A model generated the notes under the pieces. It did no database searches, was not told where the DNA came from, and saw only the letters and a list, made by a program, of their open reading frames with translations. This document shows positions 1 through 64,000 of a stretch of DNA of 64,000 bases, in pieces; the stretch's first letter is position 1; each line of letters starts with the position of its first letter. The stretch spans positions 62,001 through 126,000 of the IMG/VR virus record IMGVR_UViG_3300043395_002432; one strand, 5' to 3'. This DNA comes from a virus. Both the position numbers and the translations under genes were made by a program.

Positions 1-644
1 GCCTTCGCACGAAGGATCTTCGCAGAGGCAAGCGCGTCCTGCGCGAGGGCGTTGAGACGATCACGCGCCTCCTCGAACGGGTCGACGATGTTGGTGATGG
101 CAAGGAGCAGACGCTTCTTGGTGAAGGCCGCGTCAATGACGGGCTTCTTCTTGTCCACGGCAGCAGCCAGAGCGGCGTCGCTGGACACCGACCTCGGCTT
201 CCCTGGCGCATCTTGGAGCATGAGCGCCTCAGGGCTGAGCGCGTAGATCGGCTTCATGGCCGAAGCGAAGCTCCCCTGCGTCTTCGTCTTGATCTCCCTG
301 GCTGCCGCCTCCAGCCCCTCCGCGAAGGCGATCAGTTGCTTGCGGCTCAGATCCTCCAGCGGGATTCCCATGAAGTCAGTCGGAAGCCCAGACCCCTTGT
401 TCTTCGCAACCACCGCCTCAGTGTCCTTGTGCCGCTCGTTCTCGCGCTTGGCAGCCGCCTCCGGGGCGTCAGGATCGAAGGAACCGGGCGGATCGTCAGC
501 CTGCTTGAACGCCTCCTCGACCTCCTCCTCCTCGTCCTCCTCGCCACCAACGTCGTCCAGATCCACCTCCTCGCTCTCAGGATCTTCCCCGCATGTGCCG
601 TCGCACATAGCGCATTCTGCCAGATTCAGTACGCGATTCGACAT
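1..644 (-). CDS. Uncharacterised acidic protein (N-terminal part, runs off the left edge)
   Basis: An open minus-strand frame of at least 214 codons starts at ATG 644 behind a strong AGGAGG ribosome site and runs off the window. The N-terminus has cysteines (CAMC, GTCGED) followed by a run of Glu and Asp at about residues 20-45, then an alanine- and lysine-rich helical region. It is the last gene of the virion cluster and follows a tail tube paralogue, so a tail or baseplate role is possible. I do not recognise the family. Confidence 0.7.
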   Translation of the reverse strand, partial: MSNRVLNLAECAMCDGTCGEDPESEEVDLDDVGGEEDEEEEVEEAFKQADDPPGSFDPDAPEAAAKRENERHKDTEAVVAKNKGSGLPTDFMGIPLEDLSRKQLIAFAEGLEAAAREIKTKTQGSFASAMKPIYALSPEALMLQDAPGKPRSVSSDAALAAAVDKKKPVIDAAFTKKRLLLAITNIVDPFEEARDRLNALAQDALASAKILRAK

Positions 645-689
645 GACCGTATCCTCCTGAAGGAGCATAGACAGGAATGGGGCTTTTCG

Positions 690-1238
690 TCAAACCAACG
701 CACCAGCAGCCACCTCCGTAAAGGCATGCGGCTGCACCGTGAGCGAAAGCATCGTAATATCCCCAGAAGAAGCGTCCAAATCCCCTGGAGTGTAATTCGT
801 CGGAATACAGTCCCACAAGATCCATGAACGCGCAGGCAGCTTGGTGACCCCTGGGATCGGAACACCAACAGAGAGGCTCCCGCCCAAGCCAAACGGAAGC
901 TGGTTCCCAGGCATGAGCTGGATCACCAAGAGGTTCCTGCGAAATTGATCGATCCCATTGATCGAACGCTCGACCCAACGGTAAAAGTCCGTGTCGTCCG
1001 CACGCGCTCCGCGCTCGAACGTCACAGGATTGACTTGCGCCCCCGTGACGTAAGGGGTGGAGTAGTGACTGTTCAGGGGGCGATTCTGCTCGGTCTCGAC
1101 CTCCAGTCCGATCCCCGAGACGCGAGCGCAGCCGATGGAGGGCATCAGCACGAAGAAGGGGGGATTGAGGTTCGGGCTGATATCGCAGACCACGAAGCGA
1201 AATCCACCAATGTGATCCCGCCAACGCTCTCTTGGCAT
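690..1238 (-). CDS. Tail tube-like protein (gp19 family, paralogue 1)
   Basis: This 182-residue protein fits the T4 gp19/phage tail tube family. It has the VSGIGLEVETEQ strand pair, the NPVTFERGA motif before a helix (DFYRWVERSI), the RRNLLVIQL strand and the late pattern P-x-D-L-D-A before the C-terminal strands. Family members form hexameric rings inside the contractile sheath. A second gp19-like protein lies at 2360-2854, so one is probably the main tube and the other a tube-end or minor ring protein. The ATG has a GGAGGAG ribosome site directly after the palindrome at 1250-1263. Confidence 0.85.
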   Translation of the reverse strand: MPRERWRDHIGGFRFVVCDISPNLNPPFFVLMPSIGCARVSGIGLEVETEQNRPLNSHYSTPYVTGAQVNPVTFERGARADDTDFYRWVERSINGIDQFRRNLLVIQLMPGNQLPFGLGGSLSVGVPIPGVTKLPARSWILWDCIPTNYTPGDLDASSGDITMLSLTVQPHAFTEVAAGALV

Positions 1239-1263
1239 TCGCTCCTCCGCGAATTCGAATTCG

Positions 1264-1719
1264 TTAGGCCGGGGTCGTCACCCACGAGTCGCCGTCCCGT
1301 GCCACGGGAATCCCCGCGAGCCGCAGCGCCCTCCGAACCTCCTCCGTCGACACCAAGTCCGAAACGACGACCGAGATCTGCATGCGCTTCTCGCCCGCGT
1401 CGGAGTCCTCGATGGAGAGGTCAGCCTCCTTCCCGATGCGGATTCCGTCCGTCTGGTAGAAACGCACCGTAGCCGAAAGATCCCGCACGACCTTCTCGAT
1501 CTTCAGCGCGCTGCCCCAGAGTGAATCCATCTGGTGCGAGAGCGAACGAACTGTCACAGGAAGGAGCATCCGGGCGCGAAGGATGATCTCCGTCCCAGGC
1601 ATGGAGGAATGCCTGCTCGTCTCGCTCCAGGGACGCACCAAGTACTCCCGAACTACACGCCCAGGGGTCACGTCCTCGTCGAGGGAAATCTCTTGCAGCC
1701 GAAGGAGAAGGTCGCGCAT
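1264..1719 (-). CDS. Uncharacterised protein between tail genes
   Basis: The protein has 151 residues. I chose ATG 1719 because AAGAGGAA lies at the right distance; longer starts lack a site. The N-terminus, MRDLLLRLQE, resembles the short basic-hydrophobic tags ending in L-x-E seen on several other genes here and could be a prohead-protease substrate. The rest looks alpha/beta with no motif I recognise. It lies between the 2H phosphoesterase and a tail tube gene and is probably cotranscribed with both. Confidence 0.65.
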   Translation of the reverse strand: MRDLLLRLQEISLDEDVTPGRVVREYLVRPWSETSRHSSMPGTEIILRARMLLPVTVRSLSHQMDSLWGSALKIEKVVRDLSATVRFYQTDGIRIGKEADLSIEDSDAGEKRMQISVVVSDLVSTEEVRRALRLAGIPVARDGDSWVTTPA

Positions 1720-1772
1720 CAGGGTTCCTCTTGAGAGGGGAATTACACCAAAAGCAACTCCTGCCAAGATTC

Positions 1773-2360
1773 CTACACCAAGTCCTCACGACTCGCCTGA
1801 TCGATGGAGACGTGATTCACGACCAATGAGACGTTGCGGATCGGGATTGTGCGGTTCAATGGCGGAAGGTTTCGGATCTTTCCCTTCACGTCGTCATTCA
1901 ATGCGCCCGAGGGAAGGTAGCCAAGCGTCAGGTGCGGCCTGTACCGCAAGTACTGCTTCGAGACGTTTAGCGGATTGAACGCATGCACAAGCGCCATGTG
2001 GAGCGCATGCAGGTACGCAGAGGACACCGTGAGGATGATCGGGTTCGGCTTGCCCGCAGGCGCGTCGAACCACGAAATCGAATGCACCAAGAGGTCTCGC
2101 GGCTCAAGAAGGAGCGCAGGACGAAGGCTCTGGATCGCCTCTCGAAAGGCTTTGGTGTACGCCTCGACGTCCACACCCATGAGCGAATCCTTCGCGTAGT
2201 AGAGCGTCACATGCGCCCGCTCCCCGTCACTCTCGAGCGCAGGAAGGTTCCGCCACAACGAAAGCGCCTCCGAACGAAACCGCTCGTCGACGTATGACCC
2301 CACGAAGACGCTGTCCTCGGGCGTCAGGCTCGCCTCAAGCAGCTCGCGGAGAAGGCGCAT
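1773..2360 (-). CDS. 2H phosphoesterase (LigT / 2'-5' RNA ligase-like fold)
   Basis: This 195-residue protein has the two H-x-T signatures of the 2H superfamily: HVT at residues 50-52 and HLT at 143-145, each on a predicted strand and separated by about 90 residues. 2H enzymes hydrolyse 2',3'-cyclic or other cyclic phosphodiesters; the phage member Acb1 (T4 gp57B) degrades CBASS cyclic nucleotides. The N-terminus MRLLRELLEA matches an L-x-E prohead-protease site, so the enzyme may be packaged. ATG 2360 overlaps the tube gene stop by one base (TGATG). The 2H assignment is firm; substrate and packaging are inferred. Confidence 0.8.
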   Translation of the reverse strand: MRLLRELLEASLTPEDSVFVGSYVDERFRSEALSLWRNLPALESDGERAHVTLYYAKDSLMGVDVEAYTKAFREAIQSLRPALLLEPRDLLVHSISWFDAPAGKPNPIILTVSSAYLHALHMALVHAFNPLNVSKQYLRYRPHLTLGYLPSGALNDDVKGKIRNLPPLNRTIPIRNVSLVVNHVSIDQASREDLV

Positions 2361-2854
2361 CACTCACTCGGAAGGAATTGCTCAATGCTCTCGCAAGCAA
2401 TCGTCAACTCCGCCACGGAGACGTCCGCCGAAGTCGCGTCCAGATCCCCACCCGGCTTCATCTCGGTCGGAAACGCCTCGTAGCACACATAGCGACGGGC
2501 CTTGTTCCGATCCCACACCCCATTGGTCTTTCCGTCGCGGGGGAACTGGTAGATCGTCACGTCCGCACGATACTCGTCCCCATTCACCACGCGCATCATC
2601 CAGTCGTAGAACGCCGAAGAACGCTTGGCGATCCCCTTGTTCAGCGTCACGTCCCCGACCGTGGGCGCACCTGGGTACTTCTTGGTGTACGTGTCCGTAC
2701 CCTCCTTGTACTCCACGGGGTCAATCGAGATGTTCGGAATCGAGCAATTCTGAAAGCCCCCCTGAGGCTCAGTCGGCTCCATCCCATAGCCGTTATTGGT
2801 GACGACCTGAAACCGATGCCCCTGCATGAGGTCGGTGGCTTGCGCTCGCGGCAT
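2360..2854 (-). CDS. Tail tube protein (gp19 family, paralogue 2)
   Basis: This 164-residue protein has the full tail tube pattern: GFQNCSIPNISIDPVEYKEG near the N-terminus, VTLNKGIAKRSSAFYDWM, the ADVTIYQF strand, then GGDLDATSADVSVAELTIA. It aligns in layout with the paralogue at 690-1238. Its length and better fit to gp19 make it my candidate for the main tube subunit. It is two genes downstream of the sheath, the usual sheath-then-tube order. A ribosome site AGAAGGGG precedes ATG 2854. Confidence 0.88.
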   Translation of the reverse strand: MPRAQATDLMQGHRFQVVTNNGYGMEPTEPQGGFQNCSIPNISIDPVEYKEGTDTYTKKYPGAPTVGDVTLNKGIAKRSSAFYDWMMRVVNGDEYRADVTIYQFPRDGKTNGVWDRNKARRYVCYEAFPTEMKPGGDLDATSADVSVAELTIACESIEQFLPSE

Positions 2855-2901
2855 GCGTTTCCCCTTCTCTTAGGGTTGCTTACTCGGGTACGCCAGGAAA
2901 A

Positions 2902-3492
2902 TCACGAACTCACGACAGGGCTTACCGAAATCTCAAGAACGCCAGCACCCGTGAGCGCCACCGCAGTTGCGCCGTCCGAAGCCACCACCTTGAGCTTCCA
3001 GCCAGAAGGAACGTGCATCTCATCCTGATTGTCGAAGATCAGGATCTGATCACTCTCAACCTCCCGAAGAAGGATCTCGACCCCAGATCCCCCCCACTCC
3101 GTCTGCTCGGCGGAAGGGGACACCTCCTTCGAGACGAATCCAGGCGTGGCGTTGGTGCTGTAGAACGGGTCAGTGAAGTCCACCGCATACACACGAATCC
3201 ACGTCGCCCCAGGAAACCTCCCCATGAGGCTCGTAATCTTCCAGTGCGGCCACTTCGTGAGAGGCCAATCCGGTAGGACGTCCTTAGGCTTCACCCCCTC
3301 AAGAAAGCCGTAATTCAAGTCGACCAGCCCCCCGGTGATCGCCCCAGACCCAGCGGCAGGCCGACTCCAGAGTTTCCCACCAACAAGCGTCTGAACCACG
3401 TCGTCAGCCGCTGGGCCATACTCCGTGCCGTCCACCGTGTCGTCGACGCGGAAGCTGTAGCGAAACATGTGCGGAATCTTGCTCAACGCCAT
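2902..3492 (-). CDS. Probable virion protein, unknown
   Basis: The protein has 196 residues and is rich in beta-forming residues, Gly and Trp, with no signal peptide or membrane segment. It starts at ATG 3492 after GAGAGG. It lies between the sheath and tube genes in the late cluster, so a tail or neck component is likely. I recognise no catalytic motif. Confidence 0.7.
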   Translation of the reverse strand: MALSKIPHMFRYSFRVDDTVDGTEYGPAADDVVQTLVGGKLWSRPAAGSGAITGGLVDLNYGFLEGVKPKDVLPDWPLTKWPHWKITSLMGRFPGATWIRVYAVDFTDPFYSTNATPGFVSKEVSPSAEQTEWGGSGVEILLREVESDQILIFDNQDEMHVPSGWKLKVVASDGATAVALTGAGVLEISVSPVVSS

Positions 3493-3529
3493 GTGTACCT
3501 CTCGCTCCTCATAGCCGCCTTCGCAGACG

Positions 3530-3559
3530 AAGCAAAGAAGGCAGGGTCTGCCCTGCCTC
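3530..3559 (-). terminator. Intrinsic terminator
   Basis: On the minus strand an 8-bp stem AGGCAGGG/CCCTGCCT with a CAGA loop is followed by TTCTTTGCTT. It lies after the 13-bp tandem repeats and before the gene starting at 3492, so it may act as an attenuator or partial terminator. Confidence 0.7.
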
Positions 3560-3564
3560 CTTCG

Positions 3565-3603
3565 TGCCTTCGTGGCGTGCCTTCGTGGCGTGCCTTCGTG
3601 GCG
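3565..3603. repeat. Three exact tandem copies of a 13-bp unit
   Basis: The unit TGCCTTCGTGGCG is repeated three times without a mismatch, with a partial copy on the left. It fills the gap between the small gene at 3613-3804 and the terminator at 3530. Confidence 0.95.
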
Positions 3604-3612
3604 TGCTTGGTG

Positions 3613-3804
3613 CTACTTCTTCAGGCTGTTGATCAGCTCAATCGAGCTGGGATGCAGCAAGTAGAGCGGATCGTTCACCCCGTCGAAACGGGCGTCAATG
3701 TGCCGCGAAAGCTCACCGACCGCAATGGTCGCCGCCTGAATCGCAGCGAGCTGCTCCCGCTTGTGGGCGTCCTGAGCTGCCTTGAGTGCGTCATTGTCTG
3801 CCAT
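3613..3804 (-). CDS. Small helical protein, unknown
   Basis: This 63-residue protein is predicted mostly alpha-helical (alanine-rich, with a DAHKREQLAAIQAA segment). It is preceded by GAGGAG and lies immediately downstream of the sheath gene, inside the tail operon. Function unknown; a small tail chaperone or structural peptide would fit the position, but nothing in the sequence proves it. Confidence 0.6.
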   Translation of the reverse strand: MADNDALKAAQDAHKREQLAAIQAATIAVGELSRHIDARFDGVNDPLYLLHPSSIELINSLKK

Positions 3805-3857
3805 TTGATTCTCCTCGATGCTCCTGTGGGTAACTCAGGCACCAAGATCGAGCCAAC

Positions 3858-3875
3858 GACGAAGTCGAATTCGTC
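3858..3875. repeat. TTCGAA-type palindrome after the sheath stop
   Basis: GACGAAGTCGAATTCGTC has 6-bp perfect arms and overlaps the sheath stop codon. It is one copy of the dispersed palindrome family. Confidence 0.85.
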
Positions 3876-6252
3876 AGCTCGTCGAGCTGCCCGCTCCCTG
3901 CAGCCCGACGCGAGCCACGATGAACTCAGCCGCCGCATTCGGACGGAACCGAACGTCAGCCGTCAACCGACCCTGCGCCACCTCCGCTGCCGGGTTGTTG
4001 CTGTCGTTGCAGATCACCGAGTAGCCCTCCGCAGCCGACGCCCCGTAGAACCAGCCCAGGTTCCGCAGCCGCTCCATGTACGAGGTGATCTCCAACGTGA
4101 TCTGCGAGCGCAGCGCAGGAGTGTTCGGCTCAAACACCTTCGGCAGCAGGATCTGCCGCATGTTCAGCTTCACCACCGCAAGCATGCGCGCCACATGGAT
4201 CATGCCGTAGTCCCCGTTCCGCTCCATCGTGTTCGCACCAAAGACCACAGGATCTTGGTACTGCGCCAGATACCGAATCACGTTGATCTGGTGCGACCGA
4301 AGCTGCCCAGCCTCCGCGTCCGAGACCTCATACGCAAGCTGCACCACCAAGGACAACCGCCCGTCCGCCACACCGGCAGGAGCCTTCATCGCACCACGCG
4401 CAGAATCCGTCCGCGAGATCACACCAGCCGCATGGAATACCGGAGGGAGCAGCCGAGAGCGATTCGTCGCCGGATCAATCACGTACTTCCAGGGCCAGTA
4501 CATATGGCCCTCAAGCGCCTCAGGGCGGTTCACCTGACGCTTGTACGCAATCGCTTGCGTCGGCGTATACCCCGAAGGCGGGCAGATCACCGCAAACCGA
4601 TCCGTGTTCTCCCGAGCGTGACAGTAGTCCAGCAACGCCTGATCCACCGCCTTCACCCCGGTGAAGTCAGGGAAGATCACCATCAGCACCTCATTCAACC
4701 GCTCCGTCGCGTAGATGCCCTTCCGATCCGCCTGGATCGCCGTCCCGATCACCTCCGCACTGGTGATCGCGCTCCCGTCGTCCCCACCAGAGAGCCGCAA
4801 CGTCCAGGGGCTGGAGGCGTCGTTCACGGGAGCAGCGAAGTAGACCGCGCTGATCGCCCCCCCGTCCTTCACCTCCGCCTCGAACGTCAACGAGAACTCC
4901 CCCGTCGTGTAGTCAATCGTCCCCGTGCCGTCGCCAGTGAACCCACCAAAGCCGTCGTCCGTCAACGTCATGGTGCTGTCGTCCGACTCCTTCAACGCCG
5001 TGAACACCAAGGAGCCAGAGTAGACCGCATTCGAGAGCGTCCCCGCAAACTCCAGCGTCGCCCCGTCTCCAGCCAACGCCGTCCCCGCGTCGCCTGCAGC
5101 ATCCTCCTCCACCGAGACCCCTGAAAGCTCCGAAGGAACCCCAGCGTGGATCTCCGTCACCGAGAAGTACTCAGAGCCGTTCGTGGCGTCATTCAGGACG
5201 TTCACGATGTAGTTCTCGCTGTCCGTGTTGTCGGTCAGCGACACCAAGAACGTCTCCGCCACCGCCCACGAGCCGTTCGCGTCCAACACCTCCACCACCA
5301 AGTTCCACCGCGTGAACGACGCCGAATCCGCATCCTCGTAGCCCTCCAACCCAGAGAGCTTGATCCGGCAGTCATTCCCATACGCACCAACGTGATCCAT
5401 CGTCAGAAGGAAGAGCTTCTTGCGGTACACCACAGAGACCACGTAGTCGTCCGCAGGCGCATTCGAGAACGTCACCGCAAGCGCCCCGGTCGTGTAGTTG
5501 ATCGACCCCGTCGCCCCACTCTGGAGCGCGCCTTCACCGTCGTCCGTCACCGTGATCTCAGGCCCGTAGTACCGATACGTCGCCGTGATCGCCGTCGACG
5601 CCCCAGGAAGATCGCCAGTCAGGTCAATGTAGATCTCACCCGTCGTCCGGTTCAAGGTGGTGTTCTCAGGCGTCCCGTCCCCCTCAACAGAGCCGTCCGC
5701 CGCAATCGTCTGAGACTTCGCAACGCCACCAGACGTCCACTCGATCAGGACGTCCCCCGTCGTCACCCCAGGGTGCGCCAAGGTGCCAGAGAACGCCGCA
5801 TCCCCACCAGCGTCCGAATCCAGAACCTCGTCTGTCACCAAGAGCGCACGCTGGTACACGATCTCAAGACTCCCAGGGAGGATCGGCACGCCAGCCAACG
5901 TCTTGCTCCCCGTCGTGTCCGAACCATCCCCCGTCATGAGCGTCTCCGTCACCTCCGTCGAGATGTACGCAGTCGCCGCCACAGCGTCGTCAGACGCCAC
6001 CCGCACCACCACCAAGCGCGAGCCACCGTTCTGGAAGAAGACATACGCAGCCAGCGGAGCCGTCAACGTGGTGCTGAAGGTGCCAAAGACCCGCTGAAAC
6101 TCCTCCCACGAAGTGATCACCGTAGGAGTATTCAGCGGCCCCTTCGGCGTCGCCCCAATCAAGGCCAACCCCGAAGTCGAAACCGCCGTCGAGACCGCCT
6201 GGGCCAACGGTACTGTCAAGGTGCGAACGCCCGGTGTGTTCGAAGCAGGCAT
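3874..6252 (-). CDS. Contractile tail sheath protein (gp18-like) with beta-module insertions
   Basis: This 792-residue protein is the tail sheath. The N-terminal region has the sheath pattern (SGLALIGATPKGPLNTP, then a strand-rich segment ending RLVVVRVAS). The last 300 residues have the conserved domain around GHMYWPWKYVIDPATN and the terminal handshake region. Between them, at about residues 153-228, 229-279 and 401-474, are three copies of a beta module ending in the pattern G-x-I-x-Y-x-T-G, x-TF, Y. One copy also occurs in the capsid protein. Two bipartite elements lie upstream at 6436-6640, consistent with strong late expression. Confidence 0.95.
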   Translation of the reverse strand: MPASNTPGVRTLTVPLAQAVSTAVSTSGLALIGATPKGPLNTPTVITSWEEFQRVFGTFSTTLTAPLAAYVFFQNGGSRLVVVRVASDDAVAATAYISTEVTETLMTGDGSDTTGSKTLAGVPILPGSLEIVYQRALLVTDEVLDSDAGGDAAFSGTLAHPGVTTGDVLIEWTSGGVAKSQTIAADGSVEGDGTPENTTLNRTTGEIYIDLTGDLPGASTAITATYRYYGPEITVTDDGEGALQSGATGSINYTTGALAVTFSNAPADDYVVSVVYRKKLFLLTMDHVGAYGNDCRIKLSGLEGYEDADSASFTRWNLVVEVLDANGSWAVAETFLVSLTDNTDSENYIVNVLNDATNGSEYFSVTEIHAGVPSELSGVSVEEDAAGDAGTALAGDGATLEFAGTLSNAVYSGSLVFTALKESDDSTMTLTDDGFGGFTGDGTGTIDYTTGEFSLTFEAEVKDGGAISAVYFAAPVNDASSPWTLRLSGGDDGSAITSAEVIGTAIQADRKGIYATERLNEVLMVIFPDFTGVKAVDQALLDYCHARENTDRFAVICPPSGYTPTQAIAYKRQVNRPEALEGHMYWPWKYVIDPATNRSRLLPPVFHAAGVISRTDSARGAMKAPAGVADGRLSLVVQLAYEVSDAEAGQLRSHQINVIRYLAQYQDPVVFGANTMERNGDYGMIHVARMLAVVKLNMRQILLPKVFEPNTPALRSQITLEITSYMERLRNLGWFYGASAAEGYSVICNDSNNPAAEVAQGRLTADVRFRPNAAAEFIVARVGLQGAGSSTS

Positions 6253-6316
6253 GCTCTTAGATCCTCACGCTAAGATCGCCTTTACCCGACGAGAGCCAAA
6301 AAGCAAACCCAGCCGA

Positions 6317-6330
6317 CGAAGTCGAATTCG
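6317..6330. repeat. TTCGAA-type palindrome in the sheath leader
   Basis: CGAAGTCGAATTCG lies between the bipartite elements and the sheath start, about 65 bases upstream of the ATG. This copy is not at a gene end. Confidence 0.8.
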
Positions 6331-6435
6331 CTGCCGCAGGAAATTTTCGAAGAGCTTCGAATGCGGTCTGCACCAAGACCTCGAATGCGGCTGTGGGAGG
6401 GGTTGGGGAGGGTGAGGAGACCACCGCCGCTATAA

Positions 6436-6497
6436 GAGTGTCTTAGTTCGGGAAAACTTTGACCGCGATCAACGCCAGTTTTCAGATCGTACTTTCG
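6436..6497 (-). promoter_or_regulatory. Bipartite element copy 1 (candidate phage promoter)
   Basis: On the minus strand CGAAAGTACGATCTGAAA is followed after 25 bases by TTCCCGAACTAAGACACTC and then TTATAG. It is closest to the sheath gene and is a near-perfect copy. Confidence 0.75.
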
Positions 6498-6575
6498 GAC
6501 GACACGCACGGCGAGGAGAGCCGACCGACGCGAGCGGGAGGAGCGGCCCGCCGAAGCCCCGACAGCCCGAGTAAG

Positions 6576-6640
6576 GAGTGTCTTAGTTCGGGAAGACGAA
6601 ACCTGGGAACAAGGCCAGATTTCAGAGCCTACCGATTCCC
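6576..6640 (-). promoter_or_regulatory. Bipartite element copy 2
   Basis: The proximal block TTCCCGAACTAAGACACTC is perfect and the 25-base gap is kept. The distal block is degenerate and overlaps the stop codon of the gene ending at 6622. Confidence 0.65.
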
Positions 6641-7314
6641 GAGGACGGAGGGGACGACACAGCTCGATGCACTAAGGTCGGAGAGATGTCGTACTCCCCA
6701 CGAATCGAGACCGAGATGCTCCTCTTCACCTCTCGCACGGAGAGGTCTGGGTACTGAAGCTCAATCGGCACCTCATCCACCGACCCGTCATAGGTGCGCT
6801 CCTCGTCCTCCGCGTCGTACACCTTGAGCGAGAAGCCATCGAGCAGGAATCGCTGGAGGAGGTACACCCACAGGAGCTTCGCCTCCCGACGAGCCGACGA
6901 ACCTCGGGCGACGACGTCGATCCGATACGAAAACTTCCTCGGGTGCGAGAGCGGCTGAACCTCCAAGAAGTCCGCCCCAGTCCGCGTGGTGCCGTCAGCG
7001 AATTCGACTTCGGTGAAGCTCGTCTGCGGCGCGGGCCGAATGTCCTGCACCGCTAAGCCCACGAAGCGCTGCTCATCTGGCTCGTCCGAAGTCAGCGTTA
7101 CCGCGACATGCGGGTAGAACTTCGCACCAAAGCTCTGCTCCCCCCCCGAGAAGTAGACAGGGACGTGGCCCTTGTACTCCGCCACACCGCGAACGCCCTC
7201 CACCACGAGCGCGTACTCCTCTCGCGCCTGATCGCCCTCACCAAGCAAAATCAGCACAGGCTCCATATGCTCAATGATGGCCCGATCAAAATGCTCGATC
7301 TCGATTCGACTCAT
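6622..7314 (-). CDS. Probable neck or tail-completion protein
   Basis: The protein has 230 residues and starts at ATG 7314 after GAGGTGAG. It looks beta-rich with an alpha/beta C-terminal half and no enzymatic motif. It lies directly upstream of the sheath gene, where T4 has its connector and completion genes, so a head-tail joining role is likely by position. An intragenic palindrome copy (6999-7012) encodes EVEFAD. Confidence 0.7.
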   Translation of the reverse strand: MSRIEIEHFDRAIIEHMEPVLILLGEGDQAREEYALVVEGVRGVAEYKGHVPVYFSGGEQSFGAKFYPHVAVTLTSDEPDEQRFVGLAVQDIRPAPQTSFTEVEFADGTTRTGADFLEVQPLSHPRKFSYRIDVVARGSSARREAKLLWVYLLQRFLLDGFSLKVYDAEDEERTYDGSVDEVPIELQYPDLSVREVKRSISVSIRGEYDISPTLVHRAVSSPPSSGIGRL

Positions 7315-7317
7315 GGC

Positions 7318-8103
7318 TCACCTCTTGCGAAATGCCTTTCGCTCGATCCCCTCCGTGAATCCCTCCATCGTCTCTGGGTTCTCAATGTCGCCCCGAGGAG
7401 GCTTCACAGATCGAATCTTGCTCCCGGTCAGGATCGCTTTTCGCTGCGCTTTCATCTCCTGCACGATGTACGCCTTCATCTCTTTCAGCGCACTTGACCA
7501 GACGTCGACCGCCTTCCCTCCGACGCCGTACTCCTCCCGAAGGGCTTCGAAGGCTAAGTCCGTTGGGGCGTCGACCAGCGCGTATCGCTGAGCAGGCATG
7601 AAGCGAATGGCCCGATCCAGCCTCTTGGGATCAAGCTCATCCGCCTCCGTGATCCAGCCCGCTTGCACCAAGAGGTGCGCTTGCTTCTTCAGCGCCTTCA
7701 CCGCCCCCTCGTACTCGTCAGGAGTGACCCGACGAAGGACGCCCTTCCCAGAGGCGAGGAGCGGGGCCGGGATCGCCTCAAGGGGAATTGGCCCAAGCAC
7801 AGAGAGATCCCGCACCAAGCCTGACGGCCCTTCCAAGAGCATTACCCACATGCCCCGATCCTGATCCGAGAGGACGCGCTTCTCCTCAGGCAGGACGACT
7901 GCATACCAGTCCCTCGTCCAGATCAGCTCAAGCCGGTCGTAGTCCAGGCTGGAGCGCGCTCCAGCAGCCTTCAGCCGCCGAACGAGCCGCCAGAGCGCAT
8001 TCTGCACAATGGAGGCGACCTGCTTCTGAACGAACGCCTCGTCTGCTTGCGCGAGCCGCTTCAGCACCTTCTTGGTGGCCCCAGATGGCTTCGCCCCGAT
8101 CAC
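7318..8103 (-). CDS. Uncharacterised protein of the neck gene block
   Basis: The protein has 261 residues and appears to start with GTG at 8103, overlapping the stop of the preceding gene. It is rich in Arg, Lys and Glu, with helical N- and C-terminal parts and a strand-rich centre (WTRDWYAVVLPEEKR). No family is recognised. The tight coupling suggests a structural or assembly role. Confidence 0.68.
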   Translation of the reverse strand: MIGAKPSGATKKVLKRLAQADEAFVQKQVASIVQNALWRLVRRLKAAGARSSLDYDRLELIWTRDWYAVVLPEEKRVLSDQDRGMWVMLLEGPSGLVRDLSVLGPIPLEAIPAPLLASGKGVLRRVTPDEYEGAVKALKKQAHLLVQAGWITEADELDPKRLDRAIRFMPAQRYALVDAPTDLAFEALREEYGVGGKAVDVWSSALKEMKAYIVQEMKAQRKAILTGSKIRSVKPPRGDIENPETMEGFTEGIERKAFRKR

Positions 8104-8384
8104 TTCTTGACCAAGAAGGTCTCAGGACGATCCAGCCGTTCGGCACCAAGCGACTGAATCCACTCAAGGTGCTTCGCACAGACCCCGAAGAGGGCGGACG
8201 AGGGGGCTTGCGCTTGGAGCATGGCCACAGGCGGATCGCCGCAGACGAAGCAATGCCGGTGGAGGTCAATGTCGCTCACCCGACATGGGAACGATCCCCC
8301 CCGGACGGGGCCACTACAGGGACGCCCGCAAGGCTTCCCTTCCTCTTGGTGCCAACGACAGGTCTGGCAGGCGAATGCCAACAT
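8100..8384 (-). CDS. Cysteine-rich zinc-finger-like protein
   Basis: This 94-residue protein starts at ATG 8384, overlapping the previous stop by one base (TGATG). It has four cysteine clusters: CQTC, CGRPC, a histidine-rich CFVC segment and a late GVC, so it probably binds one or two zinc ions. It lies in the neck gene block. Function unknown; a small assembly factor or nucleic-acid-binding protein are options. Confidence 0.65.
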   Translation of the reverse strand: MLAFACQTCRWHQEEGKPCGRPCSGPVRGGSFPCRVSDIDLHRHCFVCGDPPVAMLQAQAPSSALFGVCAKHLEWIQSLGAERLDRPETFLVKK

Positions 8385-9115
8385 CAGGCAACCTTCCCGA
8401 GCGCCTCTACCTGCTCCTTGGTGAAGAAGGTCTGCCCATGCTTCTTCGACCACATGGCCACAGCCTCTCCCAAGCCCCAGGAGCGAATGTCTCCCCACAG
8501 GATCGCCGCCTGATACGGCGTGAGCGACGGCTTGATCTTCAAGATCCGATCCGTCTCGGGGGCGTTGAGCGGACGAATGACCGGGTGAAGCTCGCTCTCC
8601 TGATCCTCAGGACTCCAACGGTCGTCCCCCTCCTCCAGCACGACGCGGGTAGAGATGTCCTCCAGCACGAAGAAGGTCTGGGCATCGTAGGAATACGCCG
8701 TCTCCGTGCGCTCCGTAGCCGTCCTCCGCATGCTCCCACGAACCTCTCGCTCCGTGGGCGAATTCGAATGCACCACACCCTCCGCAAGCACCTTGCCCAT
8801 GAGCGAGCAGACCACGAAGCGATCCCCACTCGCCAGAAGCTCTGGAGCGACCAGCCACGCCCTCGAAGGGTGCGACGCCGCCACCATCTCCAAGAGCGAG
8901 AGCAGCTCCGCGCTCACCTCCGCCTCCGAGACCTCCTTCACTGGCCACCGCTCGTCCCCATGCACCGTTCGCATGCTCTTGTAGACCGTCGTCACCAAGG
9001 CATAGAAGCCGTCCGGGTCAGACTTCTCCTTGTCCGGGTACTCCTGTTGAATGATCTCCTTCGACTGAATCCAATCCTTCTCTTCCTCAGGGGTACGCAC
9101 CAATGCTGAAGGCAT
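8384..9115 (-). CDS. Uncharacterised protein of the neck gene block
   Basis: The protein has 243 residues. The N-terminus is helical and charged (EEEKDWIQSKEIIQQEYPDK); the centre has strands with a SYDAQTFFVLEDI segment; the C-terminal helix pair ends in TKEQVEALGKVA. No known motif. It lies between two other unrecognised late genes and overlaps the zinc-finger gene downstream. Confidence 0.7.
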   Translation of the reverse strand: MPSALVRTPEEEKDWIQSKEIIQQEYPDKEKSDPDGFYALVTTVYKSMRTVHGDERWPVKEVSEAEVSAELLSLLEMVAASHPSRAWLVAPELLASGDRFVVCSLMGKVLAEGVVHSNSPTEREVRGSMRRTATERTETAYSYDAQTFFVLEDISTRVVLEEGDDRWSPEDQESELHPVIRPLNAPETDRILKIKPSLTPYQAAILWGDIRSWGLGEAVAMWSKKHGQTFFTKEQVEALGKVA

Positions 9116-9128
9116 CGCTTTTCTCCTC

Positions 9129-9683
9129 CTACTTCTTTAGCCTGGGAATGGAATCTCGGGGAGCGATGAAGCCCTCCGAGGGAGTAGAGGGACGCAAAGG
9201 AATCGCCTCAGCGGGCTGAACCTCCTCCGTCAGTCCCGACCGAGATTTCAACGCAATCTTCCACTCCGTAAATCCGGGGCCATTCCGAACGATCCCGAAC
9301 TCGTCCACCTTGACGATCCGAAACCAACGCGGACGCTCCGACAGCGGATGCTGACAAATCACGTCCCCGATCTTTGGTGCTTTTGGCCCCTCCGTCAGCT
9401 CCGCCCAGAGCGAATACGGGATCGCAGCCTCAGCGTCGAACTCAGACTCCACCAAGCCCCCCTCGTCCGCGTCAACATTCTGACTCTCCGCCTCCTCGAA
9501 GAGAAAGCTCACGCTCAGCGCGAACGGAGCCATGTACGAAGGCTTCTCGCTCTCCCGATGAACAGGATTCCATTTTCCCGGCTTCAGGACGTAGTAATGC
9601 AGGAAGGTCTCGCCCTGCTCGTCGTCTCCAACAAAGCGTGCGTAGTCCCGGCTCACCTTCTGAAAGAAGTCCCGATCCCTCAT
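9129..9683 (-). CDS. Probable virion protein, unknown
   Basis: I start this gene at ATG 9683 because GGAGGG lies just upstream; the longer frame runs through the palindrome. The 184-residue product has an acidic central stretch and a small strand-rich domain around PKIGDVICQHP that could be an SH3- or OB-like barrel. The C-terminus is basic. Function unknown; late-cluster position suggests a head-tail component. Confidence 0.68.
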   Translation of the reverse strand: MRDRDFFQKVSRDYARFVGDDEQGETFLHYYVLKPGKWNPVHRESEKPSYMAPFALSVSFLFEEAESQNVDADEGGLVESEFDAEAAIPYSLWAELTEGPKAPKIGDVICQHPLSERPRWFRIVKVDEFGIVRNGPGFTEWKIALKSRSGLTEEVQPAEAIPLRPSTPSEGFIAPRDSIPRLKK

Positions 9684-9713
9684 ACGCCCTCCGTGAAGCC
9701 ACAGAAAAGGGGA

Positions 9714-9733
9714 GAACGAATTCGACTTCGTTC
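9714..9733. repeat. TTCGAA-type palindrome between genes
   Basis: GAACGAATTCGACTTCGTTC has 7-bp perfect arms around a near-symmetric centre. It lies 28 bases downstream of the stop at 9762. Confidence 0.85.
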
Positions 9734-9761
9734 CCCCCCTCTTCACCCCCCCCAGACCCGA

Positions 9762-10538
9762 TCAGCCCACCGAGAGAATGCGCTCAAGGTGCGAGGTCAG
9801 CGACACGCCGTTCTGGATCTCCTCCATGACCTCAGGGTCGGCCACGAAGCCGTGAGAAGCCAGGGCAGCCAGGGCAGCCTTCCCGGCCAGCTCCTTCGCC
9901 GCCGCCAGCGTGTCAGCCTCACCCTCGGCAGAGGGATCGTCGCCCTCGTCCGTGTAGATCGCCCAATACGCCCCACCCTCGTCATCGACGGCCAGCAAGG
10001 TCACCAGACCGTCCTCCGTCTCCGCCATCCACTCACCCTCGTCGCCCTCGATCCACGCCAGGGCGTCCACTGCCGACTGCTCGAGCATCGGGCGGTAGTA
10101 CATGTTCTCGAAGACCTGAAGGCTCTCGTTCTGGTTCGAAGCCTGCTTCCCTGCCCAGTCCATCGCGCCAGCCTTAGCCGCACCAGCGACCGGAGCGAAC
10201 TTGTTCCCCCGTGCCTCGGCAGAGCTGACGCCACCCCCTGAGCGAGACAGCACCTCGCCGTCGTAGCAGCGGACGTTGTCACCCTTCATGCGAGCAAGCC
10301 GACCGCAGACAGGGACGCCCTTCTGGATCGACAAGGTGCCACGCTCCGGGCGATACCGCACGGGAGCGGGCTTCTCGATCTTACGAAAGAGCGGCTTGCC
10401 GTTCTTCCCCTTCCCCACAACCACGTCCTTGGGAGAAGAGAAGTTGAAGGACACCGTCTTCGCCCGCCGCTGCGTGCTGAACTTCCCCTCCGCGTCATGG
10501 TGGGGATTCGGGTTGCCACGCTCTTCGATGTTCGCCAT
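9762..10538 (-). CDS. Uncharacterised late protein
   Basis: The 258-residue product starts at ATG 10538 after GTAGGAGA. The N-terminal third is basic and glycine-rich; the C-terminal half is acidic and resembles a small alpha/beta domain with a DEGGAYWAIYTDEGDD stretch. No known motif. It lies between the neck gene at 10605 and other connector-block genes. Confidence 0.68.
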   Translation of the reverse strand: MANIEERGNPNPHHDAEGKFSTQRRAKTVSFNFSSPKDVVVGKGKNGKPLFRKIEKPAPVRYRPERGTLSIQKGVPVCGRLARMKGDNVRCYDGEVLSRSGGGVSSAEARGNKFAPVAGAAKAGAMDWAGKQASNQNESLQVFENMYYRPMLEQSAVDALAWIEGDEGEWMAETEDGLVTLLAVDDEGGAYWAIYTDEGDDPSAEGEADTLAAAKELAGKAALAALASHGFVADPEVMEEIQNGVSLTSHLERILSVG

Positions 10539-10589
10539 TTTGATCTCCTACTGAAGAAGCGATAGCGTATTGACGAGAATCGGGCAACG

Positions 10590-10603
10590 CGAATTCGAAT
10601 TCG
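10590..10603. repeat. TTCGAA-core palindrome after a stop codon
   Basis: CGAATTCGAATTCG is a perfect palindrome starting two bases after the stop of the neck gene at 10605. Confidence 0.9.
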
Positions 10604-10604
10604 T

Positions 10605-11351
10605 TCAGCCAATCACAAACAACACCCCAGGCGAGGCTGCAAGCGCCTCCTCCTGAAGGATCTGAAGCTCAGCCTCCGACTCCGACATGAGGTCGCCGCC
10701 GTCCATCGACGTCTTCGACCCACCCATTGGAACCTCACTGTACTTGCGCCGAACTTGCCCCAACGTGCGCTTACACGTCGCAAGCAAGTAGCGCCGAAAC
10801 CACTGAAGCTCTTGGCTGTCCAGATTCTCGACGTCCACGACGTACTTCACGAACTCTACGAAAGCGGGGCCACTCAAGGTGTCAGGTCGTACCGTCAGCA
10901 CCTTGCTGCGTGGCTCGTACTGCCATGTGGGATCGTTCCCAAATTGCCGCTCTAATCCGCGATTGGCAAGGTACTGAAGAAGATGCGTTGTCCGCGTGAG
11001 GTTGCCAGGGTTCCGAATGAATCCCGTCAAGTCCTCCATAAAGTAGCTGCGGTACTCAGAAGAGACATTCGCTATATCAGGAAGGATTACGTCGACGACC
11101 TCTCGGACGTTCGACGGAAGCCTGTAGTCCGATTGGCCCGCCACCAAGGTGAGCGGGAGACGGCACCGCTCACCTACGGTGGAGGAGAGCCAGAGCTTGG
11201 TGTTCTCGATCCCGTCCGCAATGTCGTCGAGCGTTAGCTCAATGCCGACGTTGTTCCCACCAAGCTGGCGAATGACACGATAGCCCTCCGCCTGCTCCCG
11301 CTCGGTGAGCGCACGAAAGAGAAGCTCATGCTTGGTGGTGTCGCGGGCCAT
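10605..11351 (-). CDS. Neck / head-completion protein (gp13-like candidate)
   Basis: This 248-residue protein has the layout of myovirus neck proteins: an N-terminal helical part, a strand core (LPLTLVAGQSDYRLP, then VLTVRPD), then a helix pair (QWFRRYLLATCKRTLGQVRRK) and a C-terminal MDGGDLMSESEAELQ segment. It lies two genes after the capsid gene, where T4-like phages carry gp13/gp14. The gp13 label is by resemblance and position. Its ATG is coupled to the preceding stop (TGAACAATG). Confidence 0.72.
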   Translation of the reverse strand: MARDTTKHELLFRALTEREQAEGYRVIRQLGGNNVGIELTLDDIADGIENTKLWLSSTVGERCRLPLTLVAGQSDYRLPSNVREVVDVILPDIANVSSEYRSYFMEDLTGFIRNPGNLTRTTHLLQYLANRGLERQFGNDPTWQYEPRSKVLTVRPDTLSGPAFVEFVKYVVDVENLDSQELQWFRRYLLATCKRTLGQVRRKYSEVPMGGSKTSMDGGDLMSESEAELQILQEEALAASPGVLFVIG

Positions 11352-11354
11352 TGT

Positions 11355-11813
11355 TCAGCGGACGAGGGAGCGGCGAGGACGAGGGGCAGGCTCGGGCTTG
11401 ACCTCAGTCACCTCGGGAGCGACCTCGGGAACCTCAGCGATCTCGCGGACTTCGGGCTTCGGCTCGGAAGGCTCCTCGACCTTCGGCTCGGGCTGCACCT
11501 CGGGCGGGGCAGACTGCTCGGGCTGCGGATCGGGCTGCTCCTCGAGCTTGACCGGCTCCACCAAGGAGAGGTCGACCAGCGACGGGGTGATCTCGACCGA
11601 CGCCGTCTCCGCCGTCTCGACACGAACCTCCACTACAGGAGCGACGGGAGCGGGAAGCTCCACCAAGTGGGTCTTCAGCCACATGCGCCATTCGACCGAC
11701 CCCTCGAAGACCTCGCCAGCCGCAAGGTGCCTGGACTCAGTGGGGCTGACCTCCAGACGGATCTTCTTGACCCCGGAAGGAACTGCCGAATGCTTCAGAC
11801 GATACAAGGGCAT
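11355..11813 (-). CDS. Proline/glutamate-repeat protein, possible head decoration
   Basis: The first 60 of 152 residues form a small strand-rich domain (MPLYRLKHS, then RHLAAGEVFEG). The rest is a low-complexity tail of repeating P-E-V and P-E-P units ending in RPRRSLVR. Such tails are extended and often reach out from virion surfaces. It directly follows the capsid gene and its terminator and has its own GAGGAG ribosome site and a possible TTTATAG promoter element at about 11845. Confidence 0.65.
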   Translation of the reverse strand: MPLYRLKHSAVPSGVKKIRLEVSPTESRHLAAGEVFEGSVEWRMWLKTHLVELPAPVAPVVEVRVETAETASVEITPSLVDLSLVEPVKLEEQPDPQPEQSAPPEVQPEPKVEEPSEPKPEVREIAEVPEVAPEVTEVKPEPAPRPRRSLVR

Positions 11814-11867
11814 CTCTTATCTCCTCTTCCAGAGGTAACTCGACTATAAAGACCGGTCGAGCGCGGT

Positions 11868-11910
11868 GGGGAAAAAGGAAAAGGCGGAACGCATTCGAAT
11901 GCGTCCCGCC
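11868..11910 (-). terminator. Intrinsic terminator of the major capsid gene
   Basis: The minus strand has a 12-bp stem built on ACGCATTCGAATGCGT with flanking GGCGG/CCGCC arms and a TCGA loop, followed by TTTTCCTTTTT. It is 30 bases after the capsid stop. Here the palindrome family forms the core of a true terminator. Confidence 0.85.
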
Positions 11911-11938
11911 CCCGCTCACCTCACGGTGAGGTCACCGA

Positions 11939-13396
11939 TCAGGCCAGGGTCGACAAGCCAGTGATCGAGAGCTTCCCGTAGAACTCGGGACGATGCACCT
12001 TGAGCGCGTTCCGGGTGATCACGCCGAACTTCTTCGTCATGGTCACGGGATCGACCTGCGTCACGACGCGGATCGGCATGTAGGGCGCGAAGATCGTGCC
12101 AGCCTCCTCCCAGGTCGAGCCACGGTAGCCGAGCAGAATGCGCTTGGTGGACGAACCCTCGTCCATGAACAGATCCTCGTAGACGACGTACTTGTTGTTG
12201 TACGTCCCCCACCGCTTGATCTGCGGGTTCTTCGACGCCACCGGCTCGACCCCGTCCGCCATCCCCGCGCCCTCGCGCTTCAGCGTCGCACGGTAGTTCT
12301 CATGCCCAGAGAGCTGGTCGATCAGGGCGATGATCTCCGGCCCAACCACAATGTAGTTGGGCGTGAAGCCGCGAGTGCGCTGCCGCACGCGAGCCGAGAT
12401 CTGATCCAGCTTCTTCAGGATGTTCAGGATGTTGTCCAGCTCCGTCACCGCCGTGGCAGAGTAGGCCAGCGTGTCCGTGGTCGAAGCCGCCGAGAGCTGG
12501 GCGTCGATGATCTGGCGATCCAGCTCGGTGGCGATCTGGATCGTCATCTCGTCGACGATCTCCTGCTCCGCGTCCGCACCAGTGTGCGAGCGGATCTCGT
12601 CCATCGCCTCGAAGGTGAGGCTGGCGCGCAGGCGGCGAGTCTGGGCCGTCATGGTCACAGCCTCGAACGCCAGGGTCGTCTCACCAACAGCGGACGAACC
12701 CTCCATGTTCTGGTAGTAGCTCGCCACGATGGCGTCGCCGTTGGTGGGCGCGGTGTTGAAGGTGACCCGGAAGGCACCCGTGCTGTAGTTGATCGTGCCG
12801 GTGCCGCCGTCGTCACCCACCAAGAGGCCAGAGCCGTCGTCGGTGAAGACCTCGGTGCCGTCCGTGATCACCACAGAGACGCCCGTGGTCGAGTTGTACG
12901 GACGAACCGGGAGCTGGAGCAGGCTGCCCGAGAAGATCTTGGTGGCCCCGTTACCCGTGCCAGCCGCCTCCTCCTCGACGTACTCGCTCGAGTAGTGGCG
13001 GGCGAAGGTCTGGTTCAGCGAGGTCGCCGCCGCGATGTTGCCACGAGCCGAGCCGGTCTTGTACGACCGAATGAAGACCTGAGCGGTCGGCTTGTTGATC
13101 GGTGACACCAAAGCCAGATCGAACGCGATCAGCTGACCCATCGTCTTGCGGATCAGCGGCAGCGTCATGGCCTGCCCGTTGCTGATCACCGAGGTCGTGG
13201 TGTCCTCGTTCAGCGAGTCGCCAGGGTTGTTCCTGAAGTTCTCCATCATGACGGCGAGCGCCTCGTCGCGCTTGGCATTCCAGCCCGCACGCCGATCCCC
13301 ACGCTCGTCCTTGAAGGGGCGATCCAGCGAACGAAGCTCGCCGTTCTTGCCCTCGATCAGGCTCTTCCACTCTTCCACCAAGTTGTTCCGCGCCAT
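11939..13396 (-). CDS. Major capsid protein (gp23-like, HK97 fold) with a beta-module insertion
   Basis: This 485-residue protein matches T4 gp23 in its last 150 residues (IFAPYMPIRVVTQVDP, MTKKFGVITRNAL, then FYGKLSITGL). The E-loop region is interrupted at about residues 154-229 by a beta module of the same type as three modules in the tail sheath. The N-terminus has possible prohead-protease sites (LVE at 6-8, LIE at 13-15). It follows the protease-scaffold gene and is followed by a strong terminator. A strong AGAGGAG site precedes ATG 13396. Confidence 0.95.
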   Translation of the reverse strand: MARNNLVEEWKSLIEGKNGELRSLDRPFKDERGDRRAGWNAKRDEALAVMMENFRNNPGDSLNEDTTTSVISNGQAMTLPLIRKTMGQLIAFDLALVSPINKPTAQVFIRSYKTGSARGNIAAATSLNQTFARHYSSEYVEEEAAGTGNGATKIFSGSLLQLPVRPYNSTTGVSVVITDGTEVFTDDGSGLLVGDDGGTGTINYSTGAFRVTFNTAPTNGDAIVASYYQNMEGSSAVGETTLAFEAVTMTAQTRRLRASLTFEAMDEIRSHTGADAEQEIVDEMTIQIATELDRQIIDAQLSAASTTDTLAYSATAVTELDNILNILKKLDQISARVRQRTRGFTPNYIVVGPEIIALIDQLSGHENYRATLKREGAGMADGVEPVASKNPQIKRWGTYNNKYVVYEDLFMDEGSSTKRILLGYRGSTWEEAGTIFAPYMPIRVVTQVDPVTMTKKFGVITRNALKVHRPEFYGKLSITGLSTLA

Positions 13397-13418
13397 TGTT
13401 CGTTCTCCTCTGTTCGCT

Positions 13419-13446
13419 GTAGAATCGGTCTGCTAAAAACGTGCAA
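13419..13446 (-). promoter_or_regulatory. Sigma70-like promoter candidate for the capsid gene
   Basis: TTGCAC and TTCTAC are separated by 16 bases on the minus strand, with the start codon 22 bases beyond. The protease-scaffold gene upstream ends in a hairpin, so a separate capsid promoter makes sense. Confidence 0.5.
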
Positions 13447-13476
13447 GCCTCAGAAGCGAGCTTTTTCAGTCGGGAA

Positions 13477-13490
13477 CGAATTCGAATTCG
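13477..13490. repeat. TTCGAA-core palindrome before the capsid promoter
   Basis: CGAATTCGAATTCG lies between the hairpin after the protease-scaffold gene and the capsid promoter candidate. Confidence 0.9.
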
Positions 13491-13504
13491 ACGCACCAAC
13501 GAGA

Positions 13505-13530
13505 TGAGGAGAGGGGATCTCCCTCTCCTC
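13505..13530 (-). terminator. Hairpin after the protease-scaffold gene
   Basis: GAGGAGAGGG and CCCTCTCCTC arms form a 10-bp stem 27 bases after the stop. There is no T-tract, so it may be a processing or stability element rather than an intrinsic terminator. Confidence 0.5.
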
Positions 13531-13556
13531 AGCGTACTCTGGCTGCTCTTGGTGCC

Positions 13557-15860
13557 TTACTGCTTGGGCGCGACCATGCGTGCGAGGAGATCCTGAGCGT
13601 AGTTCAGGTCAGCCTTGCTCAGCGGCTGCTCTTGCGCGGGGCGAGAGACCTCCTCCTCAATGCGCTCGGCAGGAGCGACTCCCTTGAAGGAAGGCTCGGG
13701 GCTTGGTGCGTTCTGCAACCGAGCCTCCACGCTCTCCTCGAGCCTGCTCTCGCGGGCTGGGGCAAGGCTTTCCATGAGGTGCTTCACCCCCTCAGGCGTG
13801 TCGAGCTTCTGGATTCGAGCCTGGAGCGCGAAGCGATCCGGGCGAGTAGCGACGCTCAGGATCGCGCTCTTCTGCTCCTCCAAGAGCTGGCTCCGCGACT
13901 CCGCTGCCTCGATCCGCTTGGTGGCAGCAGCCTCCACCAACTGGAGCCGCTCCGCATGCGTGGTGCGCGCCTCCTCCATCTGCCGCTTCATCGCGGAGAC
14001 CTCAGCCTGGAAGCGATCCCGATCCGACTTCACCTCGGCAAGCTCGGTCTCGAGCTTCGAGAATGACTCAATCGTCTCGGAGATAGCTCCCCGCATCCGA
14101 GCGAGATCGTCCTGAAGTGTCTTGCGGGCCGCTTCCACAGATGCCTTCTCGACGTTGGCAATGGCGAGGTTCTCGCGGTGCCGCTGGATCTCCTCTCGGG
14201 CCGTGGCCAGATCCGCCTCGACCGCCTCAAGGCGAGCCTGCCAACGCTCGCCAGCACGCGCCTCGATGTCGACCCGCTCTCCAGAGAGGCGCTCCAGCAC
14301 CAGCTTCTTCAGCGCCTCCTCGGGGGTGCCGATCTCGGGAGTGGCGAAGATCTGCTCCAGCCGATCCTTCACCACGGCCTCGGTGAGCTTCGGCCCCATG
14401 AGCGTGCGGATCAGATCCGTCTTCGGGTGCGCCCCCGTCTGGCGCAGCATGAGGTTCTCCGCCCGGAGAGACTCGATCTGCTCCACCAAGCGCCGGTTCC
14501 GATCCTGTGCCTGGAGGTTCTTGAACTCCTCCCGCACCAACGCGTCCGTCAAGGACTCCACCCGATCCCGACTCTCGAGGAGCGCAGCCGCCTGAGGGCT
14601 GTTGACCAGCGGCTCAAGGTGCGGACGAATCGCCTCCACGATCCGAAGGGCAGCCATGACGCGAGGATCTTGGCTCGAGACCTGCGAGAGCGCCTGCTTG
14701 CGCCCAAGCGCATGCGCTTCTGCCGTCGCCTCCTCCATGCGCGTCCGCATCTCCGCGATCACCAGCTCCCGAGCCGACGAGATCGAATTCGCCAACGCGT
14801 CCCGCTCAGCGGTGACCTGCTCCAGGGTCAGCCGCCCCTCCGCCAGCAAGGTGGCCGACTCGTTCTTGGTGGTGGCATTCTCCTCAGTCAGCGTGCGAAT
14901 CCGCTCCTCACGCCCTTGCAGTTCCGTCTCCATCTCAGCGATCTTGGCGACCTTCGCGTCAAGGTCAGCCTGAGCCTCCTCCAAGCGAGCGCGCACCAAA
15001 CGATCCCGCTCCACGTCCCGCTCGTTGAGCTTGGCGATCTCCTCCTGAAGCGCACGAAGCTCTGCCCCCGCGTCCTCCTTCACGTCCTCCCTCACGTCCT
15101 CCTTCGTCTCTCCCAGCGTCTCCTGCGCCTCAGCCTGCGCCTCCGAGACCACTTCAGCGGCCTCAGGCTTAGCTTCGACCGCCTCCGCTACCTCCTCAGC
15201 GTCCTTGGTGCCAATGAGCTTGCGAACCACGTCGTCCGCCTCAAGCAAATCCCCCGCGATCATGTCCTTGGCCGCTTCGAGCAGAAACGGATTGTCGGAG
15301 AGAATTTGCCGCATCTTGACCTCGTCCGCCTCGACTTCGCGGATCGACTCGTTGAGCGACTCCGCAAGCGGATACGCGGTCTTCACCGAAGGGTCGACCA
15401 CGAAGTCGAAGGTCTTGAGGCGCAGATCCTCATTGACGTAGTCGGCGTCCCCCCTGCGCGTCACGCTCCCCGAGGCGCGAGAGGAGATCCCCACGGCAGC
15501 GTTCGCCTCGATCAGCGCCTGCATGATCTTGCCGCCAGGGGTGTTCAGGATCACGCAGGAACCCTCGATCACCCCGTCCTCGCGGATCTTCAGATCCTCG
15601 ATGAGGTGGCTCACGCGCCAGAGCGAGGTCTTCCCCTCGGCAGGATGATCCAGCTCACCAAGCATGCGCCTCTTGGTGAGATCCTCGGAGGCGAGCTTGA
15701 GCGCATTCTCCATGATGCGCCGCTCGTAGATCCGCCCGTTCTGGTTCTTCGCGTCGACCCGACCAAACTCCCCCTTGACGCGAATCAAGCCAGCCGGGGT
15801 GCGCGCCTCCACAATGCTCAGAACCTGATCCGCCACCCGCTCGTAGAGTGTCTCCATCAT
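13557..15860 (-). CDS. Prohead protease (gp21-like) fused to a long coiled-coil scaffold
   Basis: I start at ATG 15860 (AGAGAGGAAACGA upstream), giving 767 residues. Residues 1-180 are the T4 gp21-type serine protease: LGELDHP with catalytic His72 and GISSRASGS with the nucleophile at Ser126/127. From about residue 250 to 720 the protein is a charged heptad-rich coiled coil, as expected for the gp22 prohead core. In T4 these are two genes. A short N-terminal segment ends SIVEA, which fits self-cleavage. It lies between the portal block and the capsid gene, the canonical place. Confidence 0.92.
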   Translation of the reverse strand: MMETLYERVADQVLSIVEARTPAGLIRVKGEFGRVDAKNQNGRIYERRIMENALKLASEDLTKRRMLGELDHPAEGKTSLWRVSHLIEDLKIREDGVIEGSCVILNTPGGKIMQALIEANAAVGISSRASGSVTRRGDADYVNEDLRLKTFDFVVDPSVKTAYPLAESLNESIREVEADEVKMRQILSDNPFLLEAAKDMIAGDLLEADDVVRKLIGTKDAEEVAEAVEAKPEAAEVVSEAQAEAQETLGETKEDVREDVKEDAGAELRALQEEIAKLNERDVERDRLVRARLEEAQADLDAKVAKIAEMETELQGREERIRTLTEENATTKNESATLLAEGRLTLEQVTAERDALANSISSARELVIAEMRTRMEEATAEAHALGRKQALSQVSSQDPRVMAALRIVEAIRPHLEPLVNSPQAAALLESRDRVESLTDALVREEFKNLQAQDRNRRLVEQIESLRAENLMLRQTGAHPKTDLIRTLMGPKLTEAVVKDRLEQIFATPEIGTPEEALKKLVLERLSGERVDIEARAGERWQARLEAVEADLATAREEIQRHRENLAIANVEKASVEAARKTLQDDLARMRGAISETIESFSKLETELAEVKSDRDRFQAEVSAMKRQMEEARTTHAERLQLVEAAATKRIEAAESRSQLLEEQKSAILSVATRPDRFALQARIQKLDTPEGVKHLMESLAPARESRLEESVEARLQNAPSPEPSFKGVAPAERIEEEVSRPAQEQPLSKADLNYAQDLLARMVAPKQ

Positions 15861-15916
15861 TCGTTTCCTCTCTCTTGAGCTTAGCTGCTCGAACGTGATC
15901 TGCCAAAAGAAGGTAG

Positions 15917-15948
15917 GGCTGGCGACGAATTCGACTTCGCCACCAGCC
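15917..15948 (-). terminator. Long hairpin containing a TTCGAA-type palindrome
   Basis: GGCTGG and CCAGCC outer arms enclose GCGAAGTCGAATTCGTCGC, giving a stem of about 13 bp with one bulge, followed by CTACCTTCTTTT on the minus strand. It is probably a terminator or processing site between the core genes and the protease gene. Confidence 0.6.
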
Positions 15949-15991
15949 CCGCCTTCCCTTCCCTTTCCCCCCTTCCCTTGCTCTTCCCTTG

Positions 15992-16141
15992 TCACCGCTT
16001 CTTGCGCCGGAAGGGCAGCCTCCAGAGGAGGCTCCGTCGTCTCTTGGATTCTGGGCTTTCTCTCCGATCCGAGATCCGTTCCTGATCGGGCCTTACCTGC
16101 GCTCTGAGATCCAGAGGGGTGTACCCGATCTTCCGCCGCAC
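15992..16141 (-). CDS. Possible very basic 49-residue peptide
   Basis: A GTG-started frame begins just after the stop at 16162 and ends in the strongly basic SLLWRLPFRRKKR. The ribosome site is poor, so this is tentative. Small basic prohead core proteins (T4 gp67/gp68 type) are encoded at this place in T4, which is the only reason to list it. Confidence 0.3.
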   Translation of the reverse strand: MRRKIGYTPLDLRAQVRPDQERISDRRESPESKRRRSLLWRLPFRRKKR

Positions 16142-16161
16142 CTCAGACCGAGAGAACTCGC

Positions 16162-17145
16162 TCAGTTTCCCTCAGGCAGCTCCACCGCCGCCAAGAACGC
16201 AGGCCGGAGCGGCACCACCGTGTCGATCTCCTTCGCCAGCGCCTGAAGCACCGAGAGGCGGTTCAGGATCGGCGCAAGGTGCGCTGCCTTGTTCCACTCG
16301 CCCAGCACCGACTCCTCGAGGGTCTTGTCGCAGCCCGCCACCAAGGACTCCGCGATCTGCCCGTGGCCCTGAAGCTCGGAGAGGTTCGAGGTCTCGATGA
16401 TCGCCTGGATCTTGTCGGCACACTCCGCAATGGCGAGGTTCAAGGTGCCAGCCGCCTCGAACAGCGCGAAGTCGAGAGGGTCGACCGGGGTCGTGGCGGG
16501 AGCCGCAGACTCGTTCAGGAGCGCCCGCAGGGCCGCGACTGACTCGTTCTTCGGAGCAGGAGCCGCAGCCTTCTTGAGGTGCAGCTTCGCCCGCAGCTTC
16601 GCCACCTTCTTCATGTGGCGCTTGGTGGAAGCCTTGCGGCGGTATACCTTCGCATACCGCTTGCGATCCGAGCGGTGCCGACGCCGCAGGAGCTTCGCCT
16701 TCATCTTCTCGGCACCCTTCAGGATGCGCTGCTTCACCTTCTTCAGCGAGCCACCCACCAAGCGCCGGATGAGCTTGAACGCCTCATCGAGGGACGCACC
16801 AGAGGCGACCGCCTGGGCGACCTTCTCGGTGATGTTCGCCTTCACGGCGTTGCGATCCTTGTCCTCGACCGCCTGCTCGGAGAGGATCACGTCGCTGGCA
16901 TACGCGGCGTCCACCATCTCCATGAGCGCGTCCACGACCTCGGCGGAGGTCTTGAAGCGAGACTCGGGCAGGACAATCGGGTCGTCCTGCTTGGTGGCCG
17001 CAGGCTCGGTCGAAGCGGTGGCGGCGGCTGGGGCGTCCGTGGTCTGCCGCTCCTCGGTCAGGGGCTTGGTGGCCACAGGCTCAGCCTGCTTGATCCCCAT
17101 GAAGCGCATGGCGCTCGCGGTCAGCTTGTCCTTGTCGATGCTCAT
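16162..17145 (-). CDS. Prohead core-like protein with a highly basic middle
   Basis: The 327-residue product starts at ATG 17145 after GGGAG. The N-terminal 60 residues are Ala/Thr/Pro-rich. Residues of about 140-200 are extremely basic (repeated K, R and H, e.g. LLRRRHRSDRKRYAK). The C-terminal third is a neutral helical domain. It lies between portal and protease, where T4 has prohead core genes. A core or DNA-contacting head protein is the best guess; no family is recognised. Confidence 0.65.
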   Translation of the reverse strand: MSIDKDKLTASAMRFMGIKQAEPVATKPLTEERQTTDAPAAATASTEPAATKQDDPIVLPESRFKTSAEVVDALMEMVDAAYASDVILSEQAVEDKDRNAVKANITEKVAQAVASGASLDEAFKLIRRLVGGSLKKVKQRILKGAEKMKAKLLRRRHRSDRKRYAKVYRRKASTKRHMKKVAKLRAKLHLKKAAAPAPKNESVAALRALLNESAAPATTPVDPLDFALFEAAGTLNLAIAECADKIQAIIETSNLSELQGHGQIAESLVAGCDKTLEESVLGEWNKAAHLAPILNRLSVLQALAKEIDTVVPLRPAFLAAVELPEGN

Positions 17146-17155
17146 CTCAACTCCC

Positions 17156-17896
17156 TCATCTAAGGAGATGCTTACCGATATACACAAAATCGGCAAGGCG
17201 AGCGCCCAGGAGATCGTGGATCGCCACCTGCTCGTAGAGACTCAAGGCTCGAATCTCCTCTCGGGATGGCAAGGCGTCGAGCGTGCGGTGCATCGACGCC
17301 ACCAAGCGGTCGAGCGCGGGTCGAAGGGCTGGAGGAGCTTGAGGAGAGATCGGAGGGGAAGATGCTTGATACCGCTCGATCAGCCCCAGGATCTTCGACT
17401 CGACGATCTTCTGGAATCGAGCGGGATTTCGATCCTTCAGAACGAATTCGGCGCTCTCGAATTCCTCACTCTGGAGGTTGATCTCTCCCCAGGCGCTCTT
17501 GGTGAGGACTTCCTCCACACGCTCGAAGCAAGAGGGGATCGGGGTCTTCAGTCCTTCCTCCACAGCCTTCTTGGTGAAGTACCTCAAGGCTTCTTGAACC
17601 CAAGCCGACGCAGCCTCTCCACCCCAAAGCGCGAACGACACCCGAGCCGGATTCGGATAGCCCTCCTCTCCCTCGTGGAATCCCTTCGTCGTCTTCCACC
17701 CCTTGGTGCGAGCCAAGAAGCGATACATCCGATTCGCCTTCTCCTCGGAGAGCGGATCGCCCTTCAGAAGCGCACGCGCCTCGCGGACAGTCTGATCCTC
17801 CAAGCCGTCCCCACTCAGCCCCGCCTCATGCCACCGAAGCCCCTGCTCCAACTCGGCCAGCACCTCCTTTGGTGCAAGCAAGATCGAATCGCTCAT
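17156..17896 (-). CDS. Head-cluster protein with the phage GLSGDGL/WGG domain
   Basis: The 246-residue product starts at ATG 17896 after TTGGAGGAG. Residues of about 15-90 have a pattern I know from many phage head-region proteins: GLRWHEAGLSGDGL, then ARALLKGDPLSEEKANRM, FLART and SFALWGGEAASAW. The rest is helical. The domain's function is unknown but it keeps company with portal and protease genes, as here (directly after the portal). An assembly or core function is likely. Confidence 0.7.
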   Translation of the reverse strand: MSDSILLAPKEVLAELEQGLRWHEAGLSGDGLEDQTVREARALLKGDPLSEEKANRMYRFLARTKGWKTTKGFHEGEEGYPNPARVSFALWGGEAASAWVQEALRYFTKKAVEEGLKTPIPSCFERVEEVLTKSAWGEINLQSEEFESAEFVLKDRNPARFQKIVESKILGLIERYQASSPPISPQAPPALRPALDRLVASMHRTLDALPSREEIRALSLYEQVAIHDLLGARLADFVYIGKHLLR

Positions 17897-17906
17897 GTTC
17901 TCCTCC

Positions 17907-17924
17907 AACGAATTCGAATTCGTT
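17907..17924. repeat. Perfect 18-bp TTCGAA-core palindrome after the portal gene
   Basis: AACGAATTCGAATTCGTT abuts the portal stop codon and precedes the ribosome site of the next gene. Confidence 0.95.
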
Positions 17925-19780
17925 CACTCCTCGCGCCGACGCGATCTCCGATCCTGCTCATTGCGAATCCCGGTGAGGATCTTGGTGCGCCGGATCTCCT
18001 TTCGAAGCTGGATCAGCTCTCGCTCGAGCTTGAGCAACCGCGCCCGCTCCTGATCTCGACGAAGGCGCTCCGCCTTCTCGTCCGCACCAAGACGCCGAAT
18101 CTCTCGAAGGAGCGTAGAGGACGTCGAAGCGTCGAGCGGATCGCGCTCAGTGAGGATCTTCTTGATCATCGGGTCAAGCACTGACTCTTGCGGTTCCTCG
18201 GGCATAGCTGCCTGCTGTGCCGCCATGATCTGCCCTTGTGCGCTTGCCTCGAGTTCCGCTTGCATGGCAGCAGCAGCACGATCCGCCTTCTCCTTCGCCT
18301 TGGTGACCTCACGCGCCTCCTGTTCAGAGAGACCGAACGCACGACGCAGAATGTCGTCCTTGGGAAAGAAGTCCACCATGCGGCTCGCAAGATCCGCCTT
18401 CGCGCTTAGCGCCTCGATCTGCGCCAGCTCGTTGATCTGCGACGGGGGCGTCATGTGAATGCTCCACTTCACCGCATCCGGGTCAATGCCCTTGGCAGTC
18501 AGGTGGTAGCGGCAGATCATGGACACGCCCGCGAGGATCTCGTTCTGAATTCGCTCCACGGTCGAAGCAAAGCGTGAGTCAAGCTGCGCGAGTGAAGCGC
18601 GAGTGTCGCCCTCTTCGAGCGAAAGATACGCCCGAGGAATCTTGAGCTTCGCCAAGACGTGCTTCAGGAAGTACTCAAGATCCTCGGTGTTCTGCCAATC
18701 CGCACCAGAGAGCATCTCGATCTCGGTGCTACGCTTCCCGTTCGAGGTCGCCACGAAGAAGTTCTCTTCTTGCCCAAGCGGGGAGGCGCGAAAGTCGATC
18801 TTCCCGTCAGGAGTCACAAACCGCTTCTTGGTGAGCATCGTCTTGGCGTTCTGAATGTGCGCCTGCGCCTGCTGCGTCGTCTTGCTGGTGGTGTCGATGT
18901 AAAAGACGAAGCGAGCGGGTGAGCGCGTGAGCTTGTAGACAATGGCCGAGTCCTCGAGCAGGGTCAGCCGACGCCACGCCCAGATCGCGTCATGCAGGAT
19001 TCCGTACCCGTAGACCGAGCTGCTCTCCCGAAGCCTCCAGTGAATGACCTCCCACGGCTCAAATGGCACCAAGCCCGTCGCACGAAGCTGCTCTTGGAGC
19101 TTCTGGTGGAAGAGCAACATGCTCCGAATGTCCTTGCTGTTTGGCTCAGGGATCGGCTTCTTCTTGATCTCCTGATACAGCACGGACGCCTGAACGTAAG
19201 CCTCCAACGAAAGCGTCCGCGAGGACAGTAGCTGTGCGAATCCAAGGTGCTTCCCGAGATCCGTCTCTACGCGGCGCATGCTGGAGGTCGGAAGGGGGCG
19301 AAAGCCCGCCACTCCCTCCTGCGAGTACGCGATCTCCGAGAAGCGATTTCCGTACAGGCAGAGCAGGCGAGCCGTCGAACGGAGGTCGTCCCCGATCTTG
19401 AGCCGATCCAAAAGGTCGTTCAGCTCCTTCTGAATTCCCTCATGCTCAGAGACGCACCAGACCTTGCGGTTCTGGAGGTGATCCTTCTTGGTGCTGTCGT
19501 CAGCGTAAATATCCAACGCCGTCGACAGCACGGGGTACTCGGACATGGCCTCGTAGTCCGCATACCGATTCTGCAGGTCGATCTGCTGGCCAAAGGCGGA
19601 AGACAGGCCACCAAAGGGAGAGGCGGTCTGAAAGGGATGCTCCAGACCGTAAAAGCGGGGGGCGGGTTCCTCAGCACCAAGACCAGCCCCCTTAGGAAGC
19701 TCCTTGGTGGTTTCCTTGACGGAAGCCTTAGGAGCCTCCAGAAGGAGGCTCTGTCCCACGATCTTGCTGAACCAGCTCAT
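17924..19780 (-). CDS. Portal protein (gp20-like)
   Basis: This 618-residue protein has the T4 gp20 layout: an early DYEAMSEYPVLSTALDIYADD segment, the AIVYKLTRSPARFVFYIDT strand-helix region, then YLSLEEGDTRASLAQLD and a charged helical C-terminal region ending in a basic coil. Portals form the dodecameric DNA-entry ring. The N-terminus contains SLLLEAPKAS, an L-L-E|A site matching the protease consensus. It lies between the ParB/terminase block and the prohead core genes. Confidence 0.92.
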   Translation of the reverse strand: MSWFSKIVGQSLLLEAPKASVKETTKELPKGAGLGAEEPAPRFYGLEHPFQTASPFGGLSSAFGQQIDLQNRYADYEAMSEYPVLSTALDIYADDSTKKDHLQNRKVWCVSEHEGIQKELNDLLDRLKIGDDLRSTARLLCLYGNRFSEIAYSQEGVAGFRPLPTSSMRRVETDLGKHLGFAQLLSSRTLSLEAYVQASVLYQEIKKKPIPEPNSKDIRSMLLFHQKLQEQLRATGLVPFEPWEVIHWRLRESSSVYGYGILHDAIWAWRRLTLLEDSAIVYKLTRSPARFVFYIDTTSKTTQQAQAHIQNAKTMLTKKRFVTPDGKIDFRASPLGQEENFFVATSNGKRSTEIEMLSGADWQNTEDLEYFLKHVLAKLKIPRAYLSLEEGDTRASLAQLDSRFASTVERIQNEILAGVSMICRYHLTAKGIDPDAVKWSIHMTPPSQINELAQIEALSAKADLASRMVDFFPKDDILRRAFGLSEQEAREVTKAKEKADRAAAAMQAELEASAQGQIMAAQQAAMPEEPQESVLDPMIKKILTERDPLDASTSSTLLREIRRLGADEKAERLRRDQERARLLKLERELIQLRKEIRRTKILTGIRNEQDRRSRRREE

Positions 19781-19820
19781 GCCCTGAGCTTACCCCACAC
19801 GGGGCAGTCGAGCGACTACT

Positions 19821-20285
19821 TCAGCTCCCCTGGAAGGGCTGGAGATCCTCGGGGACGTCGAAGAACTCCAGAGACTCATAGGCACGATCCTCGTCCTCAA
19901 GGCGGGTGAGGTCGTCCCGGTCGTCCTCAGCGTCGTCGTCGCCACGCCAGCCGTCGATCCCCATTTGGATCTGGTCGACCGCCTCTTGCAGCGTCGCTGC
20001 GCTGGCGACCGGGCAGGTGAACACCCAGCGATCCGTCGACACCGGATTGACGCGGATCGTGACCGCCTCAATCCAGTGGTCGGGGGAAGACCAGGGGAGA
20101 ATGCCGACCGCGATCACGCCGAGGTCGAATTCGGCGCGCAGGCCGAGCTGGTCGGCGCGCATGAAGTGCCACACGCGCTCACGCTGAGCGCGCTCATGGA
20201 GCGCCTCAGTGGTGAGGTGGATCGGGGCCGCGCTCGTCAGCGCGAGGGTGGCGGGGATCGAGGCGAGGGGGTTGGCGGTCGTCAT
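19821..20285 (-). CDS. Unknown protein, probable recent insertion
   Basis: The 154-residue product starts at ATG 20285 after GAGGGG. It has an alpha/beta centre (FDLGVIAVGILPW, then VTIRVNPVSTDRWVF) and a very acidic C-terminus. It interrupts the portal-ParB spacing and lies in an interval of about 850 bases without a CACCAAG-type word, unlike its neighbours, which suggests late arrival. No family is recognised. Confidence 0.65.
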   Translation of the reverse strand: MTTANPLASIPATLALTSAAPIHLTTEALHERAQRERVWHFMRADQLGLRAEFDLGVIAVGILPWSSPDHWIEAVTIRVNPVSTDRWVFTCPVASAATLQEAVDQIQMGIDGWRGDDDAEDDRDDLTRLEDEDRAYESLEFFDVPEDLQPFQGS

Positions 20286-20325
20286 GCCCCTCATGTATCC
20301 CCAGCCTCATGGCTTGCCAGACCCC

Positions 20326-21249
20326 TTAGGCCGTCTTGACTTCTTCTTGACAGGATTCGTCCGCAGGAGGCGGGGGCGGATCTTCTGGTGCCGTATCCTG
20401 CATGAGCGCAGCCGAAGGAACGTACCCATTCAAGAGATCGAGAAGGACGTCCGCAGGCTCGATCCCATTCTCCTTGAATCCCCGCAGCTTCTCATGTAAG
20501 AAGGCGAATCGCTCCTCGGAAGCCACGTTGACGTAAATATGATCCTTGCCCCCGTAGGAGAACACCAAGAAGTGCGAGCCAAGCTCATTGCCGTCCGTCG
20601 TGAACACCTTCGAGATGATGTTGCTCAGATCCTCGGGGGTCTTGGCCCCTGAAGCGGCTTTGTCGAACTCTTGGAGCTTCTTGCTTCGAGTCTGCTTGTC
20701 TACGCTGTCCAGGGCTTGCTTTACGGAGAGCCGAGCAGACGACAGGAGCTTTTCATACGACTTGTCGTCGGTGATGCCCATTGCCTCCTGAAGAAGCTCC
20801 GCCGGGTGGCGAAGGATCAGATCCATGTAGAGCTTCGAGAATTTCTCGGGACTCACCCTGCCGTGGATGAGGTTGAGCCTCATGGTGATCAGGTTGCGAA
20901 GATCCTTGCAGGCTTGGTCGTTGCCCGCGATCTTGGGATCGTGAATGATCATGGCGGGTATGGTCGTGTGGCCAAGCGAAGCGCACGCACGCATGCGATG
21001 CTCGCCACCAATGAGCTGGAACGTCCCATGTGGGGTCGGCCATACCTGAATAGGGGCGATCATCCCAACCTCTTGAATCTCCTTCACCAAGCGAGCGAAC
21101 TCACGCTCGTTCATCGTGTTCGGATTCAGGGGATTCTTCTCGATCTTGGCGATCTCAAGAGCAGGATTGAAGTCGAGCGTATGGTGCGACGAAGTCGACT
21201 TCGCTGCCGTCGTTGCCAGAGCTTCTTGCGGATACATGACGTCGGACAT
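20326..21249 (-). CDS. ParB/Srx-like DNA-binding protein
   Basis: This 307-residue protein has a ParB N-terminal domain: NPNTMNEREFARLVKEIQEVG, PIQVWP, then the nucleotide-binding box IGGEHRMRACASLGH. A helical central domain and a strand-rich C-terminal region follow. Phage ParB-like proteins occur near terminases and methyltransferases, as here, and may act as CTP-dependent clamps or nucleases. The genome also carries about 40 copies of a 16-bp palindrome, a plausible but unproven target. A perfect variant palindrome (21190-21203) lies inside this gene. Confidence 0.85.
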   Translation of the reverse strand: MSDVMYPQEALATTAAKSTSSHHTLDFNPALEIAKIEKNPLNPNTMNEREFARLVKEIQEVGMIAPIQVWPTPHGTFQLIGGEHRMRACASLGHTTIPAMIIHDPKIAGNDQACKDLRNLITMRLNLIHGRVSPEKFSKLYMDLILRHPAELLQEAMGITDDKSYEKLLSSARLSVKQALDSVDKQTRSKKLQEFDKAASGAKTPEDLSNIISKVFTTDGNELGSHFLVFSYGGKDHIYVNVASEERFAFLHEKLRGFKENGIEPADVLLDLLNGYVPSAALMQDTAPEDPPPPPADESCQEEVKTA

Positions 21250-21258
21250 GCCTGCTCC

Positions 21259-21615
21259 TTAGCGTTTCTTTCCCTGGTTCTCTTCAAGCCAGAGACGACC
21301 CCGCTCAGTCAGGATCGCCCACTCGATCTTGCGCGGGCCAGAAGACGAAGGACGCTCTTCGATCCGCACCAAGCCACGACGCTCGAGAGAGAAGTACGTC
21401 GACCGATCATTGAACCCGTCGTTGTAGCCAGCCGAGATCAGCGCAACCTCTCCCCGTGAAGCCACGCGCTGAAGCGCCGTCCGCTGATTGTACCCAAGTG
21501 GTTTGGTGGTGACATCCACAAGCCCCCCACGAGCCATGTCGTCAAACAGCGGATCGGTCTCGGAAGAAGCCATGCCATAGTCTAACCGAAGACTTTGCAG
21601 GCTGTTTGCAATCAC
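21259..21615 (-). CDS. Small winged-helix-like protein
   Basis: This 118-residue product probably starts with GTG 21615, overlapping the methyltransferase stop; an ATG at 21573 lacks a ribosome site. The pattern YFSLERRGLVRIEERP, a wing-like turn, then WAILTERGRLWLEE is typical of PadR/MarR-type winged helices. It could be a regulator or a DNA-bound structural factor. It sits between the methyltransferase and the ParB-like gene. Confidence 0.6.
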   Translation of the reverse strand: MIANSLQSLRLDYGMASSETDPLFDDMARGGLVDVTTKPLGYNQRTALQRVASRGEVALISAGYNDGFNDRSTYFSLERRGLVRIEERPSSSGPRKIEWAILTERGRLWLEENQGKKR

Positions 21616-23048
21616 TCACCAAAGAGTCCGACCTGCGCTTGACGAGGCTTCGGCTTCGTGGCTTCGTCGTAGCGGGGCCGCTGCGGAAGCCCCTGAACCT
21701 CACGGGAGGCGTAGTCGCACCGACCGTAAATGACGGACTCCATCGCGGGATCTCGCTCAATGAGGGTGATCGACTGGCGATTCAGGACGGCAGCCACGCC
21801 CGTGGTGCCAGAGCCTGCAAACGGATCGAGGATCTCGCCACCGGGGGCCGTGATGAGGTTCAGGCACCAACGCATCAGCTCCACAGGCTTCACAGAGACA
21901 TGCGGATTCCAACGCTCGGTCTTGGTGCCGTCCGAATTGTCGAAGACCTTGAGCGGGGGCAGATGCTGCAAACCCAGATCCTTCTCCTCCAGGGTCGGCT
22001 TCGGGCAGTAGACGAAGCCGTCGTGATCCGTCCATTGGTGGTTGTTGAAGCGCATGCTCTCCGCCGAGAGCGGATCAGCGAACGGGTCGACCTGCCCATG
22101 CATCGCAAGCACAGGACAGCCCACGACGCACTTGGTGGAGGTGCATTCGAATGCGTGCGTCATGACCACGTTCGCCGGAAACCGCCCCATGTCGTAGCTC
22201 TGAGCAGGAAGCGAGCGATACTCCCCATGCGCGTTCGAATCGAGCAGCTTGCGCTTCCCTGAAGCCGTCACTCGCGCCCCCTCGGAGCCGATCCGGCAGG
22301 ACTTGATGTTGAAGCCCCCCGTCCCCCACTTCAGCATGTTCTCCGCAATGGTCGCCTCACTGATCGGCTTCTGCACCACTGAGATCGGCTCGGTCGCAGG
22401 CTTCAGCCCTGAATGCCAATCCTCGAAACGCTTGCCCTCCTCAGAAGCGGGGTGAAGGCGACGGAAGACGCGACTCTCCCCGTCCCCGTATCCTACGCTC
22501 GCCGTAGGATTGAGCAGCTTGGTGTGATCCCTTCCAGCCCCCCGATTCGACAGCTCCCCCTCACGGGAGCTGACACCAAGGTGGTCGTCGATGGCAAGCC
22601 CTATATTGAGACCCCGAGGCATCCCGGTCGCGTAGTGCCAAGTGATCATGCCGCGCTGCTGGAATCCCGCAAGACGAAGCGCCATCCCCATGAGGTCGAA
22701 CGTGCGCGTCCCAGAGAAGGTCAGCAGGTAGCCCCCAGGACGAAGGACGCGAAAGCACTCGTACCAGAAATCTGGCCCAGGCACCCAGGCATCCCACTCC
22801 TTCCCCCCGATCCCGCTCTTAGGCTTGGTGCGCGTCGCTGGCCCCGTGTACCGCTCCCCTCGAGCCTCCGCCTCCAGCACCAAGCGAAGCCACTCGCTCC
22901 ACTCCAGAAGCACCTGACGCTGCATCCGCTCCTGCTCCTCCGCAGAGGAGAGACCATACGGAGCATCCGTCACAATGGCGTGGTAGTAGTTGTCGGGGAT
23001 TTGGCGAAGGTACGCGAGGGAATCACCAATGTGTATCCTGGGAATCAT
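21612..23048 (-). CDS. DNA N6-adenine/N4-cytosine methyltransferase (beta-type)
   Basis: I start at ATG 23048; upstream extension would overlap the neighbouring gene. The 478-residue enzyme has the catalytic TDAPYG (D-P-P-Y type) near the N-terminus, FRVLRPGGYLLTFSG in the middle and the SAM-binding DPFAGSGTTG near the C-terminus, which is the beta-class order. A cysteine cluster around CTSTKCVVGC lies between. It may protect phage DNA from restriction or mark a site. It lies beside the ParB-like gene and the terminase. Confidence 0.88.
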   Translation of the reverse strand: MIPRIHIGDSLAYLRQIPDNYYHAIVTDAPYGLSSAEEQERMQRQVLLEWSEWLRLVLEAEARGERYTGPATRTKPKSGIGGKEWDAWVPGPDFWYECFRVLRPGGYLLTFSGTRTFDLMGMALRLAGFQQRGMITWHYATGMPRGLNIGLAIDDHLGVSSREGELSNRGAGRDHTKLLNPTASVGYGDGESRVFRRLHPASEEGKRFEDWHSGLKPATEPISVVQKPISEATIAENMLKWGTGGFNIKSCRIGSEGARVTASGKRKLLDSNAHGEYRSLPAQSYDMGRFPANVVMTHAFECTSTKCVVGCPVLAMHGQVDPFADPLSAESMRFNNHQWTDHDGFVYCPKPTLEEKDLGLQHLPPLKVFDNSDGTKTERWNPHVSVKPVELMRWCLNLITAPGGEILDPFAGSGTTGVAAVLNRQSITLIERDPAMESVIYGRCDYASREVQGLPQRPRYDEATKPKPRQAQVGLFGE

Positions 23049-23052
23049 GAAC

Positions 23053-23077
23053 GCTCCGTGATAGGGCGATCTATCAC
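23053..23077. other. Inverted repeat between two genes
   Basis: GTGATAG and CTATCAC form 7-bp arms around six bases, just upstream of the methyltransferase start. It may be an operator or hairpin. Confidence 0.4.
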
Positions 23078-23086
23078 AGGATCGGG

Positions 23087-23581
23087 TCATGTGCCTTCGG
23101 AGGGAGCCACCAAGCCGCGATCCCGAGCGTTCGAGAGCGCGATCCGAATCGCGGAGAGCAGCGTCTTCGGCATCGGATCGTCCGGGGCGAGCGTTAGCCA
23201 CGGGAGGGGGACGTAGCGCGTGTCGAGCGGGTCTTGGTGGATTACCAATTGCCACCCCGCGCACTCGGGGTCGTAGTCCTCGTCCTCGGGAATGAGCGTG
23301 TAGTACTCCAAGCTCAACGAGGTCTCCGCCTCGATCTCGTCGATGTCCGTCTCGCAAAGGATCAACGCGAGAATCCACAAGCCAAGCTGGTAGCCTGCAG
23401 GACGATGCAGGGGAATCCTCCGCTCTTGCTCCCCCGTCTCCTTCGACTTCCAATTCCAGTCAGGAATGAAGTCGGAATTGTTCTGCCAGGGGTGAAAGCC
23501 AAGCACCATGCGCGTGATCGGCGCAAGGACGGTGCGGACGGAGCCAGGAAGGCGGTTGACGCGAATGAAGTAGCTGTCCAT
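23087..23581 (-). CDS. Uncharacterised protein downstream of the terminase
   Basis: The 164-residue product starts at ATG 23581 after AGAGGGAA. It has a hydrophobic stretch around LGLWILALILC that is more likely a buried helix than a membrane span, and an acidic segment PEDEDYDPECAGW. No known family. It lies between terminase and methyltransferase. Confidence 0.65.
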   Translation of the reverse strand: MDSYFIRVNRLPGSVRTVLAPITRMVLGFHPWQNNSDFIPDWNWKSKETGEQERRIPLHRPAGYQLGLWILALILCETDIDEIEAETSLSLEYYTLIPEDEDYDPECAGWQLVIHQDPLDTRYVPLPWLTLAPDDPMPKTLLSAIRIALSNARDRGLVAPSEGT

Positions 23582-23626
23582 CGGGTTCCCTCTCGCTCCC
23601 TTGTTCGATTCCTCCTTGGTGGGCAA

Positions 23627-23642
23627 ACGAATTCGAATTCGT
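23627..23642. repeat. TTCGAA-core palindrome after the terminase gene
   Basis: ACGAATTCGAATTCGT is a perfect 16-bp palindrome directly after the terminase stop. Confidence 0.9.
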
Positions 23643-23644
23643 CT

Positions 23645-25930
23645 TCAGCCCATGATGAAGGGAGGGGCGGGGACGTCCGGGTTCGCGTCGCTCGTCCCCT
23701 TCTTCGTCTCAAGCCCCGCGTCGTTGAGCCGCTCTACAGGGGCGTACTCGCGCCGATCCAGCTCCGTCATGCCGCCCCCGTCCCACTCTCGCCAGTTCTC
23801 GGGGGTCTTCGAAGGGGAAACCCACTCCAACCCGTCCTCCTCTGTGGTGCCATTCGGATACTCCCGAGCAGCCTCAATCGCCTTCTGCGTTAGGATCGGA
23901 TCAGGCTCAGGGGCAGCACCACGAAGGTGACGTAGCTCCACGTTTTGGTGCCGGAACGGCGCTCGAGGATTGATCGAGTCCTGCGTGACCCAATGCGTGT
24001 CCTCGAGATCCGCCCCCCCATGCACCAAGTCCGAATCAATGTACGACGCCTGCCGAAGGGCCATCAATTCAAGGTTCGTCACCACGCCAGCCACAGCGTC
24101 AGACGTGTCCTTCGATCCACCAAGCGGGTGATCCACCTTCCGCGACAGCGGGTCGTACTCGAGCTGCTTCATCTCGGTCAGGAAGGGTTCGTACTCGTAC
24201 ATCCGAACACGCCCCTCCATGAGCGCGTTTCGAAGCGCCTCATACGCCTCCGTCCCGTCGTCCACCGAGAGGAGGTTCGCCGGTATCCCATTGTCACGAA
24301 GGATCTGGATTCCGTCCGCTGACTGATACTTGTCCAACGTCGTCAACGCTATCTCGAAGCCATGATCCCGAAGCGCGTAAATCAACGCCCGAATCTCTTG
24401 AAGCAGGATGTACTCTCCGCTCGGAGGCTTCACCCTCAAGACGAAGTCGATCTCGATCTCAGGCGCTGACTCGAAGTAGGTCTCCGCAAAGTCAGGCGAA
24501 CGCCGCTCGACCTGCACCAAGCGCGTCGTATGCCCCATGCTGATCCCAAGCCCGTCTCGCGCCAACGACTGATCGACATGGATCACACGAACCGAGTCAG
24601 GGTGACGACGCGGAACCCAACGATACTCATGATGCCCCATGCCAACCTTGATCTTCTTTCGCTCACACAAGACGTCCCAAAGCGGGAGTAGCTTGCTCTG
24701 AAGAATCCAAGTCTCGCTCGAGAAGGGATGCTTCAGCTCTGGACGGATCGTAGGACGGTACAAGCACGCTTGAATCGTCAAGAAGGACGCCACAGCGTCC
24801 GTAGCCATGCCAGCAACGTCCTGAATGCTCGACACGAGGTTGATCTGAAACTCCTTGACGTACTCAAACGGGACGTTGATGATCGTACTCCCGTCCCGAA
24901 GTGCCGATGGATGCACCTCCTCCTTCGGGGCCAGAATGCGAGAGCGTGTCGACCCCTGCCCCACCAAGACTCGGAAGTACTTGCCACTGAAGCTCTCGGC
25001 AGGCTTGACGTCCCACGTCGCCTTGTCAACCACGTAGGTGGTCGGATCGTTCTTTCGCTCGTTCACGCGACGCGCCGAGAACGAATTCGAAGTCGTCTTC
25101 GAGGACATCAGTACCGTCTTCATCGGCACCTTGCCCCCAGAGAGGAAACGGCTCTTGATACGATTCGTGAGCGTGACATACACACGCTCCGCAAGATCGA
25201 AATTCGCCGCCGTCATCGTCTGCCCAGGGGACTGAATGACAGGCTTCTTCCGGCGTCCCATGAAGTTCGTCTCGTCCATGAGGAAGCCAACGACGTCAAG
25301 ACCCAGCGCACGCTCAGAGTTGACGGAGCCAATCTCTACAATAATGCTCTTCGGAAAGCGAATCCCGTCCGCCCTCTCCGTCCAGGGAAACTCCTTCTTG
25401 AAGTAGGGCGAGCTGCTGATCTTCTCCATCACCTTGCCAAGCACGACGCTCTTTGCAAGGTGCAAGCTCTTCGACATGCAGAAGAGGTATATGTTGGAAG
25501 TAGGCGCAATCCCAAGCGCAGACTGCGGGGAACGCATACACGAAAGCTCGTAGAGCTGCCGACAGAAGATGATCGACCCAAGGAAGGTCTTTCCCCAACC
25601 CGTCGACCCTGTCAGGATAATGTCAATGTACCGATCCGCCTCGAAGATTCGATCCAGCTCGTCCTTCAGCGGCTCGTAAAGCGACTCGCACGATTTCCCG
25701 AGAAAGTATGGATCTTGCACGAAGGTTCGTATATCTACCGGCTCCCGATCAAAGACCGCACGCGAGATCGCTTGGTAGGTGCTGTTCGAGCCTATCGCCG
25801 CCTCTTGGATCATTCGAAGGAAGAGCCTCCGCTGCTCGGGCTTGAGTGAGGCTATGGAGTCCTCGATGAGCGCAGCCTCCTCCTCCTTGGTGCGAATGTG
25901 ATGCGAACGCCCACCGCGATTCCGTATCAC
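23645..25930 (-). CDS. Terminase large subunit (gp17-like ATPase/nuclease)
   Basis: This 761-residue protein has the P-loop GSTGWGKT at 108-115 and a Walker B (VVGFLMDETNF) with adjacent D-E in the ATPase half. In the nuclease half are IHVDQSL and the C-terminal DHPLGGSKDTSDAVAG acidic site. It drives DNA packaging through the portal. The start appears to be GTG 25930, overlapping the stop of the gene before it by four bases, the usual coupling with a small subunit. About 150 C-terminal residues beyond the nuclease are low complexity. Confidence 0.94.
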   Translation of the reverse strand: MIRNRGGRSHHIRTKEEEAALIEDSIASLKPEQRRLFLRMIQEAAIGSNSTYQAISRAVFDREPVDIRTFVQDPYFLGKSCESLYEPLKDELDRIFEADRYIDIILTGSTGWGKTFLGSIIFCRQLYELSCMRSPQSALGIAPTSNIYLFCMSKSLHLAKSVVLGKVMEKISSSPYFKKEFPWTERADGIRFPKSIIVEIGSVNSERALGLDVVGFLMDETNFMGRRKKPVIQSPGQTMTAANFDLAERVYVTLTNRIKSRFLSGGKVPMKTVLMSSKTTSNSFSARRVNERKNDPTTYVVDKATWDVKPAESFSGKYFRVLVGQGSTRSRILAPKEEVHPSALRDGSTIINVPFEYVKEFQINLVSSIQDVAGMATDAVASFLTIQACLYRPTIRPELKHPFSSETWILQSKLLPLWDVLCERKKIKVGMGHHEYRWVPRRHPDSVRVIHVDQSLARDGLGISMGHTTRLVQVERRSPDFAETYFESAPEIEIDFVLRVKPPSGEYILLQEIRALIYALRDHGFEIALTTLDKYQSADGIQILRDNGIPANLLSVDDGTEAYEALRNALMEGRVRMYEYEPFLTEMKQLEYDPLSRKVDHPLGGSKDTSDAVAGVVTNLELMALRQASYIDSDLVHGGADLEDTHWVTQDSINPRAPFRHQNVELRHLRGAAPEPDPILTQKAIEAAREYPNGTTEEDGLEWVSPSKTPENWREWDGGGMTELDRREYAPVERLNDAGLETKKGTSDANPDVPAPPFIMG

Positions 25931-26583
25931 TTGCCCTCCTTCGGCTCTTCCTCTCCCGTCTTCTTGGTGGTCGCAGCCACCACAGCATTGAACGCACGAA
26001 GGACTTGCGAGAGCTGCTGCTGCGAGAGCTGCTTCGTCGTAGGAGGCGGACGGAGAGGAGCGCCCGCACTTGGTGCTGTCGGCTCCGCCACCGTCGACGG
26101 AACGATCTTCTTCGTCATCTCAAAATACGTCGAGATCAACTCCTTCTGAATTCGAAGCTCCATCCCCGTGTAGCGATTCGTCACCGGGAGACGCTCCTCG
26201 AACTCAATCCCCTTCTGAATTCGCTTCTTCTGAATCCGAATTAGCTCCGCCATCTCCTCAATCGCATCGATGCGATTCTCAACGACCTTGGCAGCAGCCT
26301 CCACATGCCCAGGAAGAAATGGCTCCACAATGTCGATCTTCGCAAGCTCCGCACGAAGCGAAGTCACACGCCGAATCACCTCTTGCGGAGGGACGTCCAG
26401 CCAGATCCGATGATCGTCCTGAATGAACGACCGAACGCTATTGATCGCGTAGCCCCCCTTGATCCGGGCAAGGATCTGCTCGTAGCAAGGAAGCCGCTGA
26501 AAAAGCTGGTGATTCATCGAGATCGGATGAATCTCTGGCACCTCTACGGGGACGGGAAGCTCTGTTGGTGCCTTCCTGGGCAT
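25927..26583 (-). CDS. Candidate terminase small subunit
   Basis: The 218-residue product directly precedes and overlaps the large subunit gene. Residues of about 35-60 could form a helix-turn-helix (ILARIKGGYAINSVRSFIQDD); a long helical region follows (KVVENRIDAIEEMAELIRIQKK), then a Pro-rich linker and a C-terminal helix. This fits a small terminase (DNA-binding, oligomerisation, large-subunit contact). The call rests on position and architecture. Confidence 0.65.
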   Translation of the reverse strand: MPRKAPTELPVPVEVPEIHPISMNHQLFQRLPCYEQILARIKGGYAINSVRSFIQDDHRIWLDVPPQEVIRRVTSLRAELAKIDIVEPFLPGHVEAAAKVVENRIDAIEEMAELIRIQKKRIQKGIEFEERLPVTNRYTGMELRIQKELISTYFEMTKKIVPSTVAEPTAPSAGAPLRPPPTTKQLSQQQLSQVLRAFNAVVAATTKKTGEEEPKEGK

Positions 26584-26587
26584 GGCC

Positions 26588-26842
26588 TCACTTCCTGTCG
26601 AGGATTTCGTAGTGCGCGATAAATTGAATGTCGCTCAAGCGAGCCTCATACGAAGAAACCGCCGTGCCGTTGATACAGAAGGGCGACCCGTCGTCATTCG
26701 CCACCCCGTTGATCCGAATCCAACCCCGCCGAATGTGAATGAGCTGCCCATGCACAATGTGGTGGTCGTACACCCGGTCGTTCACCCGCTTCGCCGCCTG
26801 CTCCGGTCGCTCCACACGGAGCGCCACCAAGGACGCCTTCAT
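26588..26842 (-). CDS. Small unknown protein
   Basis: 84 residues, mostly strands (HIVHGQLIHIRRGWIRING). Its ATG overlaps the stop of the gene upstream and it ends five bases before the terminase small subunit candidate. It could be a small virion barrel protein. Confidence 0.6.
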   Translation of the reverse strand: MKASLVALRVERPEQAAKRVNDRVYDHHIVHGQLIHIRRGWIRINGVANDDGSPFCINGTAVSSYEARLSDIQFIAHYEILDRK

Positions 26843-27093
26843 GCCGCCTCAACGAATTCGACTTCGTTGGCACATGCGGTGAAGACGACGTCCGCCATTC
26901 GAAGGGTGATGCTGGTCATGGGCAACCCCTCGACAATGATAGGCTCTCCGCTCTTGGTGCGAGGAGAAGAGATCGTCAGCCAGGAGACCCCCTCGTCGAG
27001 GAAGTGCGTGCAGCCTCCACCAAGCATGCACGAACGCCCCGTGATGTTGGCACTCTCGCCCGTGATCCCGACCACCACCAGCTTCTTGCTCAT
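26839..27093 (-). CDS. Small unknown protein
   Basis: 84 residues with two central cysteines (RSCMLGGGCTHF) and alternating strands. The ATG follows GGGAGCG. The last codons (EVEFVEAA) are encoded by a palindrome copy at 26850-26869. It is the first gene after the terminator at 27131. Confidence 0.6.
   Translation of the reverse strand: MSKKLVVVGITGESANITGRSCMLGGGCTHFLDEGVSWLTISSPRTKSGEPIIVEGLPMTSITLRMADVVFTACANEVEFVEAA
26850..26869. repeat. TTCGAA-type palindrome at a gene end
   Basis: CAACGAATTCGACTTCGTTG has 8-bp perfect arms and overlaps the final codons of the gene ending at 26839. Confidence 0.85.
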
Positions 27094-27130
27094 GATTCGC
27101 TCCCGTGAGCGAAGTTCTTAGCCCAGGAAC

Positions 27131-27162
27131 GAAAAAAGGGCCACCCCCGCAGGGGTAGCCCT
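27131..27162 (-). terminator. Intrinsic terminator after the fibre-like gene
   Basis: AGGGCTACCCC and GGGGTGGCCCT arms with a TGCG loop are followed by TTTTTT on the minus strand, 16 bases after the stop at 27178. Confidence 0.9.
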
Positions 27163-27177
27163 CACCCTCTCAGCCGA

Positions 27178-28254
27178 TCAGGCGTTGTCCACCGGATGCG
27201 CGATGAACAGGTGCGTGTTCGCAGGCGCGGTCGACCAGTCGCCGTAGATCTTCAGAGAAGACCCCGTGAGCTGGAACTCACCAGCCGCCGCAGGCGTGAT
27301 CGCCACCTGCTTGAAGGCCACGCCATTGAAGTCCGCACGAAGCCCGTCCGTCATGATCTGCACCAAGGAGCCATGACGCTGCATCGCAGCGGAGTTGATC
27401 GAGGTGTTCAGCGTGAAGGTAGAGACACCGCCAGAGACGGAGGCAGAAGCCGCCGCGTCCGTAAACTCCTTCTCCGCCCACTTCCACGACAGCTTCGCCG
27501 GGGTCGTCCCGAGATCCTTCAGCGCGAGCTGGTCGCTCCCGTTGGTGTAGATCGTCGAGTTGTCCACCTTCGCAGAGAACTCACCCCCCGAGAGGGTGAT
27601 ACCCACGCCAGCGGTGTACGACACCCCACCAAAGGCTGAGTAGCTCAGCGAGGTCGTCCCAAGCGTTGAGACTGTTGTTGCCAGATACCACGTCGTGTCC
27701 GCATTGGTGCTGCCAAGCGCCACAGAGATCAGCATCGAGGAGAGATCCGACGCAGAGTCCGCATCCACCGCACGAGTCAGCACGAAGGGGTTCGACCCGT
27801 CCCCAACCGTCGTCACCACGTAGACGCCATTCTGCGCCCCTGTCGTCTGGTTCTTCACCAGAATACGATCCCCCACGGTCGGAGAACCACCGTCCACGGA
27901 GATCGCCCCGTTGCTCGAACCCGTCAACGTCGCACCAACGCCAGAGGAGCCGTTGCTGTAGGTCGCCGCAAGGTTCGCCGTCGTCGCATACAACGCGTCG
28001 TCCTTCTGCGCCAAGCCAGCAATCATGGCCTGGGTCGTGGCAATCAAGCCGTCGACGTAGGTCTTGGTGGCCGCATCGTTGTTCGACGAAGGCGCTCCCA
28101 AGCCCGTCACCTTGAACCCACCAGCCGCAAGATCCGCACCAAGCGTGCCACGCAGATCGCTAAACTCCCAGGTCTGCGTCAGATCGACGTCCAACGCCCC
28201 ACTCGTCGATGTCAGCTTCGCCGTCTTGCGAAGCATGCCCGCATTCACACCCAT
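27178..28254 (-). CDS. Tail or head fibre-like structural protein
   Basis: This 358-residue protein is rich in Ser, Thr, Gly and Ala. It has an early LGAPSSNNDAATKTYVDGL (the usual attachment-end pattern of fibres) and a GDRILVKNQTTGAQNGVYVV domain followed by FVLTRAVDADSASDL, common in phage fibre and head-spike proteins. The C-terminus has strand repeats. GGAGG precedes ATG 28254 and a strong terminator follows. The gap upstream (28255-28350) contains a weak TTGATT/TATCGA promoter-like pair. Confidence 0.8.
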   Translation of the reverse strand: MGVNAGMLRKTAKLTSTSGALDVDLTQTWEFSDLRGTLGADLAAGGFKVTGLGAPSSNNDAATKTYVDGLIATTQAMIAGLAQKDDALYATTANLAATYSNGSSGVGATLTGSSNGAISVDGGSPTVGDRILVKNQTTGAQNGVYVVTTVGDGSNPFVLTRAVDADSASDLSSMLISVALGSTNADTTWYLATTVSTLGTTSLSYSAFGGVSYTAGVGITLSGGEFSAKVDNSTIYTNGSDQLALKDLGTTPAKLSWKWAEKEFTDAAASASVSGGVSTFTLNTSINSAAMQRHGSLVQIMTDGLRADFNGVAFKQVAITPAAAGEFQLTGSSLKIYGDWSTAPANTHLFIAHPVDNA

Positions 28255-28350
28255 GAAACACCTCCTGCCCTTCTGATAGGAGATCTCTCTCTTTCTGACA
28301 AGAGGAATTTACCCGACCTCGATAGGCTTCACGAATCTAAAATCAACGCA

Positions 28351-29244
28351 TTAATACGGAAAGTGTACGGACACGAAGTGGTCTCCGTCAGCGAAGTTTC
28401 CAGCGATGGAAATCTCACTTTCCTGAATCCGATACTCGCGAAACGTAGTAGCGTCACTGTCTGGTGTATCGTAAACACGCTTCGTGTCTACGACCCCGTC
28501 CACGAAGACGAGCATGCCGCCTCGAAAGGAAGCAGCCTCGGGAGGGGTAACACCAAGGTCGGCGGTACTCAGGCCAGATGCAGCGTCATAGGTGAAGTCG
28601 TCCTGGGTGAGGTGAACGACGCGCCATGAGATCCCAACCTGCTGAAGCCTCGGGTCTTGCGTAGAGTCTATGAAATTGTTGTCGAGCGGAAAGCGCGCCT
28701 CAAGCGCATGGATCGTGACCTCCCCCTCATGCGTGAACGCCACGTCCCCGTCCGTGTAGAGCGTTACCGTCCAGTCCCCTCGCTTGGCAGCAGAAGCCGA
28801 CGCAAGAAAACGCGCCCCACTCTGAAGCGTCAGCGAAGTGTCCGACGAAATCGAATGCACCCGCGCCCATTGATGCTCCGAGCCAGAGGAGATCCGAATC
28901 AAGCAGCCAACCTCAAGCTCTGTGAGGAATGCCGTGCCTGTACCAGTTACCGTCGTGCCACGAAGCGCAACAGAGATCGTCCCCGTCAACGTAGTCTGCT
29001 CTACCGTCAGACGTCCATACACAATGGTGTCGCCGTAAATCCGATTCCCGTCGCTGTCGTAGGGATACACAAAGTTATACGACCCTGATGTCACCATGCC
29101 AGGAATGAGACTCGTCCCACCAGCGTGACGACCCGACATGAGGTCGTTCACCACTACGCTCTCCTGCGTTGAGAACTCCGCCGCACCAAGAGAGACATAC
29201 CGCGCAATCGTCGTCCCACCTACCTGATCTGGAGCCAGCGGCAT
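28351..29244 (-). CDS. Virion structural protein with a beta-module
   Basis: This 297-residue protein is mostly predicted beta. Its centre has TTVTGTGTAFLTEL, then VGCLIRISSG and SISSDTSLTLQSG, a domain pattern found in many phage virion proteins. A C-terminal strand domain ends in HFVSVHFPY. It stands between the fibre-like gene and a putative DNA-binding gene. A fibre, spike or baseplate component is likely. Confidence 0.7.
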   Translation of the reverse strand: MPLAPDQVGGTTIARYVSLGAAEFSTQESVVVNDLMSGRHAGGTSLIPGMVTSGSYNFVYPYDSDGNRIYGDTIVYGRLTVEQTTLTGTISVALRGTTVTGTGTAFLTELEVGCLIRISSGSEHQWARVHSISSDTSLTLQSGARFLASASAAKRGDWTVTLYTDGDVAFTHEGEVTIHALEARFPLDNNFIDSTQDPRLQQVGISWRVVHLTQDDFTYDAASGLSTADLGVTPPEAASFRGGMLVFVDGVVDTKRVYDTPDSDATTFREYRIQESEISIAGNFADGDHFVSVHFPY

Positions 29245-29280
29245 GCGAAATCCCTCGTTGGTGCTTCTATCGTAAGAAGC

Positions 29281-29311
29281 AAGAAAAGGGGAGGAGCCGA
29301 AGCCCCTCCCC
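29281..29311 (-). terminator. Intrinsic terminator with a TTCG tetraloop
   Basis: GGGGAGGGGC and GCTCCTCCCC arms with a TTCG loop, then TTTTCTT on the minus strand, 20 bases after the stop at 29331. Confidence 0.88.
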
Positions 29312-29330
29312 TCCCCTCCCCCCCCTCAGA

Positions 29331-30344
29331 TCAGATCTCGTCGGCAGGCTCGTCGTCCTGGCGGGAGGGCAGCTCCTCGCTCGCCTCCTCGCTCGCCTCC
29401 TCGAGGAGCGCGTTCGAGGCGCGGAAGGGCGTCCGATCCGTGACCGGCTTGCCCTCCGAATCCTCGTAGGTGCGCGGATTGCCCCGATCATCGCCCTCCT
29501 GCACGAGGTAGGCCCGACCGCTGGCCTTCCCAATGTCCCCGTTCGTCAGCACGATGAGGGCGCGGATACCGTGCTGCCGCAGACCAGCGACGAGCTGCTC
29601 CTCAGAGAGCTTCGCCACCAGGGCGAGCGCAGCCGCGATCTGCTCAGACGTCGTGCCGTTCAGAGCCGTGTACGAGCGCGCCACCTCAGCGAGCGCCTCC
29701 CCAGGGGAGACCGCCCCGTTGGCCTGCGCCGACGCAATGGCAGCCGTCATGGCCCGACCCTGCGCCTCGTTGTCCAGCGGGACGCGGAAGGCGGGCTTCT
29801 TGCTCCCCTTCTCCTCGCTGGAGGAAAGGTCGCGCCCGTTGCCCTCAGCGAGGTACTCCTTCATCTCCTGAAGGCTCATCTCCCCACCACGACGCCCCCC
29901 GGTCGTGATCGCACGCACCAAGCCCTCCGCCTCCTCAGCCTTGTCGAGGCGACCCACGAGGAGCCGCGCCTTGGTCGGCCCGAGCCGCTGCGCCAGCTCG
30001 CGGTAGGCCGGTGGGAGGCTACCGAAGTAGTTCCCCACCAAAGCGATCTGCTGCGCCTGCCGAATCTGCACGTCCAGCTCGTTCTGGACGTACTGATCGA
30101 AGCTCTCATACCCCCACAGGCGGTAGAGGCTCTCCTTCTGCACCCGCCCCAGCGTAAGGGCGAACTCGAACGCCACCGACTCGCCCTGCCGGTGGAGCTG
30201 CATCAGCCGCAGCCGCGTGCCGTCCTCCACGCTGTTGGTGGAGACGGGGAGATCCCTCGCCTCGATCAAGGCAGGAAGGTCGTCCCCCACGCCCACGACG
30301 TTCATCTCCATCTCGCTCTCGTCCAGCACGATCTCGCTCGGCAT
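29331..30344 (-). CDS. Putative DNA-binding protein (ParB/KorB-type helical core)
   Basis: The 337-residue product starts at ATG 30344 after CAGGAGAG. Residues of about 60-140 have the layout of plasmid/phage helix-turn-helix proteins: LYRLWGYESFDQYVQNEL, then RQAQQIALV and RLGPTKARLLV. The C-terminal half is acidic. It has its own terminator and a possible TTATATAG promoter element near 30395, so it is a separate transcription unit. A regulator or nucleoid-type protein is my best guess. Confidence 0.65.
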   Translation of the reverse strand: MPSEIVLDESEMEMNVVGVGDDLPALIEARDLPVSTNSVEDGTRLRLMQLHRQGESVAFEFALTLGRVQKESLYRLWGYESFDQYVQNELDVQIRQAQQIALVGNYFGSLPPAYRELAQRLGPTKARLLVGRLDKAEEAEGLVRAITTGGRRGGEMSLQEMKEYLAEGNGRDLSSSEEKGSKKPAFRVPLDNEAQGRAMTAAIASAQANGAVSPGEALAEVARSYTALNGTTSEQIAAALALVAKLSEEQLVAGLRQHGIRALIVLTNGDIGKASGRAYLVQEGDDRGNPRTYEDSEGKPVTDRTPFRASNALLEEASEEASEELPSRQDDEPADEI

Positions 30345-30495
30345 TGTTGCTCTCCTGAGGTAGCCCCGGAAGGGGTCGGTTTGACGCCCCCTATATAAGC
30401 CCAACGAGGGGTCGAGGCGAGAACGAATTCGACTTCGTTGGGGCGGTTTGCTCGTTCTTGACAACGAGGCGAAGAAGATGCCTTCGAGCGTGCAG
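30345..30495 (-). promoter_or_regulatory. Leader with a TTATATAG element and a palindrome
   Basis: On the minus strand GGGCTTATATAGGGGG lies about 50 bases upstream of ATG 30344. TTATATAG resembles a T4-type late -10 box. The palindrome GAACGAATTCGACTTCGTT lies at 30421-30439, upstream of it. Confidence 0.5.
30421..30439. repeat. TTCGAA-type palindrome between genes
   Basis: AACGAATTCGACTTCGTT core with 7-bp arms, about 57 bases after the stop at 30496. Confidence 0.85.
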
Positions 30496-31161
30496 TCACG
30501 CTCGCGGCTTCGATCTTGGTGCCTTCTTCTTGATCTCCCCCATGAGCTGCGCCTGGATCGACTCTGGGGGCGGTAACGCAGGAAGCCGAAGGTTCGCCTC
30601 CACCGCACCAGCAAGCGCCGTGATCAACGCGTCAGCCTCATGGTCGTTCGCCGTCGCCGGGATCGGAAGCTGAATCTGACGCAAGCGCCCTAAAACCCAC
30701 GCCTTGACCTGCGCCTGCTTGATCTCCCGAGGAGGAGCGCGCCCCAAGACCAGCTTGCGCGCACGCGGGCTGGCAATCTCCCGAATGCCAGGAAAGGGAA
30801 GCGAAGTCTTGGTGCGCCACGCCTGCGCCACAGCAAGCTGGCACGCCCAATGCGCCCCACCGAGCTGCCCCATGCGCCCACCAGCCATTCCAAACGCCAT
30901 GCCCTCTATCGAGATCGCCACAACCTGCTCAGGCGCGTACTCCTCCAGAAGCACATGCACCAAGTGAGACAACGCGTCGCTTAGGTGCAACAGCCGACGA
31001 AGGTCGTCATTCTCTCCATCCCCCTTCTCGCTCTTGATCGTCAGGAGCCGAACCAACGCCCCCTCGGGCGTGCAGACCGCAACCCCCGTGTTCGAGAGCG
31101 AAGCGTCGATCCCCATCACCAAGCGCGATCTTCTCTCCCCGAGCTTCTCCACCTTGAACAT
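30496..31161 (-). CDS. RuvC-like Holliday junction resolvase
   Basis: This 221-residue protein has the RNase H-fold acidic residues of RuvC: Asp19 in MGIDASLSNTG, Glu86 in ISIEGMAFG, and the C-terminal NDHEADALIT (Asp173, Glu175, Asp177). It would cut four-way junctions before packaging, a job done by endonuclease VII in T4. It lies next to the PD-(D/E)XK nuclease and the UvsX-like recombinase, which supports a recombination role. ATG 31161 follows GGGGGGCGGC. Confidence 0.88.
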   Translation of the reverse strand: MFKVEKLGERRSRLVMGIDASLSNTGVAVCTPEGALVRLLTIKSEKGDGENDDLRRLLHLSDALSHLVHVLLEEYAPEQVVAISIEGMAFGMAGGRMGQLGGAHWACQLAVAQAWRTKTSLPFPGIREIASPRARKLVLGRAPPREIKQAQVKAWVLGRLRQIQLPIPATANDHEADALITALAGAVEANLRLPALPPPESIQAQLMGEIKKKAPRSKPRA

Positions 31162-31175
31162 GCCGCCCCCCAATG

Positions 31176-31196
31176 GAAAAGCCCCAGAAGGGGCCA
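31176..31196 (-). terminator. Short intrinsic terminator
   Basis: GGCCCC and GGGGCT arms with a TTCT loop followed by TTTTCC on the minus strand, between the stop at 31215 and the resolvase start. Confidence 0.6.
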
Positions 31197-31214
31197 CCGC
31201 TCTTGGTGTAGAGA

Positions 31215-31634
31215 TCAGCCCATCTGCCGAATCAGATCCGTCACCTCAGTGACCGTCTTGGGCGACAGCGAGATCAGGTACACCACCGAATCCTCCCGAT
31301 TCGCCTGAGGACGATTCCCGTACATGTCCCGCCAATTCCGCCGAAACTTGTCCAGATCAGGCGTCGCAGAACACTCCGACGCACGCTGCTCCGTGAGCTT
31401 CCCGAGCTTCACCTTCTGAACGTGACGAACCGTCCAAGCAGCGGGCGGCGCACCTTGCTCGTCAGACTCGAGGATCACCGAATTGTCGTGCCGACGAAGC
31501 GATACAGGCTTCAGCTCCGTAGGAGCCATTGCCTCCGTCATGTAGTGACGCGCCAGCACCAACGCCGGTCGATTGCCAGCGGACTTCCGCTGCTCGTAGT
31601 AGCTGTCCTCAATCGCACTGAGCTTGATCGACAT
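31215..31634 (-). CDS. Uncharacterised protein in the recombination block
   Basis: 139 residues, helical N-terminus (MSIKLSAIEDSYYEQRK), a strand centre (DNSVILESDEQG) and a basic helix around KFRRNWRDMYGN. GAGGGGATGA precedes the ATG. No family recognised. Position suggests a recombination or replication accessory. Confidence 0.62.
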   Translation of the reverse strand: MSIKLSAIEDSYYEQRKSAGNRPALVLARHYMTEAMAPTELKPVSLRRHDNSVILESDEQGAPPAAWTVRHVQKVKLGKLTEQRASECSATPDLDKFRRNWRDMYGNRPQANREDSVVYLISLSPKTVTEVTDLIRQMG

Positions 31635-31653
31635 TCATCCCCTCTTGGTGAAC

Positions 31654-31671
31654 GACGCATTCGAATGCGTC
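31654..31671. repeat. TTCGAA-core palindrome with GC-variant arms
   Basis: GACGCATTCGAATGCGTC is a perfect 18-bp palindrome. Compared with the common form it has C-G in place of A-T at symmetrical positions, a compensatory change. Confidence 0.9.
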
Positions 31672-31687
31672 TCAGCTCGAGAGTAAC

Positions 31688-32182
31688 CTACTTCGCCAAG
31701 CCACGCTGCTGACATTCCCAGCGATACCGACGCATTGCCAGATCCGCATTCGTGAGTTCGCACTCGATCTCGAAAGCGTAGAGCGGGTACTTCCGATCCA
31801 CCGTCCGTCGCCCCTCAGGCGAAACAAGCGTCATGGTGCGCGGAATCGGCTTCTGCTGGTGGAACCGATGCTGCTCCAGAAGGAAGTCGCTCTCCTTTAC
31901 CCGGTAGACGAGAAGGGAGATGGCGTAGTGCGACTCAAGCCACCAGTCCTTCTCTCCCTTCGGATCAAACCAATCCGTAAGGTGATTCGCAAAAAGACCC
32001 AGAACCCCAGGAATCGCTTTCGCCTGCGGCCTCATCACCGTCAGAAGCGCCTGATCGATCTTCTTCAGATGCTCCTCCTCCCGAAGGAGCGAAAGCGCGA
32101 AGGGCTTGCGATACGAATCCCACCACTGCAAGATCTGCTCCCTCATCCGCACCAACGTCGCCTCGTGCGGAGCAGGGGTCAC
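31688..32182 (-). CDS. Uncharacterised protein in the recombination block
   Basis: 164 residues, started by GTG 32182 overlapping the nuclease stop by four bases. Tryptophan-rich helical segments (ILQWWDSYRKPF, DWFDPKGEKDWWLE) are followed by strands. No motif recognised. Coupling to the nuclease gene suggests a shared process. Confidence 0.62.
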   Translation of the reverse strand: MTPAPHEATLVRMREQILQWWDSYRKPFALSLLREEEHLKKIDQALLTVMRPQAKAIPGVLGLFANHLTDWFDPKGEKDWWLESHYAISLLVYRVKESDFLLEQHRFHQQKPIPRTMTLVSPEGRRTVDRKYPLYAFEIECELTNADLAMRRYRWECQQRGLAK

Positions 32183-32658
32183 CGTGAAAGCTCCTCGTTG
32201 AACTCAGCAAAGACCGAAGAAGGCACCAAGACCCACTCAGACTCGCACAGCGGATCGCTCACCTTCAACTTGATCTCCAACGCAGGAAGACGCCCCTCCC
32301 CACGCGCCTCATTCGTGATCTTCTCAAGCCACTCGCCCTTCACACTGATCGAGCCGTGGATCGTTTGCTTCATCTCGATCAGGAAGGCACGCGTTTGCAC
32401 GTCCCCCTTCGATAACGCGCTGCTCCCACTCCCAGGCTTCACACGCCCACCATACCGAGACGCCGAAACCTTCTCCTGAAGCGACGCCCGATCCCGATTC
32501 GAACGCTCCACAGGCGTCGACCGAATCGCCTTCCGCTCCTCGTACCGCGAACGCGCCTCTCGCCTCAATGCCTCTCGCTCCTCAGCCTCAGCACGAAGAC
32601 GAGCCTCGCCCTCCTCCTCTGACTCGAACCGACTCCGAACCCGAAATCCCTTGATCAT
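32179..32658 (-). CDS. PD-(D/E)XK-type nuclease
   Basis: The 159-residue product has a basic, coiled N-terminal third. Then GSGSSALSKGDVQ, FLIEMKQT and SVKGEWLEKITNEARGEG follow, the spacing D-x(9-10)-E-x-K plus helix expected of Holliday-resolvase-like and other PD-(D/E)XK phage nucleases. Conserved Asp (GDV), Glu and Lys (EMK) would hold metal. It lies directly downstream of the UvsX-like gene. Confidence 0.72.
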   Translation of the reverse strand: MIKGFRVRSRFESEEEGEARLRAEAEEREALRREARSRYEERKAIRSTPVERSNRDRASLQEKVSASRYGGRVKPGSGSSALSKGDVQTRAFLIEMKQTIHGSISVKGEWLEKITNEARGEGRLPALEIKLKVSDPLCESEWVLVPSSVFAEFNEELSR

Positions 32659-32674
32659 GTCTCACCCCGATGAA

Positions 32675-32688
32675 CGAATTCGAATTCG
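32675..32688. repeat. TTCGAA-core palindrome between genes
   Basis: CGAATTCGAATTCG lies between the UvsX-like gene terminator and the nuclease start. Confidence 0.9.
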
Positions 32689-32694
32689 CCACAC

Positions 32695-32729
32695 CAAGAA
32701 GGGGGAGCGAAGTCTCCCTCGCTCCCCCC
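32695..32729 (-). terminator. Intrinsic terminator of the recombinase gene
   Basis: GGGGGAGCGA and TCGCTCCCCC arms followed by TTCTT on the minus strand, 22 bases after the stop at 32751. Confidence 0.8.
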
Positions 32730-32750
32730 TCGCGCCCCCTCAGTGAGAGG

Positions 32751-34196
32751 TCACTTCTTCTTCGCCGCCTTCGCAGCAGCACGCGACTCAGCCTCCGTAC
32801 TCACCAAGTCCATGCCCGCAAAGCGAACCTTGAACGCACGCTCCGCCAACTTGCGATTCGAAGGATCAGCACGAAGCCATACCTTCGCCTCGTCCTGATT
32901 GCGGAACGTCACGTCCTCCATGCCAATCCCGTCAAGATGCAGAACCAACTTGCCAGGAAGGGACTCCATCACCGCACACGACGACTTCAAGATCAACTTG
33001 AAGAAATTGTCGAAGTCCTCAATCTCCCCAGCACGCCACCCATCCATGTCCACCAACCGCTGAGCGTACCGTGCCTTCCGATTCGCAGGAGCGAACTTGT
33101 TCTTGGTGACCGTTACCCCAACCTCAATACGATACGCAATCTCCGCCACGTCCGCATCCCTGATCCCAGATCCAGCCCACCTCGGATCTTCCATCCGCTC
33201 CACCTTCGAAGCAGACAAATCCACAATCAACGCAGCCGCGAACAACTGCCCCTTCCCCCCACTCATCGTCCGAGGATCGCCAAACGCAATCCCAATCTTG
33301 TCACGCCACTGCTGAATCCAGATCGACGTCACAGGACGACCACGAAGCGATGCCATGTTGGTGCATTGCCCAACCACACGGAACATGCGGTTGAGGAGAC
33401 GCGCATGCACGCCCATCATCGACTTGTCCGCAGACTCCTGAACCTCAATGTCAGGCGACATGGCAGCAAGCGAATCCACAATCACCATGTCCACCAAGCC
33501 ACTGTTGATCAGCTCAGTGTAGATGTTCGTCACTTGCTCAGCCGAAGGCGGAATCACACGGTACATCGTCCTCGCATACGCAAAACGATTCACCCACGCC
33601 GCGTCGAACGTCCCCTCCACGTCGATCACCGCCACATTGAACGGACGATACGAATTCGCCAGCAGCTCCTCATGCAGCGCCTGCCACTCCGCAAAGCCCT
33701 TCGCCTTCGGATCAGGACGAGGCCCAAGCGGATGCCGAATCACCTTCTGCGCGTAACAGTCGCACGACCCCACCAACGCCCACGTCGCCTCCTCCTCAGG
33801 ATCGTCCGCAGGAATGTCCACCTCCTGCACGTCCACAGCAGGCCGATAGCACCGCGAACACAGAAGCTGACCCTGCCCAGCAGTCCGCCAAGCCGTCAAC
33901 GACTTGCCACTCGACTGCGTCCCCACCAAGATCGTCCCATGCCCAACAGGGATGCCAGCCGTCCCATCCCCATTCACACCAACCGCCAGATCCAGCTCGA
34001 AACACCCCGTCGAGATCCGACGAACATTCATCGACGTCGGCTGGTGGATCGTCGCAACCCCCGTCTGCCCATTGATCCGACTCGTCAACTTCCGAAGCTC
34101 ACCAGCCGACGATAGAGCCGCAGATCGCAACGCCTGGATCGACGGCTCCACCAACGAAGTCGAATTCGTTTCCTCTTGAGCCTGCTTGAATGCCAT
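32751..34196 (-). CDS. RecA/UvsX-like recombinase with a zinc-finger insertion
   Basis: The 481-residue product has a RecA core: Walker A GTQSSGKS at 92-99, Walker B VDMVIVDSLAAMSP, and the TSIWIQQWRDKIGIAFGDP segment before the DNA-binding loop. Just after Walker A it carries an insertion with CSRC (113-116) and CDC (145-147), a likely zinc site absent from T4 UvsX and E. coli RecA. The C-terminal 40 residues are basic and Lys/Ala-rich. It would form the strand-exchange filament with the gp32-like and UvsW-like proteins nearby. Confidence 0.9.
   Translation of the reverse strand: MAFKQAQEETNSTSLVEPSIQALRSAALSSAGELRKLTSRINGQTGVATIHQPTSMNVRRISTGCFELDLAVGVNGDGTAGIPVGHGTILVGTQSSGKSLTAWRTAGQGQLLCSRCYRPAVDVQEVDIPADDPEEEATWALVGSCDCYAQKVIRHPLGPRPDPKAKGFAEWQALHEELLANSYRPFNVAVIDVEGTFDAAWVNRFAYARTMYRVIPPSAEQVTNIYTELINSGLVDMVIVDSLAAMSPDIEVQESADKSMMGVHARLLNRMFRVVGQCTNMASLRGRPVTSIWIQQWRDKIGIAFGDPRTMSGGKGQLFAAALIVDLSASKVERMEDPRWAGSGIRDADVAEIAYRIEVGVTVTKNKFAPANRKARYAQRLVDMDGWRAGEIEDFDNFFKLILKSSCAVMESLPGKLVLHLDGIGMEDVTFRNQDEAKVWLRADPSNRKLAERAFKVRFAGMDLVSTEAESRAAAKAAKKK
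34153..34170. repeat. Near-perfect palindrome at the start of the recombinase gene
   Basis: AACGAAGTCGAATTCGTT lies inside the N-terminal codons (NSTSLV), 26 bases after the ATG. Confidence 0.8.
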
Positions 34197-34255
34197 CGCT
34201 TCCCTCTCTTGGTGCCTCTTATCCCGAAAAGAGGAAGGAAGCAGCGGCGAGCGCC

Positions 34256-34819
34256 TTAGCGAGGAAGCGTAGAAGCCCTCGAAGAGAGATCCCGCAGCCG
34301 CTGCGTCAGCCGTACCTCAAGCTCCCGATACGCCTGCAGGAACTCCACGTTCGAGGGGCCAAAGGAACGCTCCGAAGTGACCTGCGGCTTCAGGTACTCA
34401 GAACGCCCCCCAGCCAACTGACTCTCAGCCCCCTTGAAGGTACGCCCGTACACCAAGCGCAACGTCCCCATGACCGCAGGAGGCATCACCGGAAGCTCCT
34501 GAACCTCAGGCTTCCCCCGAAGGATCGAAGCCCGCTCCAACGAGAGGACGTAGAACACCAACGCGTCCGCATGCCCCACCAAGACCTCGTCCGTCACCTC
34601 CTTCCGAGATCCCACCAAGGTCACCCCAACCCCAATCGAGAGGAATTCGAATTCGGGGAACGGGATCGTGATCTCCAGCGAAGTCCCAGCACTGATCCGA
34701 TCCTCCTCAGCGACGTCCCGAACACGAACCGAACGTGATGAGACGAATGAGGTCGACAACGCGGGCTGCTCCCGGTCGCGGTCGAAGGCTACAGTGGGCG
34801 ACTGAGGGGAAATGAGCAT
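34256..34819 (-). CDS. Uncharacterised protein
   Basis: I start at ATG 34819 behind GGAGAG; the frame stays open further upstream through the non-coding promoter region. The 187-residue product has a strand-rich N-terminal half (EITIPFPEFEFLSIGVGVTLVG) and a helical C-terminus. A possible TTAGCTT -10 element lies 20 bases before the start. No family is recognised. It precedes the UvsX-like gene. Confidence 0.62.
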   Translation of the reverse strand: MLISPQSPTVAFDRDREQPALSTSFVSSRSVRVRDVAEEDRISAGTSLEITIPFPEFEFLSIGVGVTLVGSRKEVTDEVLVGHADALVFYVLSLERASILRGKPEVQELPVMPPAVMGTLRLVYGRTFKGAESQLAGGRSEYLKPQVTSERSFGPSNVEFLQAYRELEVRLTQRLRDLSSRASTLPR

Positions 34820-34990
34820 GCTTGACTCTCCGACCCCTAAGCTAAGCCCAACAGAGCCGAGGAGAAGCCATGAACAGCCCCCTTGACAGATCCTTAGCGG
34901 AAGCTGCGAGGGCTTCCCTGCCGGGGGCTTCGCCGTCGACTCGCATGCGAGCGACGGCGAGGGGCCTGTCGGTGCGAACCCTCTGTATAA

Positions 34991-35052
34991 GAGTGTCTTA
35001 GTTCGGGAAGAAGAGATCCGCATGAAAGGCAGCGAATCCACTCGTACTTTCG
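34991..35052 (-). promoter_or_regulatory. Bipartite element copy 3
   Basis: Perfect proximal block TTCCCGAACTAAGACACTC followed by TTATAC, 25-base gap, distal block with CGAAAGTACGA conserved. Confidence 0.75.
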
Positions 35053-35162
35053 ACGAGTCTCAGACCCCGGAGGTACGGACAGCGCAGCCCCGTGGAGCCG
35101 AGACGTCGAAGCCAGGAGCCGTGACACCAAGAGCGACGAGGGCGACATCCCCAGCCCCATGA

Positions 35163-35223
35163 GAGTGTCTTAGTTCGGGAAAAGGTTGTAGGCGTAGATC
35201 GCTGCGAATTCGACCGTACTTCG
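35163..35223 (-). promoter_or_regulatory. Bipartite element copy 4
   Basis: Perfect proximal block and 25-base gap. The distal block is one base short and partly replaced by CGAATTCG, itself a half of the dispersed palindrome. Confidence 0.7.
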
Positions 35224-35300
35224 AAGGGCCATGACGCTCGGAACGCTCTGACAACGACGCCACGGGACGGCGCACCAAGTCGCGGTCACCCCGCCTATCA

Positions 35301-35362
35301 GAGTGTCTTAGTTCGGGATCACGAAGTTATGGATCTACGCCAGCTTTCAGATCGTACTTTCG
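35301..35362 (-). promoter_or_regulatory. Bipartite element copy 5
   Basis: Both blocks are intact (CGAAAGTACGATCTGAAA and TCCCGAACTAAGACACTC) followed by TGATAG. It starts only 14 bases after the helicase terminator stem. Confidence 0.75.
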
Positions 35363-35375
35363 GCTCCACGAAGCA

Positions 35376-35402
35376 CCAAAGCCCCAGGGTCGCTGGGGCT
35401 TC
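35376..35402 (-). terminator. Intrinsic terminator of the UvsW-like helicase gene
   Basis: GAAGCCCCAG and CTGGGGCTTT arms with a CGACC loop on the minus strand, about 50 bases after the stop. The upstream half is duplicated at 35414-35432. Confidence 0.8.
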
Positions 35403-35429
35403 GCGCACCCCATGTCGCTGGGGCTTCGC

Positions 35430-35442
35430 GCATTCGAATTCG
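35430..35442. repeat. TTCGAA-core palindrome, asymmetric variant
   Basis: GCATTCGAATTCG combines one common arm and one GC-variant arm, 10 bases after the helicase stop. Confidence 0.8.
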
Positions 35443-35451
35443 TCGACGAGG

Positions 35452-37122
35452 TCAGCCCCCGGATCGCACCACAGGAGGACGCTTGACGTAGCGCGCCAGC
35501 TCCGAGAGCGATCCATCCTGCGGTAAGCTCTGACGCGCACCAATGGAGTTGTAGAACTCGATCCGCCGAACCGCCTTCCGCATGAAGCGCGTGTTCGTCT
35601 GCACCATGTCCACGACGACCGGATCAGGCTTGCCCGTACACGTCCCAGCCCGCCACGGACACCGCTCGCCACACTTCTTGGTGGGAGGACAGTGACGACG
35701 AATCCGCCCCACCATCTGCTCCACGTCGCTGAACGGCATGCAGAGGATCATGGTGTCAAGCGACTGGTTGTTATACCCCTCCTCGATCATCTGCTTGGTA
35801 GACAAGATGATCTGACAGTTATTGAACACCTCCAGCTCTTGCTCCGTCACCGCACGCTTCTTGAGCGTCTCCTCCTTGTAGATCGGCTGCTTGGTGTCAG
35901 GATCGAACTCAGGCCGCTGCCCCGTCGCCCAGCCCACCGTGATCTGCGAGAGCCACCGACGTGAAGCGTCCCCCTGCTCCAGCGCCTTCGTCGCCCACTC
36001 CTTCTCCTCCTGAAGGTAGCCCCAGAAAAGCGTAAGCTGCTCGATCCGCGTCGACAGCAGCATGACCTTCCGCCCCAACGCAGCCGCCTTCAATGCCTCA
36101 GCCACACAGCTCCGGTTGTGATGCTCGTTCTGCGCGATGATGTTGTCCACTTCCGCCGAATTTGCGTTCTCAGGGTCAATCCACTTGCCCCACTTCCGAA
36201 AGAAGGGAATCTCCCCCGCGTTCACGAATTTCACAATGGGCCGTCGACTCTCGGTCTTAGCCGCGTACCCAATCTCCCCGAAGTTATCCAAGAAGGCCCG
36301 CTCGCAGCCGTCCTTCCGCCGAGGGGTAGCTGTCAACGCCAGCCGGTAGGCTGCGCTGAATTTCGGAACCACGATGCTGAACGTGTCAGATCCCGTCCGG
36401 TGTGCCTCGTCCACGACGACCGTACCGAAGTACGAATACACTTCCTCTGGATATTGTCTCTGCGAAAGGGAATGGATCATCCCGATCACAATGTCCTTCC
36501 CCTTGTAGTCACAGACCGGCCCCTGAATCTTGCCGATCTTCGCCCCCGGAAGGAAGGTCTGAATCTCCTCCTTCCACTGCTTCATGAAGAACTCCTTGTT
36601 GACGACCACCAAAGCGGTACGCCCAAGTCGATAGATCGCACGAAGCGACGAGGCGGTCTTGCCGAAGGCGCAGGAGGCTTTCAGGATCGACCCGCCCCAA
36701 GGCTTGTCCTCCAAACCCTGACATTCCGCAGGCAAATGCCCCTCGCGCACCTTGCTGTACTGCCCCATCTTGACGAGGATCTGATCAATGGCCCTCGGCT
36801 GCTCCTCGTAAGGAGCCTGATCCGACCCACGAAAGCCCCCCGCAATGCATTCGGCGCTTAGCGCCTCTCCCCGAGAGACCTCGAGGATCTCTTGGTGCGG
36901 AGCCGTCTTGTTCCGAGCGTACCACATGCGCGGGACGTAGATCGCCTCGTCGTCCTCCCGGTAGAGCTTCAGCGGCCCTCGCGCCTCCCCTATGTCGCTC
37001 GTCGACTGAGGCTGGATCGTGAGGTTGCCCCGAATCACCAAGAGCGCGTCCTCTTTCAATCCGTCAGCAGCCCCAGCCCCATGCTTCGGGAGCCGCACCA
37101 TAGAACCGATCCTGACCTGCAT
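35452..37122 (-). CDS. Superfamily 2 DNA helicase (UvsW-like)
   Basis: I start at ATG 37122 after GGGGGATCGG, giving 556 residues. SF2 motifs are in order: P-loop ASCAFGKT, DEAH box in GTVVVDEAHRTG, ALTATP (motif III), and QMVGRIRRH (motif VI). A four-cysteine cluster (CPPTKKCGERCPW) follows motif VI. T4 UvsW remodels R-loops and branched DNA and controls the switch to recombination-dependent replication. Neighbours (SSB upstream, recombinase block downstream) support that role. Confidence 0.9.
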   Translation of the reverse strand: MQVRIGSMVRLPKHGAGAADGLKEDALLVIRGNLTIQPQSTSDIGEARGPLKLYREDDEAIYVPRMWYARNKTAPHQEILEVSRGEALSAECIAGGFRGSDQAPYEEQPRAIDQILVKMGQYSKVREGHLPAECQGLEDKPWGGSILKASCAFGKTASSLRAIYRLGRTALVVVNKEFFMKQWKEEIQTFLPGAKIGKIQGPVCDYKGKDIVIGMIHSLSQRQYPEEVYSYFGTVVVDEAHRTGSDTFSIVVPKFSAAYRLALTATPRRKDGCERAFLDNFGEIGYAAKTESRRPIVKFVNAGEIPFFRKWGKWIDPENANSAEVDNIIAQNEHHNRSCVAEALKAAALGRKVMLLSTRIEQLTLFWGYLQEEKEWATKALEQGDASRRWLSQITVGWATGQRPEFDPDTKQPIYKEETLKKRAVTEQELEVFNNCQIILSTKQMIEEGYNNQSLDTMILCMPFSDVEQMVGRIRRHCPPTKKCGERCPWRAGTCTGKPDPVVVDMVQTNTRFMRKAVRRIEFYNSIGARQSLPQDGSLSELARYVKRPPVVRSGG

Positions 37123-37152
37123 CCGATCCCCCAACGAGCGAGAGGCTTGAGA

Positions 37153-37170
37153 AACGCATTCGAATGCGTT
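37153..37170. repeat. Perfect 18-bp palindrome after the SSB gene
   Basis: AACGCATTCGAATGCGTT with GC-variant arms; a GGG/TCTC extension could make it a weak terminator after the stop at 37217. Confidence 0.88.
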
Positions 37171-37216
37171 CCCCAAGCCCCTTTATCCCGAACTCACCAA
37201 GAGGCGAGTTTCGCCC

Positions 37217-38245
37217 TTAGAACGGGACGTCGTCGTCGCCGTCGAACGAGCCGCCATCCGCCGCGCCCGTCGCCTGCTTGATCTTGTCCTTCAGCGACCC
37301 CACACCAAGAACCTCCGCCAGCCGCTGCGCCATCCCGTACCGCTGCTCCAGCTCCAGCCCCGAGTAGATCGGCAGCTCGGCAGCGGTGAACGGCGCGAGG
37401 CTGGTGTACTTCATGCGCGCCTCGCACTTCGAGAAGTCCCCGAAGATCTGGGGGTTGTCCGCCACCAGCTTCTTCAGCGCCACCAAGCCGTCCTCGGGCG
37501 AGGAGTAGCGCAGCCGGTAGTTGGTGGACTTGTCGATCCCCTTCAGCCAGGGAGCCACACCCTCCTCCTGAATCGAGAGGAGATCCTTCACCGACCACTC
37601 CGTCCCGCAAGAGGAGGTCTGCTTCCCAGACCGCTTGGCCACGAAGATCCCACCAAGGGCCGAACCACCCCACTTCTCGGCGCGGGCGTTCATGAAGAGC
37701 TTGAAGTCGCCGCCCGGAACCCAATTGCCCTTAGCGTCCTTGCTGGTGATGCTCATGAGCGCCAGCCGCTTCCCGAACTGGTACTCCTTCCCGTTCGAGA
37801 CGTCGGGCAGGACGCCCCGACCGAGATCGTCGGCCTTGGCAAGCGTTCCCAGCACCAAGACCGGGACGATCATCTTGGTCTGCGGACGCCGAGGAGCGCC
37901 GTCAGGATCGAGCTTCCCGTCCTTGTTGATCCGGGTCTCGCAGATCGGGCAGTAGTCGTCCACCTTGTCCTTCCCAGCGGGCGGGATCACCTTGGGGCAG
38001 ACCACGAAGTTGTCAGTCGCCCCAGAGAAGCCGAGCTTCTGGAAGGCGAAGCCGATGTTGTGGATCGGCATACGGATCGGGCTGTCGGTGAGGCACATGA
38101 CGAGCTGGGCCGTGTCGGGCTTCACCGAGAAGGGGAAGGGAACCCGCGTGGCACCACCGCCAGCACCACCACCAGGGGAGGCACGCCGGAAGGGATCGGC
38201 GTAGGGATCGGTAGGATCGAAGTCGAAGCTTGGGATCTGGGACAT
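37217..38245 (-). CDS. Single-stranded DNA-binding protein (gp32-like)
   Basis: The 342-residue product starts at ATG 38245 (AAGG upstream); the longer frame runs into non-coding DNA. A glycine-rich N-terminus is followed by an OB-like core with a zinc-type cluster (CPKV, then DDYCPICETRI), comparable to the zinc site of gp32. The C-terminus ends in SFDGDDDVPF, the acidic tail SSBs use to recruit partners. It stands between primase and helicase genes. Confidence 0.8.
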   Translation of the reverse strand: MSQIPSFDFDPTDPYADPFRRASPGGGAGGGATRVPFPFSVKPDTAQLVMCLTDSPIRMPIHNIGFAFQKLGFSGATDNFVVCPKVIPPAGKDKVDDYCPICETRINKDGKLDPDGAPRRPQTKMIVPVLVLGTLAKADDLGRGVLPDVSNGKEYQFGKRLALMSITSKDAKGNWVPGGDFKLFMNARAEKWGGSALGGIFVAKRSGKQTSSCGTEWSVKDLLSIQEEGVAPWLKGIDKSTNYRLRYSSPEDGLVALKKLVADNPQIFGDFSKCEARMKYTSLAPFTAAELPIYSGLELEQRYGMAQRLAEVLGVGSLKDKIKQATGAADGGSFDGDDDVPF

Positions 38246-38410
38246 GGTCTTGGTGCCTTGTTGCCTTACGGCTGTTGTTGGCTTTGCTTGCGCCGCTTGC
38301 GATCCTGATTGATCGCTGCCCGCCCCTTCTATATACCCTGGGCGACCAAAGAGGTCGAGGAATCCCGTGTAAGCCAATCGTCAAGTGGGCAGGAACGAAT
38401 TCGAATTCGC
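38246..38410 (-). promoter_or_regulatory. Leader of the SSB gene with a TATATAG element
   Basis: GGGTATATAGAAGGGG on the minus strand lies about 85 bases before ATG 38245 and resembles the TTATATAG element at about 30395, so both may be late -10 boxes. A palindrome copy lies upstream at 38396. Confidence 0.45.
38396..38409. repeat. TTCGAA-core palindrome after the primase stop
   Basis: CGAATTCGAATTCG begins one base after the stop codon at 38411. Confidence 0.9.
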
Positions 38411-39565
38411 TCAGAGCTGGATCGTCGCCCGACGCACCCCAGCCTCCAGCGGAAACTCCGAATCGCGCACCAAGCGGAGACGCTCGTTCAGCACGTCCAC
38501 ATGCTCTTGGTGCATCTCCCCTGGATCTTTCACCCCCGGCGGGAGCAGGATCGTGATCAGCGCACGCCCAGGCTCATTGAATCGAAGGAAGTTGTCCACC
38601 TCCCGGTTCATCCCCCGACCCGCGTCGTCCTGATCCCCCATTGTCGCAAGCGGCATCGTTGGTGCAATCCGAGCCGAGATCTTCCGAATCTGACTCCACG
38701 CAGGGTGCGCCCCCATGATCGCCAACGGGGAAGCCTCCAGCCCCAAGCTCAGCGGTCGAAGGACGTCGAGGAAGCCCTCCACGAAGATCGGGATCGCATT
38801 CGCCTTGTAGTAACGCTCCCCGTACAGAAGGATCGACTTCTCCATCCCAGGAGTATGGTAGTACTTCGGATGATTGTGACCGCAACGCTTACACACGCTA
38901 AGCGGCTTCTCAAGCGTAGCGTCGCACCGCTCACAGATGCATGACGTCCTGTAGCTCCGCGCCGAAATCCCATGCACGACCCCAAGCTGATCTCGAATCG
39001 GGAAGATCGCACGCTGACGACGACGATCCGTCATCACCCCAAACCACGCAAGAACGTCAGGAGAGATCCCCCGATCCACCAAGTACTGCGGCACCTCATC
39101 GTCATACGACTGAAGCTCGTCCATTGAGAACGACGAATTCGACTTCGGTCGATACGACGTCTCCGTTGGTGCCACATGCGGTCGAACCACCGGCTCGAAC
39201 TTCACACGCTCCAGCGCATGATTCGACGACACCCACCGCAACGAACTCAGCCGCGAGAGGTTGAAGGGATCTTCCTCTCCCCGATCCTCCTGCCGCTCTT
39301 GCACATGCGAAAGGAGATCCCAAAAACGCTCGCCAAGCTGGTGCGCGAAGTACATCACCAGCCCTTCGAGCTTCCCCGTATGCCCGCAGCCAAGGCAGCA
39401 ATAACCAGGGATCGTCCCCGGAGGAGACTCCAAGACCGCAAACGAAGGCGACCGGTCGTCATGGAACGGACAGCAAGCCAACACCTTCTTCGCTTTGACC
39501 TTCACCTCCTTCAGGCCGAGCTGGTGCAGGACGAGCGCAATCGCCTCCGGGCTGGTGTTCATCAT
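38411..39565 (-). CDS. DnaG-type primase
   Basis: The 384-residue product (ATG 39565, or 39562) has a CHC2 zinc finger at 31-60 (CCPFHDDRSPSF, then CCLGC), a linker, a second zinc cluster (CICERC, CKRC) and the TOPRIM motifs IFVEGFLDVL and GDQDDAGRG. It makes RNA primers for lagging-strand synthesis. A second zinc plus primase-like gene lies at 55267-56979. The start is coupled to the preceding stop (ATGATG). Confidence 0.9.
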   Translation of the reverse strand: MMNTSPEAIALVLHQLGLKEVKVKAKKVLACCPFHDDRSPSFAVLESPPGTIPGYCCLGCGHTGKLEGLVMYFAHQLGERFWDLLSHVQERQEDRGEEDPFNLSRLSSLRWVSSNHALERVKFEPVVRPHVAPTETSYRPKSNSSFSMDELQSYDDEVPQYLVDRGISPDVLAWFGVMTDRRRQRAIFPIRDQLGVVHGISARSYRTSCICERCDATLEKPLSVCKRCGHNHPKYYHTPGMEKSILLYGERYYKANAIPIFVEGFLDVLRPLSLGLEASPLAIMGAHPAWSQIRKISARIAPTMPLATMGDQDDAGRGMNREVDNFLRFNEPGRALITILLPPGVKDPGEMHQEHVDVLNERLRLVRDSEFPLEAGVRRATIQL

Positions 39566-40065
39566 GAGAGAAGCCACATGAGCGAACCCTGCACCAAGCT
39601 CCACAGGAGGCTCGAGAGGACGATAAAGCCAGCCCGCTGCATCTGCGTCCGCCCCTCCACCGAGACGAACTCCACGATGAAGGTCGAGAACTCGATCTGC
39701 CGCGCCTGAAGCCGAAGCCAGAGCGAGATCGGCCCCTCTTGCCCGTTCAGACGGAAGACCCGGTGCGAGAGCGTCCGCTCCCAGAAGAAGCCAAGCGCCA
39801 CCTGAAGCGGGATCGTCGCCAGCGTAGGAGCGATGGCAATCCCCCCGAGGAGGAGGGCAAGGAGCCGAACGAGCGCCACCTTGGTGTGGTAGCCGTACAG
39901 CACAGAGGGCCGATCCTCGATCTTGTCAGGATTGACCTCGGCCTCCCCCTCGGGAACCAGATCCGGTAGAAGGAATGCTTGAACATTCACCTCCTCAGGA
40001 CGGTAGAGAAGGTAGACCCCGATCTGCACCAAGGTCACAACGAGCATGAGAAGGATCGTTTCCAT
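39562..40065 (-). CDS. Inner membrane protein, three predicted spans
   Basis: 167 residues from ATG 40065. Predicted spans: residues of about 4-22 (ILLMLVVTLVQIGVYLLY), a long hydrophobic region around 62-92 (LLALLLGGIAIAP) and 146-164 (IVLSSLLWSLVQG). No lipobox or enzyme motif. Its neighbours are replication genes, so it might tether replication to the membrane or act in lysis control; neither is shown. Confidence 0.68.
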   Translation of the reverse strand: METILLMLVVTLVQIGVYLLYRPEEVNVQAFLLPDLVPEGEAEVNPDKIEDRPSVLYGYHTKVALVRLLALLLGGIAIAPTLATIPLQVALGFFWERTLSHRVFRLNGQEGPISLWLRLQARQIEFSTFIVEFVSVEGRTQMQRAGFIVLSSLLWSLVQGSLMWLLS

Positions 40066-40086
40066 GCCCCAATGATAGCGCACTCC

Positions 40087-40533
40087 TCAGGGAAGCGACT
40101 GCGCCTCGAACCCTGAAGGCGTCAACGAGATCGAACGCACCCCAAGCCTCCTCATCTCCCGCGCCAAGATCGAGAGTTGCAAGCTTGGTGCTGGGGCCGA
40201 CGATGCCAGCCGCATCTGCTCCTCAAGCGAGGCATGCGCGACCACCTTGCGCGCCTCTCGCATGTACGCCGTCCGAACCTTCTTCCCAAGAAGCTCCCGA
40301 CACCGCTTGTTCGTCAAATGCGGATCTTCCAGAAGCATCAGCACCAACGGGATCATGTACCGCGAACGAAGCGTCAGATCCGACGCAATCCGCTGATCGT
40401 CCTGAATCCGCTTCGGATCGTACCGATACACCGTCGCCACGAAGGGGGTCTGCGGAAGCTCATGCGTCGGCTCCGCCGGAGGCGGAGGCGGAGGCAACGT
40501 CAGCCCAAGTAACTCCTTCACTTTTTCCCACAT
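40087..40533 (-). CDS. Small helical protein, unknown
   Basis: 148 residues. A proline run follows the first helix (LTLPPPPPPAEP). The rest is helical with a basic centre (RCRELLGKKVRTAYMREARK). It overlaps the gene upstream by 16 bases. No family recognised. Confidence 0.62.
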   Translation of the reverse strand: MWEKVKELLGLTLPPPPPPAEPTHELPQTPFVATVYRYDPKRIQDDQRIASDLTLRSRYMIPLVLMLLEDPHLTNKRCRELLGKKVRTAYMREARKVVAHASLEEQMRLASSAPAPSLQLSILAREMRRLGVRSISLTPSGFEAQSLP

Positions 40534-41195
40534 TTCCTACTCCTTACGCGCTGAACGATCCCGAAGTGCGTCCGTCTCCCGTGCGCCGGGGCAACCCCGA
40601 TCCCCTCCCCCTCCGTCGCTAACGGGATCGGAAAGAACCTAAGCCACGGTCGGCTCCCGAAAGAGATAGGATCGAGGACGTCCTCCGTCCGTAAAAAGCT
40701 CGCAAAGCCCCACCTCGGCTTATCGCCGTCTAACGTGTAGATTTGATAAATCGCCCCAGGGTACAAAACCGTTGGAAGCGGACTTACCCAACAGAACTTG
40801 AACTCGTTGACCGCATACGCCGTCTGCCCAAGCGAATGCTGTATCCAGAACCGCTCCTCGTCTTGCGGCTTGTACATCTTGGTGCGACGAGGACGACCAG
40901 CCGCAGGATCTCGAATCGGAAGGTACGGAGCCGTTGGATTCTCCGCGATCAGCTCTGCCTGCATTCGCACCAACGCCTGAAGGAGCGCACGCCCTTCCGG
41001 CCCCTCGGGAACAACAAGCTCTACCTTCTCGGGAGGCGCACCCTCGATCTCGTCGACATGCCCCCTCCGCTTCTTCTCTCTCTTTTCCGCACGCTGTTCT
41101 GCGAGTTTCCGATGTTGCTCCGCAATCCTCCGCGACCGCGCCCCTTCCCTCGTCGCTTCCTTCTCGGTCGCTTCCTTCTCGACCCTGCGCCTCAC
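40518..41195 (-). CDS. Uncharacterised protein with a basic coiled N-terminus
   Basis: I start at GTG 41195, which overlaps the methylase stop. The first 50 of 225 residues are an almost pure Lys/Arg/Glu helix (EKREKKRR). The rest has strands and a segment FWIQHSLGQTAYAVNEFKFCW resembling a small binding domain. No family is recognised. Confidence 0.6.
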   Translation of the reverse strand: MRRRVEKEATEKEATREGARSRRIAEQHRKLAEQRAEKREKKRRGHVDEIEGAPPEKVELVVPEGPEGRALLQALVRMQAELIAENPTAPYLPIRDPAAGRPRRTKMYKPQDEERFWIQHSLGQTAYAVNEFKFCWVSPLPTVLYPGAIYQIYTLDGDKPRWGFASFLRTEDVLDPISFGSRPWLRFFPIPLATEGEGIGVAPAHGRRTHFGIVQRVRSRKCGKK

Positions 41196-41899
41196 TCCAC
41201 ACCCCCCATGAATGCCCGCAGCAGATCCTCTGCCTTCTCGATGCGGGACGCGTCCGAATCGAACCCAATGTAGCGACGCTTGGTGCGGTGACACGCACGA
41301 GCCAACGGCCCAAGCCCAGAAAAGATGTCCACCACCAAGTCCCCTGGCTCCGTCCACCGCTCGATCCACTGAGCCATCCAATCCGTGGGCTTCTCGGAAT
41401 GCTGCCGCCGCTGCGAAGCATGACCATTGCGAAGCGCACCAAAGTGGTTCGTGAGATGCACCCCCTTGGTGTAGAGCAACACAAGCTCAGCCGCACCAAG
41501 CCAATGATGCCCAACGCCGCCACCGTCCTTCACCCACGCACCTCCAGAGACGTAGCGCCACTTCAGGTCGTGTGACTCATGGAACCACCGCTCGAGAAGC
41601 GGAAACGTCGCCCACATGGCCAGCCGAACCCCACGCTCCTTGGTGCGCTCCTCAGGAAAAGCAGCATGCACGCGATTCAACGCACGCACGATGTCGCCCA
41701 TGCTCATGTTCGCGTAGTGCTTCTCGATCTCCGCCACGTCGGCCCGACCGTAGAGACCCCCCTCATACGTCCACGGCGGATCAGCCACCACCAAAGAGGC
41801 GTCCGCGATGCAAGCGAAGTCGACTTCGTTGACGTCCCCCTGGACGAAGCGAATCTCAGGGGGAAGGGCTGTGGGCTTCAGATCAGGGAAGAGCTGCAT
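41192..41899 (-). CDS. MT-A70-type N6-adenine DNA methyltransferase
   Basis: This 235-residue enzyme has the D-P-P-W catalytic motif (VVADPPWTYEG), the EKPTDWMAQW region and the SAM motif VVDIFSGLGPLARAC, the order of the MT-A70 family. It is the second DNA methyltransferase in the window and of a different class from the one at 21612-23048. It could protect phage DNA; its target is unknown. A palindrome copy (41815-41828) lies inside it. Confidence 0.87.
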   Translation of the reverse strand: MQLFPDLKPTALPPEIRFVQGDVNEVDFACIADASLVVADPPWTYEGGLYGRADVAEIEKHYANMSMGDIVRALNRVHAAFPEERTKERGVRLAMWATFPLLERWFHESHDLKWRYVSGGAWVKDGGGVGHHWLGAAELVLLYTKGVHLTNHFGALRNGHASQRRQHSEKPTDWMAQWIERWTEPGDLVVDIFSGLGPLARACHRTKRRYIGFDSDASRIEKAEDLLRAFMGGVE

Positions 41900-41917
41900 T
41901 CCCCGATCCTATCCCGC

Positions 41918-42346
41918 TCAGAGGAGCCAGGGCATCGCCGGAACCCGCGCCCGATCCCGCTCAGCGCGCAGCCGCTCAAGGATCGTGAGCAGGTCGAACG
42001 CCCCTTCCCATGTCCAGGGATCATGCGGCTCAACCCGCAGGCAGCGGGTGGCCATGCCCCCAGAGACCCACTCGAACTCGAACCGGAACCGCCCCTCACC
42101 GTTCGGGGGGGCCACGATCTGGGCCATTGCGAAGCACACCGACCCCGTGCCGTTCCAGGCCGCGCCGAGGAAGATACAGGGACGCGCCCAATCCCGACGA
42201 CGACCCCAGCCAGCCGTGGGGGCGCGACCCGCCTGCTGCGTGCTGCGGGGCAGATCGCCCCCGCGCAAGAGAGCGCGGATCGAAGCCTCGGTGGCGGGGT
42301 CGAGGGGGGGGCGCTGGATCGGGGGAAGCGTGATCGTGGTCGTCAT
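41918..42346 (-). CDS. Unknown protein, probably leaderless
   Basis: 142 residues starting at ATG 42346. The -10 box TATCTT of a doubled-TTGAC promoter ends six bases before the ATG, so the transcript likely begins at the start codon. The protein is Arg-, Gly- and Trp-rich with a strand region (RFRFEFEWVSGG). It lies in a 670-base stretch without CACCAAG-type words. No family recognised. Confidence 0.6.
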   Translation of the reverse strand: MTTTITLPPIQRPPLDPATEASIRALLRGGDLPRSTQQAGRAPTAGWGRRRDWARPCIFLGAAWNGTGSVCFAMAQIVAPPNGEGRFRFEFEWVSGGMATRCLRVEPHDPWTWEGAFDLLTILERLRAERDRARVPAMPWLL

Positions 42347-42351
42347 GCCAG

Positions 42352-42395
42352 CAAGATACGCACCCTCTCGCTCAGTGTTGTCAGGATTGCGTCAA
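42352..42395 (-). promoter_or_regulatory. Doubled-TTGAC promoter P1
   Basis: TTGACG and, 11 bases on, CTGACA, then TATCTT 20 bases later on the minus strand, immediately upstream of ATG 42346. Confidence 0.8.
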
Positions 42396-42872
42396 GAGCA
42401 TACTCGCCCGCTCTAACGCCGTGAAGAGAAGAATGCCGATCCCTTGCTCGTAGCTCTCGCTTGGTGCGGGGACGTGAAGGCAGAAGGTCAGCCGCGTCAG
42501 GAACTGGCCGTCTGGCACCATGTAGCTCAGCCGGTGATGCCCCTCGCAGGTCGGATCGTAGAACGGCCCATGATGGAGCTTGGTGTGCTTCCCGATCCCC
42601 TGAATGATCTGCGCCACCGTTCCCGCATGCGACAGATCCGGCACCAAGAGATCCCCACGACGAGCGGGCTTCATGTGCTGCTTGGTGCCAGGACGAAACC
42701 GCAAGAGCCGAAGCCCCTCAGGATCGTAGAGCGAATGCCGCGAGATCAGAAGCGCGAACGCCTCAGGACGAATCTCTGGCTCTGTTAGCCATTCCCCCCA
42801 ATCTGGAAGGAGGGAACGAATTCGACTTCGGTTCAACACCCCAGAGGGGGCCACGAGAGGTACTCGACTCAT
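42381..42872 (-). CDS. Uncharacterised protein
   Basis: 163 residues. Contains a central His-rich segment (HTKLHHGPFYDPTCEGHH) that could bind metal and a LLVPDLSHAGTV strand-turn. The first codons include a palindrome copy (42817-42830). The ribosome site is distant (GAGGAGG 20 bases off), so the exact start is uncertain. No family recognised. Confidence 0.62.
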   Translation of the reverse strand: MSRVPLVAPSGVLNRSRIRSLLPDWGEWLTEPEIRPEAFALLISRHSLYDPEGLRLLRFRPGTKQHMKPARRGDLLVPDLSHAGTVAQIIQGIGKHTKLHHGPFYDPTCEGHHRLSYMVPDGQFLTRLTFCLHVPAPSESYEQGIGILLFTALERASMLLTQS

Positions 42873-42908
42873 GGCGAGAGACGTAGCCTCCTCTGCGGGT
42901 TCGAGCGA

Positions 42909-43184
42909 TCAGACCGGGTGGTGGTACGCCTCGATCACGACGCTGGCCGGGATGTCGAACTTGTTGCGGAAGTCCGCAATCATGGCGTCGGGGGTAAAGC
43001 GACCGTAGCGCATGACGGGGGTTTCGAGGTCGAAGGTGGAGCCATGCCCCACGCCCTCAGGGAGGTGGGGGTAGTTGTGGCTCTCGATGCGGTAGGCCCA
43101 CTTCGAGATCACGCGAAGGCGGATCTTGCGGGGGGCGGGAGCGGGGCAGGAGACCTTGAAGGCGATGCGAGCGACGTTGGTCAT
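42909..43184 (-). CDS. Small unknown protein
   Basis: 91 residues from ATG 43184 after AAGGAG. Mostly strands at the N-terminus (RIAFKVSCPAPAP, KIRLRVISKWAYRI) and a helical C-terminus. It lies in the longest word-free interval (42.69-43.99 kb), suggesting recent acquisition. Confidence 0.62.
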   Translation of the reverse strand: MTNVARIAFKVSCPAPAPRKIRLRVISKWAYRIESHNYPHLPEGVGHGSTFDLETPVMRYGRFTPDAMIADFRNKFDIPASVVIEAYHHPV

Positions 43185-43203
43185 TTTGTGACTCCTTGAG
43201 GGG

Positions 43204-43776
43204 TTAGAGGCGACCATGCCAGGAACGGCGGCTATCTTCGCCCGAGAATGCCCGAGCGTCCATGTCCGCCTCTTGCTGCCGCCAAGCGCGCAGGGCTTCG
43301 GCTTGAGCAAGGCGCTGAGCCTCAGCAGCAGCCGCTTCCCGCCGGATCTGCTCAGCAAAGCTGGCGCGGCGCTCGGCGCGGTCGGGCGAGGCGAGGGTGA
43401 GGGCGATCTGCGCCTCCTCGAAAGCGAGGGCTTGGGGGCGAGGGGGGCGATCAGAGAGGCTCGCGTCGTAGAGTTCGCTGAACGCCTCAAAGGAGGCGAG
43501 AAGGCGCTGAATGAGCGCCTCATTCTCAGGCGTGGGGTTGCTCAGCCCGACGAGCCAGTGAATCCATGCCCATGTGAGGTTCGTCTCACCCTCGGGCCAT
43601 TCGGCTGGGGTGAGCGCCATGCTCTCGAGGGCGCGGCGATCCGCCTCGTCGACGGCATGCGTGGCCGCCCGATCCGCCAGCCGGTAAATCCACCGGCTCC
43701 ACTCCCCCATGTAGATGTTCTGGTTGAAGAACATGGCTCGCAGCTCGTTGGCGATCTGCGCTGGGGTAGGGGTCAC
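43204..43776 (-). CDS. Uncharacterised helical protein
   Basis: I start at GTG 43776 after GGAGAGAGC because the ATG at 43800 lies inside the -10 box of promoter P2. The 190-residue product is helical, with Trp-rich first half (EWSRWIYRLADRAA, TWAWIHWLVGL) and an Ala/Arg/Gln-rich coiled C-terminus. It lies in a word-free interval. No family recognised. Confidence 0.6.
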   Translation of the reverse strand: MTPTPAQIANELRAMFFNQNIYMGEWSRWIYRLADRAATHAVDEADRRALESMALTPAEWPEGETNLTWAWIHWLVGLSNPTPENEALIQRLLASFEAFSELYDASLSDRPPRPQALAFEEAQIALTLASPDRAERRASFAEQIRREAAAAEAQRLAQAEALRAWRQQEADMDARAFSGEDSRRSWHGRL

Positions 43777-43795
43777 GCTCTCTCCGGTTACCCCC

Positions 43796-43839
43796 TTCAT
43801 AGGATCGGCTCACCGCTGCGTATGTCAAGATTGTGTCAA
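43796..43839 (-). promoter_or_regulatory. Doubled-TTGAC promoter P2
   Basis: TTGACA repeated at 11-base spacing, then TATGAA 21 bases after the second box, upstream of GTG 43776. Confidence 0.82.
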
Positions 43840-44658
43840 GCGGTATCTCCGAATGAGGCTCTGGAGATCAGGGGCGGCGAACGCGGACAATGAGAGCAAT
43901 CCCTGGGCGCGCTCGAAGTGCGGTCGCATGAAGTCCTCGGTGATATGCTGCTCAAAGACGAATGAGGCACGCAGGAAGGCATTTTGCGCCTCTCTTGGTG
44001 CCGACTCGAAGGCCATGTCGAGGAGCGCATGCGTAGCTCTCACAGGCTCGGTGCGTGCGAGCGCATGGAGGATCTCGACTCGCCACTCGCCCCTGTAGTC
44101 GTAGATCCAGCCCGTCGAGGCGAGCGAAGGGGCAATGGCCGCACCAAGCATGGAGCGAGCTGGCTCCTGAAGCGAGGGAAGGATCTCCTTGGCGAATTCG
44201 AATGCGTCGGCTCGAGGGGAGATCATCCAGGCATGCGCCAGATGCAGGTTCTGCTGAAGCGCGGGGAGCGTTCTCTTGGCGGCTTCGAGGGGAAGCTCCT
44301 CGATCCAGGGCTGGCGAGCGACGGAGAGTGCATGCCAGCAAGCCTCCTGCACCGTAGCGAAAGGAAGCAAGCCCCGACTCGATTCGAAAGGAGCCGACGC
44401 GACCGAGAGCAGGAAAGGGTAGAGCTTCAGGGGGCGAGGGCGACGAGGGAACGCCCAGATCGCACCAAGCGTGACCCAGAAGCGATCCTCGTCCGTGAAG
44501 CGGTCAAGGAACGAGAGGACGAGGAGAAGGTGCGGCTCCGCCTCAGGATCGCTTGCAAGCCAGCCAAAGGCGCTCCCACGCTCCTCTGGGCTGGTTGGGT
44601 AGTAGAGCGCGTAAAGGGCTTCGCTTGCGCCACCCCGTGGCTCCCAGCGGGGATTCAT
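43825..44658 (-). CDS. Alpha-helical repeat-like protein
   Basis: 277 residues, almost entirely predicted helix, with recurring L/A-rich pairs resembling HEAT- or TPR-type solenoids. It overlaps the gene upstream (ATGA) and its end lies inside promoter P2 of the next gene. Possible scaffold for host-takeover proteins; no family recognised. Confidence 0.62.
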   Translation of the reverse strand: MNPRWEPRGGASEALYALYYPTSPEERGSAFGWLASDPEAEPHLLLVLSFLDRFTDEDRFWVTLGAIWAFPRRPRPLKLYPFLLSVASAPFESSRGLLPFATVQEACWHALSVARQPWIEELPLEAAKRTLPALQQNLHLAHAWMISPRADAFEFAKEILPSLQEPARSMLGAAIAPSLASTGWIYDYRGEWRVEILHALARTEPVRATHALLDMAFESAPREAQNAFLRASFVFEQHITEDFMRPHFERAQGLLSLSAFAAPDLQSLIRRYRLTQS

Positions 44659-45080
44659 TCGGAAAAGAGACCGTAGCCGATCTCCTCGAAAGCTGGGGCC
44701 ACACCACGCTCGACGTGCATGCGAATCAGGGGAGCGTCGACGAGGGTCACTTCGAGACCACCAAGACGCAAGAAGGCTGCCGTCGCACTCGCAAGCTCAC
44801 ACGCAGCGACCTCCTCAGAGAGCATGACCCCAAGTGCGGCGTACTTGGTGCGTACCTCCTCAGAGACACGACACTCCCCGTATCGAGCGCACAAGGTGCC
44901 GGGAGCGAGGGAAGGCTCAAGAAGACGGGCCTTCTCCGCCGCCAAGCGAATCTCCTCCTGCGCCCCCTCCTCCGTCTCGGATTGCACCATGAGGTGCAGG
45001 ACGTAGCACTCGTATCGCGCATGGTGCCGCGAAGAGGCGTTCCCGATCTTGAGCGTGAAGTGACGAGAATGGCTCATCAT
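44655..45080 (-). CDS. Uncharacterised small protein
   Basis: 141 residues. Strand-rich start (HFTLKIGNASS, ECYVLHLMVQ), a helix, then the C-terminal pattern ASATAAFLRLGGLEVTLVDA that recalls the last helix-strand of the L12-like proteins at 50-51 kb. Overlaps both neighbours by four bases. Confidence 0.6.
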   Translation of the reverse strand: MMSHSRHFTLKIGNASSRHHARYECYVLHLMVQSETEEGAQEEIRLAAEKARLLEPSLAPGTLCARYGECRVSEEVRTKYAALGVMLSEEVAACELASATAAFLRLGGLEVTLVDAPLIRMHVERGVAPAFEEIGYGLFSE

Positions 45081-45457
45081 TTCACCTGAAAGAAGGACGC
45101 GATCCCCTCGAGGCCGATTCGGGTCTCTTCGATCTCGTCCTCATTGCGCTTGACCCAGATTTGGGCTGCCTCGAGCGCATGCATGGCCACCTCCTTCTCG
45201 TCGAGAGCTTGCCAACGCCGCTCCTCGAGGCACTCGTAGAGATACTTGAGCGCGTAGCGTGCCACCTCCTCTCTGGTGGCGCGATCAGGATCGAGATCGC
45301 ACCCCCTCATTGGGGTTAAGAGGAATTCTTGGTCTCGATAAAAATAAAGGCACCAACATGGTGGCTTATCACAATCCGGCTTGTGATACTCCACAACCGC
45401 CTCTTCACCGAGAATCTTCTTGAGAAGCTCTACCGCTGTCACCGATTCCTCGCACAT
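45077..45457 (-). CDS. Small early protein of the EEVAR family
   Basis: 126 residues from ATG 45457. A helix (TAVELLKKILG), a strand pair with CWCLYFYRD, then ATREEVARYALKYLYECLEER and another helix. The same order recurs in several neighbours, so I treat them as paralogues. Its start overlaps the end of the upstream gene by 53 bases, unusually long. Function unknown. Confidence 0.6.
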   Translation of the reverse strand: MCEESVTAVELLKKILGEEAVVEYHKPDCDKPPCWCLYFYRDQEFLLTPMRGCDLDPDRATREEVARYALKYLYECLEERRWQALDEKEVAMHALEAAQIWVKRNEDEIEETRIGLEGIASFFQVK

Positions 45458-45794
45458 TGTCCCGAATGAAGGGGCCGAGCTTGGCGGGCGGGACGTACCG
45501 CTCGTCGACCGTGAACGGCGCGGAGAGGTGGCCGCGCTGCATGCGTACCCTGTAACGAGGGTCACCGTCCCGTGCCGTCACGCGAACCCATGTCCCCTGC
45601 TTCTCTCCGCGAGCGAAGAAGGTCAGGGTGACCTCGCGCATGGAGTAGTCCCCCTCCCAGCGAGGGTCGAAGTACCGAATCTCGGAGAGGACGCGTTCTC
45701 CGATCACCCGGCGGATCGTCTCCGCCTTCGCGTACACCTCCTTCGCCCAGAGATCCTTCTTGAGTTGCGGGAAGCCCTGGCGAAAGTCGAACAT
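45405..45794 (-). CDS. Small unknown protein
   Basis: 129 residues from ATG 45794 behind GAGGTGAGC, 15 bases after the TATCCT box of promoter P3. Basic helix start, then strands (MREVTLTFFARGE, WVRVTARDG). The C-terminal 17 codons overlap the next gene. No family recognised. Confidence 0.6.
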   Translation of the reverse strand: MFDFRQGFPQLKKDLWAKEVYAKAETIRRVIGERVLSEIRYFDPRWEGDYSMREVTLTFFARGEKQGTWVRVTARDGDPRYRVRMQRGHLSAPFTVDERYVPPAKLGPFIRDNVRGIGDSGRASQEDSR

Positions 45795-45809
45795 GCTCAC
45801 CTCGGGAGA

Positions 45810-45852
45810 AGGATACGCGCCCTGCTACCGCGTTGCGTCAAGAAGGTGTCAG
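45810..45852 (-). promoter_or_regulatory. Doubled-TTGAC promoter P3
   Basis: CTGACA and TTGACG at 11-base spacing, then TATCCT 20 bases later, upstream of ATG 45794. Confidence 0.8.
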
Positions 45853-45866
45853 CGAATTCGACTTCG
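45853..45866. repeat. TTCGAA-type palindrome between genes
   Basis: CGAATTCGACTTCG lies between the stop at 45867 and promoter P3, which it abuts. Confidence 0.85.
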
Positions 45867-46154
45867 TCAGTAGACTCGCTGCCGCCCCCTGAGGACTCGC
45901 TCGTCCTCCTCGGCACCAAAGATGGTCTCGAACTCGACGTCGAGCGAACCCACGGAGCCTTGGCAGCGCGTGCAAGCAGCGGGGGAGGATGCCCCGTAGT
46001 CCGTGGTGCGCGTCTTTCCCTTGATGCCAGCGACCTGAAGATCCTCGGGGGAACACTCGCAATGCAGCCCCTCCACCAAGACGAACGGCGCTCCCTCGTA
46101 GGGCAGTCGAGCCGACGCCTCGCGCCCGTCGTGAAGCCTGAGCGTGATCTTCAT
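45867..46154 (-). CDS. Small zinc-ribbon-like protein
   Basis: 95 residues with CEC and CTRC separated by about 20 residues, a plausible zinc ribbon, inside a strand-rich protein. Ends the run of overlapping small genes 48.9-45.9 kb. Function unknown. Confidence 0.62.
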   Translation of the reverse strand: MKITLRLHDGREASARLPYEGAPFVLVEGLHCECSPEDLQVAGIKGKTRTTDYGASSPAACTRCQGSVGSLDVEFETIFGAEEDERVLRGRQRVY

Positions 46155-46396
46155 GACTGATCCTTGAGGTACGCCTCGAGCCGAGCAAAGCCCCGCTCCT
46201 CGCTCTCCCGAGAGAAGCCACGCTCCTTGGTGCGCTCAGGGTAAGCGTTCGTCACGCGAACGATACGACCTCGCTCGTCCAGATCCACGTCGAGCGCAAT
46301 CGTCCAGCCAAAGAGGTGCAAAGATCGGTTGATCCACCAAAGAAGGCCAGTCGCCTGAAAGGTCTTCCACGCCTCGGCAGCTTCGGGGGTGATCAT
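46151..46396 (-). CDS. Small unknown protein
   Basis: 81 residues: a helix with aromatic residues (FQATGLLWWINRSLHLFGW), a strand pair (TIALDVDLDERGRIVRV), then a basic helix. Four-base overlaps on both sides. No family recognised. Confidence 0.6.
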   Translation of the reverse strand: MITPEAAEAWKTFQATGLLWWINRSLHLFGWTIALDVDLDERGRIVRVTNAYPERTKERGFSRESEERGFARLEAYLKDQS

Positions 46397-46605
46397 AGAT
46401 TCAACTTGTTCGGATCGGGGTTTTGTGAGATGAAGACCACAGCCTCAGCCTCAGCCTCCTCTCGCGTAGGTTCGGTGAGGTAGGTAGAGATGCTGGTGAG
46501 GATCTTGCCATCGGGGGTCTTCACCTGAAGGGTGGCGCACCAACCCCTCGGGCTTGGAAGGATCGAAGTGACTACCCAGACAGATCCAGGCGGGTAGGTG
46601 TTCAT
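46393..46605 (-). CDS. Small unknown protein
   Basis: 70 residues: alternating strands (SVWVVTSILPS, CATLQVKTPDGKIL) followed by a helix TREEAEAEAVVFIS. Overlaps both neighbours by four bases. No family recognised. Confidence 0.58.
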   Translation of the reverse strand: MNTYPPGSVWVVTSILPSPRGWCATLQVKTPDGKILTSISTYLTEPTREEAEAEAVVFISQNPDPNKLNL

Positions 46606-47153
46606 TTGCGGCTCCTGCGATGGCGCGGAGGTGGTGGGGTGAAGGGAGTGGGCTTCGATGGGGGCTTCTCCGCGCTCTTCTCCGCTCTATTCGTACTCGT
46701 CGTCGTCGACGCCCTAACGAAGTCGTCGAAGGATCGAGCGCCTTGCTTGAGCTGGAGGTTGAGCGAGGGAATGGCCAGCGTGTGGACGGCTTCGGGCAGA
46801 GCAGGCTCGAGGATCAGCCTAAGCTGCCGCTCCTTCTCCTCGTGCTTGAGCGCATCTTCGTCCCAGGTGGCGGCAGAGCGACGGGCCTGCTCGGCACCAA
46901 CCCGAGCGAGCTGAGCGAGTTTGGCCGCTGTCTCTATCGCCGCCACCAACTCCGCACGGGCCAATTCCTCGGGCGTGCTGCTCTTGGGGAGATTGCGGCA
47001 GGCGTACAGGAACGCCTCCTGCGCTGCGCCTTCAGCGTCGACGTAGCGCATGCGCCACGGCTCCCCTTGGTGCGAGGCAGCTTCCGCGTCGTAGCGGAAG
47101 GAGACCGCACCAACCGCCCCGTGCTTCTCCTCGAGCCAACGAAGCACCATCAT
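46602..47153 (-). CDS. Early protein of the EEVAR family
   Basis: 183 residues: VLRWLEEKHG helix, SFRYDAE strand, a W-containing strand, then STPEELARAELVAAIE and long helices, ending in a basic Pro-rich tail. The SFRYD strand is also in the gene at 47973, supporting common origin. Function unknown. Confidence 0.6.
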   Translation of the reverse strand: MMVLRWLEEKHGAVGAVSFRYDAEAASHQGEPWRMRYVDAEGAAQEAFLYACRNLPKSSTPEELARAELVAAIETAAKLAQLARVGAEQARRSAATWDEDALKHEEKERQLRLILEPALPEAVHTLAIPSLNLQLKQGARSFDDFVRASTTTSTNRAEKSAEKPPSKPTPFTPPPPRHRRSRK

Positions 47154-47605
47154 TCGTTCCTCCGTTCAAGCGCCAGCTTGGCGTAGTAGATGTAGTCCTT
47201 CCGAACCGCCTCAATGTCTGCGTAATCCTCAAAGGAAACGAATTCGAATTCGACGCCTGCACCTTGTGCGTAGATCAGGACTCGGCGCAGTGTGGGGTCT
47301 CGAGGCACATGCTTCGGATGGAGTTCGGGAATGAACCGCAAGACGACGGCCCGATCCCCAAGCTCGACCCGCACCTCCCACGGGAGCGGGGAGAGATACT
47401 CCGTCACGCCCGACGCCCGCTCGAAGGACTCTCGGGAATCAGGTCGCCAGCTCGGTCTTGGTGCAGGACAAGATCCGACTCGCTCGCTCACGACGGCGAG
47501 CTGAGCGCGAGTACGCTCAAGGGTCTCCTTCAGGAGGTCGAACTCCTCCCGAGAGACCTGGGAGGGCCGAGAGAGGACGCGCCGAAGGCGAGAGAGGAGG
47601 CTCAT
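47150..47605 (-). CDS. Uncharacterised early protein
   Basis: 151 residues. Basic N-terminal helix (LLSRLRRVLSRPSQ), coil-like helix, then strands (WEVRVELGDRAVVLRF) and a palindrome-encoded GVEFEFVSF. GGAG precedes the ATG. Possibly related in its C-terminal part to the neighbouring family. Function unknown. Confidence 0.6.
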   Translation of the reverse strand: MSLLSRLRRVLSRPSQVSREEFDLLKETLERTRAQLAVVSERVGSCPAPRPSWRPDSRESFERASGVTEYLSPLPWEVRVELGDRAVVLRFIPELHPKHVPRDPTLRRVLIYAQGAGVEFEFVSFEDYADIEAVRKDYIYYAKLALERRNE

Positions 47606-47976
47606 GCCGACTCCAGAGAAGCGAGGAGGAGGGCAGCGTAGTCAGCCCGATCTTGCACCTCAGAGATCGCCGCCTCGACCTCCTCATTGGTGCCAATGTC
47701 GAGCAGAGGGTAGAGGCTCAGGTCGGGAGGATCGGCCTGAATCTCCCTCATGGCCCGAACGCGAGTCTCGGCTCGCGCCCGGAAACCTTCAAGGGCTTGC
47801 CGCGCCACCTCCTCATGCGAGAGGGTCTCCTCCGTTGCGGCGGTCGGACGACGCTCCTCACGACCGCGCTCGTCCTCCCAGACCACGAACCAGCACCAAC
47901 CCTCGAAGCGCAAGCGAGGAGAGGTGACCTGCTGGAAGCGGCCCAGGTACGCACCAAGCGCCTCGAGCGCAGTCAC
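47602..47976 (-). CDS. Early protein of the EEVAR family
   Basis: 124 residues from GTG 47976, which overlaps the upstream stop. Starts TALEALGAYLG, then a W-rich strand (WCWFVVWEDE), TLSHEEVARQALEGF and a charged helix. Its first codons (VTALE) are the same as those of the next gene upstream, consistent with duplication. Confidence 0.6.
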   Translation of the reverse strand: MTALEALGAYLGRFQQVTSPRLRFEGWCWFVVWEDERGREERRPTAATEETLSHEEVARQALEGFRARAETRVRAMREIQADPPDLSLYPLLDIGTNEEVEAAISEVQDRADYAALLLASLESA

Positions 47977-48050
47977 TTCAGCACCCAGCGCATGCCTGGG
48001 AAGGCAGAGATGCACTTCAACACCGAGCGCATGTCAGGGAAGGCAGAGAT
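47973..48050. repeat. Imperfect 39-bp tandem duplication
   Basis: Two copies beginning CACTTCA and ending GGGAAGGCAGAGAT lie in frame at the end of the gene, adding 13 residues. Confidence 0.8.
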
Positions 48051-48716
48051 ACGCTGAGCATTCTTGGTGTGAATCGCCAGACGCTCCTCGGCCCGAAGAA
48101 GATCGGCGCGCAGCCCCTCGATTCGCTCGGTCTCCGTGCGGATGGCGTCTTGGATCTGACCGTGCAGGTACAGCAGGGAAGCCCTCGAAAGATCCTCGGG
48201 GGTGGCCGTGGAGAGCATCTGGCGACATGACTGCGCGGGAGAAAATCCGAGATCGCCCCCTTTTCGAGCGTGCCAGATCGGCGGGCCAAAGGGCTTCCCT
48301 GAGAGGTCAGTCTCCTGCTGGTAAGCGAATTCGACTTCGCTCACGCCGAGGATCAAGGCAAGCAGCGCCTGCCCCGACACAGCCTCCATCGTGTCCGCTT
48401 CAGCCTCGAGCTTAGAAGCCTCATGGGCGTGACTTCTGGCTGACCGAGCTTGCTGCTCCGAGCTTGCCCGCAGACTCGCGGAGGTGGCACGCAGCGGGGC
48501 TGCACCAAGACGGAGAGGTTCGGCGCGACAGAGAAGCTCGAAGCGAGCGACCGACTCGGGATCGGCCCCTTCAAGGTCGTTCCGAGCGTCGCAGGGAACG
48601 TGCTGAGGGCCAAATACCGTCTCCAGATCCATGATCCAGCGTGACGTAGAGCCGTCGTACCGAAACGAGATCCGCTTCGCTCCCTCGAGGGAGCAGAGGA
48701 ATTCGAGCGCGGTCAC
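47973..48716 (-). CDS. Two-domain early protein of the EEVAR family
   Basis: 247 residues from GTG 48716. Two successive copies of the family layout: SFRYDGSTSRWIMD then DPESVARFELL, and EVEFAYQQ with W then ATPEDLSRASLLYL. The C-terminus has a repeated ISAFP-x-MR-x-VLK encoded by a 39-base tandem duplication at 47973-48050. Function unknown. Confidence 0.6.
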   Translation of the reverse strand: MTALEFLCSLEGAKRISFRYDGSTSRWIMDLETVFGPQHVPCDARNDLEGADPESVARFELLCRAEPLRLGAAPLRATSASLRASSEQQARSARSHAHEASKLEAEADTMEAVSGQALLALILGVSEVEFAYQQETDLSGKPFGPPIWHARKGGDLGFSPAQSCRQMLSTATPEDLSRASLLYLHGQIQDAIRTETERIEGLRADLLRAEERLAIHTKNAQRISAFPDMRSVLKCISAFPGMRWVLK

Positions 48717-48925
48717 TCGGTCTCCAGGGCGCGAAAACCGCCAGTCGAGGCGAGGACAATCGCTGCCACCACCAAGAGCATGTCGGGAGACGTGGGGCCA
48801 AAGCCGAGGTAGGTCGCCATGCCCCCTATCGCTTTGGCGATCATGACCAGCGCGAAGAGGTTGCACAGCGCCGTCAGGGTGAGCGCCCCCAATGCGAACA
48901 AGATGGAACCGATCTTCTTACTCAT
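48713..48925 (-). CDS. Small membrane protein, two spans
   Basis: 70 residues from ATG 48925 behind AAGGAG. Spans at about 6-32 (ILFALGALTLTALCNLFALV) and 46-62 (LLVVAAIVLASTGG). Could act at the host membrane in superinfection exclusion, lysis timing or takeover; nothing here decides. Confidence 0.66.
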   Translation of the reverse strand: MSKKIGSILFALGALTLTALCNLFALVMIAKAIGGMATYLGFGPTSPDMLLVVAAIVLASTGGFRALETE

Positions 48926-49317
48926 GTGGACTCCTTGGTGGGATTCAGAATGCGAAGGCGAAATTTGAGTGCCTGAGCCATGAGCGCGTGGTACTCCGCC
49001 AAGAGGTGCCACGGGCCAGGGTGCTGGAGCGCGCTTTCCTCGGCGGCAGCGGCCTGATCGAGGTGGTAGCCAGCCTCGTTGGCGTCGAATGCCTCCTGCA
49101 CCTCAAGCGCAATCTCAGCAGCCCGCTCGGGGCTGGTGTTCGGATCGTGCCAGTCAAGACTGACAGGAACGCTCCTGAACCCGTCAGACGTGGAGCCGCG
49201 CAAGAACCAGCTATCTCCGCTCCGCCGCATGCTGGCCGTCTGCGGCGGAATGCCGTGATACAGCGCGAGGCGCTCAAGGGCGGTTGGGGTGAGGCTCACG
49301 TCGTCCTCCACGTCCAT
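48922..49317 (-). CDS. Early protein, possible EEVAR family member
   Basis: 131 residues: PTALERLALYHG helix, WFLRGST strand, VPVSLDWHD, then SPERAAEIALEVQEAF and helices. Little or no CACCAAG-type word, unlike most genes. Function unknown. Confidence 0.58.
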   Translation of the reverse strand: MDVEDDVSLTPTALERLALYHGIPPQTASMRRSGDSWFLRGSTSDGFRSVPVSLDWHDPNTSPERAAEIALEVQEAFDANEAGYHLDQAAAAEESALQHPGPWHLLAEYHALMAQALKFRLRILNPTKEST

Positions 49318-49700
49318 TCAACGCACCGCGTCATGATCGGGCCGCGCCGAAAGGAGCGGGCGTATTCGGTACACTCATCGGCCCAGGCGGGGCTGGCGAG
49401 CTGGACGCACACCTCGGTCAGCGCACGGATCGCGTCAGCGGTGGGGATGCGAATGTCGCCGCTCCAGATGTTGACCGACACCAGCCCCAACCGGGCAGGG
49501 GCGTCGTCGGAAGGGGTGCGGATCAGCAGCGACCACGAAGGCGGCATGTCCAGCCACGCCGATACGCGGAGATGCCCGGACAGAATGGGGTGGACGATGC
49601 GGTGGATCGTGAGCGTGCCGCTTTCGTCGGAGAGTTGCCGGGGTGGCCCGAGGTCAACACCGGCAGCGGAGAGGGCGGCGCGCACGTCGTCGGCGGTCAT
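49296..49700 (-). CDS. Unknown protein in a word-free interval
   Basis: 134 residues, alpha/beta, with SGHLRVSAWLDM and WSLLIRTPS strands. Overlaps the upstream gene by four bases and the downstream one by 22. Lies in the 48.95-50.19 kb interval lacking the CACCAAG word. No family recognised. Confidence 0.58.
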   Translation of the reverse strand: MTADDVRAALSAAGVDLGPPRQLSDESGTLTIHRIVHPILSGHLRVSAWLDMPPSWSLLIRTPSDDAPARLGLVSVNIWSGDIRIPTADAIRALTEVCVQLASPAWADECTEYARSFRRGPIMTRCVEWTWRTT

Positions 49701-50038
49701 TGGCGCTCCAGGGCTTCGGCCCGCTCGATCAGGCGCTCAGCGGCGTATTGGTGCGCCTCAGCCTCATGACGCAGGACGAGGGCTTCCTCAGCCCGCTGGA
49801 GGCGCTGTCGCTGCTCGGGCGTGATCGCCCTGAGGGCGAGGATCATGGAGGCGACCTGATCCTCGTCAACCCCGTCACAGTACCCCTCGGGGCGGGGAAG
49901 GAGCGGGCGTCGGTGCGCTCGGGCGGAGTGGACGACGAACCGAAGCCCTCCCTCCTCCTCTTCAAAGTACGCCCCGCTGTCGGCCTTGAACCCCAGGACG
50001 ACAGAGAGCTTCTGCATCTCGCTAAGCGTGGGCTTCAT
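49697..50038 (-). CDS. Unknown helical protein after promoter P4
   Basis: 113 residues from ATG 50038 after GCGGAGAAG; the ATG at 50059 overlaps the -10 box of promoter P4. It has a strand pair (GLRFVVHSAR), then GVDEDQVASMILALRAI and a long Glu/Ala/Arg coil. Layout agrees with the EEVAR family. Confidence 0.6.
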   Translation of the reverse strand: MKPTLSEMQKLSVVLGFKADSGAYFEEEEGGLRFVVHSARAHRRPLLPRPEGYCDGVDEDQVASMILALRAITPEQRQRLQRAEEALVLRHEAEAHQYAAERLIERAEALERQ

Positions 50039-50054
50039 CTTCTCTCCGCAGCCA

Positions 50055-50098
50055 TTCATAGGATCGAGGAGGCTCGGGGAGCGTCAAGAAGGTGTCAA
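50055..50098 (-). promoter_or_regulatory. Doubled-TTGAC promoter P4
   Basis: TTGACA and TTGACG at 11-base spacing, then TATGAA 21 bases later, upstream of ATG 50038. Confidence 0.82.
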
Positions 50099-50164
50099 GC
50101 GAGCAAGTAGGGTCACGACCTTGTCGTGCCGACGACGCTCAGCGTAGTACTGAAGCGCGGTCAT
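50084..50164 (-). CDS. Possible 26-residue peptide
   Basis: ATG 50164 has an excellent GGAGGAG site and overlaps the preceding stop (ATGA). The frame, MTALQYYAERRRHDKVVTLL and six more residues, ends inside promoter P4. The MTAL start recalls the family at 47.6-48.7 kb. It could be a real micro-protein or a remnant. Confidence 0.45.
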   Translation of the reverse strand: MTALQYYAERRRHDKVVTLLARLTPS

Positions 50165-50367
50165 GTCTCCTCCGAAGTCGAATTCGCACCAAGAGCGTGG
50201 AGGTACTCCACTTCCTCGCTGGTGAGATCAAGCGTGAGCGTAGCGCCACCAAGAAGGGCGTCCGTCGCCTCCAGCGCAGCCTTCAGCCCGAAGTGCTGGG
50301 TCTCTATGAGGAATTGGGTGAACGGAATCTTCTTGAAGCCCGGTCGAAAGCCTGTGATTCGTGTCAT
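50161..50367 (-). CDS. Small protein with L7/L12 C-terminal-like pattern
   Basis: 68 residues: strand, helix (TQFLIETQHFGLKAALEATDALLGG), strand, helix (TSEEVEYLHALGA). This resembles the beta-alpha-alpha-beta-alpha order of the ribosomal L7/L12 C-terminal domain. Two neighbours share it. The last codons include a palindrome copy. Confidence 0.55.
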   Translation of the reverse strand: MTRITGFRPGFKKIPFTQFLIETQHFGLKAALEATDALLGGATLTLDLTSEEVEYLHALGANSTSEET

Positions 50368-50606
50368 GGCAGGAACCCCTGAAGCTCGTGGATCTCTACA
50401 GAAGGGCCGAGGTCGTCAAGCTCCGAGAGCGCAACGCGGTTGACCTCGAGCGAGTGGGAAGCGAGAGTCGCCGTCCGCCCGCGAAGGAGCCGATCCAGCA
50501 CCAATGAAACCGCGACCTCGTTGCAGCCAAGCTGCCGCAGAAGGCGCATGACCTCCTGGCTCTTGGTGGGATCGAGGATCGGGTTCGGCGTGATCAAGAT
50601 AAGCAT
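50364..50606 (-). CDS. Small protein with L7/L12 C-terminal-like pattern
   Basis: 80 residues: LILITPNPILDPTKS strand, EVMRLLRQLGCNE helix, VLDRLLRGRTATL, then NRVALSELDDLG and the VEIHEL strand. Among the three this one is most like the ribosomal L7/L12 domain. It might bind translation factors or the ribosome; this is a structural guess only. Confidence 0.6.
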   Translation of the reverse strand: MLILITPNPILDPTKSQEVMRLLRQLGCNEVAVSLVLDRLLRGRTATLASHSLEVNRVALSELDDLGPSVEIHELQGFLP

Positions 50607-50935
50607 TCGCCCCTCTGGAACCGCTCAATGATCCCAATCCGCTCCTGGGCGTCGAGGAGGTCTTGCGCGAGATCCTCGCGGTGGTCTTGATCCTCGACAG
50701 GGACGGCCTGATACCGTTCGACCTGCCGAAGCCACAACTGCCGGTGCGCCTCAAGGTGGCGACCCGCCACCTCCTCAAGCGTGAGAGAAGGATCGTCGAT
50801 CCCGTCGAAGGGAATCGACGGGAGTCGACGAGGAAGCTCCCCCCAGCTCACCAAGACCTCCCACGCGGAGGTGAAGCGGATCTCGACAGTGTCGGCGGAG
50901 TAGAGCCACAGAAGGTACGCCTCGAAGGGGGTCAC
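50594..50935 (-). CDS. Early protein of the EEVAR family
   Basis: 113 residues: PFEAYLLWLYSA helix, VEIRFTSAWEVLVSWG strand pair, SLTLEEVAGRHLEAHRQL and a long helix. Matches the layout of the family members at 45.1, 46.6, 47.6 and 48.0 kb. Function unknown. Confidence 0.6.
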   Translation of the reverse strand: MTPFEAYLLWLYSADTVEIRFTSAWEVLVSWGELPRRLPSIPFDGIDDPSLTLEEVAGRHLEAHRQLWLRQVERYQAVPVEDQDHREDLAQDLLDAQERIGIIERFQRGECLS

Positions 50936-51174
50936 GCGACAACCAAGAGCGGGGACTCTTGGGCAGAGACCCCAAGTGAGGCGAAGCTGAGCCGCCGCTC
51001 AAGGCTCTCCTCCTTGCGATGCGCGAGGTTGACCCACTCGCCACGCGAAAGGGTCAGTGCCGCCATGTGGGCGTCGAACGCGTGGAAGCCGAGTTCGAGC
51101 AGAAGCTGCTCGACCGCAGCCTCCTTCTCGACTTCGCTCTCGAGACCAGCGGGCTTCAGGGTGAGGAGGGTCAT
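50932..51174 (-). CDS. Small protein with L7/L12 C-terminal-like pattern
   Basis: 80 residues from ATG 51174 behind GGAGGAG, 17 bases after the TTAGCT box of promoter P5. MTLLTLKP strand, AVEQLLLELGFHAFDAH helix, LSRGEWVNL, then SFASLGVSAQESPLLVV. Third member of the small group at 50.2-51.2 kb. Confidence 0.58.
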   Translation of the reverse strand: MTLLTLKPAGLESEVEKEAAVEQLLLELGFHAFDAHMAALTLSRGEWVNLAHRKEESLERRLSFASLGVSAQESPLLVVA

Positions 51175-51191
51175 GGCGTTCTCCTCCCCCA

Positions 51192-51234
51192 AGCTAAGCG
51201 CAGTAACGCGAGAGGGGCGTCAAGAACGTGTCAA
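51192..51234 (-). promoter_or_regulatory. Doubled-TTGAC promoter P5
   Basis: TTGACA and TTGACG at 11-base spacing, then TTAGCT 20 bases later, upstream of ATG 51174. Confidence 0.8.
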
Positions 51235-51692
51235 GCAGGCCATGCGTCAAGGAAGAGGCTGGGGGCGTCCGAATTCGACTCCGCAAGCTCTTCAAGCGCG
51301 ATCTCGGCGTAGCTGTCCTCAGGGTCGTCCGCAAGCGTACAGGCGAACGCGATCCCGTTGATCGTCGTATCCTGAGGATCGGGGAGCGTCTGGTTCAGGC
51401 GGGAGATAGCGTGCGTATCATACGCACGAAACACTAAAGCAGCGCGAGCCACCAAGGGATCGTTCGGCTCGATCTTCAGAAGAACCTCTGCGAATGCAGC
51501 GAACCACTTCCGACGATCCAGACAAAAGGCGAAGAGCGCCGTCTCCTCAGGCGACTCCCTCATGAGGGAACCCCACTCTCGCAGGGTCAGCCCGTCCTCC
51601 ATGCTGACGGGCCGCCCAAGGTGCTGGCTGAGGCGTACCACTCGCTCGACTTCGTTCGAACGAGAGCGAGAAAGATGCTCGACCGTGATCAT
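51231..51692 (-). CDS. Uncharacterised early protein
   Basis: 153 residues, mainly helical (TALFAFCLDRRKWFAAFAEVL) with an acidic C-terminus. ATG 51692 follows GGGGGTGAGG, 15 bases after the TATGCT box of promoter P6. No family recognised. Confidence 0.6.
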   Translation of the reverse strand: MITVEHLSRSRSNEVERVVRLSQHLGRPVSMEDGLTLREWGSLMRESPEETALFAFCLDRRKWFAAFAEVLLKIEPNDPLVARAALVFRAYDTHAISRLNQTLPDPQDTTINGIAFACTLADDPEDSYAEIALEELAESNSDAPSLFLDAWPA

Positions 51693-51707
51693 GTGAACCT
51701 CACCCCC

Positions 51708-51744
51708 AGCATAGGATCAGGAGAGGGGTGAGGTGTCAAGAACC
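51708..51744 (-). promoter_or_regulatory. TTCTTGACA promoter P6
   Basis: TTCTTGACA, then TATGCT 20 bases later, upstream of ATG 51692. Only one TTGAC box is clear; a palindrome copy abuts the upstream side. Confidence 0.7.
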
Positions 51745-51762
51745 AGCGAATTCGAATTCGCT
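51745..51762. repeat. Perfect 18-bp TTCGAA-core palindrome after the RNR gene
   Basis: AGCGAATTCGAATTCGCT overlaps the RNR stop codon by one base. Confidence 0.92.
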
Positions 51763-54671
51763 CAGCCCCGCTGCGGGATCTCGCATTTGTCGGTGGTGCA
51801 GTACTTCTCCCCAGAGGCTTCCGCGCCCCCCTGGTAGAAGATCCCCATGTCCTCAATCGGGCGCAGACGAGCCACATGCTCGTCGTAGACCTCCTTGGTG
51901 ACCGGAATGAACGGAGCCTGCGGGTAGATCTCCGCATCCGCGTCGTAAGGCTGGAAGGAAACCGACTTCAACTTCCCGTCGTAGAAGGCGAGAATGCGCG
52001 AAATCTGCGGCCCCTCCGTCTTGCGATCAAAGGAGAGCGAGACCGAGACGCTGTTGTCAGACCAGTCATGCTGCATCTGCGCCGCCAACGCCGCCTTCTC
52101 CCACACAGAGACCTGCTGCTCCGTGCGCTGCCAAGGCCGAAGCGCGAGCGGGAAGTACACCACCACCGTCGTGTCAGGTGACGTTACGTCAGGCTCCACC
52201 TTGTAGCCGTGAGCGCGCAAGACCTCTACCTGGGGGTTGAGGACGCTGAGCCGAATCGTCCGCAAGGTGTACGTGCTGCCAGGAAGCCAATGCACCCCTG
52301 GCGTCACACCAAAGACCAAGCCCGTCGTCCCACCCGGCTTCTCCGTCGTCACCCGAATCGACTCTCGAACGCAGAGCCACTCGGAGTAGAGCCGATCATA
52401 CCGACGAATCGCATCGTACCCATGCCGCGTCCACTCCCGAAGCTGAAGCGCACGCCCCGGAGCCTCGTCCAAGAAGTCCGCCACCCCAGAAAGCGACAGC
52501 CCAATCCGCCGATTCCGCTGCATGATCGCATTCGTCTCCCGCCAATGCGTCGACAGAAGCGTCACCGTCTTCGCATACAGGAACGCCACCTTCAAGGTGC
52601 GCTCAAGCTCCTCCTTCGAGGAATGCCGATTCAAGAACACGTCCACCAACGTGCAACACTCACCAGACTCCAGCGGCTGCTCCCCACAAGGGTTGAAGCC
52701 CTCCACACGCCAATCCCGATTGTCAGGCGGATCAGACAGGCGACCGTACTTCCGCGCCACGTCGATCCAGATCACCCCAGGCTCCCCACGCTCAATGATC
52801 TGCGGCACCAAGCCAGAGAGATCCGAACCAGACACCACCGCAGGCGAATTGTTCGACATGTAGCCCCAGCCACGACGAGGATCGTCAGGATCGGAACTCC
52901 AGAAATTCCGCTCAGGGAACCGCGAAGGATCTTTCAAATGCACGAACTCGTCCGTCATCGGCCCAATGAAGATCTCAGCGCTCCGACGCACATTCCCAGA
53001 GACGACGCACACCCCGATCAAATTCCCAATGTCCGCAATCGTCACCAAGTCCAGCAGCGTCCCAGATCGCTCAGACAAGATCTTCCGCAATTGCGCGTGC
53101 AGCCGCTGCAACGGTGCTGGCCCAGCAGCCGTCCCACCAAAGGTCTTGATCGGCTCGCCAGCAGGACGAATCAACGTGTAGTCGAACGACACCTCAGGCT
53201 GGTGCGAGATCAGGTACGAATTCAACAACAGCCGAACCGACTGAACCCACCCCTCACGGGTGTCAGGAACGACGTAGACCTCAGAAGAAGGCTGCGGCTC
53301 ATGCACCAAAAACCGACCAGCCCCCTGCGCGTCGAAGCCACAGCCAATCCCAAGCATCGACGCCTCCATGAGGAAGCAGAACGGATACGCAGGATCGTCA
53401 TGCCGCATGTCCTTGGTGCTGATGAAGGCGCAATTCGAAGTGTAGATGCCGCTGGCCAGCGTGAACCGCTCCACCCCCGGAACCACCGCACAGTACACCT
53501 CTTCCTCTTCGTCAAGCACCTCAATGGAACGCACCCTCATGAAAGAAGGCGTCTCCACGAGTGAGATCTTCCGAAGAGGGGCCGAACGAGGCCCATACTG
53601 CGTGTCGCCGCTCTGGGTGTTGATCCCAGTGACGGAGAAGCCAGCCTCAGCCGCATGCAAGATCAGCCAGTCCGCTGCCTCCTGATTCTGGGTGCTGAGG
53701 ATGAACCCACCGCAAGCAGACCTGCTGCCGTCAAGCGCAACCCAGCCACGAATGAAGGCTGCGTTGTATTCGGGAGATCGGCCCTGGGGAAGCTCCTTCA
53801 TGTTGGTGCTGCTGCGATGATAGGCGACCGGATCGCCATCACAATTCGGCTGGTAGTGATACTTGCTGAAGTAGCTCTTGTACTTCTCCTTTGCACCACA
53901 CAACCGCATGCTGTGCGAGAAATCGCCATTCTTGTACCGATAGCCGACCGATCCATCCGCAAAGATCAGCCCGTGCCGATACGCCTCCTCGTCGAACTCA
54001 AGCGAGGTCACAGGCGTGCAGGGAACAACGTCACCAACAGAGAGGCTGGTCGTCGTCGTCCCGTCTGCAAGCTCCCAACGATGATTGGGCGTCGCCACCT
54101 CAACCACTCGGTGGTTGCTCCGCACGTTGTACGGCGCGAAGCTGATCCGCTGGACAGGCTGACGCCCGAACGAACGAACCGTCGCTGGCGTCCAGCCCGA
54201 GCGCGTCCAGACCTCCACCTCCTGATCCACCAAGTCCACAAGCTCGCGGACGCCCTCTCGCGTCAGGATCGACGTGTCGCCCACGAAGCAATTCTGCAAC
54301 GCAGCGCTGTTCCGCTGCGTCATCACCAAAGGCGTCCCCATCATCCACAGCCCACGCCCAGGCGGACTCCACTTCATCGTGAAGAGCAGATCGAACGCCT
54401 CCCGAGCCGAAGTCTGCGCCTTCTTCCCATTGAACGGAATCCGGTTCTGCTTACAGTGATCCTTCTGAATGCTGTACATCCCATTGATCACACGAACACA
54501 GACGTCCAACCACGACTCCTTGGTGCCGTCCCCCTTCAAACGCGAGTACTTGTCAAGGAACGTCAACTCACCAAGCGATAATCCCGCAGGCGTGCGATAC
54601 CCAAACTCAGGCACACGCCCACGATACTGATCCACGAAGTCCTTGCTTAGCTCGAAGCTGAAGACGCTCAT
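51762..54671 (-). CDS. Class II (B12-dependent) ribonucleotide reductase with an intein
   Basis: The 969-residue precursor is a monomeric adenosylcobalamin-type reductase of the Lactobacillus RTPR kind: NPCGEQ active-site loop, GNVRRSAEI, and the C-terminal CTTDKCEIP thiol pair that re-reduces the active site. It converts ribonucleoside triphosphates to dNTPs for phage DNA synthesis. Residues 128-413 are an intein; the mature enzyme would be about 683 residues, near the 739 of RTPR. The first residue after the intein is the cysteine aligned with the N-terminal catalytic-pair cysteine. Confidence 0.93.
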   Translation of the reverse strand: MSVFSFELSKDFVDQYRGRVPEFGYRTPAGLSLGELTFLDKYSRLKGDGTKESWLDVCVRVINGMYSIQKDHCKQNRIPFNGKKAQTSAREAFDLLFTMKWSPPGRGLWMMGTPLVMTQRNSAALQNCFVGDTSILTREGVRELVDLVDQEVEVWTRSGWTPATVRSFGRQPVQRISFAPYNVRSNHRVVEVATPNHRWELADGTTTTSLSVGDVVPCTPVTSLEFDEEAYRHGLIFADGSVGYRYKNGDFSHSMRLCGAKEKYKSYFSKYHYQPNCDGDPVAYHRSSTNMKELPQGRSPEYNAAFIRGWVALDGSRSACGGFILSTQNQEAADWLILHAAEAGFSVTGINTQSGDTQYGPRSAPLRKISLVETPSFMRVRSIEVLDEEEEVYCAVVPGVERFTLASGIYTSNCAFISTKDMRHDDPAYPFCFLMEASMLGIGCGFDAQGAGRFLVHEPQPSSEVYVVPDTREGWVQSVRLLLNSYLISHQPEVSFDYTLIRPAGEPIKTFGGTAAGPAPLQRLHAQLRKILSERSGTLLDLVTIADIGNLIGVCVVSGNVRRSAEIFIGPMTDEFVHLKDPSRFPERNFWSSDPDDPRRGWGYMSNNSPAVVSGSDLSGLVPQIIERGEPGVIWIDVARKYGRLSDPPDNRDWRVEGFNPCGEQPLESGECCTLVDVFLNRHSSKEELERTLKVAFLYAKTVTLLSTHWRETNAIMQRNRRIGLSLSGVADFLDEAPGRALQLREWTRHGYDAIRRYDRLYSEWLCVRESIRVTTEKPGGTTGLVFGVTPGVHWLPGSTYTLRTIRLSVLNPQVEVLRAHGYKVEPDVTSPDTTVVVYFPLALRPWQRTEQQVSVWEKAALAAQMQHDWSDNSVSVSLSFDRKTEGPQISRILAFYDGKLKSVSFQPYDADAEIYPQAPFIPVTKEVYDEHVARLRPIEDMGIFYQGGAEASGEKYCTTDKCEIPQRG
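53433..54290 (-). other. Intein inside the ribonucleotide reductase
   Basis: 286 residues. Block A CFVGDTSILTREG, block B ATPNHRW with the T-x-x-H, LAGLIDADG-type motifs HGLIFADGSV and RGWVALDGS, then EVYCAVVPGVERF and the end YTSN followed by Cys414. The penultimate His and block F His are replaced (Ser; Glu-Arg). It contains three CACCAA-type words, the same density as the rest of the genome, so it is not a very recent arrival. Confidence 0.9.
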
Positions 54672-54704
54672 CCCTCTCTCCTCCAGAACTCAACCTGTAT
54701 CCCG

Positions 54705-54896
54705 TCAGATGCCTTTTTGCCCAAACGCAGAGAGCGTCACGATCCGCTCAGTGACGCCCTCCACGAACCACAAAGGAAGCTCGCATTCCACCAAGTAGAC
54801 CTCAGGGGTAGCGACCTCCACCACGAAGACCACAGAATCAGGGGAACGCTCCACACGATCCACCACCAAGAACAGGAACGCCAAGCCCTCAAGCAT
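54705..54896 (-). CDS. Small unknown protein upstream of the RNR
   Basis: 63 residues, strand-rich with a hydrophobic start (LEGLAFLFLVVDRV). GGAGGC precedes the ATG. Position before the RNR suggests an accessory role, but no thioredoxin-like CxxC is present. Confidence 0.55.
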   Translation of the reverse strand: MLEGLAFLFLVVDRVERSPDSVVFVVEVATPEVYLVECELPLWFVEGVTERIVTLSAFGQKGI

Positions 54897-54931
54897 CGAT
54901 GCCTCCCAAGGAACCCTTAGCGCCCACAGCG

Positions 54932-54949
54932 AACGAATTCGAATTCGTT
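54932..54949. repeat. Perfect 18-bp TTCGAA-core palindrome
   Basis: AACGAATTCGAATTCGTT overlaps the TAA stop of the gene ending at 54948. Confidence 0.92.
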
Positions 54950-55139
54950 ACGCCAACAACGCAGCTCGCGCACCACGAAGGCGTAGCGCAGCCTGGAAGA
55001 GAAGATCAGAGGCAGCCTGCGCCTCAGCACGGAAACGCGCCGAAGTCTCCTCCTCCAACGCCTCGTCCACAGATGCCTGCGCCTCCTCCACCGACTCCAA
55101 CACCTCGCTCAACGAATCCACCAAGAAGTCAACGTCCAC
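54948..55139 (-). CDS. Small acidic coiled-coil protein
   Basis: 63 residues starting with GTG 55139 behind a perfect AAGGAGGTG site. An acidic Val/Glu/Ala helix (EVLESVEEAQASVDEALEEE) is followed by an Ala/Arg helix. Function unknown. Confidence 0.6.
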   Translation of the reverse strand: MDVDFLVDSLSEVLESVEEAQASVDEALEEETSARFRAEAQAASDLLFQAALRLRGARAALLA

Positions 55140-55152
55140 TTCTCACCTCCTT

Positions 55153-55188
55153 GAAAAAGGAAACCCCTCTCAAGCTGGAGAGGGGTTT
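55153..55188 (-). terminator. Intrinsic terminator of the second primase gene
   Basis: AAACCCCTCTC and GAGAGGGGTTT arms followed by CCTTTTT on the minus strand. Confidence 0.9.
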
Positions 55189-55266
55189 CGTGGCGGATCA
55201 CTCCGCGACCCGAACTTTGTTTGCTGGACAGGATTCGAGTCAGCTCTGCGAGCCACCAAGAACCTA

Positions 55267-56979
55267 TCACGAATCGCGCCGAGACGCACGCGGATCGCTC
55301 ACCAAGAGCCGCGCAATGAAGAAGTTCCCATCCTTGTCCACACGCGCCCCAGGAAGACGCCCATTCGCACCAGCAGCAAAGACCGCAGGATCAAGCGAAC
55401 CCCCACGCCCAACCACAGAGAGAAACCCTGAACCCACCAACGTCAACACAGATCGAACCTCCTCAGAAGCGTAGAACGAATCCAACGCCGAACGATCCAC
55501 AAGCGGCACCTCAAGCCCAAGCAAGATCTGAAAACCACGCTTCGACGTCTCAACCACATTCATTCGACCACTGAACAACGGATGCCCCTTCACCACCTCT
55601 CGAAACCCAGCCAAGACACGCGCCTCCTCCTCACGCCCCTCACGCGACAAAGGCGAGTAGGAACGACGCTCAAGCTGGTCAAGGTCGAACAATACATACT
55701 CCCCAGCAACCGCCTCAAACCCTGAAGGACTCAACGTCGACCACGAACCATCCCCAAGCGTGACCTCAACCTCCTCCCGATGCGTCATCTCATGTATCGA
55801 AATGTACTGATCCGGGTAGACCTGCTTTGGTGCCTCATGCGCGGCACGAGCCTCAAGACGAGCCGCCATGCTCAGATACCGATCACTCGTCTCATTCGCC
55901 GCAAACGAACGCGTCGAACGGGCCGATACAACCATCTGATCCATCACGTCCACACGCGAAGCATACCGACGACGCGCATACCGACCACCACGAGAAGACC
56001 CCTCATACACCGTCGTCCGAACCGCACCAAAACGCCTCACACGCGAACGCCAAGCCTCAATCGCCCCCTCACGCCGAATCAATCCAGACGCCCGATACCG
56101 ACCAGCACGAACCTTCCGAGCCTCGTACCAAGAAACCACAGAAGCGTCGCCAGTAGAAGGAAAGTCGAACGGTAGCTCATCCTCCATCATGACGCTTCGC
56201 TCGGGAAGATCCTCGAACGGCTCCTCTGAAGGAAGCGAAGAAGGAAGCGAGGAACGCGACGACGGAAGCACCTCCACAGGAGCGCGTGAAGGATCGAGCA
56301 GACGCACCAAGAGCTGCCCCCCCTCCTCCTTCCAGCCACCTATGGCACGACCACACGCGAAGCAGAACACCGCACGAGAACCAACCTCCAGCAACGTAGC
56401 CGAAGGCGTCCGCTCCATGCCCCCCTTGTGGATCGGACACCGAACCATGATCCCACGACCACGACGACCAGCCACGTCCTCAGGAGCAAGCACGCGCCAC
56501 TCAGAGAACCGAGAGGAACGAAGCACGGAAAGATCCAAGCCGTACCGAGTAGCACCAACACGAAGCTCCTCTCGAACCCCCCGAAGTACCTCAACCCCAA
56601 GATCCGAGAGCTGATACAACGAGCCACGATACCCAAGCAGCCGCGCATTCGAATTCGTTTCCACCAAGACCTCAGGCCCAAGCACTACGACAAGGCGCTC
56701 CAAGATCTCCCGAGCCAGCCCCTCAGAGATCCGATCTGAGCCGTCAGCCAATGCCAGAGGAAAACGACCGCTCGCGTAGTAGCGGCGACACCGATCAATG
56801 GGCTTCCCAGCCTCATGCAAGCGACAGAAGTCTGAGACCACATGGAGGAGGGCTGCAGCAACAAGGGGGCGGCGAGAAGGTCGAAGCTCGACGAAGGAGA
56901 GAAGCTCCAGAACGCAACGTCGAACGAATCGAGCGGTTCGCGTTTTTTTCGCTTGTTGAGGTGGTCTGCTAACGCTCAT
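55267..56979 (-). CDS. CHC2-zinc plus AEP-like primase (second primase)
   Basis: I start at ATG 56979 (GGGAG upstream), giving 570 residues. Residues of about 195-235 have a primase zinc finger (CPIHKGGMERTPSATL, then FCFACG). The C-terminal third has an AEP-like active-site pattern: YVLFDLDQLE (h-h-D-h-D), VVETSKRGFQILLGL (position of the S-x-H motif but with Gln instead of His) and RLPGARVDKDG. A long Arg/Ser-rich linker lies between. The missing His makes activity uncertain. A bipartite element lies 125 bases upstream. Confidence 0.65.
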   Translation of the reverse strand: MSVSRPPQQAKKTRTARFVRRCVLELLSFVELRPSRRPLVAAALLHVVSDFCRLHEAGKPIDRCRRYYASGRFPLALADGSDRISEGLAREILERLVVVLGPEVLVETNSNARLLGYRGSLYQLSDLGVEVLRGVREELRVGATRYGLDLSVLRSSRFSEWRVLAPEDVAGRRGRGIMVRCPIHKGGMERTPSATLLEVGSRAVFCFACGRAIGGWKEEGGQLLVRLLDPSRAPVEVLPSSRSSLPSSLPSEEPFEDLPERSVMMEDELPFDFPSTGDASVVSWYEARKVRAGRYRASGLIRREGAIEAWRSRVRRFGAVRTTVYEGSSRGGRYARRRYASRVDVMDQMVVSARSTRSFAANETSDRYLSMAARLEARAAHEAPKQVYPDQYISIHEMTHREEVEVTLGDGSWSTLSPSGFEAVAGEYVLFDLDQLERRSYSPLSREGREEEARVLAGFREVVKGHPLFSGRMNVVETSKRGFQILLGLEVPLVDRSALDSFYASEEVRSVLTLVGSGFLSVVGRGGSLDPAVFAAGANGRLPGARVDKDGNFFIARLLVSDPRASRRDS

Positions 56980-57205
56980 GACTCCCGTCCAGCACCTTGA
57001 AGATAGCACGGCATGGGCTTTGGTGCTGAGAAGAGGAATGAGATGAGAGACCCCCCCAGACCCCCCCCCCACCGCGAGATCAGCACCTCTACCTCCGACA
57101 TAGAAGTGTCTTAGTTCGGGAAGACGAAGACCCCAACGAAGGCGACTTTTCAGATCGTACTTTCGACGACCACGAGGACGACTGCACCAAGCCCTGTCCA
57201 CGAAC
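56980..57205 (-). promoter_or_regulatory. Control region of the second primase
   Basis: Non-coding stretch with the bipartite element (57104-57175) and a run of C residues broken by A at 57050-57071. No gene supported. Confidence 0.55.
57104..57175 (-). promoter_or_regulatory. Bipartite element copy 6
   Basis: Both blocks and the 25-base gap are conserved; the proximal block ends CACTT and is followed by CTATG. It is about 125 bases before ATG 56979. Confidence 0.75.
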
Positions 57206-57232
57206 GAAAAGAGGCACCCCAGGGGATGCCTC
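57206..57232 (-). terminator. Intrinsic terminator of the MBL-fold gene
   Basis: GAGGCATCCCC and GGGGTGCCTC arms followed by TTTTCG on the minus strand, just beyond the palindrome. Confidence 0.85.
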
Positions 57233-57250
57233 AGCGAAGTCGAATTCGCT
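57233..57250. repeat. TTCGAA-type palindrome after the MBL-fold gene
   Basis: AGCGAAGTCGAATTCGCT touches the stop codon at 57250 and abuts the terminator stem. Confidence 0.88.
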
Positions 57251-58071
57251 CAGAACGCGGAGATCGAAGGGATCGCCTCCCGCGACCGGGCCAACGTGAT
57301 CGAGTAGCTCTGACCAGAATGCTCCCGAGCCAGCTCCGCGTACTTCCGAGCCAGCTCATGGGTATTGGTGCTGTTCGAGATATGCCCCACCACCAAGTGC
57401 CGAAGCGAGGGCGTATTCCCAACGAGAAGCCTGTAAGCCTGCTCATTGCTCAGATGCCCGTAGTCCCCGCGAATTCGCGTTCGCACCGACGACGGGTACT
57501 CTGAATTCAGGAGCATCTCAGGGTCGTGATTGAATTCCATCACCAAGATCTCGACCTCTTTCAGCCGCTCCCGAATCACCGAGGTCGCCCGACCCAGATC
57601 CGTACAGACCATTGCCGTCGAATGGCTGTTGGACACCAAGAAGCACACAGGCTCCCGAGTGTCATGCGGAACAGGGATCGCCTCAATCTTTAGGTGCTTG
57701 ACGAAGAAGACCGAACGCTCGATCACCTCTTGGCACCGAATCTTGCCCCGCTCCAGATTCTTCGACCCCTCCCACGTCCCCCGCGTAGCCCACACGTCAG
57801 GCATGCAGCCCCGGCCAGCCAACGCCCGCTGCACAACGCCAACGCCACCAACATGGTCGATATGCTCATGCGTAATGAGGATCGAATCAATCGGGTGGCG
57901 CTCTAAACCCCCAGCAGCCTCTAAGCCTTGCTGAAGCCTCATGTTCGACCCACCGCAGTCGATCAGAACGCCAGCATGATCGTCCCCTACCCAGGTGCAA
58001 TTGCCTTGCGACCCCGAGGTGAGGGAAAGAAGCCGAAGAGGCTTTGCCAGCCGAACCCCCCTCAGGCGCAT
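57250..58071 (-). CDS. Metallo-beta-lactamase-fold nuclease (YycJ/WalJ-like)
   Basis: The 273-residue product has the family signatures LTSGSQGN at 17-24, THEHIDH with His68, His70, Asp72 and His73, the MEFNHDPEMLL segment, and GHLSN with a late VGHIS. YycJ-type enzymes are 5'-3' exonucleases acting on DNA ends. In a phage this could process replication or recombination ends or degrade host DNA. It is downstream of a small membrane protein and followed by a terminator. Confidence 0.85.
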   Translation of the reverse strand: MRLRGVRLAKPLRLLSLTSGSQGNCTWVGDDHAGVLIDCGGSNMRLQQGLEAAGGLERHPIDSILITHEHIDHVGGVGVVQRALAGRGCMPDVWATRGTWEGSKNLERGKIRCQEVIERSVFFVKHLKIEAIPVPHDTREPVCFLVSNSHSTAMVCTDLGRATSVIRERLKEVEILVMEFNHDPEMLLNSEYPSSVRTRIRGDYGHLSNEQAYRLLVGNTPSLRHLVVGHISNSTNTHELARKYAELAREHSGQSYSITLARSREAIPSISAF

Positions 58072-58075
58072 GACG

Positions 58076-58249
58076 CTACCAGACGATCCATGCGATCACC
58101 CCCCCGATCACGAAATTCCAGAACGCCAGCCCAAGCCCCGAGAGGACGCGCCCCAGGACGCCCCGCGTCAAGAAGTTGAGGAGGCTCGCCTCCTCCGCAC
58201 TCAGCTCGCCCGCCCCGTAGTCCACCCCAGCCCGAAATTCCTGACACAT
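58076..58249 (-). CDS. Small tail-anchored membrane protein
   Basis: 57 residues from ATG 58249 behind GGAGG. A polar N-terminus (FRAGVDYGAGELSAEEA) precedes a C-terminal hydrophobic helix ending FVIGGVIAWIVW. It lies 23 bases downstream of promoter P7. Possibly an early membrane-acting protein; no family recognised. Confidence 0.65.
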   Translation of the reverse strand: MCQEFRAGVDYGAGELSAEEASLLNFLTRGVLGRVLSGLGLAFWNFVIGGVIAWIVW

Positions 58250-58271
58250 GAAGACCTCCGTCGCCCCCTGA

Positions 58272-58314
58272 AGCTAACCCCAACCCCTCAGAGATCTTGT
58301 CAAGAACGTGTCAG
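58272..58314 (-). promoter_or_regulatory. Doubled-TTGAC promoter P7
   Basis: CTGACA and TTGACA at 11-base spacing, then TTAGCT 20 bases later, upstream of ATG 58249. Confidence 0.82.
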
Positions 58315-58328
58315 CGAAGTCGAATTCG
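58315..58328. repeat. TTCGAA-type palindrome beside promoter P7
   Basis: CGAAGTCGAATTCG abuts the upstream TTGAC box, as at promoters P3 and P6. Confidence 0.85.
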
Positions 58329-58335
58329 TTCCTGC

Positions 58336-59679
58336 TTACACCAAGCCAAGGACGAGCAACCACGACGGTGAGCCGTCCGGGCCGAATCCTTCCGGCTCGA
58401 CCTTCTTGCCGGTCACCGACTTCGCAATGCCATCGCCCATTTTCTCAATGGCCGACCATGTCGGCATCTTCATGAAGGGCTTTCCGAAGATGCCCTCCAA
58501 GTACTTGGTGCTGATGCGGGTGTTCGGGCGCGAGGCGAAGTCGACGATGGCCATTGCCGGATTGGCCTCGTCAAAGCGAACGGTCGCTTTCTCCCCTGCC
58601 TGAAGGACGGTGCCGTCCTTCAGCTTCAGCGAGTCCTTCTTCAGGGTCACGGGAATGCCCGTATTCGGCTTACCAGCAGCTTCCTTCAGCGGCTTCCGCA
58701 CCACGGTCTTGTACTTCCAGGGGTAGGCCGCGACGGCAGCCTTCAGCTCTGCCATTGCTGCCTCTACCTTGCGAGGAGATTGGCTCACCCCCATCGCATG
58801 AAAGACGTCCTGAGCCTTCGCAAGCATGGCACCAACGGTCGGGCCTGTCCTCGGAGCATACCCGTTCACCTTGCGCCACGCATCGCCCAGCTTCTCGAGC
58901 GCGAGAACCAGCTCCTCGGAGTCGTCAGCGAACTCGTACCGATCCACCTCGGCTGTCGTCCAAGTGTCCTTCACCCGGTCGTAGGTCGCATAAAGCTGGC
59001 GAATGAGCGACATCAGCTCCCGCTCCTCCTCCTCGGACGGCTCCCCATTGGCACCAATCGCCTCCCAGACCTCTCCGCCATCCTTCAGCGCCGAGTGAAG
59101 CTCGTCCTCCATGTCGTTCTTGAACGCCTGAAGGTTCCCGTCGAAGCCCTGGAACTCCTTCCAGAATTCCCGAGCCATTGCGGGAAGCACGTCCTCCGCC
59201 TCGGAGCCAAAGAATGCCTTGGTGAAGGAATCCAGCGTGTAGCCCTTCGCGTGCGGATTGACCTTCTGCTCACCAAAGGACGCCGTGGAGTCCTTCAGGA
59301 AGGAACGCGCTGCCGTCTCCCCCTTCTTGGTGAGCGAGTAGAGGTCAGGGGCGTTGTCGACCTCGACCCCGTAACGGCCCATGCGATCCCCCGAGCCAGA
59401 GGCGACCTGCTGGGCGTAGCCCTTGTCCTCGAGCGCCCCCAATGCCTGCTCGATCTCAGCGAGGCTCGTCTTCCTCTTGGTGCCACGGTTCATCTCCGCC
59501 TCAATGTCCTCGGGAGAGACCTGCATGCCGCCGCTGTAATCCTGAATGTCCGCCATGATCGCCAGGACGAACATCCACGTCTCAATCCCCTTCCCCTTCG
59601 TGGCCCGGATCAAGCCCTTCAGGGTCGTGTACTGAGGAACCCCCTCCACCAACGCCAACGTCTCAACCAGCCACTTCAT
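58336..59679 (-). CDS. Probable internal head protein, large
   Basis: 447 residues. The N-terminus MKWLVETLALVEG contains two L-V-E sites of the prohead-protease type. The body is alpha-helical and acidic, with a winged-helix-like segment at 60-130 (EIEQALGALEDKGYAQQV, DLYSLTKKGE). It is first of its kind after the P7 unit and has its own sigma70-like promoter. An injected DNA-binding protein is possible. Function inferred from the tag and neighbours. Confidence 0.6.
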   Translation of the reverse strand: MKWLVETLALVEGVPQYTTLKGLIRATKGKGIETWMFVLAIMADIQDYSGGMQVSPEDIEAEMNRGTKRKTSLAEIEQALGALEDKGYAQQVASGSGDRMGRYGVEVDNAPDLYSLTKKGETAARSFLKDSTASFGEQKVNPHAKGYTLDSFTKAFFGSEAEDVLPAMAREFWKEFQGFDGNLQAFKNDMEDELHSALKDGGEVWEAIGANGEPSEEEERELMSLIRQLYATYDRVKDTWTTAEVDRYEFADDSEELVLALEKLGDAWRKVNGYAPRTGPTVGAMLAKAQDVFHAMGVSQSPRKVEAAMAELKAAVAAYPWKYKTVVRKPLKEAAGKPNTGIPVTLKKDSLKLKDGTVLQAGEKATVRFDEANPAMAIVDFASRPNTRISTKYLEGIFGKPFMKMPTWSAIEKMGDGIAKSVTGKKVEPEGFGPDGSPSWLLVLGLV

Positions 59680-59696
59680 CGCTCACCTCAAGGTGG

Positions 59697-59725
59697 CGAT
59701 AACACCCACGTTACAGAAGTGACAA
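59697..59725 (-). promoter_or_regulatory. Sigma70-like promoter
   Basis: TTGTCA, 17 bases, TTATCG on the minus strand, 18 bases before ATG 59679. It directly follows the hairpin at 59726-59745. Confidence 0.65.
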
Positions 59726-59745
59726 GGGACACCACTTGGTGTCCC
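59726..59745 (-). terminator. Hairpin built from the CACCAAG word
   Basis: GGGACACCAAGTGGTGTCCC forms an 8-bp stem with an AAGT loop, 21 bases after the stop at 59766. There is no long T-tract. Confidence 0.6.
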
Positions 59746-59748
59746 CGT

Positions 59749-59762
59749 CGAAGTCGAATTCG
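59749..59762. repeat. TTCGAA-type palindrome after a stop codon
   Basis: CGAAGTCGAATTCG ends four bases before the stop of the gene at 59766. Confidence 0.85.
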
Positions 59763-59765
59763 TCC

Positions 59766-60500
59766 TCAGTCCCTCAGACCGCCCACCAAGCTCCCCATCT
59801 CCAGAGAGATCCCGAGCTTTGCAAGAAGCCCATGAGCCTTGTCGAGCCGCGTCTCCGCCTCAACAAATTGGATACGGACGTCGTCCAGAGACGTGGCGAA
59901 CCGCGAGACCTCTTGGCGAACCGCCTTGACCCCGTTGGTGAAATTCGCCTCCTCCTCTGTCGCCAGCTTGACAGCCGCATCCGGCTTGCCATTGGCCAGA
60001 CTGTACAGCCTCGGCACGAAATTGAGGGGCTTTACCGTGATGCGTTGCCCGAGCTTCTTCTCGCAGAGGATCTCCAGCCGCGTGTGGGCATCCATGAAGG
60101 CGAGCAGGGTCTTGCGGCTGTCCGCCATGAATTTCTCCGTGTAAGAGGCCGCATCCTTCAATGCGGGGAGGATTCGCTGAACCTCTCGAGCCGCAGCCGA
60201 GAATTGCTCCCGAGCCTCGTTCAACGCCTCGATCTCTTTCGCCAGAACCTCGCTCGCCGCAGGAGAGGAGGATTCCTCGACCCGCCCCTCCACGACCCCC
60301 TCGATCCGCTTCACCGAGTACTTCACGCCGGGGACGTTCTTCTTGGCCCAGGCATGCGCCTCGGCCTCGGTGGCGTAAGCCCCACGCGTCAGCGTCTTGG
60401 TGGCGTGCTGCCACTCCGTCTTGCCGGGAGGGAGAACCACCGTGAAGTAGGCTTCCCCCTCCAGGGCGGTTTCTGCGATCAGTTGTGCGAGCGTCTTCAT
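59766..60500 (-). CDS. Probable internal head protein with a T4-type capsid-targeting tag
   Basis: 244 residues from ATG 60500 behind AAGGAG. The N-terminus MKTLAQLIAE-T closely resembles the T4 internal-protein targeting sequence (MKTYQEFIAE-A), with the I-A-E cleavage site at the same position. After it come a small alpha/beta domain (YFTVVLPPGKTEWQ, AEAHAWAKKNVPG) and long coiled helices. Internal proteins are cut by the prohead protease and injected. Family otherwise unrecognised. Confidence 0.68.
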   Translation of the reverse strand: MKTLAQLIAETALEGEAYFTVVLPPGKTEWQHATKTLTRGAYATEAEAHAWAKKNVPGVKYSVKRIEGVVEGRVEESSSPAASEVLAKEIEALNEAREQFSAAAREVQRILPALKDAASYTEKFMADSRKTLLAFMDAHTRLEILCEKKLGQRITVKPLNFVPRLYSLANGKPDAAVKLATEEEANFTNGVKAVRQEVSRFATSLDDVRIQFVEAETRLDKAHGLLAKLGISLEMGSLVGGLRD

Positions 60501-60509
60501 GTTGTCTCC

Positions 60510-61052
60510 TTAGGAATCCTTCAGCCTTGCGAGCAAACCGTTCAACACCTCAAGGTGCGCCACGACCTTCGAGAAGGGAACCCGGATTTCCACCAGCCTG
60601 CGCGAGAGCGAGTCCAGCGGCTTCGTCAGCAGCTTCGTTACCGTACCGACACGCTCCGCATCCCCAAGAGCTTCCGAGACCTTCTCGACGTCCGCCCCCT
60701 GAAGGAGTAACTCCATCGCCCGGACGAGATGCTCGAAGGGCTTGGTCGAGATCTCCACCCCATAGGGCTTGCACGCCATGATCGCCTCGTCACGGACGTC
60801 CAGAAACGCCTGGATCGTACTCTTCGCGTTGCGAGCGAAGGCAGGATTCCGAGTCGAAGGCGCAGTCCGAATTTCCAAGATCAGATCGCGGAGCGTCTTC
60901 GACTTGGCCCACGCCTCCTCGTAGAGGCTCTCAAACAGCTTGACCTCCCCCTCCAAGAACGCACTCGCATCCTCGATCTTCTTAGGGCTTAGCGGGGTCA
61001 ACAGATCGTCAAGGGGCGTCGACTCCACCAAGACTTGCGCGAGCTTCTTCAT
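60510..61052 (-). CDS. Probable internal head protein, helical
   Basis: 180 residues from ATG 61052 behind GAGGAGAA. MKKLAQVLVE-S parallels the tag of the next gene downstream (MKTLAQLIAE). The remainder is an all-helical charged bundle, with C-terminal similarity in layout to that same gene (AHLEVLNGLLARL versus KAHGLLAKLG), so the two are likely paralogues. Confidence 0.65.
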   Translation of the reverse strand: MKKLAQVLVESTPLDDLLTPLSPKKIEDASAFLEGEVKLFESLYEEAWAKSKTLRDLILEIRTAPSTRNPAFARNAKSTIQAFLDVRDEAIMACKPYGVEISTKPFEHLVRAMELLLQGADVEKVSEALGDAERVGTVTKLLTKPLDSLSRRLVEIRVPFSKVVAHLEVLNGLLARLKDS

Positions 61053-61073
61053 GTCGGGTTCTCCTCGGGTGGA

Positions 61074-61100
61074 ACTCAAAGCGATACTCTCGCTTTGAGT
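61074..61100. terminator. Perfect 11-bp inverted repeat
   Basis: ACTCAAAGCGA and TCGCTTTGAGT arms with a five-base loop lie between two genes. There is no T-tract on either side. Confidence 0.6.
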
Positions 61101-61384
61101 CAAGCGTATCTGCTCTCGGGCCAAATGTCATTGGTGCTGACCTTGACATCCTCACCCGTCACCGTGGCAAGGACACCACCCCTCCGAAGAAGGGAAGCGA
61201 TCCGCTTCGCGTCCGCATTCGAATTCGTTTGCAAGACGACCTCCCCAGGGGCGTCCACCCAGGTGAACCTGATCCCCGAGACCTCGATCTCAGCACCAAA
61301 TCTGCCGAACTCGAACCCGAGGACGGCACCAATGGCCTTGTAGGCGTCAGCGGGCGTATGCAAGACCTTCAGCAGTGCGCGCAT
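61100..61384 (-). CDS. Small unknown protein
   Basis: 94 residues: MRALLKVLHTPADAYKAIG start, strands (AEIEVSGIRFTWVDAP), then ADAKRIASLLRRGG and a final strand. A palindrome copy encodes QTNSNAD. GGGAGG precedes the ATG. The basic-hydrophobic start resembles the neighbouring tags but has no L-x-E. Confidence 0.6.
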   Translation of the reverse strand: MRALLKVLHTPADAYKAIGAVLGFEFGRFGAEIEVSGIRFTWVDAPGEVVLQTNSNADAKRIASLLRRGGVLATVTGEDVKVSTNDIWPESRYA

Positions 61385-61410
61385 TCGAATCCTCCCATAA
61401 CGATGTCGAA

Positions 61411-62169
61411 TTAAAGAGGAGTCACGTCCACGTGACCCTTCTCACCAACGCTAACCTCGAATTTACCACGACCGAATTTGGCATCGATGGCACCCTGCAC
61501 CTCCTTGGTGATCGGATTGACGTAGTCCGCACGCCAGCCATCCTCGTCCCAATCGCCGCCATCTTGGCCCTTCTCCCAAAAGTGATCGAGCCGCTTGCGC
61601 CATTCGTATGCGATCCGCCAATTCCCCCATTCGGCGTCCCAACGCACCTCTTCCACTCGCCCCCCGGTCTTGGTGGTCAAGCCTCGAAGGAATGGGGCAA
61701 CCGAAGCAGGCTCCTTCCCCTCATGGATCTCATCTTCCTCTACGACCTTGAGGGCGCGCAGGACGGAGGGGCGCAGGATCTTGAGCGCTGCCGAGACCTC
61801 CTCCGCTGCGAGCTTCTCAGCCGACGCTGTGGGAATTCCCTTGCGCTTGAGCTTCGTCACCTCCAAGAGGGTCGACCGCAGGCGCACCAAGAAGGCAAAT
61901 TCCCTCCGCACGTCAGGAAACTCCGAGACGAGCGATCCCGCGACCTTCGGCAAGCTCCCCATGCCAGAGAATTCCCACTCACCCTGGAGCTTCAGGAGCG
62001 CGTCACCAAGATCCGTGATCGCAATGGCCGCTTCCGAGTGACGAACGCCACTCCTCAACGCCCGCTCCGCTTCCGAAAGCAGATCCAGAATCCTCCTCGA
62101 CATCTTCCGCAGAGAAGCCGAAGAAGAGCCGTACCCCTGCTCATTCAGTGCCGCTACGAGACCACGCAT
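61411..62169 (-). CDS. Probable internal head protein, shares a C-terminal domain with the next gene
   Basis: 252 residues. MRGLVAALNE-Q is a tag-like start (L-N-E). A helical middle is followed by a C-terminal domain of about 95 residues: FLRGLTTKTGGRVEEVRW, RKRLDHFW, GDWDEDGWRADYVNP and a closing strand GHVDV. The same domain closes the gene at 62180-63298. AAGGAGG precedes the ATG. Function unknown. Confidence 0.62.
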   Translation of the reverse strand: MRGLVAALNEQGYGSSSASLRKMSRRILDLLSEAERALRSGVRHSEAAIAITDLGDALLKLQGEWEFSGMGSLPKVAGSLVSEFPDVRREFAFLVRLRSTLLEVTKLKRKGIPTASAEKLAAEEVSAALKILRPSVLRALKVVEEDEIHEGKEPASVAPFLRGLTTKTGGRVEEVRWDAEWGNWRIAYEWRKRLDHFWEKGQDGGDWDEDGWRADYVNPITKEVQGAIDAKFGRGKFEVSVGEKGHVDVTPL

Positions 62170-62179
62170 GTCACCCTCC

Positions 62180-63298
62180 TTAGCTCAAAAGGGCCGCGAG
62201 AGACTTCACCCGCGACTCCACGATCTTCTGTAAACCCTTGTTGGTGCGGTAGACCCCGACGTAGCCCTTGTCGTCGATCTCGACATCGAACAAGTCAGCA
62301 CCAAACTCACCCTCGAGGCGAGCAACGATCTCGTCCCGAAGGGGAGAGGCGTAGTCCTCATCCCACCCCTCAGAGTCCCACCCATCTTCGTCGTCTTCGC
62401 TCGAACCGTAGTGATCCAGACGCTCCCGATTCTCTGGCTCCGCAAGCCATTCAGCACCAGTCCATTCTGGACGCTTGAGTCGACCTGCCGTCTTGGTGCG
62501 AAGGCCCGAGAGGAATCGAGTGACCTCGTCCACGCTGAAGTTCCCGGCAGCCTTCTTCTCCGCCTCCGCCTTCTCGGCAGCAGCCTTCTCGGCCCTGATC
62601 CGCTCCTCGCGCTCCCTTGCCGCCGCCATATCTTTGTCGTAGGAGGACAAGCGCCGCGTGAGTTCGGCTGCCTTCGCCTTGATGTCGTCTGAACTTAATC
62701 CGGCGACGAACCTGCGTTTACGGTCGTAGACCTTGAGTAGCCCTTCCTCTTCGACGGAAAGATCGTCTCCATTAATGGAGCTGTCCACGTCACGAAATTT
62801 CAGGAGGCTTTCTACACCAAGCCTCGCTGTGACCAAGTTGGTGTCTCCCGTCCCCAGATCGCTTCCACTCGATAAACGCCCAGAATTAAGCAATGTCAAG
62901 GATGCTGTCTTGATCCCGACTTTCTTCTGTGTCTTGGTGATGTGCTTCGCTAAGTCAGGGATACGAGCAGTCCTCCTTCCGTTCGAGAGCTTGCCTGCAT
63001 CGAGCAGCGCGCATATCACCTCAAAGTCGGCATCAATGGCGAAGATGTTGGATTTATCCAACCCCTTGGTGACGAGCTTGTAGCAGTCCGTCAAGAAGCC
63101 CGACTTTGGACGCAACTCCACGTCCCTCTTCTCGAGGCTCGCATCCCGCAGAGTCTTCAAGCGCAGCATTTCCTTGAAGCCCACCTTCTGCGCCCAAGCC
63201 GAGGTATCGAAGTATGCAACCGCCAGAGCTTGCTTCTCGTAAGCACGACGCTGGGCATCCGATAACTTGGCTTCCAGTAGTTCACCGATGGTCCTCAT
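62180..63298 (-). CDS. Probable internal head protein, paralogue by C-terminal domain
   Basis: 372 residues from ATG 63298 behind AGAGGGAGAG. MRTIGELLEA-K matches the tag with an L-L-E|A site. The centre is alpha/beta (SNIFAIDADFEVICALLDAG), followed by an Ala/Glu coil and the shared domain: FLSGLRTKTAGRLKRPEW, RERLDHYG, EDGWDSEGWDEDY. Possibly an injected enzyme or DNA-binding protein. Confidence 0.62.
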   Translation of the reverse strand: MRTIGELLEAKLSDAQRRAYEKQALAVAYFDTSAWAQKVGFKEMLRLKTLRDASLEKRDVELRPKSGFLTDCYKLVTKGLDKSNIFAIDADFEVICALLDAGKLSNGRRTARIPDLAKHITKTQKKVGIKTASLTLLNSGRLSSGSDLGTGDTNLVTARLGVESLLKFRDVDSSINGDDLSVEEEGLLKVYDRKRRFVAGLSSDDIKAKAAELTRRLSSYDKDMAAAREREERIRAEKAAAEKAEAEKKAAGNFSVDEVTRFLSGLRTKTAGRLKRPEWTGAEWLAEPENRERLDHYGSSEDDEDGWDSEGWDEDYASPLRDEIVARLEGEFGADLFDVEIDDKGYVGVYRTNKGLQKIVESRVKSLAALLS

Positions 63299-63345
63299 GG
63301 CTCTCTCCCTCTTGGTGGCTTTAGTCGAGGATGTCGGCGCGGGCA

Positions 63346-63361
63346 ACGAATTCGAATTCGT
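63346..63361. repeat. TTCGAA-core palindrome after a stop codon
   Basis: ACGAATTCGAATTCGT is a perfect 16-bp palindrome touching the stop at 63361. Confidence 0.9.
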
Positions 63362-63831
63362 CAAACGAGATCAGCGTAGAGAGCTTCTCGCTGCTCTTTG
63401 GTGCCGTACATGTGGACGAACTCGTCAATGGTCAGATCTGACCTACGTCCGAGACCCTCGACCCGCATGCGGTACGTCATGGGGTCGATCTTCCTTGCCT
63501 TCGGGCAGCGAATGACCATGTCGACCGCCGTAGCGATCTGCGCCTCTGTTGGATTCCGACCGAAGCGAATGTTGTAGGCGTTGGTGACACGCGCCCACCC
63601 CTGAAGGTAGAGGAAGGCATCTGCTGGCCCTCCATGCTTGCGGTACGCCTCTCCGTCCGCATGCTTCCCGCGTAGGTACCGCTCGGCCCACTCGTTATGC
63701 ACCTCCCCACCAAGAGAGACCCACTCCCCAGACGGCTTGAGCCAAGCCGCCGAGGTGTAGTGAGGCGTGCAAGCATGAGCGATCTCCCACTCCGCGAAGG
63801 CTTCGCTCAAGACTTGGTGCAAGAGGCGCAT
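63361..63831 (-). CDS. Uncharacterised protein with a tag-like N-terminus
   Basis: 156 residues. MRLLHQVLSE-A resembles the 2H phosphoesterase start (MRLLRELLEA) and fits an L-S-E|A site. The rest has a His/Trp-rich middle (HNEWAERYLRGKHADGEAY) with a GWARVTNAYNIRFG segment, then helices. No family recognised. Start is close behind the preceding stop, with a weak ribosome site. Confidence 0.6.
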   Translation of the reverse strand: MRLLHQVLSEAFAEWEIAHACTPHYTSAAWLKPSGEWVSLGGEVHNEWAERYLRGKHADGEAYRKHGGPADAFLYLQGWARVTNAYNIRFGRNPTEAQIATAVDMVIRCPKARKIDPMTYRMRVEGLGRRSDLTIDEFVHMYGTKEQREALYADLV

Positions 63832-63835
63832 GGGA

Positions 63836-64000
63836 TCAGTGGGTACGGACTTCGTACTTGCCGATCTTGAGGTAGACGCTCAGGCTCAGCCCCTTGATCT
63901 GCTCGTCCATGTAAATCACATACCCATCGGGCCGAGGATCAACAGACGAGATCGTGACGTCCATCTCGTCCTTCGCGCCATACCCGAGCTTGCTCTTGAG
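63836..64000 (-). CDS. C-terminal end of an unknown protein (runs off the right edge)
   Basis: The last 54 codons of a minus-strand frame ending in TGA 63838-63836. The visible part is strand-rich (EMDVTISSVDPRPDGYVIYMD, closing LKIGKYEVRTH). Its stop lies five bases before the next start, as expected for the same operon. Confidence 0.6.
   Translation of the reverse strand, partial: LKSKLGYGAKDEMDVTISSVDPRPDGYVIYMDEQIKGLSLSVYLKIGKYEVRTH

Follow-up and report, generated by a model that had tools for sequence, protein, structure and literature searches.

The internal proteins of phage T4 are first-response weapons against host defence, but the lack of sequence similarity among their bodies has made such proteins difficult to detect in other phages. 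In T4, an N-terminal tag takes these proteins to the prohead core and is removed by gp21; they are later injected along with the DNA, and IPI and IPIII act against host defences (PMC3012670, PMC5694885, PMC9391042). Similarly, the ejection proteins of SPN3US and phiKZ-like giant phages have N-terminal propeptides that are cut by the prohead protease and thought to direct them to the head (PMC5694885, PMC10052503). In P1, the Dar N-terminal signal brings defence-countering proteins into the head, with no consensus among Dar N-termini found in that study (PMC9024508).

The locus described here belongs to an uncultured, T4-like phage. The window, meaning the whole 64,000-base stretch that was analysed, covers bases 62001-126000 of a 139,496-base record, at 61% G+C; the record has 161 called genes, nearly all on the minus strand, several gene starts being predictions of a home-made caller. 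Megablast found no DNA-level relatives of the region in the phage collection, and the relatives discussed below were located via the portal protein, all being other uncultured phages. An assembly of the same phage (G013), 99.99% identical across 61.9 kb, confirms record positions 29372-91229, and has none of the tagged cluster within it. The head module is of T4 type:

17924..19780, minus strand: portal protein, gp20 type (phrog_213, 1.6e-46)
16162..17145, minus strand: putative prohead core protein (15 LxE sites, 3.6 expected)
13557..15860, minus strand: prohead protease (S77, gp21-type) and long scaffold-like coiled coil in one fusion (PF03420, 5.5e-19; LxE sites enriched)
11939..13396, minus strand: major capsid protein, gp23 type (predicted cut SLNE/D; LxE absent from the mature part)

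An earlier note on this DNA had reported a gp21-type protease, and the PF03420 match bears this out; the S77 protease was also found in 18 relatives. The capsid protein is approximately 24% identical to those of known T4-like phages. The protease and scaffold, corresponding to T4 genes 21 and 22, occupy a single reading frame at window 13557-15860, and this fusion seems general in the lineage, as the protease-holding frames of relatives are likewise long, at about 500 to 1100 aa.

The tagged genes, and two untagged genes in or beside their run, are as follows, a slash marking the predicted cut, and the rule and T4 profile being those defined further on:

57250..58071, minus strand: untagged metallo-beta-lactamase-fold protein adjoining the tagged run (PF12706, 6.9e-20)
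58336..59679, minus strand: tagged protein, 447 aa, MKWLVETLALVE/G, with a C-terminal domain ending VEPEGFGPDGSPSWLLVLGLV (rule)
59766..60500, minus strand: tagged protein, 244 aa, MKTLAQLIAE/T (rule and T4 profile; 6 of 10 residues as in T4 IPII/IPIII)
60510..61052, minus strand: tagged protein, 180 aa, MKKLAQVLVE/S (paralogue of 59766-60500, Z 10)
61100..61384, minus strand: 94-aa protein MRALLKVLHTPADAY inside the run, with the similar start MRALLKVLHT without LxE; not counted as tagged
61411..62169, minus strand: tagged protein, 252 aa, MRGLVAALNE/Q (C-terminal domain in common with 62180-63298)
62180..63298, minus strand: tagged protein, 372 aa, MRTIGELLE/A (start corrected)
63361..63831, minus strand: tagged protein, 156 aa, MRLLHQVLSE/A (rule and T4 profile)
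63836..64000, minus strand: C-terminal part of a tagged MAKSIASLLSE/S protein, 326 aa (record 125836-126816, extending beyond the window end)
1773..2360, minus strand: tagged 2H phosphoesterase, 195 aa, MRLLRELLE/A (PF13563, 4.3e-8)
1264..1719, minus strand: weaker candidate tagged protein, 151 aa, MRDLLLRLQE/I (rule)
Record 38217-38630: tagged gene, MRTLIDALNE/G after AGGAGAGGGAG (corrected start)
Record 133476-134342 and 19586-21316: further tagged genes

These shared N-termini are very probably capsid-targeting propeptides on internal head proteins. Like the CTS of T4 IPI, IPII, IPIII and Alt, each is a short, hydrophobically spaced N-terminal tag ending in (L/I)xE (in T4, MKTYQEFIAE/A and, for Alt, MELITELFDE/D), and, as in the T4 internal-protein system, unrelated bodies are combined with an S77 protease and a gp23-type head. 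The locus differs from T4 in having about a dozen tagged genes where T4 has a few, in the lack of any detected relation to T4 cargo sequences, in the two further tag wordings of its relatives, in the exchange of tags and in the fusion of protease to scaffold. A description of the tags as near-identical to that of T4 holds for MKTLAQLIAE, with its six of ten matching residues, but not for the remainder. The best explanation is that the tag system would operate like the T4 internal proteins, with the number, wordings and exchange of tags, and the protease-scaffold fusion, being what is new. The propeptides of SPN3US and phiKZ-like phages, by contrast, mostly exceed 100 residues, whereas the tags here span 9-20; the Dar proteins resemble the tagged set in having an N-terminal head signal, but their N-termini lack a shared consensus.

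All six N-termini that the earlier note had listed were confirmed, each of them on the minus strand. A Shine-Dalgarno-like site precedes five of them, none being obvious for window 63361-63831. For the gene at 62180, the start is placed at 63298, with the Shine-Dalgarno site AAGAGGGAGAGAGCC, rather than at the first TTG of the open reading frame at 63364; correcting starts adds two tags, those of 62180-63298 and record 38217-38630. The earlier count of five to six candidates proved too low, as the tagged set comprises about a dozen genes. Its members are otherwise mostly unrelated proteins, but the statement that the rest of each differs holds only in part: 59766 and 60510 are paralogues, and 61411 and 62180 have a C-terminal domain in common (Z 27), the note having already reported such a domain in two of the proteins.

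The tags are not random. The T4-type rule specified M, then K or R, then a hydrophobic residue, followed by an (L/I)xE finishing at residues 8-13; it was matched by 11 of the 161 genes against 1.07 expected, with a maximum of six in 5000 shuffles that permuted residues 2-14 of every protein. Under the same rule, IPII and IPIII were recovered from the T4 genome. As the rule was composed after the finding had been read, though T4 fits it, a second profile built solely from T4 tags (IPII, IPIII, 61.1, Alt and gp24) was also scored, giving six matches against 0.90 expected (maximum five in 200). The tag helices are amphipathic, with a moment of 0.33 against 0.19 when shuffled (p < 1/2000), and T4 tags lie at 0.26-0.36. 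Furthermore, seven of the eight consecutive genes from record 120336 to 126816 (window 58336-64816) are tagged, with a chance of about 2e-6 over all runs. Unbiased pairwise comparison of N-termini in this genome found no excess of similarity (15 pairs against 10.25 shuffled), the test being flat because helix-rich words score alike once shuffled; as the position-specific tests were positive, the signal lies in spacing rather than in similarity of letters. One rule match, at record 138710-139384 (MKILARLPGLRELLE), reads as chance and was excluded. The same scan also picked out T4 gene 61.1 (NC_000866 18966-19130), annotated as hypothetical only, with the CTS-like start MKTFKEFIKE/D.

Most of the tagged bodies had no match in Pfam, PHROGs, NCBIfam or PADLOC, with weak MCE, AcrIIA4 and tape-measure matches falling below cut-off and being dismissed. 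Searches for homology to IPI, IPII, IPIII and Alt in Pfam, PHROGs, NCBIfam and the six-frame T4 translation also found no match, and T4 bodies diverge fast. In the phage collection, the tagged proteins returned nothing or weak 2H matches only, and whole-protein scans for two of them found no relatives. For the C-terminal domain of 58336, AlphaFold gave a low-confidence model (pLDDT 67), whose SH3/Tudor-like PDB matches were not significant. The protein at 1773-2360, which lay outside the earlier note's finding, is more informative: it has two HxT motifs (AHVTLYY and PHLTLGY), scores 33.8 bits against a PF13563 cut-off of 27, and has a low-confidence model that matches the 2H fold. By sequence profile, its nearest solved relative is the anti-CBASS nuclease Acb1 (7t26, E 1.1e-4), of the T4 57B type; both are 2H phosphoesterases, but the window protein carries a tag. 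It fails the cut-off of the Acb1 family PF23474 (E 0.013, 15.7 bits against 27), although its homologue in one relative (G012) passes (1.1e-6), and other 2H enzymes outrank Acb1 in the fold search. Hence only membership of the 2H superfamily is claimed. Among the cargo of relatives, one tagged body has a DUF3175 domain (3.7e-10), and a tagged protein of G061 has a HEMVH metallopeptidase-like motif, its M90 match being sub-threshold.

This range of cargo bears upon the possibility that the tagged proteins are structural, being cleaved but then retained as part of the shell, a vertex or the neck, as is T4 gp24, rather than injected. The gp24 start, MAKINELLRE/S, closely resembles the MAKSIASLLSE/S of the 63836 protein, and the structural region contains some tagged genes. 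However, the cargo is too diverse, and its distribution too patchy, to represent shell parts, and among it are the 2H phosphodiesterase and the G061 metallopeptidase-like protein; we therefore regard retention as unlikely, though it is the alternative that survives best.

The surroundings of the cluster fit a role in counter-defence without proving it. The metallo-beta-lactamase-fold protein at 57250..58071 has weak similarity, below cut-off, to the anti-Pycsar protein Apyc1 (PF23023, 8.5e-4). On the other flank, beyond the right end of the window, record C1:127330-129945 encodes an 871-aa fusion of a Hen1 N-terminal region, a methyltransferase and a PNKP ligase, which is a single-chain RNA repair enzyme, and a Dam-type methyltransferase lies near this side of the cluster. 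Elsewhere, window 51762-54671 encodes a B12-dependent (class II) ribonucleotide reductase whose sequence is broken at about residue 130; Pfam domains match either side of the gap, and the insert, NC-FVGDTSILTREG ... VVPGVERFTLASGIYTSN-C, reads as an intein.

The head proteins of the lineage carry an LxE code. An (L/F)xE lies exactly 14 residues upstream of a conserved capsid motif in 18 of 18 relatives, matching the place at which T4 gp23 is cut. The capsid propeptides of relatives contain 58 (L/I)xE sites against 14.9 expected, and the mature parts only 22 against 43. In this phage, there are none in the mature capsid protein (3.4 expected), 22 in the scaffold part (13.1 expected) and 25 in the tagged bodies (35.6 expected), the last representing a mild depletion. 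Judged by the position of the sites and by their enrichment and depletion, (L/I)xE behaves as the specificity of the protease, and the depletion makes the tagged bodies look like proteins that need to survive it, unlike core proteins. The tagged proteins might instead be prohead core or scaffold components, equivalent to T4 gp67, gp68 and gp22, which are targeted to the head, cut up and lost rather than delivered. T4 core proteins too begin near an LxE (gp22, MLKEQLIAEA), and proteins of the core must exist in this phage as well. Yet its core and scaffold candidates are rich in LxE and the tagged bodies poor in it, and about ten different families, including an enzyme, are unlikely scaffolds, making this explanation improbable.

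The reading of the tags as targeting propeptides on internal head proteins is extended by the relatives, in which tags are exchanged. A long class of about 19 residues, M-x-L-x-x-[VIA]-N-x-L-L-x-x-[AV]-V-x-x-L-x-E/A (for example, MSVEWVNGMLNEAIAELAE/A), heads unrelated proteins in G005, G015 and G061, with a chance of 2e-6 per position. A second, MNLRKRxYLxE/[AGS], has six starts in G015, one being internal and in-frame, and at least four in G061, with a chance of 5e-5 per position; codons vary synonymously among its copies, indicating that selection acts on the protein. The C-terminal domain of 58336-59679 (VEPDGFGPDGSPSWLLVLG) occurs in 12 further viral contigs: it is tagged with MKWLVETLALVE here and MSVEWVNGMLNEAIAELAE in G061, probably stands behind the MRIEQIRETHKEVVGNIEE tag in G015, and in other phages is without an LxE tag. 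Likewise, the record 125836 protein has a G061 homologue (E 6.4e-9) behind the different tag MTLSEVNSILETALFRLSE, the bodies of G015:6341 and G061:43606 are related (Z 49) behind tags of different classes, and homologues of the 2H enzyme have a diverged tag, MIVRSLVE/V, in G012 and none in G005. The jumbo phages G058, G059 and L193 have the same cargo domains without LxE tags, which suggests that tag and cargo domain are separate units. Neither short nor long tags were in excess in most other relatives sharing the protease, so the amino-acid composition of the lineage does not account for the tags; the system may be patchy, or the tags of these relatives may differ.

Two further arrangements were seen. 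In the jumbo phages L178 and L182 (150 and 536 kb), in which the S77 protease was not found, the 58336-59679 cargo domain lies behind another N-terminal motif (RLIRLASTLPTGSDERKAIL; LMRLAHANPELRAHIVPLL), which may be a different kind of targeting signal. In G015 (L150:6401-7339, minus strand), a tagged open reading frame has a second in-frame MNLRKRTYISE near residue 173, with its own Shine-Dalgarno-like site; either translation also begins there, or a polyprotein is cleaved at this second tag.

Hence the claim of a shared T4-like tag, cleaved after L/I-x-E, is well supported by the tag statistics, the (L/I)xE code seen in the lineage's head proteins, and the relatives' differently worded tags with the same ending on homologous cargo. 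That amphipathic N-terminal helices acquired LxE by coincidence, as the flat pairwise similarity and a rule fixed after the finding was seen might suggest, can be given almost no weight against the excess under both the rule and the T4-only profile, the clustering of the genes and the chance values of the relatives' tag classes.

By analogy with T4, each tag, being a short amphipathic helix, would probably dock the new protein onto the prohead core, after which the S77 protease would cleave behind (L/I)xE, leaving the mature cargo free within the head to be packed with the DNA; we hold docking, cutting and packaging to be highly likely. Entry of the cargo into the next host cell alongside the DNA is one step further from the T4 comparison, and is likely rather than highly so. 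Some of the cargo, at least, would then counter host defence after entry, to which we give about an even chance. More tentatively, and on balance doubtfully, there may be a lineage-wide plug-in delivery system, in which several independent cleavable tag classes, more than one per genome, are swapped among cargo domains. Each phage would thereby pre-load many enzymes of its own, among them a 2H phosphodiesterase possibly able to destroy immune signalling nucleotides at entry, before phage genes are expressed.

If the tags have been read correctly, they are possible packaging signals, with which chosen proteins could be loaded into phage heads. They would also make tag evolution visible, as three wordings with one ending. 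On the same condition, injected proteins could be listed from sequence alone, by tag and cut site, even in uncultured phages, yielding a testable set of candidate proteins for countering host defence.
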